From positions 1 through 64,000 of the IMG/VR virus record IMGVR_UViG_3300025141_016306: a DNA stretch of 64,000 bases. The stretch is one strand, 5' to 3'. Position numbers and translations under genes: made by a program. This document shows positions 1-64,000 of this stretch, piece after piece. The notes beneath the pieces were generated by a model, which did no database searches, had not been told where the DNA came from, and saw only the letters and a program-made list of their open reading frames with translations. How positions within the stretch are numbered: the first letter of the stretch is position 1; the number at the start of each line of letters is the position of its first letter. Source of the stretch: a virus.

Positions 1-160
1 GTTGGGGCTCGAAGTCGGGCCTGCCGCGCTTCATCTCCCCCACAGCTCCATTCCAGGCCTCTAACCCGCTTAGGTAGTTGTCGAACTGTCCCTCTGTGCG
101 CAACGTCGTCTCGTGTAAAAAATACCGGGGATTAATTCTTTTTTTGTTCTTTTTTCTCAT
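1..160 (-). CDS. Partial protein of unknown function, N-terminus only
   Basis: This is the beginning of a gene that leaves the window on the left. An ATG at 158-160 opens a minus-strand frame that stays open for 53 codons to base 1, beginning MRKKNKKRINPRYFLHETT. A strong GGAGG ribosome binding site sits 7 bases before the ATG. The start lies inside the last 29 bases of the zinc-ribbon gene, in another frame, which suggests coupled translation as seen throughout this window. The visible part starts with a very basic segment and then becomes mixed and hydrophilic. I do not recognise the family, and most of the protein is out of view. Confidence 0.75.
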   Translation of the reverse strand, partial: MRKKNKKRINPRYFLHETTLRTEGQFDNYLSGLEAWNGAVGEMKRGRPDFEPQ

Positions 161-536
161 TTGGAGGCCTCCAACCTTTTAACCATCTTTCTTCGCGACC
201 TTCCACCCATTGAATATAGCATTCAAAGCAACACTCAAATTTGTTCATGTAAAGGTCGTCTTTTATCTCGAAAGAAAACGTTCCGCAAGTGGGGCATTTT
301 CTTTTATTTTTCCTAGTAATTAGATTTTTAGATACTAAAAAACCATCTTCTTCGATTTTCTCTGAATCTTCGAGCGATTTTCTTTTTTTATTATAAAACT
401 CTTTGGACTGCTTGAGATACTCTTTCTCTTTTTCATCGTCCCATAATGAGCGCGGATTTGTGATGGCCTCTTCGCCGAACTTTTTAACTATCGCCTTTTC
501 AATAGAGGCTATTTTATTGGGATCCTTTTTGCTCAT
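132..536 (-). CDS. Zinc-ribbon protein of unknown function (134 aa)
   Basis: The first 75 residues are highly charged and probably helical. A C-terminal four-cysteine zinc site follows: C81-x2-C84 and C103-x2-C106. After it comes an aromatic segment containing IQWVEGREERW. The frame could extend further upstream, but the earlier residues look like untranslated sequence rather than protein, so I place the start at the ATG at 534-536. Small zinc-ribbon proteins of this layout occur in large marine phages without a known role. DNA, RNA or protein binding are all possible. It overlaps the start of the next gene by 29 bases. Confidence 0.75.
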   Translation of the reverse strand: MSKKDPNKIASIEKAIVKKFGEEAITNPRSLWDDEKEKEYLKQSKEFYNKKRKSLEDSEKIEEDGFLVSKNLITRKNKRKCPTCGTFSFEIKDDLYMNKFECCFECYIQWVEGREERWLKGWRPPNEKKEQKKN

Positions 537-568
537 ATGCGTACAATTATAATTATGAAGCCGCCAAT

Positions 569-1027
569 TTAATTTACCTGATTTACAGCATAGACGATAA
601 CAATGGACGTAACAATCCCAGCTACTACTCCGCCGGCAAACCATAGAGACGAATAATCGTTTGTTTCGGTAGCTATCTTGCTAAGCCTTTCGATTTCCTG
701 GTCTTTTATATCTAGAAGCGCCGTATATTTTTTATCCATGGAGTCCATGGATGCCTGGCTTGTTTCAAGAAGCAAATTTAAACGAAGAATTTCCTTTTGC
801 ACCGCATATTCGATGCGCAATTCACATTCCATGTCGACGAACTCTTTCTCTGTAAAAATCTTAGCTGCAGCCACTGTGTTAAGGAGGACGCCGCTATAAG
901 GGGCGGGTTGGTCCTTTGCTATGCTTGTTATTTGAGGTTGGGGTGGGACCTCGGGTGGGTCCGCCATGGCGGCGGTTGGGATGGCCATTAACAAGACCGC
1001 TATCAATACTATAAACTTATTCAACAT
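569..1027 (-). CDS. Exported coiled-coil protein with C-terminal membrane anchor, spanin-like topology
   Basis: About 152 residues. It has a clear N-terminal signal peptide (MLNKFIVLIAVLLMAIPTAAMA, cut here only at a likely AMA site), then a Pro-rich stretch, then a long heptad-like helical region (roughly 60-120), then a hydrophobic C-terminal segment of about 20 residues ending in VIVYAVNQVN. Signal plus coiled coil plus C-terminal anchor is the topology of a unimolecular spanin, which joins inner and outer membranes in the last step of lysis. No lipobox cysteine is present, so this is not a standard one. The start is uncertain: an in-frame ATG at 1039 is also possible. It overlaps the neighbouring TM-plus-coiled-coil gene, supporting a shared lysis role. 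Function is inferred from topology only. Confidence 0.6.
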   Translation of the reverse strand: MLNKFIVLIAVLLMAIPTAAMADPPEVPPQPQITSIAKDQPAPYSGVLLNTVAAAKIFTEKEFVDMECELRIEYAVQKEILRLNLLLETSQASMDSMDKKYTALLDIKDQEIERLSKIATETNDYSSLWFAGGVVAGIVTSIVIVYAVNQVN

Positions 1028-1418
1028 ACTCCAACCCATATTTGTCGGCTAGCAATTGCGCCAACTCATCAGGTTTATCATAATACTTTTCAATCATTTC
1101 TTTAAGCTCTTTCTTTTTTTGCGCGTCCAACTCTTCTTGATCTTCTGAATGTTTTTCTTCCAACTTGGAGGCAAGGTCGTTATACTTCTTTAAGATCTTG
1201 TCTCGCTTTTCAAGCTCTTCTCTGTGCGCTTCATTAATGGCCTCGATCTGTTTGCGATAAGATTCATTGCGAACTTCTAGTACCTCCTGGGCGGCGCCTT
1301 TTCTCCGAAAAAAGGACCATAACACAATTGTATAAAGCACAATGGCGGGCACATACCAATTATGCTTAAGCCATATGCCAATCTTTTTTAATGTAACCCA
1401 TGCGGTTTTAAGGAACAT
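1017..1418 (-). CDS. Small membrane protein with periplasmic-type coiled coil, i-spanin-like
   Basis: About 133 residues. One transmembrane segment lies near the N-terminus (around NWYVPAIVLYTIVLWSFF), followed by RRKG and then some 85 residues of highly charged heptad-like helix (many E, K and L), and a short tail. This is the layout of Rz-type inner-membrane spanins, though similar layouts also occur in unrelated phage membrane proteins. I chose the ATG at 1416-1418 because AAAGG lies 6 bases upstream; the ATG two codons earlier has AAAGG directly against it. It overlaps the genes on both sides by about 10 bases. With the holin-like genes 550-1190 bases upstream it fits a lysis cassette. 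No sequence motif proves this. Confidence 0.6.
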   Translation of the reverse strand: MFLKTAWVTLKKIGIWLKHNWYVPAIVLYTIVLWSFFRRKGAAQEVLEVRNESYRKQIEAINEAHREELEKRDKILKKYNDLASKLEEKHSEDQEELDAQKKKELKEMIEKYYDKPDELAQLLADKYGLEYVE

Positions 1419-1773
1419 ATTCATCCTTTAACTCTTTAAGCTCGTCGTGGATGGCCTCTTCAAGCCATTCTGTGGTTGTTCCAAGTTTGTCTGCATGACC
1501 CTTGGCGTCACCAAAATAATCATTCATGTAAGGCATCAACACCTTTTCGAACTCTGCGACAACATCGCTAGCGACGCCTGCTATGCCTTCATCATGATCC
1601 TCGATGGCGATGTAATGATTTTGCACAATAAGCGCGCCTATTTCGTTGGTGATCTCCACCAAATCCATCGAATTTCTGCCTTGCTCAATGACATCAGCTA
1701 TCTCGGGCATCTGCCGTAAAGCGCGCAGTTCTTCGCGAATTATCTGCTTTAAACGTGATTGTGTAATTTTCAT
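1408..1773 (-). CDS. Hypothetical acidic helical protein with MKITQSRLKQIIREEL N-terminus
   Basis: 121 residues, soluble and acidic, mostly helical. Its first 16 residues (MKITQSRLKQIIREEL) form a basic amphipathic helix that I recognise as a recurring N-terminal tag on otherwise unrelated proteins of large marine phages. Its role is not known to me; a targeting or cleaved leader function is a guess. The rest has no recognised motif. The start ATG overlaps the stop of the upstream gene as ATGA (1770-1773), with GGAG 9 bases before it. It sits among membrane proteins of the presumed lysis cassette but has no membrane segment itself. Confidence 0.6.
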   Translation of the reverse strand: MKITQSRLKQIIREELRALRQMPEIADVIEQGRNSMDLVEITNEIGALIVQNHYIAIEDHDEGIAGVASDVVAEFEKVLMPYMNDYFGDAKGHADKLGTTTEWLEEAIHDELKELKDEYVP

Positions 1774-1961
1774 CGGCCGTGTCTCCAGCGGCTGGCGATA
1801 TCAGCAAGACCCTCTAGCCCGATATAGGCCAAAGAAATAGCCACCCAGTCTTCAGAAGCTAATGGTACGTTGTCCATAAACATAAAAATAGTGGCAGTAC
1901 CCCATACCATCAGCTTCCGCGACATTATCTTACTTAAAGCCGTATCTAAAACTTGCTTCAT
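1770..1961 (-). CDS. Small membrane protein, holin-like candidate
   Basis: 63 residues. A hydrophobic stretch around KLMVWGTATIFMFMDNV is followed by a second moderately hydrophobic one around WVAISLAYIGLEGLADIA, and a basic C-terminus (SRWRHGR). Small proteins of this kind, with two weak membrane segments, are common next to holin-like genes in marine T4-like phages. GAGG sits about 10 bases before the ATG. It overlaps the next gene by four bases (ATGA). Lysis timing is the likely setting, but a general membrane role cannot be excluded. Confidence 0.55.
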   Translation of the reverse strand: MKQVLDTALSKIMSRKLMVWGTATIFMFMDNVPLASEDWVAISLAYIGLEGLADIASRWRHGR

Positions 1962-1972
1962 AAAAACTTACC

Positions 1973-2209
1973 TCACGGCTCGGATTTTCTAGAAAGGATG
2001 GTCAACAATACCCATGCGGCTACGAGGCCAACAAGACCTTCGCTTCCAAGAGTTTTGGTGATGGCTACCACATTTCCAACAACATCCACTGGGAAAAATG
2101 CCGTCTGTGTGCCAAAGAGAACTTGCAATACGACTGCTAACGCTAAAATCGAAACACTGAGGTCCACTAGCTGTTTTGCCCAGCCGGTTGCTTTTTGTAA
2201 ATATTCCAT
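1973..2209 (-). CDS. Two-pass small membrane protein, putative holin
   Basis: 78 residues with an amphipathic N-terminus (MEYLQKATGWAKQLVDL), a first membrane segment (about 18-36, VSILALAVVLQVLFG), a short loop, a second membrane segment (about 56-72, GLVGLVAAWVLLTIL) and a charged tail (SRKSEP). This size and topology fit a class II holin, which makes lesions in the inner membrane at the end of infection. An ideal AAAGGAG lies 8 bases before the start. No endolysin lies next to it in this window, so the assignment rests on topology and on its small membrane-protein neighbours. Confidence 0.6.
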   Translation of the reverse strand: MEYLQKATGWAKQLVDLSVSILALAVVLQVLFGTQTAFFPVDVVGNVVAITKTLGSEGLVGLVAAWVLLTILSRKSEP

Positions 2210-2220
2210 ATTGATTCTCC

Positions 2221-2248
2221 TTTATGGTTAGTTTAATTAGTCCATAAA
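2221..2248 (-). other. Inverted repeat upstream of the putative holin gene
   Basis: A perfect 7-base inverted repeat, TTTATGG and CCATAAA, with a 14-base loop, fills the 41-base gap between the beta-helix gene and the putative holin. In the mRNA its downstream arm ends directly against the GGAG of the holin ribosome binding site. It is AT-rich and has no strong T-run, so it is a poor terminator. It could affect ribosome access to the holin start, or be chance. Confidence 0.3.
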
Positions 2249-2250
2249 TT

Positions 2251-3582
2251 TTATTCTATCACGGTTTTAGGATCGGTGCCCTGAGTGGCCACGTAAGCCA
2301 CTGTTCGCCTTCTTATTCCGGGTGGCCCAGCCACTGCGTAAGAGAAAGGAAGATTGCCAGGATCGGATGTCAATATCCCGTCATATGCGCCGGCATCGCC
2401 GGATCCTTCTGACATTCCCGTAAAGCATCCCATATAATAAGAAGCATCCTCACCTTCGGGGGCATATTGGTATTGTGAAGGTTGTTGGAGATATTTGTTA
2501 ATAACGAAGGTGTCTGAAAAGTCGGGGTAACTTGAGACCGTTTCAGAGTTCCATGCTTGGTTGGTGACTGTTCGGCTGCTTCCGCTTATATCAGTGGTTA
2601 TGCCCTCGTAAGCTGAGCCGCGCTGCGAAAGTACGCTGTCGCTTTGAAGAATATAACTTCCTATGACTGCAGACATTGGATTGGCGTTAATAGCGCTGGA
2701 ATCCTGAAACCCTACGTCTCCAATATCGTTCAATTCAAGATCCCCTGTGCCGGCTGAACCGTTTGCATCGTTGGCCTGGTTTCTCCATCGTGCGGTTCCC
2801 GCGTATACGGCGCAATAGGAGTGATCGTCTGATGCAACTCCGTAATCTGCATATGAACTCGTGGCGACGACTATAGAATTAATTATTTTCCCGATTCGCA
2901 CGATAGGGATCGCATCGATGTCGCCTGTGGGTCTCGCAATGAAAGTGCAAAAGCTAGCTGTGCAGGTAAGGTCATTAAAGGAGTTGAGGAGCATGTCATC
3001 ATATGGCAATGTGCCCGTTATAAGACAATTGTTGAATTTGGCGAATTGGTTGACGCGAATGGCGTCGGTGCCGGCGGTCTTAAAAAAGAAGGCACAGCCT
3101 TCAAAGCTGGAACTCTCGTTGGTGTCCCAAGACTTTCCTTCAAGGCTGACATAAGTAAGCCTAGGGACGCTGTGGGTAAAACATCCGGACATGCTTACAA
3201 CGCGGCGGTCATCGACGGCGCTTTGATCTCCGTTGTGAAAGATATAAGAGGCGAAGTCCCCCGTCTCCAACCCTTGAAAATACGCGCCCGCCGTTATATT
3301 ACCAAATCGAACGAAATATTGCAATTGGCCCGGGCCGAGATCGGTGCCAAGAATCTGGGGCCGGCCGCGCTCACTAGCGGTATGTCGAACGGTCCAGCCA
3401 TTATAACTGAATGTGAACTCGCCTTCATAATAACGCCCCTCATCGGTAATCTCGATAATTTGATCGTGACCGCCGGCGCTGGCGCTTGTAACGGCGGCGC
3501 CGATTGTTGCAAGGGGGGTGGCCATATTTGAGGCATCGCCGGTGGCGTCCGAACCGAATGAAGAATTTACATACCAAACCAT
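2251..3582 (-). CDS. Parallel beta-helix (pectate-lyase-like fold) virion protein, possible tail fibre or spike
   Basis: 443 residues. It opens with YVNSSFGSDATGDASNMATP followed by LATIGAAV, the usual opening of right-handed beta-helix proteins, where asparagine-rich turns and short beta strands repeat. The rest is rich in G, S, T, N and D with no charged helices. Such proteins usually bind or cut polysaccharide as tail spikes or fibre parts. No catalytic residues can be assigned by eye. It lies just downstream of the Mre11-Rad50 gene, 35 bases away, and before the lysis genes. No good ribosome binding site precedes the ATG, which is unusual here and may mean low or coupled translation. Confidence 0.65.
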   Translation of the reverse strand: MVWYVNSSFGSDATGDASNMATPLATIGAAVTSASAGGHDQIIEITDEGRYYEGEFTFSYNGWTVRHTASERGRPQILGTDLGPGQLQYFVRFGNITAGAYFQGLETGDFASYIFHNGDQSAVDDRRVVSMSGCFTHSVPRLTYVSLEGKSWDTNESSSFEGCAFFFKTAGTDAIRVNQFAKFNNCLITGTLPYDDMLLNSFNDLTCTASFCTFIARPTGDIDAIPIVRIGKIINSIVVATSSYADYGVASDDHSYCAVYAGTARWRNQANDANGSAGTGDLELNDIGDVGFQDSSAINANPMSAVIGSYILQSDSVLSQRGSAYEGITTDISGSSRTVTNQAWNSETVSSYPDFSDTFVINKYLQQPSQYQYAPEGEDASYYMGCFTGMSEGSGDAGAYDGILTSDPGNLPFSYAVAGPPGIRRRTVAYVATQGTDPKTVIE

Positions 3583-3617
3583 AAGATTAATTAGTTTTTA
3601 AAGCAATTATCGCTCTT

Positions 3618-6600
3618 TTAAATTTCCATGACACGGGCATAACCGTCTTGCTTATCGATGGTTATTTGCATGTCGACGCAATCTTTTAGAGAGTCCAAAT
3701 GGGAGATGAGCAGCACCGTTTTAAAGTAAGACTTAACCAATTCTAAAATAGAAATGAACCCCTCCATATTGTCCGCGTCAAGAGCGGTTCCTGGTTCATC
3801 TAAAATAAATAAATCTGACTTTGGCAAATTGGAAACTGTCAAAAGAGCCAGGCGGATGGCCATGGCTGCAATTGTCTTTTCTGCGCCGCTTCCCATTTCT
3901 AATGGACGCGGTTCGTGACGCGGGTGTTTAATGTAAATCTTTAAGTGGCGGCCGTCATTCTCAAAAAAGACCTCAAACTCTACAACATTGGCTAGCACCT
4001 TTGCTATTTCATTGTTGATAAGAGGAAGCTTCTTCTTGATAATATCATAAGAGATGCCGTTGCTGTGTGTACATCTCATGAAAAGATCGTAAGCCGCGTA
4101 TTCTTCGCGGAGATTTAATAGCTCTTCTTTTTGCTCTTCCAATGCTGCGACCTTTTGTTCGAGAGAGCCATGCTCTTTATAAAGTTCTAGCAACTCCTGC
4201 TCGCACCCTTCCAGGTCCTTGGCGTTAATAGTGGCTGTAGCTTGTAAATCGGCCAATTGCTTAACAAGCGCCTCTTTCCCTTCGATTATCTCCTTGTTTT
4301 CATTGTATTCTTCTTCTTTTTGCTTTAGATTGTCTATTTCTTTCTCCAGAGAGCTTTTTTGAGTTTCGTCGCGCTCTAACTTAAGAGAAAGATTGAGTAT
4401 CTCCCCATCCAGGGCTTGTTTTTTCTCCAGCAGTGAATTATAGTTTGCTTGGTATTCCTCTACCTTTGTAGGGTTTAACTTCTCGATTTCATTAAGAATC
4501 GTTCCTTTTTTATCCTCCAAAGACTCTTTAATATTCTGCGTAATACTCAGGTTGTCCACAGCCACATAAGCGTCTTTGATAAACTTGCAATGAGAAAACT
4601 CGGATCCGCAAGGCACTTCCTTTAGAAGGTTGCTCTTCTTTTCTTGATTTTTTCGCTGTATGTCTAGGCTGCCGATTTCATTAATGATTTCATCGAATTC
4701 TTTCCTTTTGTCCTCGATAATCTCTTGCTTTTCTTTGACCTCTTCGATATCAAAAACATCCACAAAAGAGGTAATCTTGGTAAGCAACTCGTTGTTTTCT
4801 TCAAGGGTTGTCCCATTGGAAGCAAGGTTTCTAACAATCTCTTCTAATTCTTCGATCCGTTTCTCCAGATTCTCATGAATTTCGTCGACATCAATGATCT
4901 CGGCAGGAATTGCATCAATACGCCTTGTTAAATCGCTTGTTTCGCTCGTGAGCGCCCCAAGGTCCTTTTTGAGCTTTGCGCACTTTTTAGCATGCCTCTT
5001 CGTCTCATTTTCGTTATATAAGAGGTTCTTATAAGCCTCCGTGATCTCCTCGTTAAAGTCCCGACCTTCCAATCTTTTTAGAGCACCGCGCAAATCGGAA
5101 GCGTCGTCTTTTGCAGCTTTGTGTTTAATATCAAACATTTCCAAGTCCAAGAACTTGGCCAGGATCTCTTTGCGCTTTGTTGATCCTTCGCTGATAAAAG
5201 CAAGAGAGCCAAGCTGAGAAGACATCGACGTAAGCAGAAAATCGTCCATTGCGCCGAAATACTTGCGAATATTCCTATCGGTGTCTGAGCGCGTGAGACC
5301 ATTGAGGCTTCTGGTTTCGTCCGTCACCTCATCATAAACTTCAAAATTCAAGTCAGTCTTGGCTTCGAGCGTTTCTTCACCCTTAAGCTTTTTGACATAC
5401 TTTTCGGACTCACGAACAACTGAATATCTCTTGTTCCCGATTGAAACCGTCACAGATCCTTTGCCGGAGTCTTTATTCTGATTAATAATATTGAGGTTTT
5501 TCCTCTCATTCTTTGAAGTGCTATTAAAGAGAGTGTATAAAACACTGTCCACAATACTAGATTTTCCAGAGAAGTTTTTACCAAAGACGCCCACGATTCC
5601 GGAGAACTTTGTAAAATCAATTCCATTGTCAGCGCCATAGTTAAAAAGATTGTCCCATTCGAGACGCTCCAAACGCCAATTAATATTGCGATGAATTTCT
5701 TCTTTGTCCTCGATAAGAGAATTATACTTGGAATTTAATTTTAAAACCCGCTCCATTAATTCGTCTTCAGGTTGAAAGTCTTTTAGATACTCTTTGATAA
5801 GCTTCTTTTGCACCACCGAGTCGCGCAAGTTATCCGCCTCAATATTAGTGGCCATAGACTCGACGCTTCCGCCGGTACCGGCTGCGCGGTTCAAGAAAGT
5901 GATGTGTTCTGGCTTAAAACGATGCTTGGCGATCTCCACCGCCTTTTTCATGGCATCCAGCGATAAGTTGTTATTAGAGACAAGGCGCAGCCGCGCCTGT
6001 TCCGGAAGCTTAGTATTTCTGGGGAGGCGCCCTTTGGGAGTAAGCTCAATCGTTATAAAGGGGCGCGGATTTTCTAAAACATGATGAGTGCAGGTAAAGG
6101 TATCCCGATCTTTGATATCCCAAATCAAAAAACCCTTGTCGTTAGTCTCTCCGTGATTTTGCTGCACGGTAGAGCCTGCATAACGAATTTTTCCTTTGTG
6201 ATCTAGAATCTGGTTCGTCTTGTGGATATCCCCAAGAAACGCAAAATCGTGGCCTTCAAAGATCGATAGGTCGTCCTCGCCGTGCTCCATGACCCAACCA
6301 AGATCAGTCCTACTGTTAGATATAGCGCCATGGTAAAGAGCGATATTGATCTTTCCACTGTCTGAAGGTGAAACCCAATTATCACGATCAAACACGCTAA
6401 GAACGTTAAGGCTGTAGCTTCCATCTAAATCCTCCTCTCCGCTATTCTTTAACAAGAATAGATTTGGATTGTCTAACGCCTCTACAATGGGCGTGATGGC
6501 ATCCTGCCTGCTGCTGTTCTTGAGGTTTCCGTCATGGTTCCCCAAGATTACATAAGTAGGGGCTATAGCGGCTAACTCCACCAAAAAATGCGAACAAAGA

Positions 6601-6773
6601 TCAACAAATTCGGGAGACAGTTGCGTTTTGGTATGAGCTATGTCCCCGCAATGAATAATGTAATCTACCTTCTCTTCTCTAAGCATTTTATAAAGCTTTT
6701 CGAAGACTTTTTTGTACTCATAATGATATTTTAAATTTTTTATGTGTGTATCTGCAATGTGTGCAAATTTCAT
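3618..6773 (-). CDS. Single-chain Mre11-Rad50 (SbcD-SbcC; T4 gp47-gp46 type) recombination nuclease/ATPase
   Basis: 1051 residues carrying two proteins that are normally separate. Residues 1-340 are a Mre11-type phosphoesterase: D8 and H10 in HIADTHI, HCGD at 41-44, GNHD at 78-81, YHG at 147-149, GDIHK at 181-185. Residues about 365-1051 are a Rad50-type ATPase: P-loop GKNFSGKSS around 398-406, two long coiled-coil arms (about 570-890) around a variant zinc hook (C722 and C729), ABC signature MGSGAEK at 960-966, Walker B LFILDEPGTALD with D992 and E993, and H-loop H1025. In T4 the complex processes DNA ends for recombination-dependent replication. The Mre11 part matches T4 gp47 in length; the Rad50 part is longer than gp46. 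An in-frame ATG at codon 340 could give a separate Rad50 product. Confidence 0.93.
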   Translation of the reverse strand: MKFAHIADTHIKNLKYHYEYKKVFEKLYKMLREEKVDYIIHCGDIAHTKTQLSPEFVDLCSHFLVELAAIAPTYVILGNHDGNLKNSSRQDAITPIVEALDNPNLFLLKNSGEEDLDGSYSLNVLSVFDRDNWVSPSDSGKINIALYHGAISNSRTDLGWVMEHGEDDLSIFEGHDFAFLGDIHKTNQILDHKGKIRYAGSTVQQNHGETNDKGFLIWDIKDRDTFTCTHHVLENPRPFITIELTPKGRLPRNTKLPEQARLRLVSNNNLSLDAMKKAVEIAKHRFKPEHITFLNRAAGTGGSVESMATNIEADNLRDSVVQKKLIKEYLKDFQPEDELMERVLKLNSKYNSLIEDKEEIHRNINWRLERLEWDNLFNYGADNGIDFTKFSGIVGVFGKNFSGKSSIVDSVLYTLFNSTSKNERKNLNIINQNKDSGKGSVTVSIGNKRYSVVRESEKYVKKLKGEETLEAKTDLNFEVYDEVTDETRSLNGLTRSDTDRNIRKYFGAMDDFLLTSMSSQLGSLAFISEGSTKRKEILAKFLDLEMFDIKHKAAKDDASDLRGALKRLEGRDFNEEITEAYKNLLYNENETKRHAKKCAKLKKDLGALTSETSDLTRRIDAIPAEIIDVDEIHENLEKRIEELEEIVRNLASNGTTLEENNELLTKITSFVDVFDIEEVKEKQEIIEDKRKEFDEIINEIGSLDIQRKNQEKKSNLLKEVPCGSEFSHCKFIKDAYVAVDNLSITQNIKESLEDKKGTILNEIEKLNPTKVEEYQANYNSLLEKKQALDGEILNLSLKLERDETQKSSLEKEIDNLKQKEEEYNENKEIIEGKEALVKQLADLQATATINAKDLEGCEQELLELYKEHGSLEQKVAALEEQKEELLNLREEYAAYDLFMRCTHSNGISYDIIKKKLPLINNEIAKVLANVVEFEVFFENDGRHLKIYIKHPRHEPRPLEMGSGAEKTIAAMAIRLALLTVSNLPKSDLFILDEPGTALDADNMEGFISILELVKSYFKTVLLISHLDSLKDCVDMQITIDKQDGYARVMEI

Positions 6774-6783
6774 ATTTTCCCCA

Positions 6784-7707
6784 CTATCGGCACGATGAAA
6801 AAATAAAATTTTCGAAACTCATCGGTACCGCTCCTTCTCTTAGTTTCTCGACCTCTGCTGGGCTAAGAGACCCTATATCTTCAACGTCGGAGGTATCCAT
6901 CTGGTAAACCTCCAGCCCATATTCTAACATATTTTTAATCACTCGTAAAGACTTTTGTAGCGCATCATCGTCGAAGCCTACATAGACCGGTGGCTGTTTC
7001 TCCACGAGCCTAGAAAACAATTTTGATTTAATGTTTATTGTTGAACCTAGAATGCAAATTGAGTTCCGCGCTTTGAGCGCGTCGAACGGTCCCTCTACTA
7101 AAATTACGGGCTTGTTCCAGTCGACTAAAAGCTCGTTAAAGACCACGTTTTTGGACACGCGTGGGTTTTTATATTTATAACTGTCGCCGGTGTAGGTGCG
7201 CCCAACAAAGTAATTGCAGTAGCCCTCCTCGTCAAAAGAGGGGATAATGATACGATTGCGATACTCACCGCTAGCGCAGAATCCCAACTTATAATAGCGG
7301 ATCGACTCCATCGTAATACCGCGATCAGCCAGATATCCCATGGGGCGCACGGCTTCGCGAGAAAGGTTCGAAGCACCCAGGAAGACAAATTCTTCCGGAA
7401 GCTCAAGTCGTTGATTTTCTTCGACTATCTCTTCTTTTTCGAAAAGAGAGCCCATTTCTGACATGTCAATTTGATTAGTCAACTGGTACCATTTTTTAAG
7501 GAGATCCCCGTGACCGAAGCGACGAACGAGACGTTGAAGGCTCTTGCCCTTGCTATCGCACACCCAACACTTATAGACTCCCAAGTTTAAATTAATTGAA
7601 AGCTTTTTCTTGTAGTGTTTGCAATACGGACACTCAAACAAATACTCTTCGCGAGATTTGTAATAAGGGCCAAGGATTTCTTTAAGTATATTAAGCTTTT
7701 CTTTCAT
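6784..7707 (-). CDS. DNA primase with CHC2-type zinc finger and TOPRIM domain (T4 gp61-like role)
   Basis: 307 residues. The N-terminal zinc-binding domain shows C26-x2-C29 and C47-x2-C50, and the C-terminal TOPRIM domain shows LVEGPFDA (E205, G206) and GFDDDA (D246-D248), the metal-binding acidic residues of primases. It makes RNA primers for lagging-strand synthesis. At about 300 residues it is the size of phage primases that act with a separate helicase; no helicase domain is fused. It starts 76 bases... directly after a 43-base gap below the RuvC-like gene and ends 10 bases before the Mre11-Rad50 gene, so the three form a DNA-processing block. Confidence 0.88.
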   Translation of the reverse strand: MKEKLNILKEILGPYYKSREEYLFECPYCKHYKKKLSINLNLGVYKCWVCDSKGKSLQRLVRRFGHGDLLKKWYQLTNQIDMSEMGSLFEKEEIVEENQRLELPEEFVFLGASNLSREAVRPMGYLADRGITMESIRYYKLGFCASGEYRNRIIIPSFDEEGYCNYFVGRTYTGDSYKYKNPRVSKNVVFNELLVDWNKPVILVEGPFDALKARNSICILGSTINIKSKLFSRLVEKQPPVYVGFDDDALQKSLRVIKNMLEYGLEVYQMDTSDVEDIGSLSPAEVEKLREGAVPMSFENFIFSSCR

Positions 7708-7750
7708 ATGGAATCGTGCTCGTTCTAAACATATTGTTTAATACTTTACA

Positions 7751-8302
7751 CTATTGATTCATTAAAGTCAAGCTTTTTTTGGATTGTAGTAGTTTAAGGC
7801 CTGCTTTGGCGATTACGGTGGCATCAGCGATGTCAAAATACTTGGGCTTGGGATTCCCGTGAGAGGTATATTCCACTGCAAAATTGGGGACATGTTCGAG
7901 AAGCCATGCGACAACTTGCTTTTTGGTATTTTGTCCTCTTTCCACCTTAATTCCTAATTGTTTTCGAGAATGGGATGCGGTGATATGCTGGGGTTGTTTG
8001 TCAAAGATTTCGTATGTCAACCATGATACCACCCCGTTAAACCTCTGGAGGACGGCCATTGTATTGGCTGTTGAGCCGCCGGCTTTAAAGAAGGTAAGAG
8101 GCTTCTCAATATAGATCTTTTCAATCGGGTATTGAACCTTAAGGCGGGTAAGTTCTTCTTTGATGAAGGACGCTTTGTCAAATTCATTTTTAAACTTCTT
8201 CTTGTTTCTCATATCCCAAGCATCGCATGTTATAATCTCGCTCTCGGCGTCGATTACACAGAAGCCTGTAATGCTTGTGCTTATGTCTAAACCCAATATC
8301 AT
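7751..8302 (-). CDS. RuvC-like Holliday junction resolvase
   Basis: 183 residues with an RNase H-like fold pattern: the first strand MILGLDISTSITGF carries D6, the second acidic residue is E66 in IYIEKPLTFF, and the C-terminal helix FDIADATVIA supplies D157 and D160. These are the metal-binding residues of RuvC-type nucleases, which cut four-way junctions. T4 uses a different nuclease (gp49) for junction resolution before packaging; RuvC-like enzymes replace it in many large phages. AGGAAA precedes the ATG at good spacing. It leads the resolvase-primase-Mre11/Rad50 block. Confidence 0.87.
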   Translation of the reverse strand: MILGLDISTSITGFCVIDAESEIITCDAWDMRNKKKFKNEFDKASFIKEELTRLKVQYPIEKIYIEKPLTFFKAGGSTANTMAVLQRFNGVVSWLTYEIFDKQPQHITASHSRKQLGIKVERGQNTKKQVVAWLLEHVPNFAVEYTSHGNPKPKYFDIADATVIAKAGLKLLQSKKSLTLMNQ

Positions 8303-8312
8303 AATTTATTTC

Positions 8313-9491
8313 CTATATGTCTAATTTTAACTTAAATGTGAAATCTCGTAAAGCAGTTTTTTTGATGGGGGTGGCTAGATTGGCCACTGCGATGAGATTT
8401 TTATTCTTATCGTAAATTCCTATTTTATTTATAAACGTTTGATGTTTAAAGTCTGATTCAAAACGGTAAAACGAACTGCTCACAGTATTGAATATTTCAA
8501 CCTCTTCGGATTCCTGAAATCGATTTGATCCGGTTACCACCGTTCCAGACAAGTAGGACGCATGGTCTAATAGTGTCTGGTTGGTGGAAAAATTCAATTC
8601 CGATTTTGGCGCTGTTGCAAACATGGTGATGGTCTCAATATTGTTCTGACCTTCGAAGTTAACTCTAAAGCTGGCTGACGGCGTTACGCCTCCGATATTG
8701 TCATTTGCGCCGGCTGCGAAATCAATCCAGCGAAACTCCCCGGTATCGGCGCCGCGATCATGGGTAGCCTCAGAAAGGCCCCAGCTTCCTGTCAAGACAA
8801 CGACACCTTCTTTATATAAAACCACACCGGCAACAGCGCCGGCGCCATTAGTCTGTGCGTATGTGTTGCCAGAAACTTGGATAAGCTCTCCGTTGCGATA
8901 GAGATCTTGAGCTTCGGCGACTAGTGTGCCCGAAATATAGAACTTAAGGCTTGTGGTGCCTGGGTATATTTTGCTCCCATAGAAAATAGAAGGTATATAA
9001 AGCAGAGAAAGTTCCTGTGTCGCTTTATTCCACAAAGACGACGAGAACGCATAATGATTGGACATCGGCTGATAGTAGTTAAGGGTTTCCCGCAGAGCCA
9101 ACACGTGCGAGCCGGTGGGGAATAAGGTGCCGTGATCCACCGCAAAGTGCTCCCGGCCTAATGAAGCCGTTAGCGGATATGTTCCCGAAACCACGTTCCC
9201 ATATTCAAAAGCGCTAAAATAGTCCTTTTGGGAAACGCCGCCGAGTGCTTCAAAACTCCCCTCTTTCGTGACAAAAGGATATACCAGGGAGTCGCTTGGG
9301 CGATCTACATTTATTTCGTATAGGCTTAAATTACCTACATCCATGCAGCCGACGTTTGAGACAAACGCTCCCGACTCAGCATTTTTATTATTGAGGTAGA
9401 CCTTATTCTCGTTTATATCAAATTGTACTTCGGGATATGTCTCCATAGTGTTACGGAGAATCTCGTTCTTTTTAAACTTATAATAAGGCAT
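8313..9491 (-). CDS. Virion structural protein with C-terminal module shared with its neighbour
   Basis: 392 residues, rich in S, T, G, N and Y, with no enzyme motif. The last 100 or so residues contain ELNFSTNQTLL and then IGIYDKNKNLIAVANL and PIKKT before a final LKLDI. The same pattern ends the next upstream protein (361 aa), so the two are paralogues at least over this module. Proteins with this ending are common in baseplate and tail regions of large marine phages. It lies at the end of the long run of structural genes. An exact role in tail, baseplate or fibre attachment cannot be given. Confidence 0.7.
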   Translation of the reverse strand: MPYYKFKKNEILRNTMETYPEVQFDINENKVYLNNKNAESGAFVSNVGCMDVGNLSLYEINVDRPSDSLVYPFVTKEGSFEALGGVSQKDYFSAFEYGNVVSGTYPLTASLGREHFAVDHGTLFPTGSHVLALRETLNYYQPMSNHYAFSSSLWNKATQELSLLYIPSIFYGSKIYPGTTSLKFYISGTLVAEAQDLYRNGELIQVSGNTYAQTNGAGAVAGVVLYKEGVVVLTGSWGLSEATHDRGADTGEFRWIDFAAGANDNIGGVTPSASFRVNFEGQNNIETITMFATAPKSELNFSTNQTLLDHASYLSGTVVTGSNRFQESEEVEIFNTVSSSFYRFESDFKHQTFINKIGIYDKNKNLIAVANLATPIKKTALRDFTFKLKLDI

Positions 9492-9523
9492 CTATTTTTC
9501 TCTAAGTAATTGTAATTACTAGT

Positions 9524-10609
9524 TTAGTAATCAAGCCGTACCCGTAGAGTAATCTCGTTTGAAGGAGTTTTCTTCAGGGGCTCGGATAACTTCGCAACAG
9601 CCAAAAGTTCATTGTCGGGTGAATATAGCCCCACAGATGTGATGTAGGCCACTGGATCTGCCGCTGGGTTGTTGCCCTTGACAACGATTTCAGAGCCCGA
9701 CAAATAGGTTGTATTTGCAGAATAGTTAAATTCAGTATTGTGTGCGCGAGCAAAATAAATGGTAGAATTGAGTTCGGTCGTATTGTTAAACGATATATTA
9801 TCAAATGCATATCGCAGACCGTCGGAAAGTTGATCAATGGTGCCGCTTTTCAGCATCTGGTTCATAGATGACGTCATCCAGCCCGCGTCGGAATCTGGGC
9901 CTGGTGTGTCCGTTCCGGCGCCGGTATTATCTCCGCCGCCGAACTGACCCGTAAAGAACGAAGCAGTGAGGACCATGATGCCCGCTTGATAATAAACGTG
10001 CCCCACTGGGCTATTGTCTGTAATATCGGTCGATGAGGTGTAGAGAAGACCGTATTCGCCGGCGGGGCTGTTAGTTTTATAATTGGTGGCTGCGTTATAA
10101 TCTGAGATCGTGGTCTCTGTTCCGCGCGCGGTTCCCACAGCGCTGCTGGTGGCATACAAATCAATTGAGAACGATTCCTTTTTGATCTCATCCTTATTCA
10201 GCAATCGTGCGAACGAAACGAAAACGACTTCTCGCAGGTCATCGCTGGTATCGTAGTCCTCGGCGCCGTTTTTATCAAAATCCTTAATGTTTCCGCTGAT
10301 GTCAGTGTTGTTAAGCACGAGACACATTTGTTGGTAAATGTTTATCTTCTTAGTATTCTGTTCGTAATCGGGGTTGTTCAGACCAGACCCGGTGGCATAT
10401 CCCCACGTAATATCAAAAATATGGTTAGCAGAAGAACTTAAGTACGGATAGTCATAGACCGACTGGAACATCCCATGTGCGTATCCCTTAATGTTGTTGT
10501 CTGAATAGGTTCCGGAAACGATGGTACCGGTGATTGGAATCGCCTCGTGCAATAGTGTCCGAGTGTTCGCGATGTCTTCTGGTAAGAAGGTCTTGAATGA
10601 GTTAGCCAT
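9524..10609 (-). CDS. Virion structural protein, paralogue of the 392-aa neighbour
   Basis: 361 residues beginning MANSFKTFLPEDIANTRTLL and ending with EFNYSANTTYLSG, then VGLYSPDNELLAVAKL and PLKKT before LRVRLDY. The ending matches that of the gene downstream. Composition is typical of beta-rich virion proteins (S, T, G, N, Y). AGGAG lies 8 bases before the ATG. It lies in a tight series of structural genes (spacing 16 bases upstream, 32 downstream). It is probably a tail or baseplate component. No domain points to enzymatic activity. Confidence 0.7.
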   Translation of the reverse strand: MANSFKTFLPEDIANTRTLLHEAIPITGTIVSGTYSDNNIKGYAHGMFQSVYDYPYLSSSANHIFDITWGYATGSGLNNPDYEQNTKKINIYQQMCLVLNNTDISGNIKDFDKNGAEDYDTSDDLREVVFVSFARLLNKDEIKKESFSIDLYATSSAVGTARGTETTISDYNAATNYKTNSPAGEYGLLYTSSTDITDNSPVGHVYYQAGIMVLTASFFTGQFGGGDNTGAGTDTPGPDSDAGWMTSSMNQMLKSGTIDQLSDGLRYAFDNISFNNTTELNSTIYFARAHNTEFNYSANTTYLSGSEIVVKGNNPAADPVAYITSVGLYSPDNELLAVAKLSEPLKKTPSNEITLRVRLDY

Positions 10610-10625
10610 TATATTCTCCTAAATC

Positions 10626-11606
10626 TTAGCTTGTTGTGCTCTTTACATACGCCACGGGGATATCTATTCTATAGCCAGTGGTGACACCATATACGCGTAT
10701 CGTTGAACTAATAACTAAATAGTTCTGGTTGTCGCCGAAAGGATCGGGTTTGGATTCGCCAATGGTATTGAAGAGATAGTCGCTTTGACGTAATGCATCT
10801 TTCGCAAATATTGAAAACCCGAGCTTAGTACCGCGAGGTCCTGAAATCGATTCCCAGTTGGGCGGGAGCTGAGCGCCGGCACCGTCGTTATCGGAAGTGA
10901 GCGCTCCGGGTGCCGAGGATTTAATATAGCCGCCCACATTTTGAGTGAGATAATACGTTGCAATCTGATCGTCGTCAACAAAGGCTGGCGATGCGAGGCC
11001 CGTCGAGGTTCCGCCGGCGAACGCGATGTCTACTAGTTGACCGAGGCGGTTATCCATCTCGATCATATATTGTTGTTCTGTAAGTTCCGGGCTCAAGTTA
11101 GCATCTGCGGAGATCTTTGTGGTGTTGAGCCCCTGATCAACCCGGATAAAGCCGTTCGGTGACGAATTCTGCGTTGTGGTACCATCCAGAGCGCGTGTCC
11201 CCGTGTCCAGGGCAAGGTTCTGGACCGCGGTCGTATCAACCGTGATAATAAAAGAACCTGTGCCAAAAGCTTGTAGTTGAGGTAGCATCGCTTGAGGTTG
11301 GATTTGATTTAATTTCAATTCGGGCAAAAAGAGCAGATTGTTGTTTGTGAGACTGATGAGCCGGCTTTTCAGGGAAGAGCGATTGTTGGTGAACGCCTCA
11401 AGAATTGGCGTTTGCAAGATTTCTAAGTCATAGTAAGCGGAACCGCTAGCGTTGGTTGAATCGTACTTCGCGTAGTCAATTTCATCGTCCCCAAACGCAT
11501 ATTTCGTTACTTTAAAGGTGCCGTCGCCGCGGGCCAATCTTTTTCTCCCCGCATCCGTTAACACTGCATCTAAGATGATGTCGCCAGAATTATCTAAAAA
11601 CCCCAT
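10626..11606 (-). CDS. Virion structural protein with LTDxGRxxLARGDGxF N-terminal module
   Basis: 326 residues. The N-terminus, with DAVLTDAGRKRLARGDGTF followed by YAFGDDEIDY, is a signature I recognise from structural proteins of cyanophages and other marine T4-like phages. A related version opens the 374-aa protein at 18752-19876. The rest is beta-rich with no known catalytic residues. AAGGAG stands 8 bases before the ATG, and the gene follows a 72-base gap, one of the widest here. The conserved N-terminus may be the part that docks on the baseplate, but this is inference. Confidence 0.75.
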   Translation of the reverse strand: MGFLDNSGDIILDAVLTDAGRKRLARGDGTFKVTKYAFGDDEIDYAKYDSTNASGSAYYDLEILQTPILEAFTNNRSSLKSRLISLTNNNLLFLPELKLNQIQPQAMLPQLQAFGTGSFIITVDTTAVQNLALDTGTRALDGTTTQNSSPNGFIRVDQGLNTTKISADANLSPELTEQQYMIEMDNRLGQLVDIAFAGGTSTGLASPAFVDDDQIATYYLTQNVGGYIKSSAPGALTSDNDGAGAQLPPNWESISGPRGTKLGFSIFAKDALRQSDYLFNTIGESKPDPFGDNQNYLVISSTIRVYGVTTGYRIDIPVAYVKSTTS

Positions 11607-11634
11607 AATTTTGCTCCTTTTTATTAATTAGTCT

Positions 11635-11642
11635 CTTTTATA
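11635..11642 (-). promoter_or_regulatory. Weak candidate for a T4-type late promoter -10 element
   Basis: The minus strand reads TATAAAAG here, 29 bases before the start of the 326-aa structural gene, in a 72-base AT-rich gap. T4 late promoters recognised by gp55 use TATAAATA. The match is partial, and similar strings occur by chance inside genes, so this is only a candidate. It is notable mainly because wide gaps are rare in this window and a gp55-like sigma factor is encoded at 46188-46880. Confidence 0.2.
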
Positions 11643-11678
11643 GTATATTGATCTATTATCTACGCATTCCGCGCTATT

Positions 11679-14600
11679 TTAGTCCCCACACAACGTATCA
11701 GAACTATTAACGATATTGGCATTATTAAGTAGTCCCTCGGACTCTTTATAGACCTCTGAGCCCGTTGGCTTGCCCGGGCTGGCTACAGGCGCTCCGGTAG
11801 TGTCTCCGCCGACCGCGTTCATGTTCGAGGAGACAAATTTGTTGATGATTTGATTGTTCATATCCACATTGATGTCTATCTTCTTTCCTGTCTTCTTTGA
11901 TATTATCCTAAACTTGTATTTTTTGAAAGCATCACCCGCCAACGGCTGGTAGGCCACATCTGCGGTTTCGGCGCTTTGGCCGACCGCTTTTCTCAAGTTA
12001 TCACTAAGCGCAATTTTAATATACTTTTTAAACGGAACGCTTGTGATTGCTGTCGGCCTCTTAAAGTGAAAAGGCTTCAAAACCATAAAGGGAGGCGAAG
12101 CCTCTTCTTTCACAATGCGCACTGAAAAAATGTTCGTTGGATTGGATATATTCCCATGAACGTCTATAAATCGTGCAAAATAATAATAAGTAACGTTTGA
12201 AGATATGATATCATCTGTGCCGCTTTGTTTTAAAGAATTCAAAGTAATTTTTTTGACATTGGCCTCGTCTCTAAAGTCCGACCACTGTTCAGGCTTCTTG
12301 TTAAGCCTATAGACTTCATACGTTCCCCGGTTATCATCCGTCTTGTAAAGTATGTGCCCTTGAGGTTTGGCCTCGGCCTTTTGCGCTTTCTTATATTCAG
12401 CCACTTTGGCTGCGTCTGTGCTAAATATTTGTGTGTTTGGAATCAAAGGTCTTTCCCCATAATTTTGATTCAGCAGCATTAAAACCCGATTAGCTGATCC
12501 CTGATAAGGGTGAAATGCGATATCGGGGGGTAGCGGTGGTTTATCGGTAACAAAAGTTTCGTGGTGTTCTTCGCCGCCCGGGCGGATCAATTCCTCGTTA
12601 TTATAATAGGGCGCGCGGACAATTAGCGCGTAGGGTTCTATGATCGGCGCAATCAGCCGCGGCGGCTTATATTCATAAAGCCCCTCTTCCAGGGAGATAT
12701 ACCCATCATATGTGTCGCCTTGTGTGCCGGCTGGCGGGGGCTGCGGGGTTCCTCGGTTGTAACGATAAACAGCGCCGACAACAAGCGTGTGAGCATAAAC
12801 CTCATAAACGTACTTCTGCTCATAAAAAACCTGCGTATCGAGATAGCTGAGCGGAGTGTCTTTGTCAAACATGTTGGGGATGAATATGCTCTGGATTCTT
12901 TTCTTTTGGCGGCCCGGGAGAGTGCCAGCCGCGTCGTCGTATTTATATTTGACTATCTCATAGGCGATAACCTCCGTGTGGCATTTTTTCCCCTCGTAGG
13001 CTTCTTTGAGTGACGGTGCTCGATTGAAAAGATATTCCATGATGTCGTCATTAATTGTATTAAGTGCCGAGTGAAATACTTCCATTGAATCGGCATAGCC
13101 GTGCTTCACCTCGTGAATATTCAACAAATTAGAGAGTTTTACATTCTTTTCATCATTAATATAGGGGCCATAAGTATTATTAAAAGTCTCAAGCGAGTCC
13201 ATATTAAGTAATTGAGAGAGGTCAAAAATTTGTGTGTCGACCATCGCCACATTGTTATGGAGAGTTTGCAATGCAGAATCACTAAGAGTCGCATCTTCCA
13301 TCATAAAATTCACAAAATCATGATACATTACAAACCGGTGCGCAAAACTAATATCGCCTCCGGAAGGATTATAAGTGTTATAGTAAGTGGTGTTATTAGC
13401 CAACAGCGTCATTAACATATTGACCATGCCTCCAGTGGGGCTTCGGCGATTAATCGTGTCCATAAGTCCAGAAGAAAATTGAGTGCCTAAATCGATTTCA
13501 ACACCATATGGGAATGCCTTTTTCAATGCTTTAGTCGAATTCAATAGCCCCTTGTCCGTCAACACAATTGTGTCAAATCGCGCAGCCGTGTGATATCGCT
13601 CAACCCCGGTTGCGACGGCACTCAGATCGGAATATGCCCATGGCCACCCTTCATGGATTAAAACAGAACTATTGCGCGTTAACTTAACATAATCCTTTAC
13701 AGTTAGCTTGTCCTTCGAGATTGGAGTTTTATTTCCCAAATCAATAAGCTGGTGGAAATAACCACTGGTGCTTTTTGGGGAACTCTTATAAGCATTGTAG
13801 ACATAAGGGTTGGGCAATTGCCATTCCGAAACCACGTTCTGGGGGCTAAGTTCAAAAAGTTCGTTATAGAAGTTATAATATGGTGTTACTTTCACATTTC
13901 GCGCGACAGTGTGCTCGTCTTCCATGCTTTTTTCGCTAAATGGCGTTGCAACGTTAAAATCGGCAACGAAATATGTATGAAAGGGATACGAGGCAAACAC
14001 TTCGTCCATGGTCTGCACCATCGGGAACATTAATTGATAGATCATGCGAAAGAAAAACGTTTGTTCGCGAGTCTTGGTGAAATGTTTCCAACTCTCCGGG
14101 TCCACGCCAGTATCATATAGTGCCTTAGTGAGCCCGGTACCGGGCCACGCGTTGAGCTTAGCCTGCTCATTGTAGGGTGCGACGCTGAGAGTGGAGAGGG
14201 GCATTATGTCCAACCCAGCCGGGGGCATCTTCGGCCATTGAAGTTGGTGGTCTCTAAAAGCATGCGCGCTTAAGCCTTCTGGGACTGTATAGGGTGTATC
14301 GGCTTCTTGCCACTCAGTAAAAAAATCTTTGACGGCCTGGGTAGTTTTATCCCACCGGAGAAGCGAATCTGTGGGTAACTCGGGCGCAATAATGGGGTTG
14401 GAGAGCCCCCACCATGGCTGGTGGGTGCGGTCATCTCTCACAGTCAAATTTGTGAAATAATCTGTGAATTTAAAACTTGCGGAAAAGTTGGCAAAATTAG
14501 TATCAATAATTTGCTGGGCGTCAAGCAAGTTGATTTTAGGGGCGTCGCTTGTTTTGAACTCTACGGAGCTTCCCGCAATTTGCTGCGAAGGTGGAGGTGC

Positions 14601-14855
14601 TAGAGTCCACTGTGTCTCCATGCCAGCGGCGGGCTTCACGAGGTGAAATTGGCGTCCCACCAAAAACCGAAAGAGATCTGGAAGAAACTTGTAGTCCAAA
14701 GAACGTGGAAGAAACTTGTAGTCCAGGGCGCCCTTTTTTACCGCAGAAGCTATAAACTTGGTGAGGGCGAGAGATTTTCGCTTCGTAAACGGAGAAAGAT
14801 CTAGCTTGTCAAAGCCGTCAATCAAAGTGTATTTTTTTGTTTTTCCTTTAGACAT
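11679..14855 (-). CDS. Large virion structural protein (1058 aa)
   Basis: 1058 residues, no recognised enzyme motif. The N-terminus is basic (MSKGKTKKYTLIDGFDKLDL). Around residue 50-65 is a short in-frame duplication with DYKFLP occurring twice. The C-terminal third has a stretch (about 860-930) with alternating hydrophobic residues and YYFARFIDVHGNISNPTNIF, which resembles a fibronectin-type III-like beta sandwich. Otherwise it is a mix of helices and beta regions with many aromatic residues. It lies among baseplate and tail genes, 8 bases below a 101-aa gene. A peripheral baseplate or fibre-base role is plausible but unproven. Confidence 0.65.
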   Translation of the reverse strand: MSKGKTKKYTLIDGFDKLDLSPFTKRKSLALTKFIASAVKKGALDYKFLPRSLDYKFLPDLFRFLVGRQFHLVKPAAGMETQWTLAPPPSQQIAGSSVEFKTSDAPKINLLDAQQIIDTNFANFSASFKFTDYFTNLTVRDDRTHQPWWGLSNPIIAPELPTDSLLRWDKTTQAVKDFFTEWQEADTPYTVPEGLSAHAFRDHQLQWPKMPPAGLDIMPLSTLSVAPYNEQAKLNAWPGTGLTKALYDTGVDPESWKHFTKTREQTFFFRMIYQLMFPMVQTMDEVFASYPFHTYFVADFNVATPFSEKSMEDEHTVARNVKVTPYYNFYNELFELSPQNVVSEWQLPNPYVYNAYKSSPKSTSGYFHQLIDLGNKTPISKDKLTVKDYVKLTRNSSVLIHEGWPWAYSDLSAVATGVERYHTAARFDTIVLTDKGLLNSTKALKKAFPYGVEIDLGTQFSSGLMDTINRRSPTGGMVNMLMTLLANNTTYYNTYNPSGGDISFAHRFVMYHDFVNFMMEDATLSDSALQTLHNNVAMVDTQIFDLSQLLNMDSLETFNNTYGPYINDEKNVKLSNLLNIHEVKHGYADSMEVFHSALNTINDDIMEYLFNRAPSLKEAYEGKKCHTEVIAYEIVKYKYDDAAGTLPGRQKKRIQSIFIPNMFDKDTPLSYLDTQVFYEQKYVYEVYAHTLVVGAVYRYNRGTPQPPPAGTQGDTYDGYISLEEGLYEYKPPRLIAPIIEPYALIVRAPYYNNEELIRPGGEEHHETFVTDKPPLPPDIAFHPYQGSANRVLMLLNQNYGERPLIPNTQIFSTDAAKVAEYKKAQKAEAKPQGHILYKTDDNRGTYEVYRLNKKPEQWSDFRDEANVKKITLNSLKQSGTDDIISSNVTYYYFARFIDVHGNISNPTNIFSVRIVKEEASPPFMVLKPFHFKRPTAITSVPFKKYIKIALSDNLRKAVGQSAETADVAYQPLAGDAFKKYKFRIISKKTGKKIDINVDMNNQIINKFVSSNMNAVGGDTTGAPVASPGKPTGSEVYKESEGLLNNANIVNSSDTLCGD
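14679..14725 (-). repeat. Direct repeat, two 20-base copies with 27-base period
   Basis: The plus-strand sequence tggaagaaacttgtagtcca occurs at 14679-14698 and again at 14706-14725. The 27-base period keeps the reading frame, giving two copies of DYKFLP nine residues apart in the 1058-aa structural protein. It looks like a recent slip or short tandem duplication that the protein tolerates. Confidence 0.9.
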
Positions 14856-14863
14856 GGTTTACC

Positions 14864-15169
14864 TTAATTTCCACTAGTGCCGCCGCCCGGGCCGCCGGCG
14901 GGTGTGCCGCCCGGCTGGGTTGGCTCATCACATTCCGATGTGCCCCCCGTATCTTTAGCTGTGTCTTGTACTCCCGTTGCGATGCTTGGCTGTGTTGGCG
15001 GCGTCTCATTGAAAAGGCCGGCCAACTTTGGAGCGGCGGCGATTACGGTCGGTACGCCGTTCGCGAGCAGTTGAATAAGCGCTGTTGTTTGAGAAGACGG
15101 TATCATAGCCTTCTCATAGCCTTCTAAAACCAAGTAAGCATTAGTATAATAGTCTGTTTCATAGCCCAT
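14864..15169 (-). CDS. Small protein with Gly/Pro-rich tail, structural region
   Basis: 101 residues. The first 50 form a helical part with YYTNAYLVLEGYEKAMI and a mildly hydrophobic stretch (ALIQLLANGVPTVIAAAP). The last 45 are low-complexity, rich in P, G and T, ending GGTPAGGPGGGTSGN. GAGG lies before the ATG at acceptable spacing. It sits between two genes for very large structural proteins with only 1 and 8 bases of spacing. A short disordered linker or adaptor in the virion is possible. I do not recognise a family. Confidence 0.6.
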   Translation of the reverse strand: MGYETDYYTNAYLVLEGYEKAMIPSSQTTALIQLLANGVPTVIAAAPKLAGLFNETPPTQPSIATGVQDTAKDTGGTSECDEPTQPGGTPAGGPGGGTSGN

Positions 15170-15170
15170 A

Positions 15171-18100
15171 TTATATACCCTCTATAATTAGTCCCGTGCC
15201 ACCATTTAAGTTAGGTGGCAAGGAGGTTCCCACCGCCGCGTTTGATGCAGGGGTGGTGATTGCGTTGCCGATAGTTGTGCCCAAAGTTGTTCCCGGTGTG
15301 CCCGCGACAGTTCCGCGTAAATAAAAGAATTGATTATAAGTTTCAAAATCTGCAAATAGCGCAGCGAACTTTCGATCAATAAGCTTATTATCTAGGCAAA
15401 GCTCCACTTTGCAATACAATTGCTCGCCCGGGCCTATCGACGCTAGCGTTTGTTGAGTCAGGGGTTTCCAGCGCTTGGCAATAACTTGATTGGTATAGTT
15501 ATACGCAGTGGGGCTTTTGGCAGATGTGACGACGGCATTTTCAAACCCATCAAAATACTGTACTTTTCCGAAGAGACCCAGAAATAGAACGTATAAAGGA
15601 TAATTTTCCAATCTTAAGTGTCCCAAATTGTCAAACAATTTTCCGAATGTATCGGGCGATAGTTTGCCCGGATCATAAAAGCCGCCCTGCTTCGTCTCGC
15701 TTGCAATCTGTGCCAATAAATTTAAAGCTGCGGGATTTTGAATGGCGCGCTTTTGGATCAGATCCGTTAGGAAGTGTTCGGCCGGCCATGCCATTTTTTT
15801 GCCTAAGAAGAAGGGGCTTTCTTGAACATTATACAAGCTCAACTCTCTGTAATTATTAAGATTATCAGAAAACAGGAGCGTTAAAAGGCTTTTAGCAGTC
15901 TTAAGGGGATACTTCTCTAAAGGTCCGCCTTGCCACAAATAGCGCGGATCAAAAACGGACCCAAAGGGGTTCTGCTTCGTTACCGCGCTGGGGTCTACAC
16001 CAAATATAGAATTAAAGCCTCCTGGAGCGGTGATCACCGGGGTGTAGCTGATCCCAAAGTTATCATCATAAAATTCATTTTGATAATAGTTGCCGCCCGT
16101 CGATGACTCGTCGGCCCAGAATAAATTATCAACCGCGGCGGCTTGAAGAATGTCGCCTGGTTGCGCGAGGATTTTGGCGATATCATCGTCAGTGTTCAAC
16201 TGAAACCTCACGCCAAAAAAGCTTAGCGTTTCTGGAATGGAAATGGGGAGACCCTTCGCTGAGGCTCTCGTATAAAGTTTTCTTCGCATGGCTTGGTAAA
16301 CCTTTTGTTCGAAGGGCGCCTTATTTTTCTGATTGAAAAGATTTAGGCCGGCGCTGTTTATAAGGGGCAGGTAGGCCGGCGATCCGCCGGTTTCGATTTG
16401 CCCTAAAGGTACCGCGCTTGGATCTTTATATAGAGATCGCGCGTAGTGAGTCACAGCGTCGGTATAAGAAGGCACGGGGACCATTTTTACAAACTGAGTG
16501 TCGGAATCGGCGCTGGTGCCCGGCAAACCTGCAAACCAATCGAAATGGTTTCTCATTTTTTCTAAACTAAGCTTCTCTTTAAAAGTATGCGAAAACGTAA
16601 TAAGGCCAGGGTTATTTCCCGGGGCGGCCTTCCAGTAAACGTTCCCGTTGCTCTTTTCATAATCGGTATACGAAAAATTGCTCGTCCCCTTGGTTTTTTG
16701 CGCAGAGTCATAAAGGCTTAACAACTTCCTCAACCGGTCTTCCAGGAGTCCCAATACAGTACGGGCACGAGTTAACAAGGTCGGGGTGGTGGTGCTTAAT
16801 GAAAGGCTGTTCTTCAAGAAAGCTGCCAGGGCAAAAAGAACACCAGAGAGGGCGACACCATCAAAACTAGAGACTGATTCGGCCTCATTCTGCACATTTA
16901 AAGCCGCAAATGCAAAAAGCAAGCTATCCGGAGTGAGAGATGCTCCGCTGAATTCGGTCGCGGCGGCGACTGGCATGCCTTCTTGTATACCAAAGGTAAA
17001 GAAGCCCGCGTTAGAAAGAGCCTTTTCTAGAAATTGAGGATGGTATTTGTTTAAATGGGAGTTAAAGGCCGCTGCCGACGGATTGCCTAACGCTGTCGCG
17101 CCTTGCGCCCCGTAGCGCGCTGCGCTGGATGGGTCGGGCTGTGGGCCGGCGAGCATAATCTTTGAATTGGAACGTTGAAGAAGCTCGTCTAGATTAGCTA
17201 GGATTGTACGTAACTTCCCCTGCTTTTCAGCAAGATAGCTGACAAAAGGATCTTGGAACTTTACAGCGACCTGATAAGTATAGGTCGCATCGTCGTAGCT
17301 CCGCACGTCCAGTTCTCCGTCCCTAAACTCATAATAGGTTATATTTGGCGCGTTGCCTTTGTTCTTAAAGTTGGTTGCCGTTTTGAGTGTATGCCCTTTG
17401 CTTATAGAGACCCCCAACTCGTTAACTTCTCCTTTGTCGGTGGCATATGCCTCGTTGCGGGAAGTCAACAATAGGGTTTTTTGGCCGGTTGTTGTGTTGA
17501 CCCGGGAAACCTGAATGTCTAAGATGTTTAGCCGATCAACAAAAAATTGGGGGGCGTCAGAGTCAAACATTGTAAGTTTATCCAAGAGGGGAGCCAGCGT
17601 GGATGTCTCTTTTATCAACAAGAGCTTGTCTATGGCAAACCATAAGTTAACTTTGGCCTTGGCCGAGTCGCCTATTTCCCATTTGGAGGGTGCTATCTTT
17701 TTAATCGAATAGTCGGCCTCGGAAAATATAGCAGTTTTACTGTTGTAAGCATCAAGTGTGCTTTTTGTATTATTGGCCGTACGATTAAGCACTTGCGTTG
17801 TTGTGTTCAATAGCTTTTCAAAATTTGACGAATTGTATGCGAACATGTTCTCAATTTGGCCAACGACCCGGTTGTCCACGATCTTTGTGTTGGATACGGG
17901 AACGGCAAGAACATAGGGATGCGGCGCGGATGAGTGCTTTTCTCCGGCCATGTATCTATATGCACCGTTGACATAGTGCCGATGCACGGGGCCGCACCAC
18001 ATATCTCCAGGGAGCCCATATTTTAAAACTACGTATTCGTCATCGTTACCTGGCTGCTGGGTATCAGGTAAGGATCTGCGCATGGGGAATTCTTCTCCAT

Positions 18101-18752
18101 TCGCTCTATAATATTTATCAATACTGAACCAGAAGGTGTTAGTGGGGGGCTTTCCTCCGCGGAAGATAATTTCCGCGGTAAAAGATATGTTGCTTGTGTT
18201 GATAGTAGGAGTGAGAGAAGAATACATAAAAACGCATGCCAGGAAAGAGGGGCTGCCTTCATATTTATAAGATACCTGTGCCTTAAGTGGCATGTTAACG
18301 ATGTCAATGCCCTTCTCCTCATACAAGAATCTACTTACATCGCTGGCCTTGAGGACGGCGGTTGGGGTGGCGCTAGCCTCGACAAACTGGGTTTTACCCG
18401 GAATCTTGTTAAGAAAATAAGCCAATTTGTTCTCGGCCAAGAGGAAGTCTGCAAGAGTCGATTCATCCGTAATAAGCTTATACCACAAGACATTGTCATT
18501 TAGCATTTGGGCTACTTGCTCAATTTTAAAATTACCACAAGGGCCTGCACCGGTGCGTGGACTCGGATAAAGCGATTTTAAAGCCATATCAAAAGTCACC
18601 TTAATTTGATTTTCACTAATGGAGGCGCTCGGTTTTCCCGGCTGTTCGGTGTAAAGATCAGTAAACCCGGGCTGTTTTTGCCCTTCCGACTTGCTGTCCT
18701 CTATCAAAACCTTGCTTATGTATGGCTTCGGTACTTGTGTTAATCCTTTCAT
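15171..18752 (-). CDS. Large virion structural protein (about 1193 aa)
   Basis: I place the start at the ATG at 18750-18752, which overlaps the upstream stop as TGATG; a TTG two codons earlier is also open. No enzyme motif is visible. The composition is that of a large tail or baseplate protein: many S, T, N, Y and F, with one more helical and charged region around residues 600-720 and a Gly/Thr-rich C-terminus. It lies in the same tight series as the 374-aa and 1058-aa proteins. In T4 this part of the baseplate operon carries gp7-gp12; similarity to a particular one is not visible by eye. Confidence 0.65.
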   Translation of the reverse strand: MKGLTQVPKPYISKVLIEDSKSEGQKQPGFTDLYTEQPGKPSASISENQIKVTFDMALKSLYPSPRTGAGPCGNFKIEQVAQMLNDNVLWYKLITDESTLADFLLAENKLAYFLNKIPGKTQFVEASATPTAVLKASDVSRFLYEEKGIDIVNMPLKAQVSYKYEGSPSFLACVFMYSSLTPTINTSNISFTAEIIFRGGKPPTNTFWFSIDKYYRANGEEFPMRRSLPDTQQPGNDDEYVVLKYGLPGDMWCGPVHRHYVNGAYRYMAGEKHSSAPHPYVLAVPVSNTKIVDNRVVGQIENMFAYNSSNFEKLLNTTTQVLNRTANNTKSTLDAYNSKTAIFSEADYSIKKIAPSKWEIGDSAKAKVNLWFAIDKLLLIKETSTLAPLLDKLTMFDSDAPQFFVDRLNILDIQVSRVNTTTGQKTLLLTSRNEAYATDKGEVNELGVSISKGHTLKTATNFKNKGNAPNITYYEFRDGELDVRSYDDATYTYQVAVKFQDPFVSYLAEKQGKLRTILANLDELLQRSNSKIMLAGPQPDPSSAARYGAQGATALGNPSAAAFNSHLNKYHPQFLEKALSNAGFFTFGIQEGMPVAAATEFSGASLTPDSLLFAFAALNVQNEAESVSSFDGVALSGVLFALAAFLKNSLSLSTTTPTLLTRARTVLGLLEDRLRKLLSLYDSAQKTKGTSNFSYTDYEKSNGNVYWKAAPGNNPGLITFSHTFKEKLSLEKMRNHFDWFAGLPGTSADSDTQFVKMVPVPSYTDAVTHYARSLYKDPSAVPLGQIETGGSPAYLPLINSAGLNLFNQKNKAPFEQKVYQAMRRKLYTRASAKGLPISIPETLSFFGVRFQLNTDDDIAKILAQPGDILQAAAVDNLFWADESSTGGNYYQNEFYDDNFGISYTPVITAPGGFNSIFGVDPSAVTKQNPFGSVFDPRYLWQGGPLEKYPLKTAKSLLTLLFSDNLNNYRELSLYNVQESPFFLGKKMAWPAEHFLTDLIQKRAIQNPAALNLLAQIASETKQGGFYDPGKLSPDTFGKLFDNLGHLRLENYPLYVLFLGLFGKVQYFDGFENAVVTSAKSPTAYNYTNQVIAKRWKPLTQQTLASIGPGEQLYCKVELCLDNKLIDRKFAALFADFETYNQFFYLRGTVAGTPGTTLGTTIGNAITTPASNAAVGTSLPPNLNGGTGLIIEGI

Positions 18753-19876
18753 CAGCAAACATCCTCTGTGTCGACGGGTTCTAAGTCATAAATGCCGGTA
18801 TCCGCGGACCCCGGGAGATCCGAGCCGGCGCAATCAAAGACGTCAGTAGTATAAATATTCTTAGTTTTAAGATCTTTTGCTTTATTGATATGAAAACATG
18901 CCAGGGACCGGTCGATTTCAGTGTCAAGTTGGATGTCAAACATATCATCTACTGCATCGGATGTAAGTCCTGTGGTGTCTTCCCCGTTAAACGTCATCTT
19001 TTTAAGACCCTGGATATCGTCAGTTTCAGTTATCTCATAGACTTCCAATAAAAAGTTCTCTTCTTCAAAGTCGACGTTCGCCTCCTCAAAAGACACAAGC
19101 AAGTAATCTTTTTCGATCACTACGGATCCGGTGGGAAGTTCGGCTGTCCACACAAGATCGTCAAACATCTCCATGTTCCCAACCCCATGGGGCGTCTCGA
19201 TGCCGCCGGTGGTGTCCAGGTCGTCCAATTCGTCTGCGCCGAGCGCTAGCTCTAGCTTTGTTCTTAGAGTTGGCTCCACTTCATATATATCCATCTCCGG
19301 CGGGACGCGATAAAGGGTGTCCTTAATCGAGGCGCTTAATTGGGGAATTGGGGCAGCAATACCGTTGTGCTGGTAGGCGCGTGCAGAGCTTGAAATCTGC
19401 CCGTTATAGAAGAGCACATTCCACGCCGGCGCCTTATTATTAAAGTAGCGCTTTTGGCCGAGGAGATTGATTAAAAGCTTCTCATTGTCCGCGAAGTCAG
19501 GGTCTAATTTCAATCTTCCGGTTTTATATTCTTCTAGCTCTTTTAAATCTTGCAGGTCTCCGCCCAGATTAAACAAATCAATCATATTTTTTTCAAGGGC
19601 ATATGAAGAAATATCCGCCGTGTTAAATATTGTACGTTCGGAGCCGACTTTGGAATTGAGAGTTTCAATTCGGGGGGTTTCTTCCTGAATTCTTTTTTCA
19701 ACGAGCCACTGCTCTTCAGTGTGAGTTGATCCTGATACCCAGCGCGTGTCATAAATGATGCCGTCATCAGAGAAAGCATAGAAAACCGGGTTGAACTCGC
19801 CGACGGAGAGGAGTTGGCGGCCATAACGCGTCAGCTTAAGGTTTATAACATCTTGTTTTTTATCAAAAAATTCCAT
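18752..19876 (-). CDS. Virion structural protein with N-terminal module shared with the 326-aa protein
   Basis: 374 residues. The N-terminus (DVINLKLTRYGRQLLSVGEF followed by YAFSDDGIIYD) matches the pattern LTxxGRxxLxxGxF...YAFxDDxIxYD that also opens the protein at 10626-11606. The C-terminal half is acidic (many D and E). AGGAG lies 12 bases before the ATG, rather far. The stop overlaps the start of the next large structural gene. Two copies of one docking-type module on different proteins suggest they attach to equivalent sites in the baseplate or tail, which is inference. Confidence 0.7.
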   Translation of the reverse strand: MEFFDKKQDVINLKLTRYGRQLLSVGEFNPVFYAFSDDGIIYDTRWVSGSTHTEEQWLVEKRIQEETPRIETLNSKVGSERTIFNTADISSYALEKNMIDLFNLGGDLQDLKELEEYKTGRLKLDPDFADNEKLLINLLGQKRYFNNKAPAWNVLFYNGQISSSARAYQHNGIAAPIPQLSASIKDTLYRVPPEMDIYEVEPTLRTKLELALGADELDDLDTTGGIETPHGVGNMEMFDDLVWTAELPTGSVVIEKDYLLVSFEEANVDFEEENFLLEVYEITETDDIQGLKKMTFNGEDTTGLTSDAVDDMFDIQLDTEIDRSLACFHINKAKDLKTKNIYTTDVFDCAGSDLPGSADTGIYDLEPVDTEDVC

Positions 19877-19914
19877 TGTCTATGCTGCTCCTACGCTATA
19901 CCTCCTAGGGTTAT

Positions 19915-22900
19915 TTAAAGGCCGCCTTTTCCCATCCACTCCGCGAATGCTTTGGAGACACATTGAAGCTGACCCTTCTTGGGCCCGGACTTCGGAATCC
20001 AGGCCACTAGGCCGTCCGGACATGGCGATTGTACCATGCCAGTGGTGTAGTTATTGGCTCCTAATGCCGCGGCAATAGAGCTAACTACGCCGGCTGGCGT
20101 GGCCGTTAGGGTTCCTGCGTCTTCTGCAAGGGCGGCGGCGACGGCAGAAAGATTATTGGGTGCTAAAGCTGCCGCGGCGCCACCTTCCGCGCGCGGGTTA
20201 AACACCGTGGTTGCTGTTGTCTTGCTTAACTCTATCAGCGAGAAAAAGTCATTCGGCCAGTTATAAGAAAAGGCAAAGTCATGGGGGTGAGCCACATCGC
20301 TGCGCACATACTCTTTGCCGTCAATTGACTGTCGTCCCACCACGTTCGCATAATTATTTCGCGCCCGTTTCTTAACCTTAAAGACTGCCCATCTCGTTTT
20401 GTCAGGATCGAAGATCTCTTCAAAATACGGATGCGGGGGGACGCCCTTCTGTGACGCCTCGGGTCCAGTATCTGCTTCTAATGCACGAGTTGGGAGCACA
20501 TGTGTAATTACATCGCTGGTAGCTTTTATTGCTTTTCTTGCCATCGTTGGCTCGATGCCCTGCCAGATGTTTTGTAGGTCCTCTGTTCCTAGTTTAACCT
20601 CAAACTCCCACATATAAGCCACAAATGGCTCTACATCCTCAAAATGTAAAAAGTCAAACTGGGGCGGCATCACATATTTTCTCATTAATCTCAATAGGTT
20701 ATAAATCCCCTGATCAACTCCCGCGGGGGCTTCTAGTGGTATCTGTTTTCTGTAGTCCTTAACCAGACCTTGGGTGGCTGCGATGGCTGTGCTCTCCTTG
20801 AAGATCGGCTCTTTCACAGTGGTATTGGTCGTTGTGGCTTCGCAGTTCTTTGCCGCATCTACCGCGCTCTTGTTCATTTTATAAAGCATTGTGCGGTTAG
20901 TGTTATTGAAATATTTAAAGGGTATCGCCACAATAGCTTCGGAGAGCATGCGCTCTGTGGCCAAGCTCCCAATTTTGGACTCGCGGTTAGATGGGCCAAA
21001 GCTTAAAAGACTTGCAAGAGATTGAGCGTCGGCATCTTCGCCGGCAGCGCGCATATAAAAGCTCGGGTCTTGCACAGCCATGGTGATTCCCTCCGACGCG
21101 GAAGGAAGTGCTCCGTATTGATGCCACATGCCCACTGGGGCGTTACCGCTCACCGTTTGAGGGGTCGGGGTAAGCGAGGAGGTCGCATGGCTAGAGAAAT
21201 CCAGGACGGGTGTTTCAAACTTGGGATGGACGATGAGGCGTTGGTCGGTCTTGTCCCTCTCATTGTAAAAAATCCATTCGCCCGTGGCGGAGTCGCCTTG
21301 CAATCCCTTGGGTTGCCCAAAATTCAAAGATGCGGATATTTGCATGGCGTTTGCTTGCGCGCAAGATCCGCCGCCCCAATTGGCCACGTTTTGGGCGGCG
21401 CCGGTGGGGCCTTTTGCAAAGATAGACATGCCCGGGTTCCAAGTTTTCATTCTATCATATGACTGAGATATCTCAGCCATAAGCTCGCTAACAAGTTTTG
21501 AACCTTTATCTAGGCCCACCATCAAGCGGCAATAACTATAGCCATCATAATATGGAGGAGTGTAAGGCTCAAAAGAGGCAACGTTGCCTAGCCAATTATC
21601 AAGACCTCCCGTAGGCGCGAGACCCGACGGTCCAGCAAACCAAAGTGAAAACGGGCCCGAATTAACTGGTGGGCCGAATGAGGATCCATATGTATGAACG
21701 TCTGTTGTATATCCACTATTGGCGCGCGAATACATTGTGATACTAGAAGTATTATAAAGAAGACTTGAGCCCCACAGATACGTAGCTGTGCCATATACCC
21801 AATTTGATGCATCAGAGTGAAAAAAGCTGCTCGTTTCATAATATGACTGGTAATCTACCATATTGCGAGAATTTCTCAGCACCACATCGAGATAGTAATT
21901 TCCAGAGACAGGAACCGCGACAGTATCCTGGATTGGGAGAGGCATGCTAGTAATAGAAGACACCGCCCCCTCTTCTAAGAAAAAGTCTACGCTCTCGGCC
22001 AAAAAGTTGTTCATTGCAAATTTATAGGCCGGTGCCACGACGCGGTAGCTAGCTGTCGAATCCAGACGCGCGTCCATCATTCCTTCCATGTCGCGCAGGG
22101 CCAAGGCGGGGGCTGGATCGTAAATCTGCTCAAAGTTAATCCGCTGATTAAAGTTTCCGCTAATCATTGAATTCGAGCCCCATACGTCCCTATCGCTTCC
22201 CACCCAGTCCAAGGTCGTCGAATCCGCGTTGTGAACCGGGTAGTCCACAGCCAGGCCTGACTTAACACTGTTGTATAAAATGCCGGGGGCGAAGAAGGGC
22301 TGCAACAGCGTGCGCAGCTTCCCGTTGTCCGCAGGTGCGCCCGCGGACTCTAATTTAACGCCTTGCAACGATGAGGAGAAAAGCGTGCCCAATTGAACTG
22401 TTCTTTCTGATGGATAAAAGCCATTATAGGGTAAAAACTTTATGATTGCTTCGCAGCCTAGGCTGAGACGCGGCGTTTTTATTTTGCCAAAAGTTTGGCC
22501 GGCGCTGGTATCTCCGAACCCCTTCTGGAAAAGCTTAAAATGTTCGTAGAAGTCCGAGTATACGTGTCTCTTCAAGAAATCGTCTACTCGATTAGATGAG
22601 TCCGTGGCAGCGCCGGTGAGTGACAACATTCCATTTTTAACGCCAAGACCTGTAGTGTTGGTTAGATTTTTAAAGTACGGGTAAGTGGGCTTCTCTAAAC
22701 TCCAATTAGATCCCTTGCGCGCAGCGATAAAGTCTCCCATTTTTTCCGAAATTCTAAACTCTGGAAGAATCGTAGAATCTTGGGCCATGGCCGAAAGACC
22801 ATCGGCGTAATCATCGTAAGTATCATAAAATGGAGCGGTGCCAGCGTTGTTGCTTCCTGTAGCGACCCATTGGCCGTGGCCAACAGACGCCGTGAATTGG

Positions 22901-25900
22901 ATTAAGTAGGCAACCTCTCGGGCCCGGGCGGTGTCCACAACGCTCCCTTGCCACCCGACGTAGCCTAGGGAACCGGCGTAGCTATACGGAAGTCCAAACG
23001 AGGCTGTTCGAGAATAACTGCCAGACCAAATTGGAAGCTGGTCGGAAGAGCCAAAATCCGAACTCCACGCAGTCGTCGGAGAAGCGGCGAGGAGCGGGAT
23101 TCGACGAATATAACTGCATGCCGGCATAATATTGGAGGCGGTGCCGTAATGGAACAAGCTATATGTATTCTGAAGTTCGCCAACTCCGCTGCCTGTGGGC
23201 ATTGAAGCAGAATAGGGGGCGTGCGAACCGTAAGTGATGTAGTCGAGCGCTTGGTCTGCGCCGTATTCGCTTGTTGCGTCCAGCTTCCAAAGGCTGGCTG
23301 TCCCGATAAGTTCTCCCATCGAATTGGGAAGGCCGGTGACGCTAGCCCCGCCTGTTCGGTTTCGATTCGCGCGCGTTGATCTCCAGAAGTCATTAACAAA
23401 TGTCTCTCTCTTTCGACTGCCTGAAAGATATGTAAATTGTTCTTTCGGGTAAATAACCTCTGTGTAGGCGGCTTGTGTGTCTGCCTTCTTCCCGGTTTTC
23501 TCCACCAATGTCTTGATGGCCAAATACGGGGAATAGGTTTTTGTGAATAGATTTTTATTGTTTGGGTCGTGTTTCGTCAACAGGACATCTAGGGCAGCGC
23601 CATCTTGACTGTGGTCGGTAAATAGCACATTCTGGTTGCCATAAGTCATGACAATCTTAGCGTAATCGTTTTCATTATCGCCTGTCGGTAGATATATCTG
23701 CAAGGGCTTATATTTGCCGCTAGCTACCGGTTCCGTATAGTTAACGATTGTCTTCGAAAATAAACCTGAGAATCCGGGGGTCCCTAGGGGATTCTCTCTG
23801 TCTTGGCCAACCATGGCCGTAACCGCCTCTTCTTTAACGTATCCAATTTCATTATATCTTCTCTGGTATCTTACAATCGGATGTTGATCGCCTCGAATTT
23901 GTTTCCAAGAAGGCCATCCGTAAGGGCCTTGACGGTGAAGAATTAATCCATTTAAAACTCTTGGGAAACCTCCGCCTGGTAAACTCCCCACAGAAGTGGC
24001 CCGAGTAACAAGGCCTCCTTTATAGGGATATGTAGCCCTGTCGGTGGCGTCCAATGGATTGAGGTTGACCATTCCGCCCGGATATCCCAACATATTCGTA
24101 CTCGCAGTAAGCGCTTCCTGAATATTCATGTTTAATCCTGCAAAGTCTACAGGAATAAAGTTTGGAGAGTCGGGTGCCATCCCTGCTATGGCGCCGGCCA
24201 ACTCCTCACCATAATATCGATTCGCGCCGCCCCACGAGCCGACCGTGCTAGCGCTACAAAAAGTAATATCAGTTGACGCCTCATCTCCGCGGGCAAAGTT
24301 TCTTTGTTCATATCCCAATAAGATGTCGCCAGTTTGCAATACGCTGGCCGTGATCCAAGAATATTGAAAGTCTGACTGTGGAATCGGATGCGAAACCATG
24401 GCGTTATCGTAATGGGAGGCAGTAATAATTGTTGCTTGATCTCCCTCGTATTGATTTCCATATTGGACTCTTTTCCGGGCATTTCGATTAACTTTGTGGA
24501 AAGAAGCCGTCGCATCCGTATAGCCAACCATGGCGTAATACGACCCCGCGTTGACGGAACCGCTTGTGCCGGGATAGGCCTGCCCCGCGCGGACATAACT
24601 GGCCGAGTTAAAAGCGTCACTGAAATATCCGAACTGCTTTGAGTGATCCGAAAGAAGCACATCTAAAGGCTGTCGCACTTCAAGGTTTCTGAAGGGAAGC
24701 GCATTGTAAACCGAATATTCGGCGGCCTCGATGTCAAGGAATCCTAAACTATTGACCTCTGGGCCGCCGGGAGCAGAGAAGCGATTCACAATCACAAACT
24801 GATTGCGTGCGCGCACGGGAAGCGTATAATCAACGGTGCCGCTAATCAGGCTCTCCACAGAAGATCCAGTAATACTTCCTGTCTCCACCAAATATATGTT
24901 GTTAGCCGTACGGCTATTTGTCAACACTACATCATAGTCATTACTATAGTTGCCAATATTGGTAATGTTAGACGCTGTAGTCTGTTGGATATTCTTAATG
25001 TTTATGGGGCGCTTAGCCATTGGCTCGCGGAAAAAGACGGCGCGTGGGAGGTTATTATTTATATTCCCCACAGGATCACCGGGTCGGGATGCCGGATTAA
25101 GAAGCGTTATGCCGTTATCCGTGAACGCGCCGCCCTCTTGATCAACCGTCCACACTTCACCTCGATTTGTTTGATTGGCGCTGCCAGTGTTTAATTTTTG
25201 GTGTCTATGTTGATTACCACCCACATATTTTTCTGTAAACAACCCTTGCATGGGGTGTTCATAGTCGGGCCCGTAGACGTCATGGTGGATATTGGTCAGA
25301 CGCGCGTTGCTGGGCAAGTCCGCAAGTCCGCTTTGAGGCCCCAGCGAAGAACTGATGATGTTGAATGGTGCCAACAAACTCGCATCGGCGCGATTGTATG
25401 TATCGTTGTTGAAAGACCAATTTACGGTGCCCGCTGGCAGAATCGTTTTTTGGTTTGACCCTGAGAGCCATGGCTTCTGTGTCCCTTCTATACAGTCGGC
25501 GGAACTGCTTAATGTTGTAACGATGGCAAGATCGGCAGATCCGCCGCCTGCTGCATAGAAGCGCTTCATCGTTTCTTTGTAATAGGTCACTTTTTTATTG
25601 CGATGAAAATTGATGCCGCCTTTATAGTGCTCACTTATATCACCCGCAGTTCGATAAGGTTTGGCGTGCCTTAAGGCATATGTTGAACCAGAATATTGTG
25701 TAGACGAGCCGCTATCATATAAAGTATAGTTGGGGGCGTTGTTTTCGTTATTAATAGAATCTAATATATCTTGCTTGTTGGTATTGACTCCAGTAACTGC
25801 CGAGTAAATAACCGTATTGGTTCGGAGCGCTCTATTCCGCCACCACAAACATTTCTCTTTTTGAGAGCTATTCAGCGGGGCATGCCCAAGCCTCCAATTG

Positions 25901-28900
25901 TATAGAAGCTCGTTAACACCGAGCACTTGCGCATTAAAATCTGGAATTTCTTCGCGGATGACTGGCGCCTTGTGCTGAAATTTATTGCGATCCCCAAGGA
26001 CAAAGTTTTCCACAATGGTGGAAACGCCCTCTTTGAGCACTCCCATCGAAGCTGGGATTAAATTGGCAATATATTGGCTCATTGCATAATCAATAAACTT
26101 GAAGTATTCTACATACTTATCGAAATCATAGTCATTGTCAACCTTCTCGAAGAACAGGTCTGACATCTTAATAAGTTCTTTATAATTGCCGCGGAAACGA
26201 TTGACGTTGGCACCGATGAGGGTGTTTAAGTACCCGGCCGTGGCGAACATTCCGAGCATTTCTTCGGATACATCTTGAAATAAGTTTTTCTCTATTGAAA
26301 GATTATAAGTGGTCGGTCGCGCGTTGCGCGTATAAAAATCGTCTGATTGGTTCTCCACAATATTAACTAAGTTGGAATCCAGAAGAACTTCTGGTACTTG
26401 CTGTTGCAGGGTGCCGCGAGACAGCTTCTGTACAGGCGCACTGCTCGATATGCTAAAAAAGCTGCCGCTAGCTGTGTGGCGACGGCTGACAAGGCCGCTA
26501 AACCAATCAAAACGATCATCAGTGGCGCTTCCAGAGGAGGCATCTTCAACTGAAAACTGGCCATACGCGTCCGATCCCGTGACCGAGGCAAAATTCCAGC
26601 GCAAAGCAAGCGTTTCTATTTCTGATACATCGGTGCCCTTAATTGCGTCTTGGTAGAGGAACGCCCTCCTAGAAGGAGACGCCGGGCCGTAGCTGCCAAT
26701 TTTCATATTGTGCTGGTCAATAGAGGATGTTGCAATATCGGCATACCATGCTTTAACTTCGCTTATTTTTGTATCTGCGAACTGCAGCACAGCGCCTGTA
26801 AAGTTAGTTCTATGCGCTCCGGCGTAAACTCTTTTATGACTAGCTAAAATTTTGCGCCCTTCTTCAACACTGAGGGAAGCTGTCAATATAAATTCGTTCC
26901 GCTTTAAATCGCCAATATGATTAGAACCGTAAAATCGGACCTTGTATCCGTTCAATTCAGAGCCGTCTGGCTCGTTAATCTGAGGATAGGTGTTCGGCTT
27001 GACGGTTACAGCAAATGTCCAGAGATCATCGTCGTAGACATTCTCAAAAAACGAGGAGGTTAGCTCGGGGGTGATGAAGCCGCCGGCGGATCCCGTTAAG
27101 ACAAATTTAGCGTTGCTAGAGAATCTATTGTCTTTGACGGCAAAGACCTGGAAGTTGGCGTAGTCATTTGTTGCCCATGTTAGGTCATTTTCTGTACCAT
27201 TAGCGGTGTGTAAACCGAAGAGAGAAGAAGAAACGACGAGAGGATACAGATTCTCATAAGAACTGCTTGTGCCTCGCTTAAGTGTCGCATACTCACCAAT
27301 TGAAACTCGATTGGGTAGCACTATATCGCTCTCTAGGGTAAAAGAGAGTCCTGAGCCTTCATAGTCACCATCATAATCGGAGGTGCCAGAGATGAAGGAA
27401 GTAGCATTTGAGTCGGTGCGATACTGGTAGACGCTCGCATCCTGGCTGCCTGTTTTATTGAAATTTATATAATTTGTAACCTTTGTTATTTCGCGCGTGT
27501 TGTCTTGGAGTTTGTAGGCTCCGTTGTTCGCGTAAATATTGAATTTTAAGGCATTGTCTCCTAGCCCGAAACAGCGGAAAAGGTTTCTCATCGCCTTTTC
27601 GGTGCCCTTGGCCTTGTTAATATAAGTGAGATTGTTGTAAATGTTCTGGTAAATGGTGTTTTTAATCTCTTGGAGCGTTTCCTCGAACTTTAAAGTATCA
27701 CTGCGATTTTCAAATTGCTCCAAGAGATCTGCGTTTATGAACAAGTCAGAAGCAATCATGCCCCGTGACTCTATAAAGTGCTTATTAAATGGCGGCGGGT
27801 TTGTGTCGCCGGCGTAGTATTTCTCGTGTTTCAGTTCTGGAAGTTTTTGAACAAGAAGCGCTGCTGAGTCAAAATAACTTCCCATAATTTGCAACGCATT
27901 TAATAGTTCATTTTTATTTAGATTGGACGGATCCGTTTCGTTCTCGCTCAACATCCACTGCGGAACAAACGAATCCATTTTGTTTGCGTTTACATCATCA
28001 TGGACGCGCCCTTCCAGTTTTTTCTCGTTCTTGTAGCCCAAAACGGTTGGATGGAAAGAATATAAAATGGGATCCTGGAATTCCGTTGGGCTCGCAGATG
28101 AAGAAACAATCGCCGATCCCGTGTTACGAGAATAGGTAGCGGAATATCCTGTCCATGCGCCATTGGTGATACGACCGGAATAGTCAAGCACCACCGCATC
28201 AATTGAAGCTGTTTGCGTGATTCCTGCATTAAACTTATAATAAACACCTAGATCGGTGTTGGCAGGGTCGCTATTGGTGCCGCCGCCGACTTGGCCAAAC
28301 CAATATCGTTGAAGCTTCTCAGAACTTCTGTATGTCTTCCAATATCGGAGTTCATCCAATGATCCCGATAACTTAGCATAACCGCGGTCTGGTCCATCGT
28401 GATAAATATTTCCCGAGGGAGACTGCCCCAATGCAGCGATGGTGGCGCACAGAGCGCCGCTCACGTAGCCAACGGACGAACCGGTAACAATCCTATCGTT
28501 GTGTTCGCCATCTATAAAGAGATCTGCGACAACCGTGCTGCCCGTATTCTTTAACCTAAAAGCATAATGATGCCACGTGTCATCTGCGACAGTGGCTGCT
28601 GTTATGGAGTCACCGATGCTTTGCGTTGCAAAACCCGTGGCTCCGGACATATAGGTGAGCAAGAAGGGGCTACCGGTGGCGGCGCCTGTCATCTCAATGC
28701 GGAAGCGTCCATAGTCGACTGAACTGCTTAGGGTACCCGTAACAAAGACGTCAAGAATTACCTCTTTTTCGGTTGCCGCGGCGGAAAAAGCATCTTTGGA
28801 AAGCCAAAACTCGACTGTGTTTCCGTCGATGCCGCCAATTTTAAGATTGTTTTCACGATTATTGTCTAAATCATATATATTTGCATCTTTCCGATAAACC

Positions 28901-29385
28901 GCCTTATCCTGTTTATAGTCATAGTAAACCTTTAGACCGGTACCGGCGTTGGGTCCGCCTTTGACAAGAATGTATTCATAGGAGGAGGTTCCGGCGGCGC
29001 CGTAACCATTGTACATGTCGGTGGCAGTTAAACTGGCCGTCGTGAATGTTGCATAGCCAGTAGTGCGGGGATACCCATTTTCAAAAATGTATAAATCTAG
29101 GTAGGAGGAACTAATTTCCCATTGGATCTTTTCTTTTAATGATCCGTCATAAGGATACGTATCATATATTCTCGTGATCGTATCTTCGTAGTATTTTTCA
29201 GCGGAACCGAAACGAGCAAAAGATTTTGGTTCAGAGAAGTGCTCAAGGGGTAGAAAACGCGCGTTGTTTTCCTTGACGGCTCGCATATAATCAAATGATT
29301 CTACCTGGCTATCAATCTCTTGTTTGGTTAGAGGCTCAGCACCGCTGTTGCCCTTCCCCTCATTAAATAAATCTTTAAGTGACAT
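19915..29385 (-). CDS. Giant virion protein with LamG-like jellyroll domain (3156 aa)
   Basis: A 3156-residue protein without internal stop. After a helical N-terminus (about 1-90) comes a LamG/concanavalin-like jellyroll at roughly 165-370, with WHHYAFRLKNTG and LDELRYWKTYRS as typical strands; such domains bind carbohydrate. Residues about 1020-1150 are helical and charged. The rest is mostly beta-rich and full of S, T, G, Y and N, with many aromatic residues, as in adhesins and fibre proteins. It lies two genes downstream of the gp6-like protein, where T4 has gp7 (1032 residues) and further wedge and fibre proteins. A baseplate-linked adhesin or giant wedge protein is likely; no enzyme motif is seen. 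Confidence 0.75.
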   Translation of the reverse strand: MSLKDLFNEGKGNSGAEPLTKQEIDSQVESFDYMRAVKENNARFLPLEHFSEPKSFARFGSAEKYYEDTITRIYDTYPYDGSLKEKIQWEISSSYLDLYIFENGYPRTTGYATFTTASLTATDMYNGYGAAGTSSYEYILVKGGPNAGTGLKVYYDYKQDKAVYRKDANIYDLDNNRENNLKIGGIDGNTVEFWLSKDAFSAAATEKEVILDVFVTGTLSSSVDYGRFRIEMTGAATGSPFLLTYMSGATGFATQSIGDSITAATVADDTWHHYAFRLKNTGSTVVADLFIDGEHNDRIVTGSSVGYVSGALCATIAALGQSPSGNIYHDGPDRGYAKLSGSLDELRYWKTYRSSEKLQRYWFGQVGGGTNSDPANTDLGVYYKFNAGITQTASIDAVVLDYSGRITNGAWTGYSATYSRNTGSAIVSSSASPTEFQDPILYSFHPTVLGYKNEKKLEGRVHDDVNANKMDSFVPQWMLSENETDPSNLNKNELLNALQIMGSYFDSAALLVQKLPELKHEKYYAGDTNPPPFNKHFIESRGMIASDLFINADLLEQFENRSDTLKFEETLQEIKNTIYQNIYNNLTYINKAKGTEKAMRNLFRCFGLGDNALKFNIYANNGAYKLQDNTREITKVTNYINFNKTGSQDASVYQYRTDSNATSFISGTSDYDGDYEGSGLSFTLESDIVLPNRVSIGEYATLKRGTSSSYENLYPLVVSSSLFGLHTANGTENDLTWATNDYANFQVFAVKDNRFSSNAKFVLTGSAGGFITPELTSSFFENVYDDDLWTFAVTVKPNTYPQINEPDGSELNGYKVRFYGSNHIGDLKRNEFILTASLSVEEGRKILASHKRVYAGAHRTNFTGAVLQFADTKISEVKAWYADIATSSIDQHNMKIGSYGPASPSRRAFLYQDAIKGTDVSEIETLALRWNFASVTGSDAYGQFSVEDASSGSATDDRFDWFSGLVSRRHTASGSFFSISSSAPVQKLSRGTLQQQVPEVLLDSNLVNIVENQSDDFYTRNARPTTYNLSIEKNLFQDVSEEMLGMFATAGYLNTLIGANVNRFRGNYKELIKMSDLFFEKVDNDYDFDKYVEYFKFIDYAMSQYIANLIPASMGVLKEGVSTIVENFVLGDRNKFQHKAPVIREEIPDFNAQVLGVNELLYNWRLGHAPLNSSQKEKCLWWRNRALRTNTVIYSAVTGVNTNKQDILDSINNENNAPNYTLYDSGSSTQYSGSTYALRHAKPYRTAGDISEHYKGGINFHRNKKVTYYKETMKRFYAAGGGSADLAIVTTLSSSADCIEGTQKPWLSGSNQKTILPAGTVNWSFNNDTYNRADASLLAPFNIISSSLGPQSGLADLPSNARLTNIHHDVYGPDYEHPMQGLFTEKYVGGNQHRHQKLNTGSANQTNRGEVWTVDQEGGAFTDNGITLLNPASRPGDPVGNINNNLPRAVFFREPMAKRPINIKNIQQTTASNITNIGNYSNDYDVVLTNSRTANNIYLVETGSITGSSVESLISGTVDYTLPVRARNQFVIVNRFSAPGGPEVNSLGFLDIEAAEYSVYNALPFRNLEVRQPLDVLLSDHSKQFGYFSDAFNSASYVRAGQAYPGTSGSVNAGSYYAMVGYTDATASFHKVNRNARKRVQYGNQYEGDQATIITASHYDNAMVSHPIPQSDFQYSWITASVLQTGDILLGYEQRNFARGDEASTDITFCSASTVGSWGGANRYYGEELAGAIAGMAPDSPNFIPVDFAGLNMNIQEALTASTNMLGYPGGMVNLNPLDATDRATYPYKGGLVTRATSVGSLPGGGFPRVLNGLILHRQGPYGWPSWKQIRGDQHPIVRYQRRYNEIGYVKEEAVTAMVGQDRENPLGTPGFSGLFSKTIVNYTEPVASGKYKPLQIYLPTGDNENDYAKIVMTYGNQNVLFTDHSQDGAALDVLLTKHDPNNKNLFTKTYSPYLAIKTLVEKTGKKADTQAAYTEVIYPKEQFTYLSGSRKRETFVNDFWRSTRANRNRTGGASVTGLPNSMGELIGTASLWKLDATSEYGADQALDYITYGSHAPYSASMPTGSGVGELQNTYSLFHYGTASNIMPACSYIRRIPLLAASPTTAWSSDFGSSDQLPIWSGSYSRTASFGLPYSYAGSLGYVGWQGSVVDTARAREVAYLIQFTASVGHGQWVATGSNNAGTAPFYDTYDDYADGLSAMAQDSTILPEFRISEKMGDFIAARKGSNWSLEKPTYPYFKNLTNTTGLGVKNGMLSLTGAATDSSNRVDDFLKRHVYSDFYEHFKLFQKGFGDTSAGQTFGKIKTPRLSLGCEAIIKFLPYNGFYPSERTVQLGTLFSSSLQGVKLESAGAPADNGKLRTLLQPFFAPGILYNSVKSGLAVDYPVHNADSTTLDWVGSDRDVWGSNSMISGNFNQRINFEQIYDPAPALALRDMEGMMDARLDSTASYRVVAPAYKFAMNNFLAESVDFFLEEGAVSSITSMPLPIQDTVAVPVSGNYYLDVVLRNSRNMVDYQSYYETSSFFHSDASNWVYGTATYLWGSSLLYNTSSITMYSRANSGYTTDVHTYGSSFGPPVNSGPFSLWFAGPSGLAPTGGLDNWLGNVASFEPYTPPYYDGYSYCRLMVGLDKGSKLVSELMAEISQSYDRMKTWNPGMSIFAKGPTGAAQNVANWGGGSCAQANAMQISASLNFGQPKGLQGDSATGEWIFYNERDKTDQRLIVHPKFETPVLDFSSHATSSLTPTPQTVSGNAPVGMWHQYGALPSASEGITMAVQDPSFYMRAAGEDADAQSLASLLSFGPSNRESKIGSLATERMLSEAIVAIPFKYFNNTNRTMLYKMNKSAVDAAKNCEATTTNTTVKEPIFKESTAIAATQGLVKDYRKQIPLEAPAGVDQGIYNLLRLMRKYVMPPQFDFLHFEDVEPFVAYMWEFEVKLGTEDLQNIWQGIEPTMARKAIKATSDVITHVLPTRALEADTGPEASQKGVPPHPYFEEIFDPDKTRWAVFKVKKRARNNYANVVGRQSIDGKEYVRSDVAHPHDFAFSYNWPNDFFSLIELSKTTATTVFNPRAEGGAAAALAPNNLSAVAAALAEDAGTLTATPAGVVSSIAAALGANNYTTGMVQSPCPDGLVAWIPKSGPKKGQLQCVSKAFAEWMGKGGL

Positions 29386-29388
29386 GTT

Positions 29389-30870
29389 TTATTCTTCAAC
29401 TCTAAATCTAAACGTTTCCGGTTGCTCCGCGTATTTGCCATTAATTTTGTAAGCGAGACCAATAGAATAAACCGTATCTGTCTCTAACATCCCCATATCA
29501 AAAGTAAAATAGCTGCCGCTCGCATCGTAAGACATTTTAGTTTGATTTAAACTACCGGTGCCAAAAGGCGCCACTTTAAACTCATCCGACACTCTTTCTA
29601 TTTGATAATAGGCATTTTCGATAAGGTAGTTGGGGATGGCTTTGCTAGCCTTCACATAAATATTAGGAGACCAATTCTTTTTGCGCGTATACACCCTAAA
29701 GAAGGCATTTCTCTCTTGCTGGGTATATGAGCTTTTCATATTTGTAATATTTGATACAAACGTTGGATTGGCGTTATAATCTTCTGAATCAAAAGTTTTA
29801 AGAGTTATCGCCGAACCAGTGTGGTATTCTACCGAAGCACTGTGCCATAGATCAAAAAGCGTCGTGATGCTCGAAGATGCATATGCAAATGATGCGGTGT
29901 AGATTCCTGTTTGAGACCATCCACCGGTGACATTAACATCTCCGGTTGTCGCGATGCCTCCACCCACCGGGAGAAATAACTGCGAACCGGAAGGTGTGGT
30001 GTTTGTAGCTGAGCCCGAGTAAATGCTTACATTTATAGTCCCGGTGCCTACATCGGGGATATCCGTCAGTTGTCCTTTCACTATATTGTAAAGATATAGG
30101 GTCATGAGATTGTCCGCGGCGGGGAGAAGCGAAGAACTTAGATAGAAATTTCCTCTATTATCGGTCTTAGAGCTGTCCCAGCGAGCCTCGATAATGGGTC
30201 TTTTGAAGAAATACTGCGATTCTCGCGCAAAGAACATTTTGGTATAATAAGAAACCTCTGCGTCCTCTTGGCTAGCTGTGAGGAAAATACCCAAACCGTT
30301 ATTGGTTTTGCTTCCTAGAATATTGCCTGCAGTGTCGAGCCATTGTTCAACAAGAGGGGTAATATTTATTTCCATATCCTCAAAACCTGTGTCAAACGTC
30401 TGCTGAAAGGATGAGGAATTATCGGTGAAATAGTCGCCGCCTTGGGTCGACCACTTTACGGTGGGGCCGTCACTTGCAGTAATCCAGTTGGATGCGTCAA
30501 TGTCCGAATAGTTTTCCATGTCAAGACCAAGACCTTCCTGCCAAGCCGTAGAAACCGCGGAGGCGGTCAGCGTAAAATCTTTTGGGGTTGGCTGGGAATG
30601 TTCCGCGTTAAACATCCGCAGATAAAAAGAAACGCTACCGCTAGCTGGTACATCGCCCGCTGTGCGGTCTGTGGCAATATCAGTAATTGGAAATTGAACG
30701 AGAATTCGGGCGTTCTCCGAAGAAGATGAGGCGGCCTGCCCATAAATATGGAACACTTCCAAAATGTCGGATTGGCCCATATTTCCAGAAACGCCGCGCG
30801 TGGTAAGATTGGCCTTATACGCGTTTGTGATCGTGTTATCTTGGTTTGCTGTGTATCTTTTTATAGCCAT
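29389..30870 (-). CDS. Virion protein with DNRLRE-like beta-sandwich domain
   Basis: 493 residues. The first 230 fit the DNRLRE-type pattern: ILVQFPIT (first strand), then a VSFYLRMFNAEH strand, a TAWQEGLGLD turn (the W-x-E signature) and NGLGIFLTASQ near the end of the domain. This fold is found in carbohydrate-binding and adhesive proteins. The C-terminal part contains further beta strands (FTFDMGMLETDTVYSIGLAY). Its start overlaps the stop of the gp6-like gene as TAATG. It is therefore probably built onto the baseplate, with a carbohydrate-binding or fibre role by inference. Confidence 0.65.
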   Translation of the reverse strand: MAIKRYTANQDNTITNAYKANLTTRGVSGNMGQSDILEVFHIYGQAASSSSENARILVQFPITDIATDRTAGDVPASGSVSFYLRMFNAEHSQPTPKDFTLTASAVSTAWQEGLGLDMENYSDIDASNWITASDGPTVKWSTQGGDYFTDNSSSFQQTFDTGFEDMEINITPLVEQWLDTAGNILGSKTNNGLGIFLTASQEDAEVSYYTKMFFARESQYFFKRPIIEARWDSSKTDNRGNFYLSSSLLPAADNLMTLYLYNIVKGQLTDIPDVGTGTINVSIYSGSATNTTPSGSQLFLPVGGGIATTGDVNVTGGWSQTGIYTASFAYASSSITTLFDLWHSASVEYHTGSAITLKTFDSEDYNANPTFVSNITNMKSSYTQQERNAFFRVYTRKKNWSPNIYVKASKAIPNYLIENAYYQIERVSDEFKVAPFGTGSLNQTKMSYDASGSYFTFDMGMLETDTVYSIGLAYKINGKYAEQPETFRFRVEE

Positions 30871-32660
30871 TATAATACTTCTCCGTCAATATCGGTAAGG
30901 GGAGACTTAATTTCGAAAATAACATTTGATGGTGCCGACAAAAAGCGGCCGCCGTTGCTTATTAATTGGCTATAGGGAAGGCTAAAAGCCGAATAGGCGC
31001 CGCCACTTACGGGCTCCACTATAACATTTTTTACATCCGCGACCGCAGGAATGTTGTTGAGTAATTTATATACTGTTGTAATCTGGAAAGGTTCCCCAAT
31101 GTCCAGGTACCGAGTTCCAAAATATTGAGAGAGCGTGCTCAAGCATGTTTCCAAGACATCGTATTTGTTAACGTTCATATTGGCGATGACGCTAAATTGA
31201 ATCTTTATGTTTTGGATATTGGCGTCTAAGATGTCTATGGTATCGCCCAGCATTTTATATTTACTGATCCAAGTTTTTAGATTCTGTTTAATCGTAGAGT
31301 TTGTTTGGGTCAGGAGTCCTGCCTGATCTGTCGAGATTACATACAAATTAAGGTTCTTTCCGTTAAACGAATCCGTGTCGCGCTCAACTTTAGCCTTTTT
31401 AACTTGGCCAAAGTTAGACGGCATATTATAGATCATGTTAACGTAATCTTGCTTTGTAACTGCACGATTCTGCGTACCGTATGCCCCATAGCCTCTCATT
31501 TTTATCTCATCAAGAGACATATCCGAAACATCCCCTGTTATTGGTGATTCGTTGGTGACCTCCAAACTAGCTCTCACAGTCGCCATTTTTGTGCCAGTGA
31601 GGGTGCCCTCGTTGAGAAACTTGTAAAGAGGGGTCGCCACTTTGGATAAAGCGCCTACGCCCACATTCACCGTAAGAGCGCTATTTCTTCTATAAAGCAC
31701 TGTTAGAACTGTATTGGTGGGGGGGACACCCATCTTATCTGTTTGGACAAGAACTGTTGGATCAAAGGCTTTATCGGTGATATAATTTTTCCCAAATATA
31801 TCCAGTATCACCTCTGTGGGATCTAGCTCTCGTTCGATGTTGTTATCTGTGCCCGAGCCAAATTGGAGGGTGGTCTTGGAAAAGGTCTGCTCCATCACAA
31901 ATCGGCGTGGCACTGCTACGGGTTTTAAAATGTTTTCTACTGTTTTTTTGTTGGCTTTGGTGTTCAGTACCGGCACATACACTGTATCTTGGGTGAGATA
32001 ATCTACTTCATAGTAGTTGTTTCCGTCTGCGTCAAAAACAGATATAACTTCGGTCAAGTTGGGGTCCTCTATTTCGATGCGCAAAAACTTTTGATAGTTG
32101 CCCACCTCAAATGTTTCAGACATTAGCTCTCCGGACATTACGAGACCCTTTAATTTGACAGCGTATCGAGAAGGAGTGGTTCCATCAGTATTGGCCGCTG
32201 CCACAACTATATCAGTGGACTCGCTAAAATCTAAGTCGTTAATTAGGGTAAACATTTGGTTAGCCGTGGTGCTAATAGTCGTTCCGCGTTTTAAAATGGG
32301 CGCGTATGTCCAATCAGGGGCGGTGGCGTCGGCTTGGGAAGGTAGCGAGATAAAAAAGCTCGCCTCTCCATGGGATGCGGCATTAGCGCGAAATTTATAA
32401 CCCAATGCTTTGGAAAGTTTAATAACGCTCTCAGTTTCGATAGCTGTATTCAAAAACGACTCGTTGGCCTGGTAGTCAACATAGAAAGAAAGCATGTCAC
32501 CAATATAAGACACCATGTCGACCATCAAAGACCCGAACGAAGATTCATTGAAATCTCGATATGTTTCCGGGTAATACTTTTGAGCGTAGTTGAGAAGATC
32601 TTCTTTGATAGAGGCAAAATCTCTAGAGGTGTAGTTTATTAAAGGTTTTTTAATTTTCAT
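30870..32660 (-). CDS. Baseplate wedge protein, T4 gp6-like (baseplate J family)
   Basis: 596 residues. The N-terminus with NYTSRDFASIKEDLLNYAQK, then YRDFNESSFGSLMVDMVSYI and a helical YVDYQANESFL segment, is the usual opening of gp6/baseplate J proteins of T4-like phages. The middle contains RAVTKQDYVNMIYNMP, another conserved gp6-family element. Gp6 forms the dodecameric ring of the baseplate inner wedge and moves when the tail contracts. T4 gp6 has 660 residues, so the size fits. The gp25-like gene lies directly upstream, the same pairing as in T4-like relatives. Confidence 0.9.
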   Translation of the reverse strand: MKIKKPLINYTSRDFASIKEDLLNYAQKYYPETYRDFNESSFGSLMVDMVSYIGDMLSFYVDYQANESFLNTAIETESVIKLSKALGYKFRANAASHGEASFFISLPSQADATAPDWTYAPILKRGTTISTTANQMFTLINDLDFSESTDIVVAAANTDGTTPSRYAVKLKGLVMSGELMSETFEVGNYQKFLRIEIEDPNLTEVISVFDADGNNYYEVDYLTQDTVYVPVLNTKANKKTVENILKPVAVPRRFVMEQTFSKTTLQFGSGTDNNIERELDPTEVILDIFGKNYITDKAFDPTVLVQTDKMGVPPTNTVLTVLYRRNSALTVNVGVGALSKVATPLYKFLNEGTLTGTKMATVRASLEVTNESPITGDVSDMSLDEIKMRGYGAYGTQNRAVTKQDYVNMIYNMPSNFGQVKKAKVERDTDSFNGKNLNLYVISTDQAGLLTQTNSTIKQNLKTWISKYKMLGDTIDILDANIQNIKIQFSVIANMNVNKYDVLETCLSTLSQYFGTRYLDIGEPFQITTVYKLLNNIPAVADVKNVIVEPVSGGAYSAFSLPYSQLISNGGRFLSAPSNVIFEIKSPLTDIDGEVL

Positions 32661-32675
32661 CGTTTAAAAATCTTC

Positions 32676-33080
32676 CTATGCAAATTGTATTTTGGTTACT
32701 TCTAATATGTCTGAAAAATTGAATGCAGGCACTGAATAGTATATCGCCAAATCTAAAGTATACTGTGTCTCCGAAGCCGCATAGTTAGGATTGTGACGCG
32801 TAAACTCAATGTTACTCACTTCAATATAGGGCAAATAGGTTGCGACCTGATTCTCGATTCTGGAAGAGATCTCTGCCTCCACCGTATCATGTTGGTTGCT
32901 GAACAAATAGTTTCTCAGACCCACTCCAAACTCAGGGATCATGACCCTTTCACCGGGAGAGGTCAGCAAGAGATTTTTAAAATTTTGCTTGCTATTGGCG
33001 GCGATGGTTTTCGTTAAAGCGTAATAGCCGTCCTCTTCGCTTCTCTGTAATGGTATAATTGGTGAAAATCCGAAAGCCAA
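32676..33080 (-). CDS. Baseplate wedge protein, T4 gp25-like
   Basis: 134 residues with the pattern of the gp25/GPW family: ALTKTIAANSKQNFKNLLLT, then SPGERVMIPEFGVGLRNYLF, then ISSRIENQVATYLPYIEV. In this family the EFG-x-G-L-x-x-Y/F-L-F segment is conserved. Gp25 nucleates sheath assembly and joins the wedge to gp6. T4 gp25 has 132 residues. The best start is TTG at 33078-33080, with GAGGG about 9 bases upstream; no ATG is available nearby. It follows an 82-base gap, the widest in the window. Confidence 0.9.
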   Translation of the reverse strand: MAFGFSPIIPLQRSEEDGYYALTKTIAANSKQNFKNLLLTSPGERVMIPEFGVGLRNYLFSNQHDTVEAEISSRIENQVATYLPYIEVSNIEFTRHNPNYAASETQYTLDLAIYYSVPAFNFSDILEVTKIQFA

Positions 33081-33162
33081 TGTTCTTTCCCTCTCAAGAT
33101 ATAATTAGGTTTCTTGCCTAGAAATCACTTCATTTTAAGTAATTGTTATTTTGGGCCTTTCT
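33081..33162. other. Widest intergenic gap in the window
   Basis: 82 bases between the 3232-aa gene and the gp25-like gene. Apart from the GAGGG ribosome binding site of gp25 I see only a very short imperfect hairpin (TAGG and CCTA around a 7-base loop) and AT-rich sequence. No convincing promoter or terminator is visible. Confidence 0.4.
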
Positions 33163-36100
33163 CTACGTTTCCTCCGCGGTTGGCGGTGGCGTTTCGTTCG
33201 GCGGTTCTGGGGGCGTCTCTGTGCTGGGTGGCAGCAGAAGGGGTCCGTACTTGATTTGCTTGGCTTCGCCGGCGACTAAGTGGTCGCACGACGGCGGCTC
33301 CACTCTCATATCCTGTGCTGAAGAAAAGTTTGGGTTATAGCCGTTCAGAAGTTTAGCTGCGACACCAATGGGAGTGAAGGGCCCAGGGCCCCCTTTCCAT
33401 ATCCATGGGGTTTTCCAGAAGGGATCAACAGTATTGGCCATGGCACCTAAAAATGATTTAAGTATGCCTAGACCGATGGCCCCCAGATCAATATTAAACG
33501 CCGGCGACCCATCCCCCGCGGCGGGGGTTCTTTGGTAATCTCCGGTCGCGACCGCGACTGCTGACAAGAGTGTTTCTGTGGCCGCGGCGGTGGTGCCATC
33601 AAAATTGTATTCGACAGCGGGGTAGTATTTTTCAAGCAAAATTCGGAACATGAGCGTTAAAATTGTTGACTGTTCCTTCACGAAAAAGCTTTGCAGCAGT
33701 TTCGTAAAGAATTCTCTTTTTTCGCAGGGGGCGCCTTCGATCATTTTGCCCATAAACTCTTCGGGTCCTACCTTTTTGTCCGCAAACTTAGCAGTTAATG
33801 TATAGATATCTTTTTTAATTTCATTTTTGTCAAATAATACATCTTTAATATCGGCAATTTGGTCAAAAGCCGGAGCGTTGTATTCGTAAGGATAAACGCG
33901 GGTGTTGCCCAGGACATCAAGCAGTGTCCCCTCTGCATTCTGGAACCCAAAAAACTCTGCTAGAGTGTTAGACTTCCAGGTCAGGAGGTCGGCGCCCCCG
34001 CCTACGTTCGCATCCCAAGCGTTGCCACCGGTGCCTGTGGTTGACCAGTCGCTCTTTTTAATATATTGCAATTCATTATAAGCAGTGAGCGATGTTACCT
34101 CCTCATCGTCGAGGTCTTTCCAAGTTTCCCATTGAGCCCCTGGTCGTATTTTGGCGCACAGGTCAGCCGAGCCCCAATTAGCTTTGGGGTCTGCAAAGTC
34201 GGGGAGCGCGACCTTCATCAACTCTTCGCCGAACTCGTTCAGTGACAATTGATAGAGGAAATCTTGCACAACTTTGGCATATACGTGCTGGTGGATTGTG
34301 AAATCGTACCCATTATAGCCCGTTTGCCCCGGCTCGTTGCCTTCGCCATCACCGGGATACCATGGGGCAATTTTGGCCGCGGATACACCATGAGCGCCGA
34401 CATGTTCAATCATCGCTAGCTGTTCGTCTATCCATCCGTTTAAACCGTTAATATTAAGGGTCTGCAGATACGAAATGATCTGCACTGCATGCGGTTTGAG
34501 GAAATCGAATGACTCTTTGCCATAAAGAGTTTTACCTAGCGCAGCTAAATAAGCGGTTTTCATATTCTTAAAAATGGCCTCCTTTTTGGCCGATTTTGAG
34601 CCGTCGTATCCAGTCGCGGCGCCGTTGGCCGATGCCCGGATTACATCGTCATTAAAGAAGCAAAGGTTGTTGAGTTTACCCTCGTCGACAATATGGAGCC
34701 AGTGCCTCCACCACCATTGCGTAAAACGATGATAACCGCGGTATCCGCCATCATAATGGCCACCCGCGTCGTGAGAGGGGGCCAAGTGGAAGTCCGCAGT
34801 ACTGCTGGACTTCGCTGGGCCCCAGCCGCTTGTTTTAGAATACGCTACTTCGCGCCATTTCGTCTTTTCTGCCCACCGCGTAATTTGCCGGCCGCGGGGC
34901 CAATCCAACTTGCGAATCACATCGCTATACCCATAAGGCCCTCTTCGGGTCACAGAATTTAATATGTCCATATGGACACCGGTGGCGTCGTTGTCTTTGC
35001 GTTGATCATGCCACTTCCATTCCACTCCGAACAGCCATGGCCATTCGAATGACACGTCACCGCGGGGATTTTCTTTGTAATTGGCGGCTGAATAGGTGTC
35101 ATAGATGTTTTTAAAGTCTTCGTAGTCGGTCTTTTCGATGCCGATAGATTTCATTTTAGCCTCGGAAAAGAAATCATTCCATGTGGGATGCTTGTAGGTC
35201 TCTTGGGCGCTCTGTGTATTTTTCTTATAAATTTTATAAGCAAAATCAAACCAGTTGGACTGAAAGTCGGGCGCTATTTGGGTTTGCACTGTGTAGACTG
35301 GAAACGTCACATAGCGGTGCGGTTTTCCGCCGTCAATTGTGGTCCGGGAATCGATAAGGTCGACCTTTCCTGTCTTTTCGCGCAAAAGGAACATGGCCAA
35401 TTCGGCTGAGGATTTTTCGTCGACTGCACCGGCGAGATCCGCGCCAAGAGCGGATGCATCAAAATTATCTCGGATGTCGGGTCGATCAATTTCGGATACG
35501 TATTGAGCAACTCTTGTAGTGAACTTAATCTCCAAAATATCATTTACCGGTTGAGATAAAAACCATGTAAAAAAGTTCACCCGGGTGTGGTGTTCAAGCC
35601 CCGGTATTGATTCGATTTTATTTTTCTCTTCGTCTGAAAGATATTTCCACCAGGAGCGGTCCTTGTCCGTCTGCGCGGAATGTAGCGCTTCGTCTCCATA
35701 CTGCTGGAATAAAAGGGTGTAGAGCGCCTGGGTCTCGGAGTTGGCGTTAGCTGCAGCGAAGCTGGGGTCGAGAATGTTGGTGCCCATCCCGACGGCGCCG
35801 ACAATGTCCTGTTTGCGCGGCAGCAAGCTGCCAATATCGCTTAGCGTAAACCCATTTGCATAAGCGTCGCGGAACTTCCAGGCCGTTGAATGGGTTCTAA
35901 ACAAGTCCGGAGCGTGGGCCACTCCAGCGGCGTCCACTCCCTTCCCCGCTCTCCATGGGTAAAGAAATTGACTCACCATGGTCTCGAAATCATTAATATA
36001 AATCTTGCCCGTCATCGCCCATTCCATCTCAGGGTATTGTTTCATAAGAGCTACCTTGTCGTCGTCCGTGAAATCAGGGTCAAAATTATACCGGAACACT

Positions 36101-39100
36101 TTCCAAAACAATGAATGTTCGCGGAGCGGCTCAAACGCGTTCTCCCATCGTCCTCCCGCCAGTCCTCCCTGGGCATAGTTCCATGCAGACCCTAGTGGGG
36201 TATAATAATGCCTGTCCGACTCGATGCTGCCATTGGTTTCGATTAACGTATAATCTTTATGCAAAAGAGGCCTAATCTGAGGGAAAAGCAGTATTAGCTT
36301 CGTTTCATTAAGAAAGTTTGCCACTTGTTTGCGCGGCAGCGCTTGGTTCGAGACGGCTGCGCTTTCCCACATTGCGAATTCGTTACGTAACAGGTTTCTC
36401 TGCTTTTCCGTCAACTTGGTGAAAAAGTTTTGCCTATAATTCAATTCTACAAGCTTCTCGGTTACAAAGCCCGAATTGACTCCGCCCAACGCCTTTTCTA
36501 GATCATTGGTTTTTATTGCAGTGGGGGGATTTGCTGAGAAATTGCGCATGGGTTCATGATGGCGTCTTTGGAATGTAAATTGATTGGACGTTTTGGTCTG
36601 ACCGGCGGTCTCATCTATCAGGTCAAAAAAGAGCATCGTTTCTTCGTGGTGCCATGCCGAAAGGCCTACCCCGCCCTCCTCCGTGAGATCTTTCGAGGTG
36701 CTGTCGGCGACGGCTTCCATGGCGTCGCCGATGTCGGCCCAAAGGCCCCCAAACGCGCCTTCATCCAGCACGGTGTCGAGCAGCTCACTCGCTTCCAGCT
36801 CGAAGCTGCCTAATTCTTCGGCATATGGGCTCTTTGTGCCGGTGTGGAGAGCGTACGCTCCGCCATGGCCATCTTCCAAGGGCACCGTGAGATCGATTTC
36901 CCATGCGTCTCCCATTCCGTTGAGATAAGAGGTTAATTGTTCGTTTTGCAAAACCTTTAATTGGTCGGATTTTTCAATCACATCCAACAACTTCAAATGA
37001 GTCTCGTTCGCGGTTGTCCCTGCTTTGGTACCCGGGTCTGTGATTGCCACCTGCTGAACCAATCGTCTATCAAAATATCCGGGAGTGTTGTCAAGTTCTT
37101 CAGGCATGCCTTTGAAAAGCATATTTTTCACATACTGCACCTGCTCATGAATGAGAATGTCCAAGGCCGTTCGAGTGCTCATCGTTTCGTCCATATAGAC
37201 AATACGGGAAATGTCGCGAATGAACTCTTCCATAATTTCAGTATAAAAGTCGTCAATACCGCTGCCGGCAACTGTTTTAAACTGTCTTTGCAAGGCTCTC
37301 TCAATTTCTTCAAAAAGATAGACATCAAAGAAGGCCTGACGTTTTAACGGCGAGCCTGCTACGGATTTGGCCATCTCGGTGGCGTATTGACCCTCTGTGT
37401 TGGCAAAGCCAAAGATAAAAAGACTTTTCATTACCTCTTTAACGACGATGGAGCGCACCACGCAATCCAATGCAATTTTAATATAGGCAAGATTGGTTGC
37501 GTTTTTCTGGACCGCCATTGGGTTGACGCACTTGAGCGCATCAGTCAAATTTTGAACCTGGGCGTTTAGCACCTTGTGATTGAAAAACCCGAGGAAACAT
37601 TCCCCTGCGGCGGTTTGTGGAATTGCCTTTGTTAGCCTCAATTTCTCAAATATTTGAAGATTGAGGTTGATGGGCTGCCCCTGCTGTTGACGCACATCTA
37701 AAAATAAACCGTTCCGGGACGTTGAAGTCAACAAGTCATGAAACATGTCATTTAATGCTGACATATAAAGATCATTGTCTCGAACAAACTTTTCCAAATT
37801 TATTGAATGTGTGTTGGTTGAGTCACTCATACGACGTCCCGCATAAAACGAGCCTGAAACATATTTGCTCTGGAAATGTTCAAGAACAGGCGGTTTTTCT
37901 GTGGCGTATGTATACACAGACGAGCCCTCGGCGCCTAGAACAGATAAAACCAAATTCGCCTGATTCGACTCTGGGAAGTAAAGATCCAACTCCGCAACAG
38001 CGTCTTCCGCTAGCGCGGCGGCGGATTCGGCGGCAGCTTCTGCTGCAACCTCCGCTTTGGATGGCGCGCCGGGAAGCCAAGATTCCGATTGATTGTGAAG
38101 GTAGAGGCAGACAGCGTTCATTTTTGCCCAGCGCTCTTCTTTAATTTTCTTCCTTCGTATGGCCTCCCACAGAGTGTCGCTGTATGGTGAGCCCATGCCC
38201 TCAAAATATTCTATATCTAGAGGGCCGGTGTTTATCCAGGCTTTGACCTGATCATAAATCTCCAGCATGACCGGCCAATCCTCGTAGGTAATGCCCGTCA
38301 CCGCGGTGGAGTCCTCGGGGTAGAGAACGCTGCCCCATTTGGATGCTGGGTTTACCGCAAGCTTGTTTGCGCATGCTGCGAATTTTTGTTTATATTCTGT
38401 TTGCAATGTGGGCAGTGATTCCTGAAAGTCGCTTATCTGCGTGGCCGTCGGAACATACTCATCCAGCGGGACGTCTACGGTGACGTTATAATACGTCTGT
38501 GTCGACTGGTTGAGGGCCTCCACCTGCTTTTTGGGGTCCAAGTGCATATGCATCGCTTTTCGAATCTTTTCGGTATCAGAAGGGGGGGAGCCAGGAACAG
38601 AAGAGGCGTCGACAATGAGTTTTGCATTCTCCCAGCGCCTAACGCAGCTGCTGTCCTGGTCCGCGATGCCCATCAGCACGAAATTTTTGCCGTACCAAAT
38701 CTGGTGTACTGAGGCTGCTATAGCGAAGCCCCATTTTTGCGCCTCTTCGTCATCCCAGCCCGTCTCCGAATCCAACAGATATTGGAATTGGCTGACCTGT
38801 GGGTCTTGAAACACATATGAGCCGACTTGCATCGTCAGGGTCGTCTGCAACAGCGGCGCAATCGCAGGGAAGGGTGTATTCGCGTAGAAAAACTGAATGC
38901 GTCTATCGATATCCATGCCATCAGGAAGCGCGCTAGGGTCAAAACTGAACATGATGCGTTTGCCGTCGGGAGACGCCGTAAAAAAGGCTGTTTTTGCTGC
39001 CGCATCTTCAGGGTTAAGCATAGAAATAATAGCACTTTGAAGCCTTGAGGCTGCAATGCCTGAATTTCTGCGCTCTGCGGTAGGCAAAAGCGCGATGCGC

Positions 39101-42100
39101 ATCGCCTCGATTTCATCGTCATCCGAGTCCGGGCCGGCAATCCTATTCGCGTTATATGGGGGCACCACGGATATCCCACCTTGTTCCCCGATAAACCCAT
39201 ATAAGTCTCTATATATATCTTTGATGCGACTTATTTCTATCTCAAAAACATTCTCCAAGTTCCCAAAAATAGCGTTGGCCGCCTGGGCGCTGGCAAACTT
39301 TTGGGATTCATGGTATGGATCAATAGACGGTTTGCTTTCGTCGTTATCATCATCGGAACAAGTCTGAGTGGGCGTCATTGGACCGCCCAAAATGTCCCCA
39401 ACGTTGTTAAGTGCTTGATTTAACAGGCTTCTGCGGTTTGCGTCTGCATCCGACATGGCTTTCATAAGCTCTTCTGGGGTCATGTATTTCGACAACTCTA
39501 ACTTCTTGATGTCTTCGTTTGTTGCCCCGCAGAGGTTTAAAATTATTTTTCTCTGCCTATCGTATGCGTTTCTAGCTGCAATGAGCAGAGCGGGATCGAT
39601 GTCTTTGGCAAGCATCTCAACAAAAGCATATACACCGTTCTCGTTAACATAGTATTCATAAAACTGCGTGCCTTGAAGGTATTGCAAAGATTTCAACAAA
39701 TCCAACAATTTATAATGGAGGCGGTTGGAGCCCGTTTGACGCAGCAATGCCACCATTTCGTTAATGGTAAAAGCAGCCGAGATATCAGCCAATAATTTCT
39801 TGTATTCTGCCAAGGTTAACTTTGTGGCGGCGGAGATCTCAATGAACCCTTTGCTGTTTTTAACGCTGCCGGAGCGGGCGCTAGCGTTCATAAACTCGCT
39901 AAGATCTATTTTTCCGAGGGGAGTTTCAGGTGCATTGGCTTTTTCTGAATCTGAACACGCTGACATTAAACTTCTCATAATATACATGATGCCATTTACG
40001 ATCAGATCTCGAACCAAATTCATGGCCAAGTCATAAAGCGCTTCTTTGAACCCCTCCAGGATATCCAGAACAGGGAAATCAGTCTGCAAGAACATCTCCA
40101 CCCTGCGCTCTGCCGCTTCCGCAACCTTTTCGGCATCTTCTCCGATCTTTTTGGCAACTTCCTCTGCATTAGAGATTAAGTAATAGAGTGCATAAAGCGC
40201 GGCGGGTACAATAGCAAAAATCGCTGCGCAGATCAAAAGGCCGTCGTCCGGATCGTTAAAGAGATCGTCCAAGACCCCCTCTGCCGCTTGTTTGCCGCCC
40301 TTCATTTCAAAGCTTTTCTTAAAGGTGGCCATGGCACCTGTGTCGATCTTTTCAATATGCGCCAAAATTAGACCGCAAAGAGGGCGCAAATCGTTTTGGA
40401 AATGCTTCTGCCGCTCTTTCTTTTTCAGACCGGTCCAGTAGCCCGTCAATCCCAGTGTCTTTTTTGCGTCGTTGTATTTTGTGAGCACTTCTGGTCCGAA
40501 AGTTGTAATTGCGCGATGGGATGATGCGCCACCGTCGCCTAATTTTAGAAAACGTTCGATTGCGCCGACTTCGTTGGTTTGGCTCAGCGCAACACCGGGC
40601 GGTGCTTCAGAAAAGGGATTCACTGTGGCCAAAATGGGGATGAACGTGTTGATGAGGAATTCATAGGCGTCGACTTGTTTCTGAATTGCGCCTGACGCTT
40701 CTTCTAATTCGTCAATCTCCCCTGTTAACTCAGAAAGTTCTGCTTGGTAGGTCTCTAAGAGATGGCGCTCGTTGGGTGGCACTTTATTTTTACCCAGTAA
40801 TTTCTCTCGTTCCTGCTGCTCGGTGATTCGAGCTTCGAGCGCTTGCACGCGTTTTGCCTTGCGCGCAATTTTATTATCCAAATTTGGGCTGACAAAAGAG
40901 TCGTCGGCTGGTTTGTCTTGACGCGCGGCTTGTGCCCTTTTCGCGGCCCATTGTTCGTTCAAGTCTACAAGAAAAAGTTCCAAATTCTCTTTCTTTTGCC
41001 ATGTGGACAGTTGATTACCGACAGAGATGGATTCCCCGATTTTCTTCGCGCCCCAAGCTGCTGCGCTAGCGACGCCATCTTGCAGCCCTTTATCCAAAGT
41101 TTCCATGGCAGCAGATAATTTCGCTGCTATCGCTTGGCCCTGCGGGCCCTGTTTTGCGACAGCGTCGACAATTTCATCCTGATAAGACCGATACTTCATA
41201 ATGGCGCTGCGGCAAAATTGCCTCTTAAGTTCATCAATGCCCAAAAGCTGCATGAGGCATTGCGCCGACATTTTTATCAAGTGTGGGATCGAAATATGAT
41301 TTAGCACCGACTTATAAAGATCATCGATGTCATCAATATTCTCAAATTTCCCCATCATAAAATTGTCGCCAAGGACATCGCCAATTTTCTCATATTGCGT
41401 GGCGACTTCTGCCCGGGCATTTTGTTTCGCCATCTCGTTTATGCTAGCCTTCGAGGGGCGCGTCTTTTTATAAAAATCATCATCCAAAAGCCGCACATCC
41501 CCAATAAGAAACTCTTCAATTATCGTTTTGGTTACCGCGGAGTGAGTAAAATAAGGCATCGGATAGATATATTTCCGAAGAAACTTTTCGCAATCTTCCG
41601 GCTTTTTAAAAGGAGAATTCGCCGTGACAGTGTATTTTGCAAAAATTTCTTTTAAATGTACAATCAGCGCGTTGGTGGTTGGGTTGAGGAAAAGCCGATG
41701 GTTGACGAGAGAGTCCTGTCGCAAGGATTGTGCAAATTCCTCCTCTGATTTCCAGGCGCCGGCGGAAAGGCGTTGCCATTCCCATGTTTTCTTCGAATCT
41801 TTGGGCTCAAACACTGCGATGGGGGCGCCTGGATGTCGATGGCTGCCTACTTTTAGATCAGTTAAACTGAAGCTCATGTCGAATTTAAAGTTTATCATTG
41901 TTGAGGGAGGGATCTTTGGCTTCCCGCTGGCACCTGCTGGGAGCGCGTTTCTCACAACCGTCCCAATATCCGTTTGTAATGCGACTAATCGGTCAATTTG
42001 AAGTTGCAAGTTAAGGGGCTTTTCAAGCTTTATACCATAAGCCCTTATTCTATTATCCAAGTCGGTGAGAACTTTAGTCGCGAGATCTGCGTATGCTTTT

Positions 42101-42861
42101 AACCCTTGAAGAGAGTAATTAACCGAATAGTAGTCATAGACCTCTTTGCCGACTTTCTTAGATATTTTTCTTGAACTTTCCTTTTTCATTGTTACGGTTT
42201 GGGGGGGCGCTGTGCTTTGTATCGTCTTTTTCTGTTTTACCGTATTTGTCCGCGGATCGTCCTTCGCGGCTTTCTGAATCTTTTCTTGTTTTTTCTGGTT
42301 GGTGGCAGCCTCTGCATATTGACCAGCGTCGGAAGGGTTGTTCTCAAGCAGCGCTTTCTTATTCCAATATCTCATGAAAACGGCTGGTAAAATAGACACT
42401 TCGTACATGATATCAGAAGGCGTGATGCCGGGGTGAACCGGCGCAATCTTTTGAAGATTTAGTATGCTGGAGGCCGCTTTAAGGTCGTTGAATGCGGCGG
42501 TTGTGAGTTTCTTTTTAGATTTGGCTTTCAAATAGTTGCCATCGATCAAATCAAGAATGAATTTTTCCAACACCATTTCGATACGGCCATATTCCCCTTC
42601 TGTCGGGCTCGTGTCAATTTTTGATGCTTTATCATAATCTTTTTGATCAAATTCAAGGACTCCCAACATAATGAAGGGAGTCGGCTTTTTAAGCCCTCCT
42701 GACCAGCCTTTGCCCTCGGTGTATCCTACGTCATACTCGGATCGCCAAAGTTGCTTATAAAAAGGAAAATTGTGGAACCGATTGTTCTGCGCAAACACCG
42801 CGAAAGCCTCAAATTTGGGCTCGCGGCTGGCTGCATACATTTTTATTACAGGAGGTTTCAT
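33163..42861 (-). CDS. Giant baseplate-region protein of unknown function (3232 aa)
   Basis: 3232 residues, the largest gene in the window. One clear hydrophobic segment (LLICAAIFAIVPAALYALYYLI, about 865-890; quoted only to locate it by L, I, A and Y content) is followed by a charged coiled-coil stretch. Further coiled coil lies around 630-740. A tryptophan cluster WWWRHW occurs near 2715. The C-terminus is Pro/Glu/Thr-rich and probably disordered. Between these lie globular regions with many W and Y. It lies between a spike-like gene and gp25. A tape measure is conceivable from size and hydrophobic segment, but the globular Trp-rich make-up argues against it. I do not recognise a family. 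Confidence 0.75.
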   Translation of the reverse strand: MKPPVIKMYAASREPKFEAFAVFAQNNRFHNFPFYKQLWRSEYDVGYTEGKGWSGGLKKPTPFIMLGVLEFDQKDYDKASKIDTSPTEGEYGRIEMVLEKFILDLIDGNYLKAKSKKKLTTAAFNDLKAASSILNLQKIAPVHPGITPSDIMYEVSILPAVFMRYWNKKALLENNPSDAGQYAEAATNQKKQEKIQKAAKDDPRTNTVKQKKTIQSTAPPQTVTMKKESSRKISKKVGKEVYDYYSVNYSLQGLKAYADLATKVLTDLDNRIRAYGIKLEKPLNLQLQIDRLVALQTDIGTVVRNALPAGASGKPKIPPSTMINFKFDMSFSLTDLKVGSHRHPGAPIAVFEPKDSKKTWEWQRLSAGAWKSEEEFAQSLRQDSLVNHRLFLNPTTNALIVHLKEIFAKYTVTANSPFKKPEDCEKFLRKYIYPMPYFTHSAVTKTIIEEFLIGDVRLLDDDFYKKTRPSKASINEMAKQNARAEVATQYEKIGDVLGDNFMMGKFENIDDIDDLYKSVLNHISIPHLIKMSAQCLMQLLGIDELKRQFCRSAIMKYRSYQDEIVDAVAKQGPQGQAIAAKLSAAMETLDKGLQDGVASAAAWGAKKIGESISVGNQLSTWQKKENLELFLVDLNEQWAAKRAQAARQDKPADDSFVSPNLDNKIARKAKRVQALEARITEQQEREKLLGKNKVPPNERHLLETYQAELSELTGEIDELEEASGAIQKQVDAYEFLINTFIPILATVNPFSEAPPGVALSQTNEVGAIERFLKLGDGGASSHRAITTFGPEVLTKYNDAKKTLGLTGYWTGLKKKERQKHFQNDLRPLCGLILAHIEKIDTGAMATFKKSFEMKGGKQAAEGVLDDLFNDPDDGLLICAAIFAIVPAALYALYYLISNAEEVAKKIGEDAEKVAEAAERRVEMFLQTDFPVLDILEGFKEALYDLAMNLVRDLIVNGIMYIMRSLMSACSDSEKANAPETPLGKIDLSEFMNASARSGSVKNSKGFIEISAATKLTLAEYKKLLADISAAFTINEMVALLRQTGSNRLHYKLLDLLKSLQYLQGTQFYEYYVNENGVYAFVEMLAKDIDPALLIAARNAYDRQRKIILNLCGATNEDIKKLELSKYMTPEELMKAMSDADANRRSLLNQALNNVGDILGGPMTPTQTCSDDDNDESKPSIDPYHESQKFASAQAANAIFGNLENVFEIEISRIKDIYRDLYGFIGEQGGISVVPPYNANRIAGPDSDDDEIEAMRIALLPTAERRNSGIAASRLQSAIISMLNPEDAAAKTAFFTASPDGKRIMFSFDPSALPDGMDIDRRIQFFYANTPFPAIAPLLQTTLTMQVGSYVFQDPQVSQFQYLLDSETGWDDEEAQKWGFAIAASVHQIWYGKNFVLMGIADQDSSCVRRWENAKLIVDASSVPGSPPSDTEKIRKAMHMHLDPKKQVEALNQSTQTYYNVTVDVPLDEYVPTATQISDFQESLPTLQTEYKQKFAACANKLAVNPASKWGSVLYPEDSTAVTGITYEDWPVMLEIYDQVKAWINTGPLDIEYFEGMGSPYSDTLWEAIRRKKIKEERWAKMNAVCLYLHNQSESWLPGAPSKAEVAAEAAAESAAALAEDAVAELDLYFPESNQANLVLSVLGAEGSSVYTYATEKPPVLEHFQSKYVSGSFYAGRRMSDSTNTHSINLEKFVRDNDLYMSALNDMFHDLLTSTSRNGLFLDVRQQQGQPINLNLQIFEKLRLTKAIPQTAAGECFLGFFNHKVLNAQVQNLTDALKCVNPMAVQKNATNLAYIKIALDCVVRSIVVKEVMKSLFIFGFANTEGQYATEMAKSVAGSPLKRQAFFDVYLFEEIERALQRQFKTVAGSGIDDFYTEIMEEFIRDISRIVYMDETMSTRTALDILIHEQVQYVKNMLFKGMPEELDNTPGYFDRRLVQQVAITDPGTKAGTTANETHLKLLDVIEKSDQLKVLQNEQLTSYLNGMGDAWEIDLTVPLEDGHGGAYALHTGTKSPYAEELGSFELEASELLDTVLDEGAFGGLWADIGDAMEAVADSTSKDLTEEGGVGLSAWHHEETMLFFDLIDETAGQTKTSNQFTFQRRHHEPMRNFSANPPTAIKTNDLEKALGGVNSGFVTEKLVELNYRQNFFTKLTEKQRNLLRNEFAMWESAAVSNQALPRKQVANFLNETKLILLFPQIRPLLHKDYTLIETNGSIESDRHYYTPLGSAWNYAQGGLAGGRWENAFEPLREHSLFWKVFRYNFDPDFTDDDKVALMKQYPEMEWAMTGKIYINDFETMVSQFLYPWRAGKGVDAAGVAHAPDLFRTHSTAWKFRDAYANGFTLSDIGSLLPRKQDIVGAVGMGTNILDPSFAAANANSETQALYTLLFQQYGDEALHSAQTDKDRSWWKYLSDEEKNKIESIPGLEHHTRVNFFTWFLSQPVNDILEIKFTTRVAQYVSEIDRPDIRDNFDASALGADLAGAVDEKSSAELAMFLLREKTGKVDLIDSRTTIDGGKPHRYVTFPVYTVQTQIAPDFQSNWFDFAYKIYKKNTQSAQETYKHPTWNDFFSEAKMKSIGIEKTDYEDFKNIYDTYSAANYKENPRGDVSFEWPWLFGVEWKWHDQRKDNDATGVHMDILNSVTRRGPYGYSDVIRKLDWPRGRQITRWAEKTKWREVAYSKTSGWGPAKSSSTADFHLAPSHDAGGHYDGGYRGYHRFTQWWWRHWLHIVDEGKLNNLCFFNDDVIRASANGAATGYDGSKSAKKEAIFKNMKTAYLAALGKTLYGKESFDFLKPHAVQIISYLQTLNINGLNGWIDEQLAMIEHVGAHGVSAAKIAPWYPGDGEGNEPGQTGYNGYDFTIHQHVYAKVVQDFLYQLSLNEFGEELMKVALPDFADPKANWGSADLCAKIRPGAQWETWKDLDDEEVTSLTAYNELQYIKKSDWSTTGTGGNAWDANVGGGADLLTWKSNTLAEFFGFQNAEGTLLDVLGNTRVYPYEYNAPAFDQIADIKDVLFDKNEIKKDIYTLTAKFADKKVGPEEFMGKMIEGAPCEKREFFTKLLQSFFVKEQSTILTLMFRILLEKYYPAVEYNFDGTTAAATETLLSAVAVATGDYQRTPAAGDGSPAFNIDLGAIGLGILKSFLGAMANTVDPFWKTPWIWKGGPGPFTPIGVAAKLLNGYNPNFSSAQDMRVEPPSCDHLVAGEAKQIKYGPLLLPPSTETPPEPPNETPPPTAEET

Positions 42862-42877
42862 TTTTTATTCCTTCGAA

Positions 42878-44392
42878 TTAATTGGTTCTATTCTTCTCGC
42901 TAAGAATGCTGTAGGCTCCGATCTTCTCTAGTGCGTTGAAATCATTATTAATTCTATTAAAAGTTTGGCTTATTGCGCCTTGCATTTGCTGTAGACCCTC
43001 TAGAAGAACTTTGGCGCCGCCCATCATCCCGCCTTGAGACGGTAGGTTTTGACCGCCCAAGACGGCCGTTGGGTTGCCAGTGCCCATCGTGCCGAGCAAA
43101 ATTGTAAAAGGATCATAATGGCGGTGCATGGCCATTTGCCCATTAAACACTCCTTGCGCAGTAATATGCTGATATACCACAGACGAGAGATTGTCGACGA
43201 CCTTGGAGAGGGATTTTAAATATTGCAGCAAATTATAGCCCTTTACGAGCGGCTGCAAGTCTCTGTCGTTATTGCCGGCGATTAAATCGATGCCGTAGTG
43301 CGCAGCAATATCACCTCCTCTAGAATTTGTAGAGTTTGTTCCGGTGATCAAGCGGATACCGGATTCGCGAGACATCAAAACAACGTCATCGGCTTTGATA
43401 GCTGCTAAAGATTGGGGTCGGCGTTTGCCGGCAACCTTTTTATAAGTGCCACCGGTAACGCCGAGCAGTGTTTTTGAATCTGACTTCTGAGATAGATAAA
43501 CGTATGCAGCATCTTCTTTCAAGTTGTTAGGGGTCCGTAAAACAATATCATCTCCGGCTGGTTCGCCGGCTTCTTCGGTTCCGGCATCCGTGCTTTTGCC
43601 GGCATAGAGATAACATGAACCGCAACTGGTGTGACCTTTAAAGCGATATATTTCGTCGCGACTTACTTGTAGGCCGGCGTTTGCCTCTCCGGATACCAAT
43701 TTGTCTCCAGGGTAGAGCATGGGCACAGGAACTTTTTCGATTAAGCGGTCCCCGTTGATTCCGTCGAATTTGGAAGAAACATCGGATGGGAGACCCCCAA
43801 TTTGGGCTTTTTGACGCTCCGTTAGATTTTTTTCTTGTACCGCGCGGTTTTTCTTATCACTAGGCTTTGTCGAGGAACGGGCCTGCGCGGCGGGGTTGAA
43901 ACTGCTCGCTCCGGGATCGCTGACGGCGGTGCTTATATCCTCGTCCGCCGCGTCGGCGGGCAATTTTACGAAGCGCTCATTGTATTCTTCCAGCCGTTGT
44001 TGGGCCGCGGCCCTTCTTTGGGCCGCAAAAGCCTTAAAATCTTCTTCCTGTTGTTGGATTATGTCGGCGATGGCCGCGGTGTCATATTTAAATATAGAAT
44101 CATATTGTGTGTTGATTTCCTCAACGTTCGCCAAGCGATAATTCAGACTCAGCGTATAATCCAGGAACTCTTTTTTGAATTCTTTCTTGCCGGCGGCACC
44201 GCTAAATCTTGAAGGTATGATATCTTCTTCGCGGTTGTAGATCTCGTCGAGCAAGTTAACAAAAGCTGCGCGGTCGTTGGGAAGAAGGAAGTACTTCTTC
44301 TCCTGCGATGCAAGGTCATGATTAATATTAAAAATTATATTTAAATTATTCTGTCCTACTTTTTCTGCTTCGCAGTCTAATATTAAAGTCAT
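42878..44392 (-). CDS. Putative baseplate hub or spike-associated structural protein
   Basis: 504 residues. The N-terminal 200 are helical and charged, with an Ala/Gln-rich coiled coil around 115-150. The C-terminal half contains DDVVLMSRESGIRLITG and GIDLIAGNNDRDLQPLVKG, a beta-rich pattern like the repeating strands of central spike and gp5-type C-terminal domains. A helical C-terminus (LLEGLQQMQGAISQTFNRIN) may form oligomers. It is directly downstream of the amidase-carrying gene, 12 bases away, so both likely act at the tail tip. The spike assignment is inferred from pattern and position. Confidence 0.55.
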   Translation of the reverse strand: MTLILDCEAEKVGQNNLNIIFNINHDLASQEKKYFLLPNDRAAFVNLLDEIYNREEDIIPSRFSGAAGKKEFKKEFLDYTLSLNYRLANVEEINTQYDSIFKYDTAAIADIIQQQEEDFKAFAAQRRAAAQQRLEEYNERFVKLPADAADEDISTAVSDPGASSFNPAAQARSSTKPSDKKNRAVQEKNLTERQKAQIGGLPSDVSSKFDGINGDRLIEKVPVPMLYPGDKLVSGEANAGLQVSRDEIYRFKGHTSCGSCYLYAGKSTDAGTEEAGEPAGDDIVLRTPNNLKEDAAYVYLSQKSDSKTLLGVTGGTYKKVAGKRRPQSLAAIKADDVVLMSRESGIRLITGTNSTNSRGGDIAAHYGIDLIAGNNDRDLQPLVKGYNLLQYLKSLSKVVDNLSSVVYQHITAQGVFNGQMAMHRHYDPFTILLGTMGTGNPTAVLGGQNLPSQGGMMGGAKVLLEGLQQMQGAISQTFNRINNDFNALEKIGAYSILSEKNRTN

Positions 44393-44404
44393 AATGGATT
44401 AATC

Positions 44405-45898
44405 CTACAGAAATACGCCGTGGCCCGGCTTTGGACCCGTCGATGCAAGACCCAAGAGGATTGGACCACTCGGTATCGTGCGGCTCGGGTATTTACCGGT
44501 AGAAACCCATTTGGCGGCTAATTGATTCATATTGTCCAGCACGCGATTATAGGCTGCGGCGTGGGACAACCCTTTCACCATGCGCAGCCACAGATAATAT
44601 ACCGTTACGCGGCCATCAGATTTAGCGGCAAGTTGGCCGTGAGCCACAATGCCGGTAGAATTCGCGGGCGCTTTGCCAAAATACATCCCTCCACTTCTGA
44701 CACCTGGAAACTTTAGGGGAATATTTGGCTTGGCTTTTCGGATGGCCTTGACGGTGTTGTATGCAGCTTTCATGGCTATGGCGTTGGGGATAACCAGTTG
44801 TTTGCCCCAGCCAAAGGGAAAAAACGCAACGCGCTGGTTTTTGGGGTCCCTCAATCCGTCGCTCTTTTTTGGCATTGAGGGTGCCTTTTTCATTCCTGGT
44901 TTATAGGAGGTCTTCGTCCATTGGCACCGTACGGCCATATCTATGCCGATTGAGCGCGGATTCCAGTTCCCAGCATGCCAGGTTTGACGATCTATAGAAA
45001 CATATTGTTTCACATTCCCATTGGCGCTTATGCTGAGATGCGTTCCTAATCCTCTGTTGTTCAACACCCTCACCATTCCCTCTGCTGTGGACGTGCAAGA
45101 ATCATGAATAATGATAAGATCAATGTTCCTTCGTCTTTTAGAACTTCCGAACCTCTTCTCTTTCGTTATCCACGAAGCTAAAACTTCCGGGATTTCGTGC
45201 GTTGTTATCTCCGCAACTGTTGGGTGGGGCTTTTCTTTGGGGGTTGATGCTGCCTCTCTCTTTGCTTTGGCGGCCGCTTTGGCTTTCTCTTCCGCTGACG
45301 GCGCAGGATCTAACTCTGGGGCGCCCCAGCCGGCTGAAGTAGGAGCGCGGGGACCCTCCCCGTCATTAGCCGCTTTGCTAACATCCGGATCGTCATGAGG
45401 ATTATCCGGGTTGTCGGTGCCCGCGGGACTGGGAGTAAGAAGACTTATTATACGTATTAATTTGGGCGCTGAAAAATTGGCACTATCGCCGAAGGACACC
45501 TCCACCTCGGAACCGGCCGGGATAGAATCTAGCGCCGTGTGGGTAAGAGGGTCTTTAAGCACGTCGTCCTCAGACGTAAATGCAGGGTACGACATCATAC
45601 GTGCAAAGTCGCGCGGCGATTCTGGTAGCGGCAGAAGGGCATGCAACTCAGGTATTCGGGCTAATACTCGCACCGACGTTTTATCCTCAACCTTGATTGA
45701 GGGAAGCTGTGCCAATACGATGGCCGTGTACTTAGTCTGTGACTTTAATTTGTTGGGTTCAAAAGTGTCAATCATCGCCTTGCGAAGTTGATTTATCGAA
45801 CCCTCCAGTTTGGGATCAAAAAGAATGCGCTCCGACTGGAATTTCGCTATATTGTTGTTCACCGTCTGATTATATATGCTTTCTAATTCCTTGGCCAT
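44405..45898 (-). CDS. Tail-tip peptidoglycan hydrolase with N-acetylmuramoyl-L-alanine amidase domain
   Basis: 497 residues in three parts. Residues 1-155 form a beta-rich region (SVRVLARIPELHALLP, AGSEVEVSFGD) resembling the OB-like domain of hub protein gp5. A disordered Pro/Ala/Lys linker covers about 156-225. Residues about 255-460 are an Amidase_2-type domain, with IDLIIIHDSC (H265), TWHAGNW (H308) and VAHGQLAAKSDGR (H420) as zinc ligands. The enzyme cuts the amide bond between muramic acid and the stem peptide. T4 gp5 carries a lysozyme in this role; here an amidase seems to have taken its place. It is also the only cell-wall hydrolase I see in the window. Confidence 0.82.
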   Translation of the reverse strand: MAKELESIYNQTVNNNIAKFQSERILFDPKLEGSINQLRKAMIDTFEPNKLKSQTKYTAIVLAQLPSIKVEDKTSVRVLARIPELHALLPLPESPRDFARMMSYPAFTSEDDVLKDPLTHTALDSIPAGSEVEVSFGDSANFSAPKLIRIISLLTPSPAGTDNPDNPHDDPDVSKAANDGEGPRAPTSAGWGAPELDPAPSAEEKAKAAAKAKREAASTPKEKPHPTVAEITTHEIPEVLASWITKEKRFGSSKRRRNIDLIIIHDSCTSTAEGMVRVLNNRGLGTHLSISANGNVKQYVSIDRQTWHAGNWNPRSIGIDMAVRCQWTKTSYKPGMKKAPSMPKKSDGLRDPKNQRVAFFPFGWGKQLVIPNAIAMKAAYNTVKAIRKAKPNIPLKFPGVRSGGMYFGKAPANSTGIVAHGQLAAKSDGRVTVYYLWLRMVKGLSHAAAYNRVLDNMNQLAAKWVSTGKYPSRTIPSGPILLGLASTGPKPGHGVFL

Positions 45899-46203
45899 TA
45901 CTTCTTATCTCCCTGAATCATATCGAGAAGTTTTTCTTTATCGGTCTCGCCTAATGAAGCTGGTTCTGATCGATTTTTATTAATTATAGAGGTGAGCTTG
46001 ACAAGCTGCTCGTTCGAGCGCTGAAGGGTCTCCACATATTTCGAGGCAATAAGCCCCAAGTTTTTGTGGGTTTCAATATCGTTATTTTTCTTTAGCTCTT
46101 GGAATAAATCCGTCAAGAGCGCGGAAGTAATTGCGCGGTCGTTGCGAATATTGGAAATCGCTTCACCCACATATTCTTCTAGATCTTTTATATCTCGTCC
46201 CAT
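45898..46203 (-). CDS. Small helical protein of unknown function (101 aa)
   Basis: 101 residues, charged and almost entirely helical by pattern (NLGLIASKYVETLQRSNEQL). No cysteine pairs or membrane segments. Its ATG overlaps the end of the sigma-factor gene, and its stop overlaps the start of the amidase gene as TAATG, so it is translated in series with both. AAGGG lies directly against the ATG, an unusual spacing, which fits coupling to the sigma-factor gene. I do not recognise the family. Confidence 0.6.
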   Translation of the reverse strand: MGRDIKDLEEYVGEAISNIRNDRAITSALLTDLFQELKKNNDIETHKNLGLIASKYVETLQRSNEQLVKLTSIINKNRSEPASLGETDKEKLLDMIQGDKK

Positions 46204-46880
46204 CCCTTTTTAAACTCTCTATACCTTTTTCTTATACGATTCAAAGAACTTACAACTTGTTTGGTATTCAAGCCGGTGATCTCGCGTATGTATAGATAAA
46301 TAGCCTTTTTATTGAAAATTTCTATTTTTTCAGCGTCATCAAAAAGCACTTGAATTGCCTGTACTGTTTTCTTTTCATTGGGCTTTAGGGGAAGCGTGTG
46401 CCATGAGTCGATTTCCTTCTTTAGATTCAAAAAAAATTCTAATTTAATGCTGTCTTCAATGATTGTATTTTGTTCGACCAAGGACGGATCTGTTTTTTCG
46501 TCTCCTGATCTTTTATCGATATAGAAGTCTTCCAGCAAAATCTCTTTGCGTGCCTTTTTACTCGTTTTTTTAACCTGGGCGATAAACCAGTTTTTCGTAA
46601 CCACGCTAAAATATGTAAAAGCTTTGGAACCCTTGTTGGGGTCATATTTATTTAAAATTGTAATGAGCCAGTTTTTACAGTCATCTCGCAGGGCGTCACA
46701 ATTGGGTAAAGTGTTGAACTTATAAGTGAAAACAATTTTATCTACCATCTCGTCAAAGACGGGGCCTATAAACTCTTTATATAGGTCATTTCTAATTTTC
46801 GAATCTTCAGTGTTACAGTATCCCACAATCGCGTCTTCATGATCTTGTGTGAAATAATAATTTTTGCGGTTACTCGCCAT
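46188..46880 (-). CDS. Late-transcription sigma factor, T4 gp55-like
   Basis: 230 residues from the ATG at 46878-46880, which has AGAGGAAG about 9 bases upstream; a longer frame to 46919 adds an unlikely basic leader. The central part has the sigma-2 pattern seen in gp55 of T4-like phages: DDCKNWLITILNKYDPNKGS and then AFTYFSVVTKNWFIAQVKK. The C-terminal 50 residues (AIYLYIREITGLNTKQVVSS, NRIRKRYREF) look like a helix-turn-helix with a basic tail. Gp55 directs host RNA polymerase to late promoters, so this protein probably controls the virion genes lying downstream. T4 gp55 is 185 residues; this one is longer. Confidence 0.85.
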   Translation of the reverse strand: MASNRKNYYFTQDHEDAIVGYCNTEDSKIRNDLYKEFIGPVFDEMVDKIVFTYKFNTLPNCDALRDDCKNWLITILNKYDPNKGSKAFTYFSVVTKNWFIAQVKKTSKKARKEILLEDFYIDKRSGDEKTDPSLVEQNTIIEDSIKLEFFLNLKKEIDSWHTLPLKPNEKKTVQAIQVLFDDAEKIEIFNKKAIYLYIREITGLNTKQVVSSLNRIRKRYREFKKGWDEI

Positions 46881-47196
46881 AATTTGTTTCTTCCTCTGGT
46901 TCTTCTTCTTGAATCTCATCGGTTTCAGTCAAATAAAACTCCTTGAAGCTGTCGCATTCGGCGGCGATACCCTTAGAATGCTCTAAAAGATTTCCGAGTG
47001 TGGGATCTCCCAAAAAGTTCTCCATATTATATACGATATCAACATGCTCAGCGTATTCTTGGATTTTATCCATAAAGCCATCTAGCTGGTCTTGGAAATG
47101 AAGGAAGCGCTTGAGAAGTTGTATAATGTACCACATAAGTACAAAATTCAACAGTCCCGACACGACAAGCAATATTGCAGTAACATCTATAATCAT
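46870..47196 (-). CDS. Small single-pass membrane protein with acidic tail
   Basis: 108 residues. An N-terminal hydrophobic segment (about 5-28, AILLVVSGLLNFVLMWYIIQLL) is followed by a helical region and a very acidic C-terminus (TDEIQEEEPEEETNYGE). AAGGA lies 7 bases before the ATG. It overlaps the sigma-factor gene by 11 bases. I do not recognise it; a membrane-anchored cytoplasmic protein is the likely topology. Confidence 0.6.
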   Translation of the reverse strand: MIIDVTAILLVVSGLLNFVLMWYIIQLLKRFLHFQDQLDGFMDKIQEYAEHVDIVYNMENFLGDPTLGNLLEHSKGIAAECDSFKEFYLTETDEIQEEEPEEETNYGE

Positions 47197-47441
47197 CTTT
47201 TTTCCTTAAGCTCCTCGATTTGAGTCTTCAAATCATCTTTGGAGTTCTCAATGAACTCTTTGGTTACGTCCCCTACCTTTGCTGCGGCATGCTTTTGTTT
47301 TGAAAGATTGGTGAAGGTGGAGACCTTTCTCTCTATGGTATTCGAACCGCATAAAGTGCAACATTCACAGGTTTCGGACATACCATGTCGCACTTTGAAG
47401 ACTTCTTCACAAGTAGCGCACTCATAGAGATAAATAGGCAT
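47193..47441 (-). CDS. FmdB-like zinc-ribbon protein
   Basis: 82 residues. The N-terminus MPIYLYECATCEEVFKVRHG followed by C-C-x-x-C-G-S and a short beta part is the FmdB/Zn_ribbon_8 pattern, with C8-x2-C11 and C28-x2-C31 as metal ligands. Family members are small putative regulatory proteins. The C-terminus is helical and charged (DLKTQIEELKEKR). Phage copies of this family often lie near late or structural genes, as here, but the role is not known. It overlaps the next gene by four bases. Confidence 0.75.
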   Translation of the reverse strand: MPIYLYECATCEEVFKVRHGMSETCECCTLCGSNTIERKVSTFTNLSKQKHAAAKVGDVTKEFIENSKDDLKTQIEELKEKR

Positions 47442-47684
47442 TTAAGCGCTCTCAGATGTTGCATTCTGTTGTGTCGATTCCCCTTCTTCCGTCTCATCCT
47501 CAAAATCCACTACTTCCTCATTATATTTAACCAAAGGTGGGTTTAGAACCACCAAACCTTCGTCCGAAAGTTTAACTCTAAAGCCCTCAAAAACTGGTAC
47601 AATGTCTGTTTGTTCCATTAGGCTCTTTTGTAGTGCCATCATGATGGCCCCAATCGCTTGTTTTGATAAATTCATTTCACTCAT
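47442..47684 (-). CDS. Conserved small acidic phage protein
   Basis: 80 residues with MNLSKQAIGAIMMALQKSLM, then TDIVPVFEGFRVKLSDEGLV and NPP. I recognise this short pattern from hypothetical proteins in cyanophages and other marine T4-like phages; no function is known to me. The C-terminal 30 residues are acidic and low-complexity (DFEDETEEGES). AAGGAG precedes the start. It marks the boundary between the sugar genes upstream and the regulatory and tail genes downstream. Confidence 0.65.
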   Translation of the reverse strand: MSEMNLSKQAIGAIMMALQKSLMEQTDIVPVFEGFRVKLSDEGLVVLNPPLVKYNEEVVDFEDETEEGESTQQNATSESA

Positions 47685-47685
47685 T

Positions 47686-48045
47686 TTAATCTCCTTTTAT
47701 AATTCTATAGCTATCCGAATCAAAATGTTGAGTAGAAAATTCGAATAACTCAGTGTCTTCTAGTGCGACCATTTGGTGGCGTAAACCGCGGTAAACATGG
47801 AAACTGTCGCCTTTTTCCAATATAAGCTCATTAGCTTCTGCAAGGTCATCATCGTCGGAATATTTAACTACAAGCTTTCCAGACTGAATGTAAAATACCT
47901 CGTCTTTGAGCTTGTGGTGATGCCACGAGCATCGTCGACCCTTCACAAAATATAGCAGCTTTCCGCAATATTCTTCACAGTTGACGATCCACTTTTCAAA
48001 GCCCCAGCCCTTGGGAACTAACTTAGTTTCTAAAGAAGTCTTCAT
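47686..48045 (-). CDS. Single-domain cupin, sugar-metabolism type
   Basis: 119 residues with a cupin pattern: CSWHHHKLKDEVFYIQSGKL (metal-binding histidines and glutamate), then GDSFHVYRGLRHQM with a later histidine. Cupins of this size next to heptose and mannose genes are often phosphomannose isomerase-like. It probably acts on a sugar phosphate or sugar nucleotide. It is the last gene of the sugar block and overlaps the adenylyltransferase gene by 23 bases. Substrate is unknown. Confidence 0.75.
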   Translation of the reverse strand: MKTSLETKLVPKGWGFEKWIVNCEEYCGKLLYFVKGRRCSWHHHKLKDEVFYIQSGKLVVKYSDDDDLAEANELILEKGDSFHVYRGLRHQMVALEDTELFEFSTQHFDSDSYRIIKGD

Positions 48046-48754
48046 GGTTTATTCCCTTGTCGTCGATGTAATGATCTCCGGCTGGTTTGCCTAGGATCAA
48101 TCGGTGGTGTTTGATGCCCCATGAGTCGACCTGTTGCAAGGTCATATCAAAAAACATGCGAATGGCTTCTTTGGATTGATTGGCTGTGCGCCCCATTCCG
48201 CGAGCAGTAAATAGTATTATTGTATGACCTTCATCATATAAGCGATTAACTTTTTTTATGCGCGCTTTATGTGGCGACGCGTTTTCATAATTTCCGTCTG
48301 TTAAAGAGCACAAAGTTCCATCAATATCAAAAACATAGGTTTCACCGGTGCCTTCGAACTTTGAGGGGCTTCTTTTTTGATTTTCTAAAATAGAGGTGGT
48401 GGAAAACCCCGTGATATAGTTGAAGATTTGCACATCCGCGATGTCATTTCCAACCACTTCGTGGGGCTTATAATCGCCGCCTTTGACAATTAAGTCGGGC
48501 TGCAGTTCTTTAATCAAGGCGTATGGTGTATCTTCGGAAAACACAATCACGTCATCAACGTATTTGCAAGATCGAAGCATGTATTCTCTATCCTCTTGAG
48601 GGAAGAAGGGGCGGTTTTTTCCTTTTAGCTTGCGCACGCTGCTGTCACTATTAAGCCCTACGACGACTCGGCCGAGTGACTTGCAATGTCTTAAAAGTTC
48701 AACATGGCCTCGATGAAGAATGTCAAAGCACCCATTAGTAAAAATTGTTTTCAT
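48023..48754 (-). CDS. Heptose-phosphate adenylyltransferase (HldE C-domain type) fused to a HAD phosphatase domain
   Basis: 243 residues from the ATG at 48752-48754, overlapping the kinase stop as ATGA; the longer frame adds an unlikely Cys-rich leader. Residues 1-130 are a cytidylyltransferase-type nucleotidyltransferase with TNGCFDILHRGHVELL (H14 and H17 of HxGH), like the second domain of HldE, which makes ADP-heptose. Residues about 138-243 are HAD-type, with VFDIDGTLCS (D143, D145), TARG and GDHYIDDKG. GmhB, the usual heptose phosphatase, is also HAD-type but looks different, so this domain need not do the same step. Together with the kinase it would cover several steps of activated heptose synthesis. 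Confidence 0.8.
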   Translation of the reverse strand: MKTIFTNGCFDILHRGHVELLRHCKSLGRVVVGLNSDSSVRKLKGKNRPFFPQEDREYMLRSCKYVDDVIVFSEDTPYALIKELQPDLIVKGGDYKPHEVVGNDIADVQIFNYITGFSTTSILENQKRSPSKFEGTGETYVFDIDGTLCSLTDGNYENASPHKARIKKVNRLYDEGHTIILFTARGMGRTANQSKEAIRMFFDMTLQQVDSWGIKHHRLILGKPAGDHYIDDKGINHEDFFRN

Positions 48755-49482
48755 AGAGTGTTGACGCCTCTTCGCTGAACCACATTTGTGGCACAACTAT
48801 TTGCAAAGGTGATTGCTTTCTCTATATCTGTGGTCTGAAGGTATTCTACTGCTAGGCCAGCGATGAAGGTGTCGCCCGCCCCTGAGACATCCTTAATTTC
48901 TACTGAATTAACGGGATAAACTTTTCCCAAGTGTCTGCAACCTTTTTCTCCCAGTGTAACGATTAATTTCGAGCGGATGGTATCTGTTAAATAATCTTCG
49001 GATCTTTGGTATTCTCCATTGTTTATTTTAATATAGGTAACGGTATCGCACCAGGGCCCCAACTGTTTTTTAGTGTCCAAGAATACACACTCGTGATTCT
49101 CTCCGATCCAACGAATATCTTCTTGTGCTAAAAATCCTTTACAGTAATCAGAAACAATCACCATATCGTAATCTTTTAAGGGCAAATCCTTTACATCACA
49201 TCTTTCTATACTATCATCATTTTCGTCAATTCTTAAGAACATTTGATTAGTGATTTTATGAATATAGCGTGTTTTAATAATTTTTTCCCAGTTCTTATTG
49301 GTAACGATATCGCAGTCGCATCCGAGCGAAAGTATATTTTGCTGAACGTTCATGGCCATGCCCGGGTTGGTGACAGTATTAAAAGGTACAAAAACTGGTG
49401 CGGGAGCTTCGGGAGCAAGGCGTTCGCTCTTCCCGTAACAAAAGACATCTTTGCATGTTTCACCGATTACTAAAATTTTCAT
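48751..49482 (-). CDS. PfkB-family sugar kinase, HldE kinase-domain type (heptose-7-phosphate kinase)
   Basis: 243 residues. LAPEAPAPVFVP and NPGMAMNVQQNI near the N-terminus are typical of the HldE kinase domain, and the anion-hole motif DVSGAGDTFIAGLA (GAGD at 201-204, D204 as base) is that of the PfkB/ribokinase family. The usual product would be D-glycero-D-manno-heptose 1,7-bisphosphate. HldE kinase domains are normally a little over 300 residues, so this is a shortened version. In many bacteria kinase and transferase are one protein; here they are two genes overlapping by four bases. Confidence 0.82.
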   Translation of the reverse strand: MKILVIGETCKDVFCYGKSERLAPEAPAPVFVPFNTVTNPGMAMNVQQNILSLGCDCDIVTNKNWEKIIKTRYIHKITNQMFLRIDENDDSIERCDVKDLPLKDYDMVIVSDYCKGFLAQEDIRWIGENHECVFLDTKKQLGPWCDTVTYIKINNGEYQRSEDYLTDTIRSKLIVTLGEKGCRHLGKVYPVNSVEIKDVSGAGDTFIAGLAVEYLQTTDIEKAITFANSCATNVVQRRGVNTL

Positions 49483-49504
49483 ATATTACTCAATTTGACA
49501 CAAG

Positions 49505-50512
49505 TCATCGAGACATAAAATGATTTTCGTTTTCTACCCTTTTTCTCCAATAGTTTAACAAATCAATCATAGTCTTTTCAAAAGAGATCTGCGGTTCCCA
49601 TCCTGTATGATGTTTAAACTTAGACGTATCTGGTACCTGCAAGTCAGCATCTATCGGTCTCAGGCGAGACGGATCCACTTCTACTTTTATTTCCTCAATA
49701 TTGGCTTGGGAAATAAGAAAATTTAACATATCTCGTACCGAGCACGTATATTGACCTCCGATATTATAATACTCACCCGCTGTGGGGTTAATTGTAACAA
49801 GCATATAATATGCTCTTACGGCGTCCCGGACATCTGCCCAAGTTCGCAAAGAATCTAAATTTCCTACCTTTATAACTGGGGGCAAAAGGCCCTTTTCTAT
49901 CATGGCGATTTGTTTAGCAAAGCTGGACTCCGCAAAAACGTCGCCGCGGCGTGGACCCGTATGGGTGAACATTCGCGTGGTAATCGCTTTAATTCCGTAA
50001 GCCTCTCCATAATAACGCCCTAGGAGATCCGTTCCTACTTTTGATATAGCATAAGGAGATGCAGGGTGAAATGTGCAATCCTCATCGATGGGAAGCTTAT
50101 CTTGAGGAACCCTTCCAAAGACTTCAGAGGAGGCACACACGTGCGCCACTGGGTCGATACCTAAAGTTCTGATAGATTCCAATAGATTGGCTGTGCCGAT
50201 AATATTAGTTTGTAGGGTTTCAAGCGGGGCTGAGAAGCTGGTTTTGGGATAGCTTTGCGCGGCTAAATGAAAAATATAATCGGGATTAGCGTCTTTGAGT
50301 GCGTGCAGGACCGAGGCGTAATCGTTTAGATCTCCGTAGGTTAGGTGTATGCGGTCATGATTGTTTATGCGATCAAAAAGATGTTTGATGTTTGAAAAAT
50401 CATCATTCCATCTACAAAAACCATAAACGTGCCAATCAGTGTTTTCCAGAAGAAAGTCGGACAAATGTGAACCAACCATCCCCGTAATTCCTGTTATAAA
50501 GGCGCTAGTCAT
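49505..50512 (-). CDS. gmd: GDP-mannose 4,6-dehydratase family SDR enzyme
   Basis: 335 residues. NAD(P)-binding GITGMVG at 8-14, SSEVFG with S129/E130 (dehydratase active-site pair), Y154-x3-K158 in YAISK, and GPRRGDVFAESSFAKQ, a typical element of the GDP-mannose dehydratase group. The enzyme removes water from GDP-mannose to give GDP-4-keto-6-deoxymannose, the precursor of fucose, perosamine, colitose and others. E. coli Gmd has 373 residues. The ColD-like and fucose-synthase-like genes in the same series use this product, which supports the assignment. The symbol rests on family similarity; a related sugar nucleotide could be the substrate. Confidence 0.8.
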   Translation of the reverse strand: MTSAFITGITGMVGSHLSDFLLENTDWHVYGFCRWNDDFSNIKHLFDRINNHDRIHLTYGDLNDYASVLHALKDANPDYIFHLAAQSYPKTSFSAPLETLQTNIIGTANLLESIRTLGIDPVAHVCASSEVFGRVPQDKLPIDEDCTFHPASPYAISKVGTDLLGRYYGEAYGIKAITTRMFTHTGPRRGDVFAESSFAKQIAMIEKGLLPPVIKVGNLDSLRTWADVRDAVRAYYMLVTINPTAGEYYNIGGQYTCSVRDMLNFLISQANIEEIKVEVDPSRLRPIDADLQVPDTSKFKHHTGWEPQISFEKTMIDLLNYWRKRVENENHFMSR

Positions 50513-51300
50513 TAAGCAAAATCCTTCGAATCATAACGGCCTAACAACTCTCTTTTGGCCGTCCAGCCGGGCCAAAAGGGCTCACCTTCTCTAATATAGA
50601 CACTATAAATTGTCCTTCGCCAGCGCGTCGGGTGAGTGTTTCTATCGGCTTTATGCAACAAAAGGCCGTTAACCACAAGTACGTCTCCGGCCTTATACTC
50701 AAGCTGAAGGGTTGGAAGATCGTCCGACAGGGGGTTTCCGTCGGAATCCGTATAATCGCTCAGTTTGTAAGCGTCTCCGATCGGGGCAATCTGATATCGG
50801 TTTCCATCTGCGTCGGCTGAAAAGTTTGGGGAGGGGGCAAAGGCCAGCATTCCCAACCTATGACTACCAGGAATAACAATAAGAGATCCATTTGTGGAAT
50901 CGGCGTCGTCGACCACCAAGGCCAAATTCAAATAATGGTTCCCGTTGGGGGCCATAGGAGCGAAATTATCTTGATGCCATATCGATCCCAACTCCTTCTC
51001 ATTGTTAGGTTTGCAAAAAAATGTGGTGGTTGCGAGTGGAATAGCGCGGCCACCGCAAATGGCGTCCCCTATATCACACATCTTTTTACCTCTATGCGCC
51101 TGCTTGATGCTGGCATGATGATGCATATCCAGTCGTACAGTAATATTATCGCGGGCATAATGGTCTAAATCTTGGCGGATAATGTCTACTTCATCTTTAT
51201 TCCACACTCCCGGAATTAGTAAGTACCCGTTTTCATTATAAGAGTTTAGCTGTTCTTCAGTAAGAGTGAAGCTGTCCATGTGAGTCTTGAGTTCGGTCAT
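50512..51300 (-). CDS. Phytanoyl-CoA dioxygenase (PhyH) family Fe(II)/2-oxoglutarate oxygenase
   Basis: 262 residues. The iron triad is H109-x-D111 in WHQDNFAP and H216 in LLLHKADR, with a nearby arginine (R226 or R229) for 2-oxoglutarate. The N-terminus (LNSYNENGYLLIPGVWNKDE) and GSLIVIPGSHRLG are typical of PhyH proteins. Such enzymes hydroxylate small molecules or sugar-like groups. It lies between the epimerase and Gmd genes, overlapping both by four bases or less, so it probably acts on the sugar or an attached group. The substrate cannot be read. Confidence 0.82.
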   Translation of the reverse strand: MTELKTHMDSFTLTEEQLNSYNENGYLLIPGVWNKDEVDIIRQDLDHYARDNITVRLDMHHHASIKQAHRGKKMCDIGDAICGGRAIPLATTTFFCKPNNEKELGSIWHQDNFAPMAPNGNHYLNLALVVDDADSTNGSLIVIPGSHRLGMLAFAPSPNFSADADGNRYQIAPIGDAYKLSDYTDSDGNPLSDDLPTLQLEYKAGDVLVVNGLLLHKADRNTHPTRWRRTIYSVYIREGEPFWPGWTAKRELLGRYDSKDFA

Positions 51301-52247
51301 TTAATATTCTCCTTATACCAAGATAATGTATTTTTAATACCACTATCTAAAGAAATTTGAGGGTGCCATTTCAACACCTCTTTTGCCTTCGTGATGTCCA
51401 CTGCTAATTTAGTTTTAATAGTTGGTTTGGTTTCGTCATATTTTATTTGCAAATTCTTCCCCGATGCTGTAACAATCGATTGTACAAGATTTGAAATAGA
51501 TATCGACTCCCCTAGGCCAACATTTACTAGTTCATACGGGGTTTCTTGTTTCTCAAGAGCGGCTTCTACACACGTAACCAAATCATTAACGTGGAGCAAA
51601 TCGCGCTCTTCTTCTCCTGTGCCCCATACAATTACCTCTTTCTCCGCTTCCATCACTTTTACCACTGTGGCGCCAAAAACGTGACCCTTTTTTAAATCAT
51701 ACTTATCGTGAGGGCCATAAATGTTAGACTGTCGAAGCACTGTGTGCTTGGTTCTTCCAAAACCTGCGAAAAACTCACACATCTTTTCCAAATAAACTTT
51801 TGTGTTTCCAGCACCAAAATACTTCGGAAGTATGCCAGTAGACTCGTCGAAGTCGGCTTCTCTTACTGGGGAATCGCTCGATTGATACATGATTGTACAA
51901 CTGGGCATTATAAAATGTTCTATCCCTTGCTCGAAAGCCTCTCGCAAAAGTAGAGAGGTCATAACTGCATTATCAGTTACGTGAATATAAGGTTTAGATA
52001 CAATGTCGGCGGCGCCTGTGGTAGTTGCTGCGTAATGAAGGATGACATCCACTCCGTCGATGACTCGGGCGACCTCGCTCGCATTTCGCAAATCGGTGAC
52101 TATCCACTCCACATTTTCAGGACAGTCACCAGGGTGACAGTTGGTGCGAATTTGATCAACCGCTCTTATGTTATAGGTGGACGCAAAATGCCCCACCAAG
52201 TTTCGCCCAATAAAACCATTGGCGCCGCATATTAACATCTTTTTCAT
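51297..52247 (-). CDS. NAD-dependent epimerase/reductase, GDP-fucose synthase-like
   Basis: 316 residues. GANGFIG binds NAD(P); SNIYGPHDKYDLKKGHVFGA and VWGTGEEERDLLHVNDL match the GDP-fucose synthase group. The expected YxxxK catalytic pair is altered: the lysine is kept in GAGNTKVYLEKMCE, but the residue four before it is not tyrosine. Members of this subgroup appear in bacterial polysaccharide clusters. In this pathway it may be the epimerase/reductase acting after Gmd or ColD, or work on another sugar. GGGAG precedes the ATG. Confidence 0.78.
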   Translation of the reverse strand: MKKMLICGANGFIGRNLVGHFASTYNIRAVDQIRTNCHPGDCPENVEWIVTDLRNASEVARVIDGVDVILHYAATTTGAADIVSKPYIHVTDNAVMTSLLLREAFEQGIEHFIMPSCTIMYQSSDSPVREADFDESTGILPKYFGAGNTKVYLEKMCEFFAGFGRTKHTVLRQSNIYGPHDKYDLKKGHVFGATVVKVMEAEKEVIVWGTGEEERDLLHVNDLVTCVEAALEKQETPYELVNVGLGESISISNLVQSIVTASGKNLQIKYDETKPTIKTKLAVDITKAKEVLKWHPQISLDSGIKNTLSWYKENIK

Positions 52248-52825
52248 TGAAGTCTCCCATCCAGTATCAATTCGGATTCATTTAGACTATATGCTTTGTA
52301 GATCTCATTAACTACCATATCAACATCCATTGCATTCTCTCTATCGGGCGTTGTTTTTATATTAGTGGGGTAAACGTCCATGATAGACAACGAAGGGTTT
52401 TCTTTTTTTAAACTATTAGAAAAACCTCGCAGCCCCCACTTTGTTGCAGAATATAAAGTTCGAGGCTGTTTAACCTCCAAACCGACCATTGAATTTATAT
52501 TTATTATCCCTTTCAAGTAGGGTAGCAGATAATGTGTAAGCAATATCGGAGCCTTTAGATTCACTTCTATCATATCACATATTTGCGCAATTGTATAATT
52601 ATTTAATGTAATATTTGGACAAACAATGGCAGCGTTATTTACCAATACCTCGACCCCCTCGCTAATAGCTTCAAAGGCCAAATTTTTAACTCCTTGCACT
52701 CGGGCTAGATTATGATGTTTGTGTCCATTGTGGCGTAAAACAGGATGTCCGCTTTCCTCAAACTTTTTTGCCAAGTGGATACCAAGACCCGATGACGCGC
52801 CTGTTATTAAAACCTTGGGTTTCAT
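52244..52825 (-). CDS. Short-chain dehydrogenase/reductase (SDR)
   Basis: 193 residues. TGASSGLG (cofactor site), NNAA, a serine in NINSMVG and YSATKWG (Y-x3-K) give a complete classical SDR active site. At 193 residues it is shorter than the usual 240-260, lacking part of the C-terminal substrate region. It probably oxidises or reduces a sugar or its side chain. It overlaps the downstream epimerase by four bases. Specificity is unknown. Confidence 0.82.
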   Translation of the reverse strand: MKPKVLITGASSGLGIHLAKKFEESGHPVLRHNGHKHHNLARVQGVKNLAFEAISEGVEVLVNNAAIVCPNITLNNYTIAQICDMIEVNLKAPILLTHYLLPYLKGIININSMVGLEVKQPRTLYSATKWGLRGFSNSLKKENPSLSIMDVYPTNIKTTPDRENAMDVDMVVNEIYKAYSLNESELILDGRLQ

Positions 52826-52835
52826 TATAAATTAC

Positions 52836-53720
52836 CTATTGTCCTTTTATGGTAGCCATATGGTGCTCCGGGGCAAACTTGCCAACACCGCGAGGCTCAT
52901 CCATAATATCTTTGTAATGATGAAATATCTGAGTTGCTACTTTTCGTGCTACTGGTTTGATGATAGCAAAATCTTCCTTTCGCGCCCATTGAGCAAAATA
53001 TTGATCGCGGTTCATACCGTTCACTAGGACTTTAACTGTATTATTATCGTTGCTTAGGTCTTTATAGTGTACTCCGGCCTCCATCAGACGTGAATAGCCA
53101 TAAATGCGACTCAAAATATGAGCCAAAGCAGCACAAATAAAGACGTGATCTGGTCCTTTCCAGTTCTCGTCATACAGATCTTTAAGAGCCATTCTCCACT
53201 TTTTCGTGCAGATGGGGAGCATCTCATGATAATGATAGATAAGGAAAGCAGGATCACTCTCAAGGGGTTTTAAGTGGCCATCGAACGGGTGTCGGCCAAT
53301 GCGAAACTGCGTGGTGAGGGCATTCAGATTGCGCCCAACAGGGTTAGTTGTGAACAAGGTAAAGAAGCCGTCGTCATAGACTCCCTTTTTACTCAATATT
53401 GCAGCGTCCCAGCCTTTGGCGAGACCCCAGAAATCGTCACACAGGCACCAATTAAAATAATAATTACTCTGCTCGATAAAATCAAACTGCAGTTGGGTGA
53501 TTCCAGGCGAATTGGGGCCGCCATGAGCAGGATGCTGGTATATAATGTCGGGATATTTTTCCATCACTTCGCCATATAATTCCAATTGATCGTCGTCTAT
53601 GATCGCCAATATATCAAAATTATCTTTGGAATCCGCCGTTGTATAAAGCATGTTAATAGTTTCGTCGAATTTTTCTGGGTTGTCGCGTGTGGGCAACAAA
53701 AGTATTAGATCTTTACTCAT
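52836..53720 (-). CDS. Putative GT-A-type glycosyltransferase
   Basis: 294 residues. The first part, LLLPTRDNPEKFDETINML, with later IDDDQLE and CDDFWGLAKGWD, resembles the start and the metal-binding acidic motif of GT-A (family 2-like) glycosyltransferases. No membrane segment is present. A role in transferring one of the activated sugars made here is likely. The match is by pattern, not by a decisive motif, so another nucleotide-sugar-binding function is possible. AAGGAG precedes the ATG and the upstream gene ends one base away. Confidence 0.62.
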   Translation of the reverse strand: MSKDLILLLPTRDNPEKFDETINMLYTTADSKDNFDILAIIDDDQLELYGEVMEKYPDIIYQHPAHGGPNSPGITQLQFDFIEQSNYYFNWCLCDDFWGLAKGWDAAILSKKGVYDDGFFTLFTTNPVGRNLNALTTQFRIGRHPFDGHLKPLESDPAFLIYHYHEMLPICTKKWRMALKDLYDENWKGPDHVFICAALAHILSRIYGYSRLMEAGVHYKDLSNDNNTVKVLVNGMNRDQYFAQWARKEDFAIIKPVARKVATQIFHHYKDIMDEPRGVGKFAPEHHMATIKGQ

Positions 53721-53721
53721 A

Positions 53722-54699
53722 TTAGATTGCTCCTTTTAGGGCCTTGAAAACGTCCTTAGAGGTGTTGGCCACCTCTTGGTTCTCAAGATACCACTCAATG
53801 GTATTTTTAATGCCCTCTTCTATCGATATTTGGGGTTTAAAGCCCAGTTTATCGGCGCGGGACATGTCGAATACTCGTCTCGCGTCGCCTGTGGGCTTGC
53901 TTGTGTCCCACTCGATGGGTATATTTGCGGCATGGGCGATGGTTTCCGCGATTCTTTTGATAGAAATTTCGTCCCCAGAACCCAAATTAAGGGGCTCGGT
54001 GATTTTATTTTCTACTACGAACAGCATTCCGCGAGCGACATCTTTGGCATGGATGAAATCGCGGATGGCAGATCCGTCGCCCCAGACCTCAAGCTTGCCA
54101 TTGGTGAAAGCTTTGCGTATCAGAGAGGGAATAACCATGGCGCTGTCGGGATCAAATGTATCATGTGGGCCATAAACGTTGGCTGGTCTTACAATACTGC
54201 ATTTTCCTTGTCCATATTGTCGTTCGTAGGCCTGGCATTGAAGTTCTCCCATGCGTTTGGCCCATCCGCCAAACCAATCGTTTTTTGATGGTTGTGTTTT
54301 CCACACATCGTCTTCACGAAGGACTTCTGCGGGTTCATATACTCCTACGGTGCTTGTATAGAGGTACCACTCGACATTCTGCTTCATCGCAGCTTCAAGC
54401 ATATTGGTGTTGAATTGCAGCATTGGGCCCATAATGCTCGCTGGTTCTTCGATACAGACGCGAGGAGAGCATTTGATGCCCACCAAATTGAAAACAAAGT
54501 CAATATTTTCGCACACTTGTAGGCACGAATCGTAGCTGCGCAGATCGACCTCGTGAAAAAGAATTTTATCCGACATGCCCGTGGGCTTTTTAATATCTGC
54601 CACGTGAACGATGGCGTTTCTCTCAAGAAGCAACGCTACAAGCTGACGTCCAATCATCCCTGCTCCGCCTGTTACTAACACATTTTTATTTTCAAACAT
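53722..54699 (-). CDS. GDP-fucose synthase-like epimerase/reductase, candidate ColC (GDP-colitose synthase)
   Basis: 325 residues. GGAGMIG binds NAD(P), and NVYGPHDTFDPDSAMVIPSL with VWGDGSAIRDFIHAKD matches GDP-fucose synthase closely. Lysine of YxxxK is present in FGGWAKRMGE, but the tyrosine position holds glycine. It starts inside the end of the ColD-like gene. In E. coli the enzyme after ColD is ColC, a fucose-synthase relative that epimerises C5 and reduces C4 to give GDP-L-colitose. This gene is the best candidate by position and family, but the altered active site makes the reaction uncertain. Confidence 0.78.
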   Translation of the reverse strand: MFENKNVLVTGGAGMIGRQLVALLLERNAIVHVADIKKPTGMSDKILFHEVDLRSYDSCLQVCENIDFVFNLVGIKCSPRVCIEEPASIMGPMLQFNTNMLEAAMKQNVEWYLYTSTVGVYEPAEVLREDDVWKTQPSKNDWFGGWAKRMGELQCQAYERQYGQGKCSIVRPANVYGPHDTFDPDSAMVIPSLIRKAFTNGKLEVWGDGSAIRDFIHAKDVARGMLFVVENKITEPLNLGSGDEISIKRIAETIAHAANIPIEWDTSKPTGDARRVFDMSRADKLGFKPQISIEEGIKNTIEWYLENQEVANTSKDVFKALKGAI

Positions 54700-55855
54700 C
54701 GTTTAAACCTCTGCAAAGCGCAACTATTTGCTCTTTGCTTAATTCTGTGTGATTACCAATATATAGACTATTCTCGTGTATATAGTCTGCGTTGGCTAGG
54801 TCGTCGGCCTGTCTAAAAGAATACTTTTTCAAATAAGGCTGGCGCGCCTGGTTTCCTCCGCCGGCGGTACCTAATCTATATTCTACACCTTCTGTCTCCA
54901 AAAAGTTGCATATGTTAGAAAGAGCCATTGCGTCTGGTTTTGCTAAAATCAAAGGGAGGGCGAAATTGCTATTCCCCTTTGTGTCGAAAGCCGTAAAATA
55001 CTTTTCACTATCCAGATTGTCGAGCCAAACAGCCAGATTTTCTTTTCTACAATCGATATTAAAATCAAGCCTGTGCATTTGCTGGAGTCCCAATACTGCA
55101 TTTAACTCCGTGCTTCTCATATTATAGCCGGGAACGCCGAAAGTAAACATAGGGTTGAGGCCTTCTTCATAATAATGGTCATGGGTTTCTTGCGACACTT
55201 CACGCGTCATACCATGAGAGCGGAAAAGCTTGGCGAGTTGGTATATCTCGTAATTATCTGTGCATACCATTCCACCTTCGATGGTGGTTATGTGGTGCCC
55301 AAAATAAAAGGAGAAGCAAGACATGTCTCCCCAGCTACCCACGCGGTCTTCCTTGAAGATGGCGCCATGGGACTCACAGCAATCTTCTATAAGCAATAAA
55401 TTATGAGTTAGCGCAAGCTGAATTATTTTTTCATTTAACCCATTAAAACCCAAACAATGAACCAGCACGATAGCTTTGGTTTCTTCGGTAATGGCATTTT
55501 TAATATTTTCATACGCAATGGACATATTGCTTTTGTCTACGTCCACGAAAACCGGTGTCAACCCTGTATTGATGACGGACGCTACATCGGATACCCACCC
55601 GATGGGGGGTACAATAACTTCCCCCTGTTGTCCTTTTAGTTCGCGAGTGATGGCCATTGTTATATAATTTGCGGAGGCACCAGAATTAACAAAGACGCTA
55701 TGCTTAACGCCCAACCATTCAGACCATTTTTTTTCAAATTCTCGAACTCTTTCTCCTTGTGTAAGACGAACATTCGGAATCTTTAAAAAATCAATTAAGG
55801 CATTTTTATCTTCGGCTGTAATGTTATCATTTATTAAAGGCCACTTAAATGTCAT
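54692..55855 (-). CDS. colD: GDP-4-keto-6-deoxy-D-mannose 3-dehydratase, ColD-like (DegT/DnrJ/EryC1 fold)
   Basis: 387 residues from the ATG at 55853-55855; the longer frame adds 16 unlikely residues. It has the aminotransferase fold of the DegT family: NSGASANYITMA (cofactor phosphate), IEDCCESHGA (D158 with pyridine nitrogen) and FSFYFGHHITTIEGG. In sugar aminotransferases a lysine sits where this protein has H188. The same histidine, at the same number, marks E. coli ColD (388 residues), which uses PMP and glutamate to remove the C3 hydroxyl. The product would be GDP-4-keto-3,6-dideoxymannose. Gmd in the same series supplies the substrate. RfbH-type CDP-sugar dehydratases also carry histidine but need CDP-sugars. 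Confidence 0.85.
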   Translation of the reverse strand: MTFKWPLINDNITAEDKNALIDFLKIPNVRLTQGERVREFEKKWSEWLGVKHSVFVNSGASANYITMAITRELKGQQGEVIVPPIGWVSDVASVINTGLTPVFVDVDKSNMSIAYENIKNAITEETKAIVLVHCLGFNGLNEKIIQLALTHNLLLIEDCCESHGAIFKEDRVGSWGDMSCFSFYFGHHITTIEGGMVCTDNYEIYQLAKLFRSHGMTREVSQETHDHYYEEGLNPMFTFGVPGYNMRSTELNAVLGLQQMHRLDFNIDCRKENLAVWLDNLDSEKYFTAFDTKGNSNFALPLILAKPDAMALSNICNFLETEGVEYRLGTAGGGNQARQPYLKKYSFRQADDLANADYIHENSLYIGNHTELSKEQIVALCRGLNDV

Positions 55856-55856
55856 A

Positions 55857-56366
55857 TCATTTATCTCTTTTCTGTAGGGTTGGGTTGTCTGTTGGCCAGT
55901 CAATGTTTAAATTCTCATCATTCCATTTTAAAGTAAACTGGTCTTCAACATCCGGGTATGATCCTTCGTACAACCACTTATAATAAAAAACAGCATCATC
56001 GCTCATGACATAAAAACCGTTTCCATATCCCGGTGGAACCAACACCATTTTTCTGTTTTTTGATGTCAGCATTGTCCAATCCCAGTGATTGTATGTGGAT
56101 GAATTTTTTCTATTGTCAACAACTACAAAATATATTTCTCCATGGAGGCATGTCACTAACTTTGTAGACTTAAAGTCGCCGTGAATTCCTCGAAGAACAT
56201 GCTTTCTAGAAGTCGAAACTTTATCATGGTTAAAATTTATTTCTTTGAAAACTTTTCCCTTCTCCCACAGAGTCCACAAGTCTCCCCTATAGTCAGAATA
56301 ACAATCTGGTGACAGAATTTTAACCTCAGAAAATTTCATGCTTTGTATAACATTGCTGGAATTCAT
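55857..56366 (-). CDS. RmlC-like cupin epimerase, copy 1
   Basis: 169 residues. LRGIHGDFKSTKLVTCLHGE and VDNR followed by VPPGYGNGFYVMS are the core of the RmlC (dTDP-4-keto sugar 3,5-epimerase) family; the histidine in RGIH is the expected base and a tyrosine near DDAVFYYKW the partner. It is strongly similar to the protein at 61155-61667. It starts as TAATG on the radical SAM stop. Its bases are clearly more AT-rich than those of its paralogue. With GDP-sugars in this cluster the substrate may not be dTDP-linked; epimerisation of a 4-keto sugar is the likely reaction. Confidence 0.82.
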   Translation of the reverse strand: MNSSNVIQSMKFSEVKILSPDCYSDYRGDLWTLWEKGKVFKEINFNHDKVSTSRKHVLRGIHGDFKSTKLVTCLHGEIYFVVVDNRKNSSTYNHWDWTMLTSKNRKMVLVPPGYGNGFYVMSDDAVFYYKWLYEGSYPDVEDQFTLKWNDENLNIDWPTDNPTLQKRDK

Positions 56367-57709
56367 TAGCCGTTTTCCTCGTCACTATAACCTACCGGGC
56401 CGTATCCATGACTCTTAACAAGATCTTGAAGCTTTAAATAGTTGTTGATGATTACTTCACTTTTTTCTCCCTTTCCCCAGGGAGTATTTTCATCATATTC
56501 AAAGGTCAGTGTGGGTAGCTCTTCTTCGTATCTACTATACATGTGCATCGTGTTTTCCCATGATGTTTTAACCTCTTTGATTCCGAATTTTTTTGGATTA
56601 TCATAAACAGGAGTGCCTGGGCGGACCGTAAAAAGTGATAAATAAACAGCATCCGGACCGGTCTCTTGTATAAAATCCCAAGTTTTATCAACAATGTCAG
56701 TAGGTTCTCCAGGTAGGCCCAGAATCATATAAATTCGTGTTTCAATTCCAGCTTTTTTAAGAAGTTTTATACTTTTCCTTGCTCTCTCAACTTTGATTTT
56801 TTTATTAATAATGTCCAGCGATTGCTGAGAAACACTCTCAACACCCATGCACATTATAATACAGCCGGCGTCTTTAGACAGGCTGGCTATCTCTGGCGTG
56901 ACCGAATCAACACGACACTGTGCCTTCCAGACCACCCCGGTACTTCCTATCGCCTCTAAGTGAGGTATGGCTTTGCTTTTTTTGAGAGGCATACAAATTT
57001 CATCTACCATACTGATTCCACACACACCATACTCTCGCTTAAGATACTCAATCTCCTCTTTAATGAGTTCCGGGGATCGAAATCTTATACCCGGACTGAA
57101 TTGTTTTGATGCCGGCATTGCGCAAAATGAACAGCTGTACGGACACCCACGACTAAACATTGTAGTTGTTCCTACGATCTTGTCGTATCCGGGAGTATTC
57201 TTTAATGTTAATAATCCTGGTCTAGCTATTGTTAATTTTGGCAAATATTTTCGAAGAGGATACGGATGATCGTTAATGTTCGTGCTTTTGCTAATATACC
57301 TTTTTTTTAACTTTGAATCGCGAATATCTTCAATAACCTGGATGATTGATTGTTCTCCATCACCTAACACAATTGCATCAAAAACCTCTAGTGTCTTCTC
57401 TTGAAAAGCTGTTGCATGCGGACCCCCTGCAATATGAAGTGCTGTCGGGTACCTCTGTTTCAATTGCTCAACAATTGACTCTTGTTCATAGAGGTCTAGG
57501 GTATAAAGAGAATGAAGATAAACATCACATTCTTGAATATGATAAATTGCAAATCTTTTTTTTATGCCCCTTAAATCTATTAAGGATACATCAACCTCAG
57601 AACCGAAATGAGATTCAAGAATTGTGAGTATTTGAAAATGTGTGTGTGGATCTCCCCGGAAGGGATCATGTAAATACTCACTACTTGGAAAAATAAATCC
57701 AATTTTCAT
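56366..57709 (-). CDS. B12-binding-domain radical SAM enzyme
   Basis: 447 residues. The first 140 form a Rossmann-like cobalamin-binding type domain with IAGGPHAT at 93-100 and VLGDGEQSI. The radical SAM core follows with C189-x3-C193-x2-C196 in RGCPYSCSFC, and MILGLPGEP further on. Such enzymes often make methylations at unreactive carbons or rearrange sugar carbon skeletons. The bound-B12 histidine is not evident, so the domain may not hold cobalamin. The gene is markedly AT-rich and lies between E1 beta and RmlC copy 1. Substrate unknown. Confidence 0.85.
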   Translation of the reverse strand: MKIGFIFPSSEYLHDPFRGDPHTHFQILTILESHFGSEVDVSLIDLRGIKKRFAIYHIQECDVYLHSLYTLDLYEQESIVEQLKQRYPTALHIAGGPHATAFQEKTLEVFDAIVLGDGEQSIIQVIEDIRDSKLKKRYISKSTNINDHPYPLRKYLPKLTIARPGLLTLKNTPGYDKIVGTTTMFSRGCPYSCSFCAMPASKQFSPGIRFRSPELIKEEIEYLKREYGVCGISMVDEICMPLKKSKAIPHLEAIGSTGVVWKAQCRVDSVTPEIASLSKDAGCIIMCMGVESVSQQSLDIINKKIKVERARKSIKLLKKAGIETRIYMILGLPGEPTDIVDKTWDFIQETGPDAVYLSLFTVRPGTPVYDNPKKFGIKEVKTSWENTMHMYSRYEEELPTLTFEYDENTPWGKGEKSEVIINNYLKLQDLVKSHGYGPVGYSDEENG

Positions 57710-57722
57710 TTTTATTTCCTCT

Positions 57723-58634
57723 TTATTGTGTCGACGAGCAGCATTCCCTTACTTTCTTTACTATCTCCGACGCAGAAGGTGGCAAGTTATCTACTCTCGG
57801 ATGAAAGCCGGCTGTTCGATGTTTCAGTGCCATTGTGTGAATCGGTTTATTAGATTTCAGCATGATGCGATGTGCTATGCTGCTAGCAGCACCTTCCTCA
57901 TAGTCATCATCTAATACAATTCCTCCAAATTTAGAAGATTTTAATGCTGTCAAAGACTCTTCACTCAAGTTAAAGGGCTTGATCCACAAAATATGATCCA
58001 CATTTACCCTATAACCCTCTGACTCTAAAGATCTGCAGGCTTCTTCTGCAGCAAACCTAGTAATAGATATCGGAAACAAAGTGATGTCTGATTCTTCATG
58101 AAACGTATTCGGTAATTCTTCAGTGTTGTCATAGCTCTTTCGGTGTTCTGAGATGTAATAAACACAGTCGTCTTTCATGAAACTGTTATAAACACTTCTG
58201 TATTCTTCTGGTGTCATTGGAGCTGCTATCTTGACTCCCGGCATTCTTTGATAAATTGAGTGGTGGGAAGAGCCGGCCACCGGGCCGATACCGCCTTCCA
58301 TGGCGATACTTCTAACCATGAGGGGACATGGGCGTTGCCAAATCTCTTGTGATTTCATGGCGTAATTGGCGATAATGGGCGAATTATACCATTGGAATCC
58401 TTGATATCTAACGACATAAATTGGTCGTTCGCCAGCTAGCGCTAAACCGGTGACAATACCTCCGCCTGCAACATCTGCCATTGAAAGTTCAACCATGCCA
58501 TCTTCTTCATAGAGTTCAGGAAGGGTTCCACCAACCCAGCCGACGGCTGTGAGACATTGGCCAAAGCAACGGCTGCCGTTCGCAAGGTGGGTGCGAGTTA
58601 TTTCTTTTATTGTGTCTCTAACTGTTTTTGCCAT
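57723..58634 (-). CDS. Thiamine-dependent dehydrogenase E1 beta subunit-like protein
   Basis: 303 residues resembling the beta subunit of pyruvate-type E1 enzymes and the second half of transketolases: LSMADVAGGGIVTGLALAGE, YQGFQWYNSPIIANYAM, IAMEGGIGPVAGSSHHS and a C-terminal part with GGIVLDDDYEEGAAS. It overlaps the E1 alpha gene by 28 bases, so the two are made together as a complex. No lipoyl E2 or E3 protein is present nearby. In sugar clusters (avilamycin AviB1/AviB2) such pairs add a two-carbon acyl unit to a 4-keto sugar. That role is inferred here from context. Confidence 0.83.
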   Translation of the reverse strand: MAKTVRDTIKEITRTHLANGSRCFGQCLTAVGWVGGTLPELYEEDGMVELSMADVAGGGIVTGLALAGERPIYVVRYQGFQWYNSPIIANYAMKSQEIWQRPCPLMVRSIAMEGGIGPVAGSSHHSIYQRMPGVKIAAPMTPEEYRSVYNSFMKDDCVYYISEHRKSYDNTEELPNTFHEESDITLFPISITRFAAEEACRSLESEGYRVNVDHILWIKPFNLSEESLTALKSSKFGGIVLDDDYEEGAASSIAHRIMLKSNKPIHTMALKHRTAGFHPRVDNLPPSASEIVKKVRECCSSTQ

Positions 58635-59446
58635 ATCTCTTCTACTTTTTGCTTCGTTTGTTTATCAATCGCGCTGGCCTCTTCGCCTAAATCATCCATT
58701 TCTACCTGATATCTGTCAAAAATGTTCTCGTCGTCGATTCCCGCACCCGAATGCCAAAATTTTCTATGCGTGTTCACATTCAACAGAACAGGGCCATCAG
58801 AGAATGGATTTTTCAGGAAAGATGCCAACTCCAGCGGATCATCGCTGGTGTCAAAACCTTTCATTTTAAACCCCTTCGCCACGTCGGGCAATTCCCAATT
58901 GCGCCGCATCTTCTTTTCGGTTAAAATGGAAAGATTGTTATCCTCCACCACAAAGATCATTGGAAGATTTTTGGTGGAAGCCCAGCCTAGGGCGCCGAAC
59001 ACGTAGTCTTCTTCGGCAGATGCGTCTCCCAAATGCACAATAGTGGGGTGTTGGGTACTGTAACAATGGCCAACGGCGATTGGGGCTTGAGAGCCCATGA
59101 GGCCGTCATGACCAAATATATTTTTTTCTTTGGAGTGAATCGAAGCGGATCCGCCCATCCCGTAAGCGCAGCCTGTAGAGCGCCCAAGCAACTCGTCTAC
59201 AAGCGCTTCAGGCGGTGCGTCATAAGATAAATATGTCGAGTGGCCGCGGTGTTGAATAAAGATATTGGGGTTAATTTTTTTCTGGTGTAGCACCTGGGCT
59301 ATAGTCGCAGAAATATACTCTTGACCCGCAGAGAGGTAGATAGGAAACTTAAACATTTTACTCTGAATTCCGTTAAATACATATTGTTCAAAATTTCGAC
59401 ACAATGACGCCCTTTTGAAAACGTTTATTCTAAAATCCCTGCTCAT
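58607..59446 (-). CDS. Thiamine-dependent dehydrogenase E1 alpha subunit-like protein
   Basis: 279 residues. The ThDP motif is GDAS at 140-143 with NN at 170-171 (GDASAEEDYVFGALGW, VVEDNNLSI); HRGHSTYLS and GCAYGMGGSASIHS are other E1 alpha landmarks. It is shorter than mitochondrial-type E1 alpha (about 360). It partners the overlapping E1 beta gene. GGGAG precedes the ATG. A free-standing E1 pair in a deoxysugar island suggests carbon-carbon bond formation on a sugar rather than energy metabolism; this is inference. Confidence 0.84.
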   Translation of the reverse strand: MSRDFRINVFKRASLCRNFEQYVFNGIQSKMFKFPIYLSAGQEYISATIAQVLHQKKINPNIFIQHRGHSTYLSYDAPPEALVDELLGRSTGCAYGMGGSASIHSKEKNIFGHDGLMGSQAPIAVGHCYSTQHPTIVHLGDASAEEDYVFGALGWASTKNLPMIFVVEDNNLSILTEKKMRRNWELPDVAKGFKMKGFDTSDDPLELASFLKNPFSDGPVLLNVNTHRKFWHSGAGIDDENIFDRYQVEMDDLGEEASAIDKQTKQKVEEIWQKQLETQ

Positions 59447-59955
59447 AGAATGCTCTCCCAGCAGTCAAAACTATTGCGATCTATTGCTTTGACGCCCCCT
59501 ATCGAGGCTGCTTCGGTCAAATCTTTTTCATTGTCATCGAAAAAAACGTATTCTCCGCAAACATCCGCAATTTCTTTTATATTATACAGCTTTAGGTCTG
59601 TTTTGTAAAGTAAAATCTTCTTATAATTGAAAAATTCGTATATTCCAAACCTCTTTAACAAGAGGACCGACGGTTGCTTTTCATACTCGACTTCGTATAT
59701 GCCACCGCGGGAAAGAAACCCAATGTTTTTACCCAAAGCCTGTAACTTTTCTAGAACAGGACGGATGCCGGCGTGTAGCGAACATGTGGAGAAAACATCA
59801 TCAATAATAGTATCCGACCATTCTCCCTCAATAGTATAAGGTAAGAGCATTTGTTTTGCCCATATGGGCTCCCCGGTTTTGGAATTTGTATCCCAGACGG
59901 TGCGATCTAAATCAAAAATAAAAGTATCATACCGCGCTGCTAGGTCCGCTATCAT
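59443..59955 (-). CDS. HAD-superfamily phosphatase-like protein
   Basis: 170 residues from the ATG at 59953-59955, with GGAG about 8 bases upstream; a longer frame would need a TTG. FIFDLDRTVWD provides the D15-x-D17-x-T HAD nucleophile motif, a threonine/serine motif II lies in IGFLSRGG, and the late acidic motif is VFFDDNEKDL. It resembles the MDP-1/FkbH-type HAD group. In this setting it probably removes a phosphate from a sugar intermediate. It overlaps the cupin gene by 29 bases upstream and the E1 alpha gene by four. Confidence 0.78.
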   Translation of the reverse strand: MIADLAARYDTFIFDLDRTVWDTNSKTGEPIWAKQMLLPYTIEGEWSDTIIDDVFSTCSLHAGIRPVLEKLQALGKNIGFLSRGGIYEVEYEKQPSVLLLKRFGIYEFFNYKKILLYKTDLKLYNIKEIADVCGEYVFFDDNEKDLTEAASIGGVKAIDRNSFDCWESIL

Positions 59956-60622
59956 TCTTTTTCTCCACAATCATGGTGACGGTGTCGGTGACCACGTCCT
60001 TAAACACAGTCATCAACTTCTTAAGAACTGCTCCGGACACAATGTCGCCCGGGCCAGCGACGGTTGTTGCGTAATCTGTGATGAGACCGCCCCTTAGAAA
60101 AGTAACATGTGTATCGTCGGGCAAATCGGCGAAATAAGAGGAGCTATCAACGCTCGTTAAATGAATATTGCAATTTGCAAAATCATAAGTCACGGTCTGT
60201 GATGGGGGCGGATCTTCAAGCCATAAGCAGTCGTCTTTTTTGGGCGCTTCGAAAGTGTTATCCTCATAAGGCTTTCCCTCGCGACCGTAAAAATCTTTGA
60301 AACGTACCAAATCATGTTTATCGACGGGTGTTTCGATCTCCATTACCCATGCGCCTGGTTGGCTCACCGCCTGAGTGGAGTGAAAAAGGCCTTTTCTAAT
60401 CATCATTTTCCCGCAAGTTTCGACAAAAAACTTATTACTGAGAAATGATATCTGCACATCCCCGTCAAGCACCATCAGTCCAGTGGTTTTGTTGGGGTGA
60501 CAGTGCATTGATGTCGCTTGCTTGTGGGCAATATATAAAAACCAAAGACCTACGTGTTCATTTTCGTAGGCCAGGTATTCATAGCCCCAGGGCTTCTTAA
60601 CTATGGTGTCTTCATAGCTCAT
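59927..60622 (-). CDS. Two-lobed cupin protein, sugar-metabolism type
   Basis: 231 residues. The first half begins KPWGYEYLAYENEHVG and includes SMHCHPNKTTGLMVLDGD, a cupin pattern like that of mannose-6-phosphate isomerase/GMP type II C-domains, followed by HSTQAVS. The second half is beta-rich with a less clear cupin (VTFLRGGLITDYATTVAGPG). It may isomerise or bind a sugar phosphate. The gene lies between the HAD phosphatase and the DJ-1-like gene with short overlaps. Substrate not known. Confidence 0.72.
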   Translation of the reverse strand: MSYEDTIVKKPWGYEYLAYENEHVGLWFLYIAHKQATSMHCHPNKTTGLMVLDGDVQISFLSNKFFVETCGKMMIRKGLFHSTQAVSQPGAWVMEIETPVDKHDLVRFKDFYGREGKPYEDNTFEAPKKDDCLWLEDPPPSQTVTYDFANCNIHLTSVDSSSYFADLPDDTHVTFLRGGLITDYATTVAGPGDIVSGAVLKKLMTVFKDVVTDTVTMIVEKKNDSGPSSAV

Positions 60623-61158
60623 TTCCCTCTTTTCTCTAAAACTTCATATCCAGTTCTCATCCACTCGCCCATAAAGTCATAATGAGGGGAGGAAACTATA
60701 TTGCTATCAACAACAACCGGGCCTCTATGATAAGTTGCCCCAGCGTTGTTGATGTCAGCTTCAATGGCATAATAACCCGACACTGTTTTGCCTCTAAGAA
60801 CATCTGCCGTAATCAATAATTGGGCGCCATTGCATAGAGAGAAAATAGTTTTGTCTAACGCATTCCACTCGCGTACAAATTCAACTACCCCCTCCTCTAA
60901 TCTTAATTTTTCCAAAGCCTTAACGCCTCCTGGGACTATCAATAGATCATATTGCAGGTACTTTTCTCTAGTCTCGGAATCATTAAAATCAGACGTCAAT
61001 ACGTCACCAACCATGTGACATCCTAAAATTCCATAGAATCTTCCCAACTGATTGGCTACAATTGTAACCTCAAAGTTGTTTTCCTTTAAGCTGTGATAAG
61101 GGTATATTAACTCGTGGTCTTGAAAACCGGCATGAGTAAGGATAAGTGCTTTTTTCAT
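60619..61158 (-). CDS. DJ-1/PfpI family protein
   Basis: 179 residues. LILTHAGFQDHE has E16 typical of the family, and IFSLCNGAQLL contains the nucleophile elbow cysteine C109. The family includes deglycase, chaperone and amidotransferase-like proteins. Here it lies in the middle of the sugar genes and overlaps both neighbours by four bases, so it probably acts on or protects an aldehyde or ketone sugar intermediate. Its exact reaction is not clear. GAGG precedes the ATG. Confidence 0.8.
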   Translation of the reverse strand: MKKALILTHAGFQDHELIYPYHSLKENNFEVTIVANQLGRFYGILGCHMVGDVLTSDFNDSETREKYLQYDLLIVPGGVKALEKLRLEEGVVEFVREWNALDKTIFSLCNGAQLLITADVLRGKTVSGYYAIEADINNAGATYHRGPVVVDSNIVSSPHYDFMGEWMRTGYEVLEKRGK

Positions 61159-61667
61159 ATTTTAATTCCTCTTTTGTCTCTGACCTGTAAGATTGGATTC
61201 TCAATAGGCCAATTAATTCTAAGTGTGGGGTTGTCCCACGATAACGTAAATTGTTCTGACACGTCCGGGTAATCGCCCGGATATGCCCATTTATAGTGAA
61301 AGACGGATTGTTCGCTTAAAACCACAAAGCCGTTGCCCACGCCGGGAGGTATTAAAACCTGTTTGCGAGTGCGATCATCTAATACAATCCAATCCCATTG
61401 TCGAAACGTGTCCGAGTTGGGCCGGTTGTCGGCAACGACGAAATAAAGCTCTCCATATAAGCAGGTTACCAATTTCCAGGACTTAAAATCCCCATGAATC
61501 CCCCGGAGAACGTTTTTCCGCGATGTCGATACTTTATCATGATTGAACTCTAAATTAAAATTGTTTGTGTCTTTGTGCCATAAAGTCCAAAGGTCGCCGC
61601 GGTAATCAGTATATATATCCGGGGTGTACACCTGTACATCTTTTATTTTTTCCAACTGATTTTCCAA
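61155..61667 (-). CDS. RmlC-like cupin epimerase, copy 2
   Basis: 170 residues, closely related to the protein at 55857-56366: NHDKVSTSRKNVLRGIHGDF, KLVTCLYGELYFVVADNR and IPPGVGNGFVVLSEQSVFHY match it nearly residue for residue. The RGIH histidine of the RmlC family is kept. The only available start is TTG at 61665-61667 (or another TTG four codons on), overlapping the upstream gene by 25 bases. It is richer in G and C than copy 1. Two copies could serve two substrates or epimerise different carbons. Confidence 0.8.
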   Translation of the reverse strand: MENQLEKIKDVQVYTPDIYTDYRGDLWTLWHKDTNNFNLEFNHDKVSTSRKNVLRGIHGDFKSWKLVTCLYGELYFVVADNRPNSDTFRQWDWIVLDDRTRKQVLIPPGVGNGFVVLSEQSVFHYKWAYPGDYPDVSEQFTLSWDNPTLRINWPIENPILQVRDKRGIKI

Positions 61668-62059
61668 TCTTTAAACTCTGCGGCCAAGCAATCAATTTTA
61701 TAATCCTTTCGGCCGCCAACTACCTCTTGTATGCGATTTTTAGCTGTGTTTCGGATCCCATTTAAACCATGGGTAAGTTCAAGATCGTTGCCGTCCTTGA
61801 TTCCTTTCCGATAGTTGGATTCGTTGTGCCATATATGCAGATTCATTTGCGATAATACAACCACAGCCCGTAACACTTCTGCGTTCAGTATAGCATCTTT
61901 ACTGGTTAAAATTAAATTGATATCGTGCAGAATAGCGGCTATCTCTTCCGCATATTCTTCTTTGTGTTCCGGTATGAAAACTTCTTTAAGTTGGGCTATG
62001 GAGAGTCTGTCAATTAACTCTGATAAGGTGGGAAGGTACTTTCTTTCTGCGCTGCTCAT
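61643..62059 (-). CDS. Helical protein of unknown function in the sugar cluster
   Basis: 138 residues, all helical by pattern: YLPTLSELIDRLSIAQLKEV, LHDINLILTSKDAI, VLSQMNLHIWHNESNYRK and GLNGIRNTAKNRI. I recognise similar small proteins beside lipopolysaccharide and phage sugar genes, but no function is known to me. The conserved His/Trp/Asn/Glu segment (HIWHNES) could be an active or binding site. AGAGG precedes the ATG. It overlaps RmlC copy 2 at its end. Confidence 0.65.
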   Translation of the reverse strand: MSSAERKYLPTLSELIDRLSIAQLKEVFIPEHKEEYAEEIAAILHDINLILTSKDAILNAEVLRAVVVLSQMNLHIWHNESNYRKGIKDGNDLELTHGLNGIRNTAKNRIQEVVGGRKDYKIDCLAAEFKDWKISWKK

Positions 62060-62077
62060 TTCTTGCCTCTTATTTGG

Positions 62078-62863
62078 TTACTTGGAACAAAGCAGCACAT
62101 AATTTTTTATTTCATTGGTGGGAGGGTTCTCCTCCTCCAGGACCACATTGGAAAATATTTTATTTAACTCGTCGATCATCCACTGCTGTTTGTTCTCGTC
62201 TCTAAAGTTTATCAAAAAATAGCCATAATTGCAAGTTTTAATTACATTATCGATATAAAATTTTATTCCTTTGCGATCCAACTCAGACAAGCACCAGTTA
62301 GAAACAACAAGATCGTATTCTTTAAGCTCGATGGACTCGGTATCATGGAGAGATACATTGGGATGCTTGTACAGGCTTAAATATTTTTTAGCCAACCCCA
62401 AGGTTTGCGCGCGATCAATCAAGTCCATGGATTTAACCCCATATTTCAAAATAATATTGGCTTGGCCGCCATATCCACTCCCAATCTCGCAAACGCTTTT
62501 GCCGTGAGGGTCGACCAATCGAGTCTTGATGTCCTGAAGAACCGACAAGAAGCATAAAGTGCCGGGACTAATCATTCCAGTTTTTTCATAGTGATAAAAC
62601 AATGGGTTGCCGACGGCGTCATTGTTTTTATATTTGTCGATGCTCTCCATTAGTTCTGTGTCTTTAAGGAAATTGTACCATACATCCGCGATATTCTTGT
62701 GCCGGATATCATTCCCAATAACTTTGCAAAAAATATTATTTCTTTTGAAATTCAAAAGCTTTTGTTTATCATGGCAAATATTAACACATTCTTGCAAGAA
62801 TGCATCCTCCAGGTTAGCTACGATCCCGGCATGCCACTCGCCGTCAAATTTTAATTGTGTCAT
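62078..62863 (-). CDS. SAM-dependent methyltransferase, putative sugar O-methyltransferase
   Basis: 261 residues. VCEIGSGYGGQANIILKYG (about 125-143) is the SAM-binding first motif, followed by MDLIDRAQTLGLAKKYL and VSNWCLSELDRKGI. The N-terminal 110 residues with NPLFYHYEKTGMISPGTL match the putative sugar O-methyltransferase group. It would add a methyl to a hydroxyl of a sugar, possibly at the end of the glycan. GGGGAG precedes the ATG and the stop of the glycosyltransferase gene overlaps its start. Confidence 0.78.
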   Translation of the reverse strand: MTQLKFDGEWHAGIVANLEDAFLQECVNICHDKQKLLNFKRNNIFCKVIGNDIRHKNIADVWYNFLKDTELMESIDKYKNNDAVGNPLFYHYEKTGMISPGTLCFLSVLQDIKTRLVDPHGKSVCEIGSGYGGQANIILKYGVKSMDLIDRAQTLGLAKKYLSLYKHPNVSLHDTESIELKEYDLVVSNWCLSELDRKGIKFYIDNVIKTCNYGYFLINFRDENKQQWMIDELNKIFSNVVLEEENPPTNEIKNYVLLCSK

Positions 62864-64000
62864 TTTACTCCCCTTGCTTGTGGATTTAATTTGTCAAAAT
62901 CAACAACCTTGTGAATCAAATCAGCTAGTTGGTCATCGGCTCTCCAATAATTCTTGGCGAGTTCAAAGTTCTTCTTCACTGATTCTAGACGCGAATAATA
63001 ATCTTCTTCAGTCAAATTCGATAAGATTTCATCCAACTCTTCATAAGTGTCAAAAAAGATAACCCCGTTTTCATCAAAATATTTACCAACTTCACGAGTT
63101 CCCCAAAAAATAGGGATGGTGCCTGTAATTAAAGGATCGATAAAGTCCGTGAAAAAAGTATCCAATTGGCAATTCTGGATTATAATGCTAAACATGTGAT
63201 CTTTTAGGGCCAATATCTTGCCGTGCTGTGGAAAGCGTTTAAACCCGCCGCCCCATAGCTCAATATTGTGCTTTTCAGCCAACTCATCTGCCACGCGATG
63301 TCTTAAAATGTGGCCAGGAGCCCATTTTTTCTCGCTCGCAACCATTGAAACGAGCTTGCTTTTTTCATGGACTCCCCAGTCATCATGGTGTACGCGTAAA
63401 AAACAAAACGGGAAGAGATGGCATTTTTCATATTTGTCCGCGAGTTCTTGGCTGAAAGAGAATAAATAATCTAGTTCTGGTAGCACTTCGGGCACTGCGT
63501 CAAAAGCCCATTGATGGACAACGGGAGGCTCCATAATCCAGCCTATCTTGATGGGGGAATTAACCGCTTTAATAACCCCGGGCCTCAAGAATCGATCCGT
63601 AAAAATAGTAATGCCTGAATATTCGTGAAAGTATCTCTTGCCCTCGACATAGCGCAATTTTTTGCCGCGTGGTGCTTTTTCGCCTTGTGTCGTTATATAG
63701 CCGAAATCCGGATGATCCTGGGTGTGGATAAAGTTGTTGTCAAAAAGATTAACAGTCAGCAACGGTGATTCGGGATCGTCGTATATACAATTATATTCCT
63801 CAAAATGTGTAGGGGAGGTAGGGTGAAAATCTAGAAAGGAGGGGTGAAATTCATAACCCTCTTTTTCAAAAAACCTCGGGGGATTGTTCGCATGTTGACC
63901 CCAAATTAAATCTCTCTCCTCAAGGAACCCTTCTTTTACAAGCTCCTTGATCGTTTCCGGTTGCAGTCCCAATACATTATATTTGTCGGGGTTAAAGCGC
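62860..64000 (-). CDS. Glycosyltransferase, family 10 (fucosyltransferase)-like, partial at N-terminus
   Basis: The visible part has 380 codons. The frame stays open to the right edge (reading RFNPDKYNVLGLQPET at the edge), and there is no ATG before it, so the true start is outside. The C-terminal part has FSIIIQNCQLDTFFTDFIDP followed by ITGTIPIFWG and then FFDTYEEL, the nucleotide-sugar-binding pattern of GT10 enzymes. These transfer L-fucose from GDP-fucose. With a GDP-deoxysugar route next to it, it may use that product. The upstream part is a less conserved acceptor domain. Confidence 0.77.
   Translation of the reverse strand, partial: RFNPDKYNVLGLQPETIKELVKEGFLEERDLIWGQHANNPPRFFEKEGYEFHPSFLDFHPTSPTHFEEYNCIYDDPESPLLTVNLFDNNFIHTQDHPDFGYITTQGEKAPRGKKLRYVEGKRYFHEYSGITIFTDRFLRPGVIKAVNSPIKIGWIMEPPVVHQWAFDAVPEVLPELDYLFSFSQELADKYEKCHLFPFCFLRVHHDDWGVHEKSKLVSMVASEKKWAPGHILRHRVADELAEKHNIELWGGGFKRFPQHGKILALKDHMFSIIIQNCQLDTFFTDFIDPLITGTIPIFWGTREVGKYFDENGVIFFDTYEELDEILSNLTEEDYYSRLESVKKNFELAKNYWRADDQLADLIHKVVDFDKLNPQARGVK

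Follow-up and report, generated by a model that had tools for sequence, protein, structure and literature searches.

The minus-strand gene at 3618..6773 of the window, by which we mean the whole stretch of 64,000 nucleotides that was analysed (positions 1–64,000 of a virus record 82.6 kb long), very probably encodes a single-chain Mre11–Rad50 (SbcDC) DNA-end-processing enzyme of a marine tailed phage, as judged from its sequence. Its open reading frame (ORF) begins with ATG and contains zero internal stops. An earlier note had placed Mre11 and Rad50 in a single frame at these positions, which is borne out; the strand, which that note did not give, is added here. The gene, its parts and its two upstream neighbours are as follows.

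3618..6773, minus strand: fused Mre11–Rad50 gene, 1051 aa (single ORF; Pfam and PHROGs matches; 80/80 best relatives fused)
6099..6773, minus strand: Mre11-type nuclease domain, residues 1–225, with ligands D8, H10, D44, N79, H148, D182 and H184 (Metallophos; ligand conservation, n = 81; Foldseek)
5886..6098, minus strand: Mre11 capping domain, residues about 226–296 (AlphaFold2 secondary structure; alignment with full SbcD/Mre11 chains)
5703..5819, minus strand: helix-loop-helix, residues 319–357, at the position of the Rad50-binding motif of Mre11 and including codon 340 (helices 319–333 and 337–357)
5754..5756, minus strand: ATG of codon 340, a proposed internal Rad50 start that is not supported (Met in 36/81; no Shine–Dalgarno (SD) site; within helix 337–357)
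5682..5702, minus strand: fusion linker of 7 residues, 358–364 (fixed length; R362, N363 and the next W366 invariant, n = 81)
5142..5681, minus strand: Rad50 ATPase N-lobe, residues 365–544, with Walker A GKNFSGKS and Q520 (AAA_23; Walker A residues invariant)
4587..4616, minus strand: coiled-coil apex with the putative variant zinc hook PCGSEFSHC, residues 720–729 (between helices 676–719 and 730–765)
3621..4067, minus strand: Rad50 ATPase C-lobe, residues 903–1051, with signature SGAEK, Walker B LFILDEPGTALD and H-loop LLISH (SMC_N; PDB Rad50 matches)
6784..7707, minus strand: primase-like gene directly upstream of the fusion (phrog_47, 1e-44)
7751..8302, minus strand: RuvC-like resolvase gene upstream of the fusion (phrog_159, 3.3e-13)

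Domain architecture and structure model

Pfam assigns Metallophos to residues 1–163 (8.5e-14), AAA_23 to residues 372–606 and SMC_N to residues 802–1040 (4.5e-14), and PHROGs places SbcD (phrog_100) at 1–359 (1.4e-31) and SbcC (phrog_77) at 253–1048 (1.1e-51). The PDB sequence matches are to Rad50 of archaea and Thermotoga and to Mre11 of archaea. Of at least 591 relatives confirmed in a scan of IMG/VR, the best 80 (whole length, 56–100% identity) were kept and aligned with the window protein to give an alignment of 81 sequences. On the nuclease side of this alignment, D8/H10, D44, GNHD at 78–81, H148 and GDIH at 181–184 are invariant or nearly so, and the same holds on the ATPase side for the Walker A residues, S-G-x-E-K, Walker B LDEP, D999 of the D-loop and the H-loop. 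The nuclease motifs (DxH, GD, GNHD and GDIH) and ATPase motifs that the earlier note had read in one frame are present and conserved across the 81 sequences.

Specifically, the metal ligands expected of Mre11/SbcD are found at seven positions across the 81 sequences as D-x-H, GD, GNHD, H and an Asp variant of motif V, and the order of a nuclease fold, a cap and a Rad50-binding helix-loop-helix is recovered with AlphaFold2 and Foldseek. The remainder of the chain carries the Walker A, Q-loop, signature, Walker B and H-loop of Rad50/SbcC in a bipartite head that is split by a coiled coil. As in a fusion of the R555 type, one chain holds Mre11 first, retains the cap and helix-loop-helix and joins the two parts through a short linker; two polypeptides of the T4 gp46/gp47 type are seen neither in the window nor in the 80 best relatives, where a single ORF is found throughout.

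The AlphaFold2 model, built from 60 relatives, has a mean pLDDT of 81.6 and a pTM of 0.47, the latter probably due to the long coiled coil. In this model, the nuclease (1–225) and the cap (226–296) are followed by a weakly predicted segment (297–311) and two helices (319–333 and 337–357), after which a strand at 365 opens the Rad50 head, the two coiled-coil arms span 545–719 and 730–902, and the C-lobe starts from about 903. In Foldseek searches, the whole model best matches Rad50 of the Chaetomium MRN complex (7zr1, 2.8e-21), and the top PDB hits of the N-terminal 364 residues are all Mre11/SbcD chains (7yzp_A, 4.5e-14; probability 1.0). The nearest predicted viral structures are full-length fused proteins of Tupanvirus, Harvfovirus, Yasminevirus and Catovirus, followed by that of Tenacibaculum phage pT24.

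The metal site, the zinc hook and the neighbouring genes

Motif V of the fused protein reads GDIH, in which Asp replaces the His of the GHxH present in the T4, cyanophage and E. coli enzymes; GDIH, listed among the nuclease motifs by the earlier note, is present but is not the canonical Mre11 motif. Apart from PAU, every fused comparator has the Asp, the Rhizobium phage protein on its separate branch among them. At the coiled-coil apex, two cysteines are found in 81/81 sequences, spaced as PCG-x5-C in 73, as PCG-x6-C in 4 and as CxxC in 4, and the hook of the window protein is PCG-x5-C instead of the canonical CxxC. Outside the marine clade, fused and split comparators alike carry a CxxC hook, the exception being the Moorella phage, in which no CxxC was found. 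With an Asp-for-His metal site and a non-CxxC hook, the activity and tethering of the protein may differ from those of the T4 or E. coli enzymes.

The replaced motif V His, the variant hook and the location of the gene beside structural genes could also describe a protein that is no longer an active Mre11–Rad50 nuclease-ATPase and acts as a structural SMC-like DNA tether or as a defence or counter-defence factor. We regard such a loss of activity as improbable, since Asp coordinates Mn well. Moreover, the 81 relatives show no change at the seven metal-ligand positions or in any ATPase motif, and the gene has those of a primase and a RuvC-like resolvase as its neighbours. Mimivirus R555 is reported to have the same Asp, at the position of His206 of P. 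furiosus Mre11 (PMC3175470).

Among relatives having enough flank, the primase gene lies at the same position and on the same strand in 64/67, and a RuvC-like gene lies on the same strand in 62/66. Other genes in the window include those of a baseplate wedge protein and an amidase, a late sigma factor match and sugar-biosynthesis genes. Two giant minus-strand ORFs at 19915–29385 and 33163–42861 (3156 and 3232 aa) have no Pfam match and probably encode virion proteins. Additionally, nucleotide-sugar epimerase, aminotransferase and dTDP-4-dehydrorhamnose epimerase genes lie in a run at 48751–56366 on the minus strand, apparently a case of phage-carried surface-sugar biosynthesis.

Integrity of the fusion in the window and its relatives

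Residues 312–398, which comprise the helix-loop-helix, the linker and the start of the Rad50 head, show zero indels in the 81 sequences, and this fixed-length junction with its invariant R362, N363 and W366 is as expected for a functional single chain. The earlier note had allowed for a separate Rad50 translated from the ATG at codon 340, which, made alongside the full-length fusion, would give an excess of Rad50. The in-frame ATG is there, relatives often have a start codon at the same position, and a weak SD-like match precedes it in 13/80 of them. However, codon 340 encodes Met in only 36 of the 81 sequences and mostly Leu (27) or Ile (11) in the others, no SD-like site was found before it in the window by the SD scan, and the 41/80 relatives with a start plus SD at residues 302–369 fall within the range given by other stretches of the gene used as controls (10–55). 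Because codon 340 is located inside helix 337–357, a product starting there would also lose part of the Rad50-binding motif. On the basis of Met conservation, the SD scan with its control segments and the structure, we reject the internal start as unsupported and consider a second, Rad50-only product highly unlikely.

The idea that faulty assembly or sequencing merged two overlapping genes deserves practically no credence: the two genes do overlap or almost abut in some split phages, where one indel could fuse them on paper, but the search of related phages proposed by the earlier note finds the fusion as one open frame without a stop in 80/80 of the best IMG/VR relatives, which are independent contigs of 56–100% identity with a fixed junction length, and the isolate genome Mel-JY01 is likewise fused. 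Since all 80 contigs carry the same unbroken fusion, both assembly error and chance are excluded.

Twelve contigs of 120–204 kb each contain one phrog_77 and one phrog_100 match in the same frame, that is, the fusion. No separate SbcC or SbcD was found in these 12 contigs, which are incomplete or of unstated completeness, and RecA was found in 11 of them. Our search returned no plasmid relative of the fusion. In the scan of bacterial and archaeal genomes, full or near-full matches occur only in MAG contigs that resemble binned phage sequence (L096 and L097; L098, between N runs; L099, with phage neighbours), and the remaining matches are short and are to archaeal Mre11. The segment of L098 at 734–7052 (CP070664.1, a WOR-3 bacterium MAG) carries a RuvC-like gene, a primase and a truncated Mre11–Rad50 fusion; this phage segment is flanked by N runs within a 2.8-Mb 'chromosome', which looks like a chimeric scaffold.

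Proposed role, history and relation to known systems

For the single-chain enzyme, we propose that two chains would pair via their Rad50 heads and the Mre11 dimer face into a 2:2 particle of the usual kind, in which the helix-loop-helix of either chain would probably bind that chain's own coiled-coil root, and that ATP cycling of the Rad50 heads would gate the nuclease at DNA ends or hairpins. The resulting ends would feed the RecA-like recombinase of the phage for recombination-dependent replication and repair, as for T4 gp46/gp47. The presence of the fusion as the only copy, along with RecA in 11 of the 12 long contigs, supports a role in recombination-dependent replication, which we infer by analogy with T4.

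The fusion probably originated from the joining of a co-transcribed mre11–rad50 pair, and its main effect would probably be to guarantee co-synthesis, assembly in cis and joint inheritance. Separate Mre11 and Rad50 already assemble 2:2, and the idea that the fusion fixes stoichiometry therefore carries limited weight; from the interpretation offered by the earlier note, what stands is a genuine single chain where T4 and E. coli have two genes, and what falls is the separate Rad50 from ATG 340. A natively 1:1 single chain of 120 kDa would, in any case, lend itself to structural and single-molecule studies of the gating of Mre11 by Rad50.

In a tree of the concatenated Mre11 and Rad50 parts, which includes one cellular sequence and leaves out Mimivirus R555, the marine fusions, Mel-JY01, LR756508, LR756501 and the pT24–PAU group form one clade (99/99), apart from the split T4-like pairs (100/100) and E. 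coli; the sampling favoured fused relatives, and the clade may also include unsampled split forms. The fusion of a Rhizobium phage is placed elsewhere in the tree on a very long branch, so that two changes of state are needed, and it is possibly an independent fusion event. A search for relatives of this Rhizobium phage fusion gave one weak locus. The protein itself (RHph_TM2_3B EVB95_240; L126 4001–6880) is a 959-aa Mre11–Rad50 fusion whose sole annotation is recombination endonuclease. Split phages invariably have Mre11 ahead of Rad50, with the two genes overlapping, 32 bases apart or separated by at least one small gene, and this order and closeness make fusion through loss of a stop easy to picture.

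Some of the more distant relatives of the fusion have been split again, and this re-split nuclease domain, which lies outside the window, is a more unusual observation than the window fusion itself. The break falls within the Mre11 nuclease domain, after GDIH and before the next GSxxQQN strand, in three distinct sequences: L149 2983–6222 (the same contig as L156), L157 2301–5553 (the same sequence as L158) and L162 3296–6577. Each locus encodes an N-piece of about 225 aa and a piece of about 860 aa; every N-piece retains all seven metal ligands, and the N-pieces share a similar extra tail, E-x-V[IV]-x-E-x-D[LM]-x-x-YPGA. At this position, a 305-aa ORF, which gives a weak TnsA-like endonuclease match, also breaks up the fused gene of the 484 kb phage LR756508 (L003 4944–9169), and an Rfam search found no intron in this interrupted copy. 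A quick tree indicates that the split state arose at least two times. The ORFs of the two L149 pieces overlap by 10 bases, and the L162 pieces are in the same frame with one stop between them. Programmed frameshifting is an unlikely cause of the L149 split, as relative frames differ among relatives and extra residues are present at both ends.

Essential phage genes are known to be split by homing endonucleases at places critical for function, and the reassembled enzymes work (Aeh1 nrdA; PMC2988022). We raise, as a tentative and rather doubtful reading of these sequences, that the virus-borne fusions constitute a mechanistically distinct class, marked by the Asp site, a relocated hook cysteine and a helix-loop-helix that seven residues tether to its own ATPase, and that their fused gene was re-split at least twice, probably by mobile endonucleases, with some phages reassembling the enzyme from nuclease-lobe and cap–Rad50 fragments. 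If true, such reassembly would be a new Mre11–Rad50 architecture. The re-split relatives offer a natural test of how the pieces of Mre11 assemble.

Proteins of this kind were already described in 2011, when Yoshida, Claverie and Ogata reported fusions in Mimivirus R555, in Bacillus phage 0305phi8-36, in five bacteria (some plasmid-borne) and in six eukaryotes. They argued that phages are the source of abundant ocean relatives of R555, pointing to phage primase genes carried by those scaffolds, and suggested that operons had given rise to fusions repeatedly (PMC3175470). The novelty implied by the earlier note is reduced by that description, which already included ocean phage-like fragments (PMC3175470), and what is added here is a fuller genome context: for ocean fusions represented in 2011 only by short fragments, complete phage proteins with their surroundings are now available, and they support the 2011 inference that these fusions belong to phages. 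Fusions are also present in the isolates Mel-JY01, pT24, PTm1, MA9V-1, PAU and the Rhizobium phage, and several isolate-phage copies are vaguely annotated as 'metallo-phosphoesterase', 'DNA repair' or 'AAA domain containing protein'.

Compared with known systems, the window protein resembles Mimivirus R555 in its N-terminal Mre11 and C-terminal Rad50, its cap and helix-loop-helix, its Asp motif V and the phage-primase neighbour seen in the ocean relatives, whereas R555 is a 1351-aa protein of an amoeba virus and the protein described here is a 1051-aa phage protein with a shorter coiled coil and a PCG-x5-C hook. Microcystis phage Mel-JY01 (WWT39521) and the huge phage LR756508 share the fusion, GDIH, an upstream primase and the clade (98/97), yet they are 30–35% identical and have a CxxC hook, and the LR756508 copy is interrupted within the nuclease domain. 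The proteins of Tenacibaculum phages pT24 and PTm1, Chryseobacterium phage MA9V-1 and Sphingomonas phage PAU (gp288, phrog_35725) are likewise full-length fusions in the same order, but they are 1301–1326 aa long, have DxQ rather than DxH in motif I and a CxxC hook, and show distant homology only. T4 gp47/gp46, their cyanophage relatives and E. coli SbcD/SbcC have the same domains and the same gene order of nuclease then ATPase; unlike the window protein, they consist of two polypeptides with a GHxH motif V and a CxxC hook, and the T4-like pairs form a separate clade (100/100).
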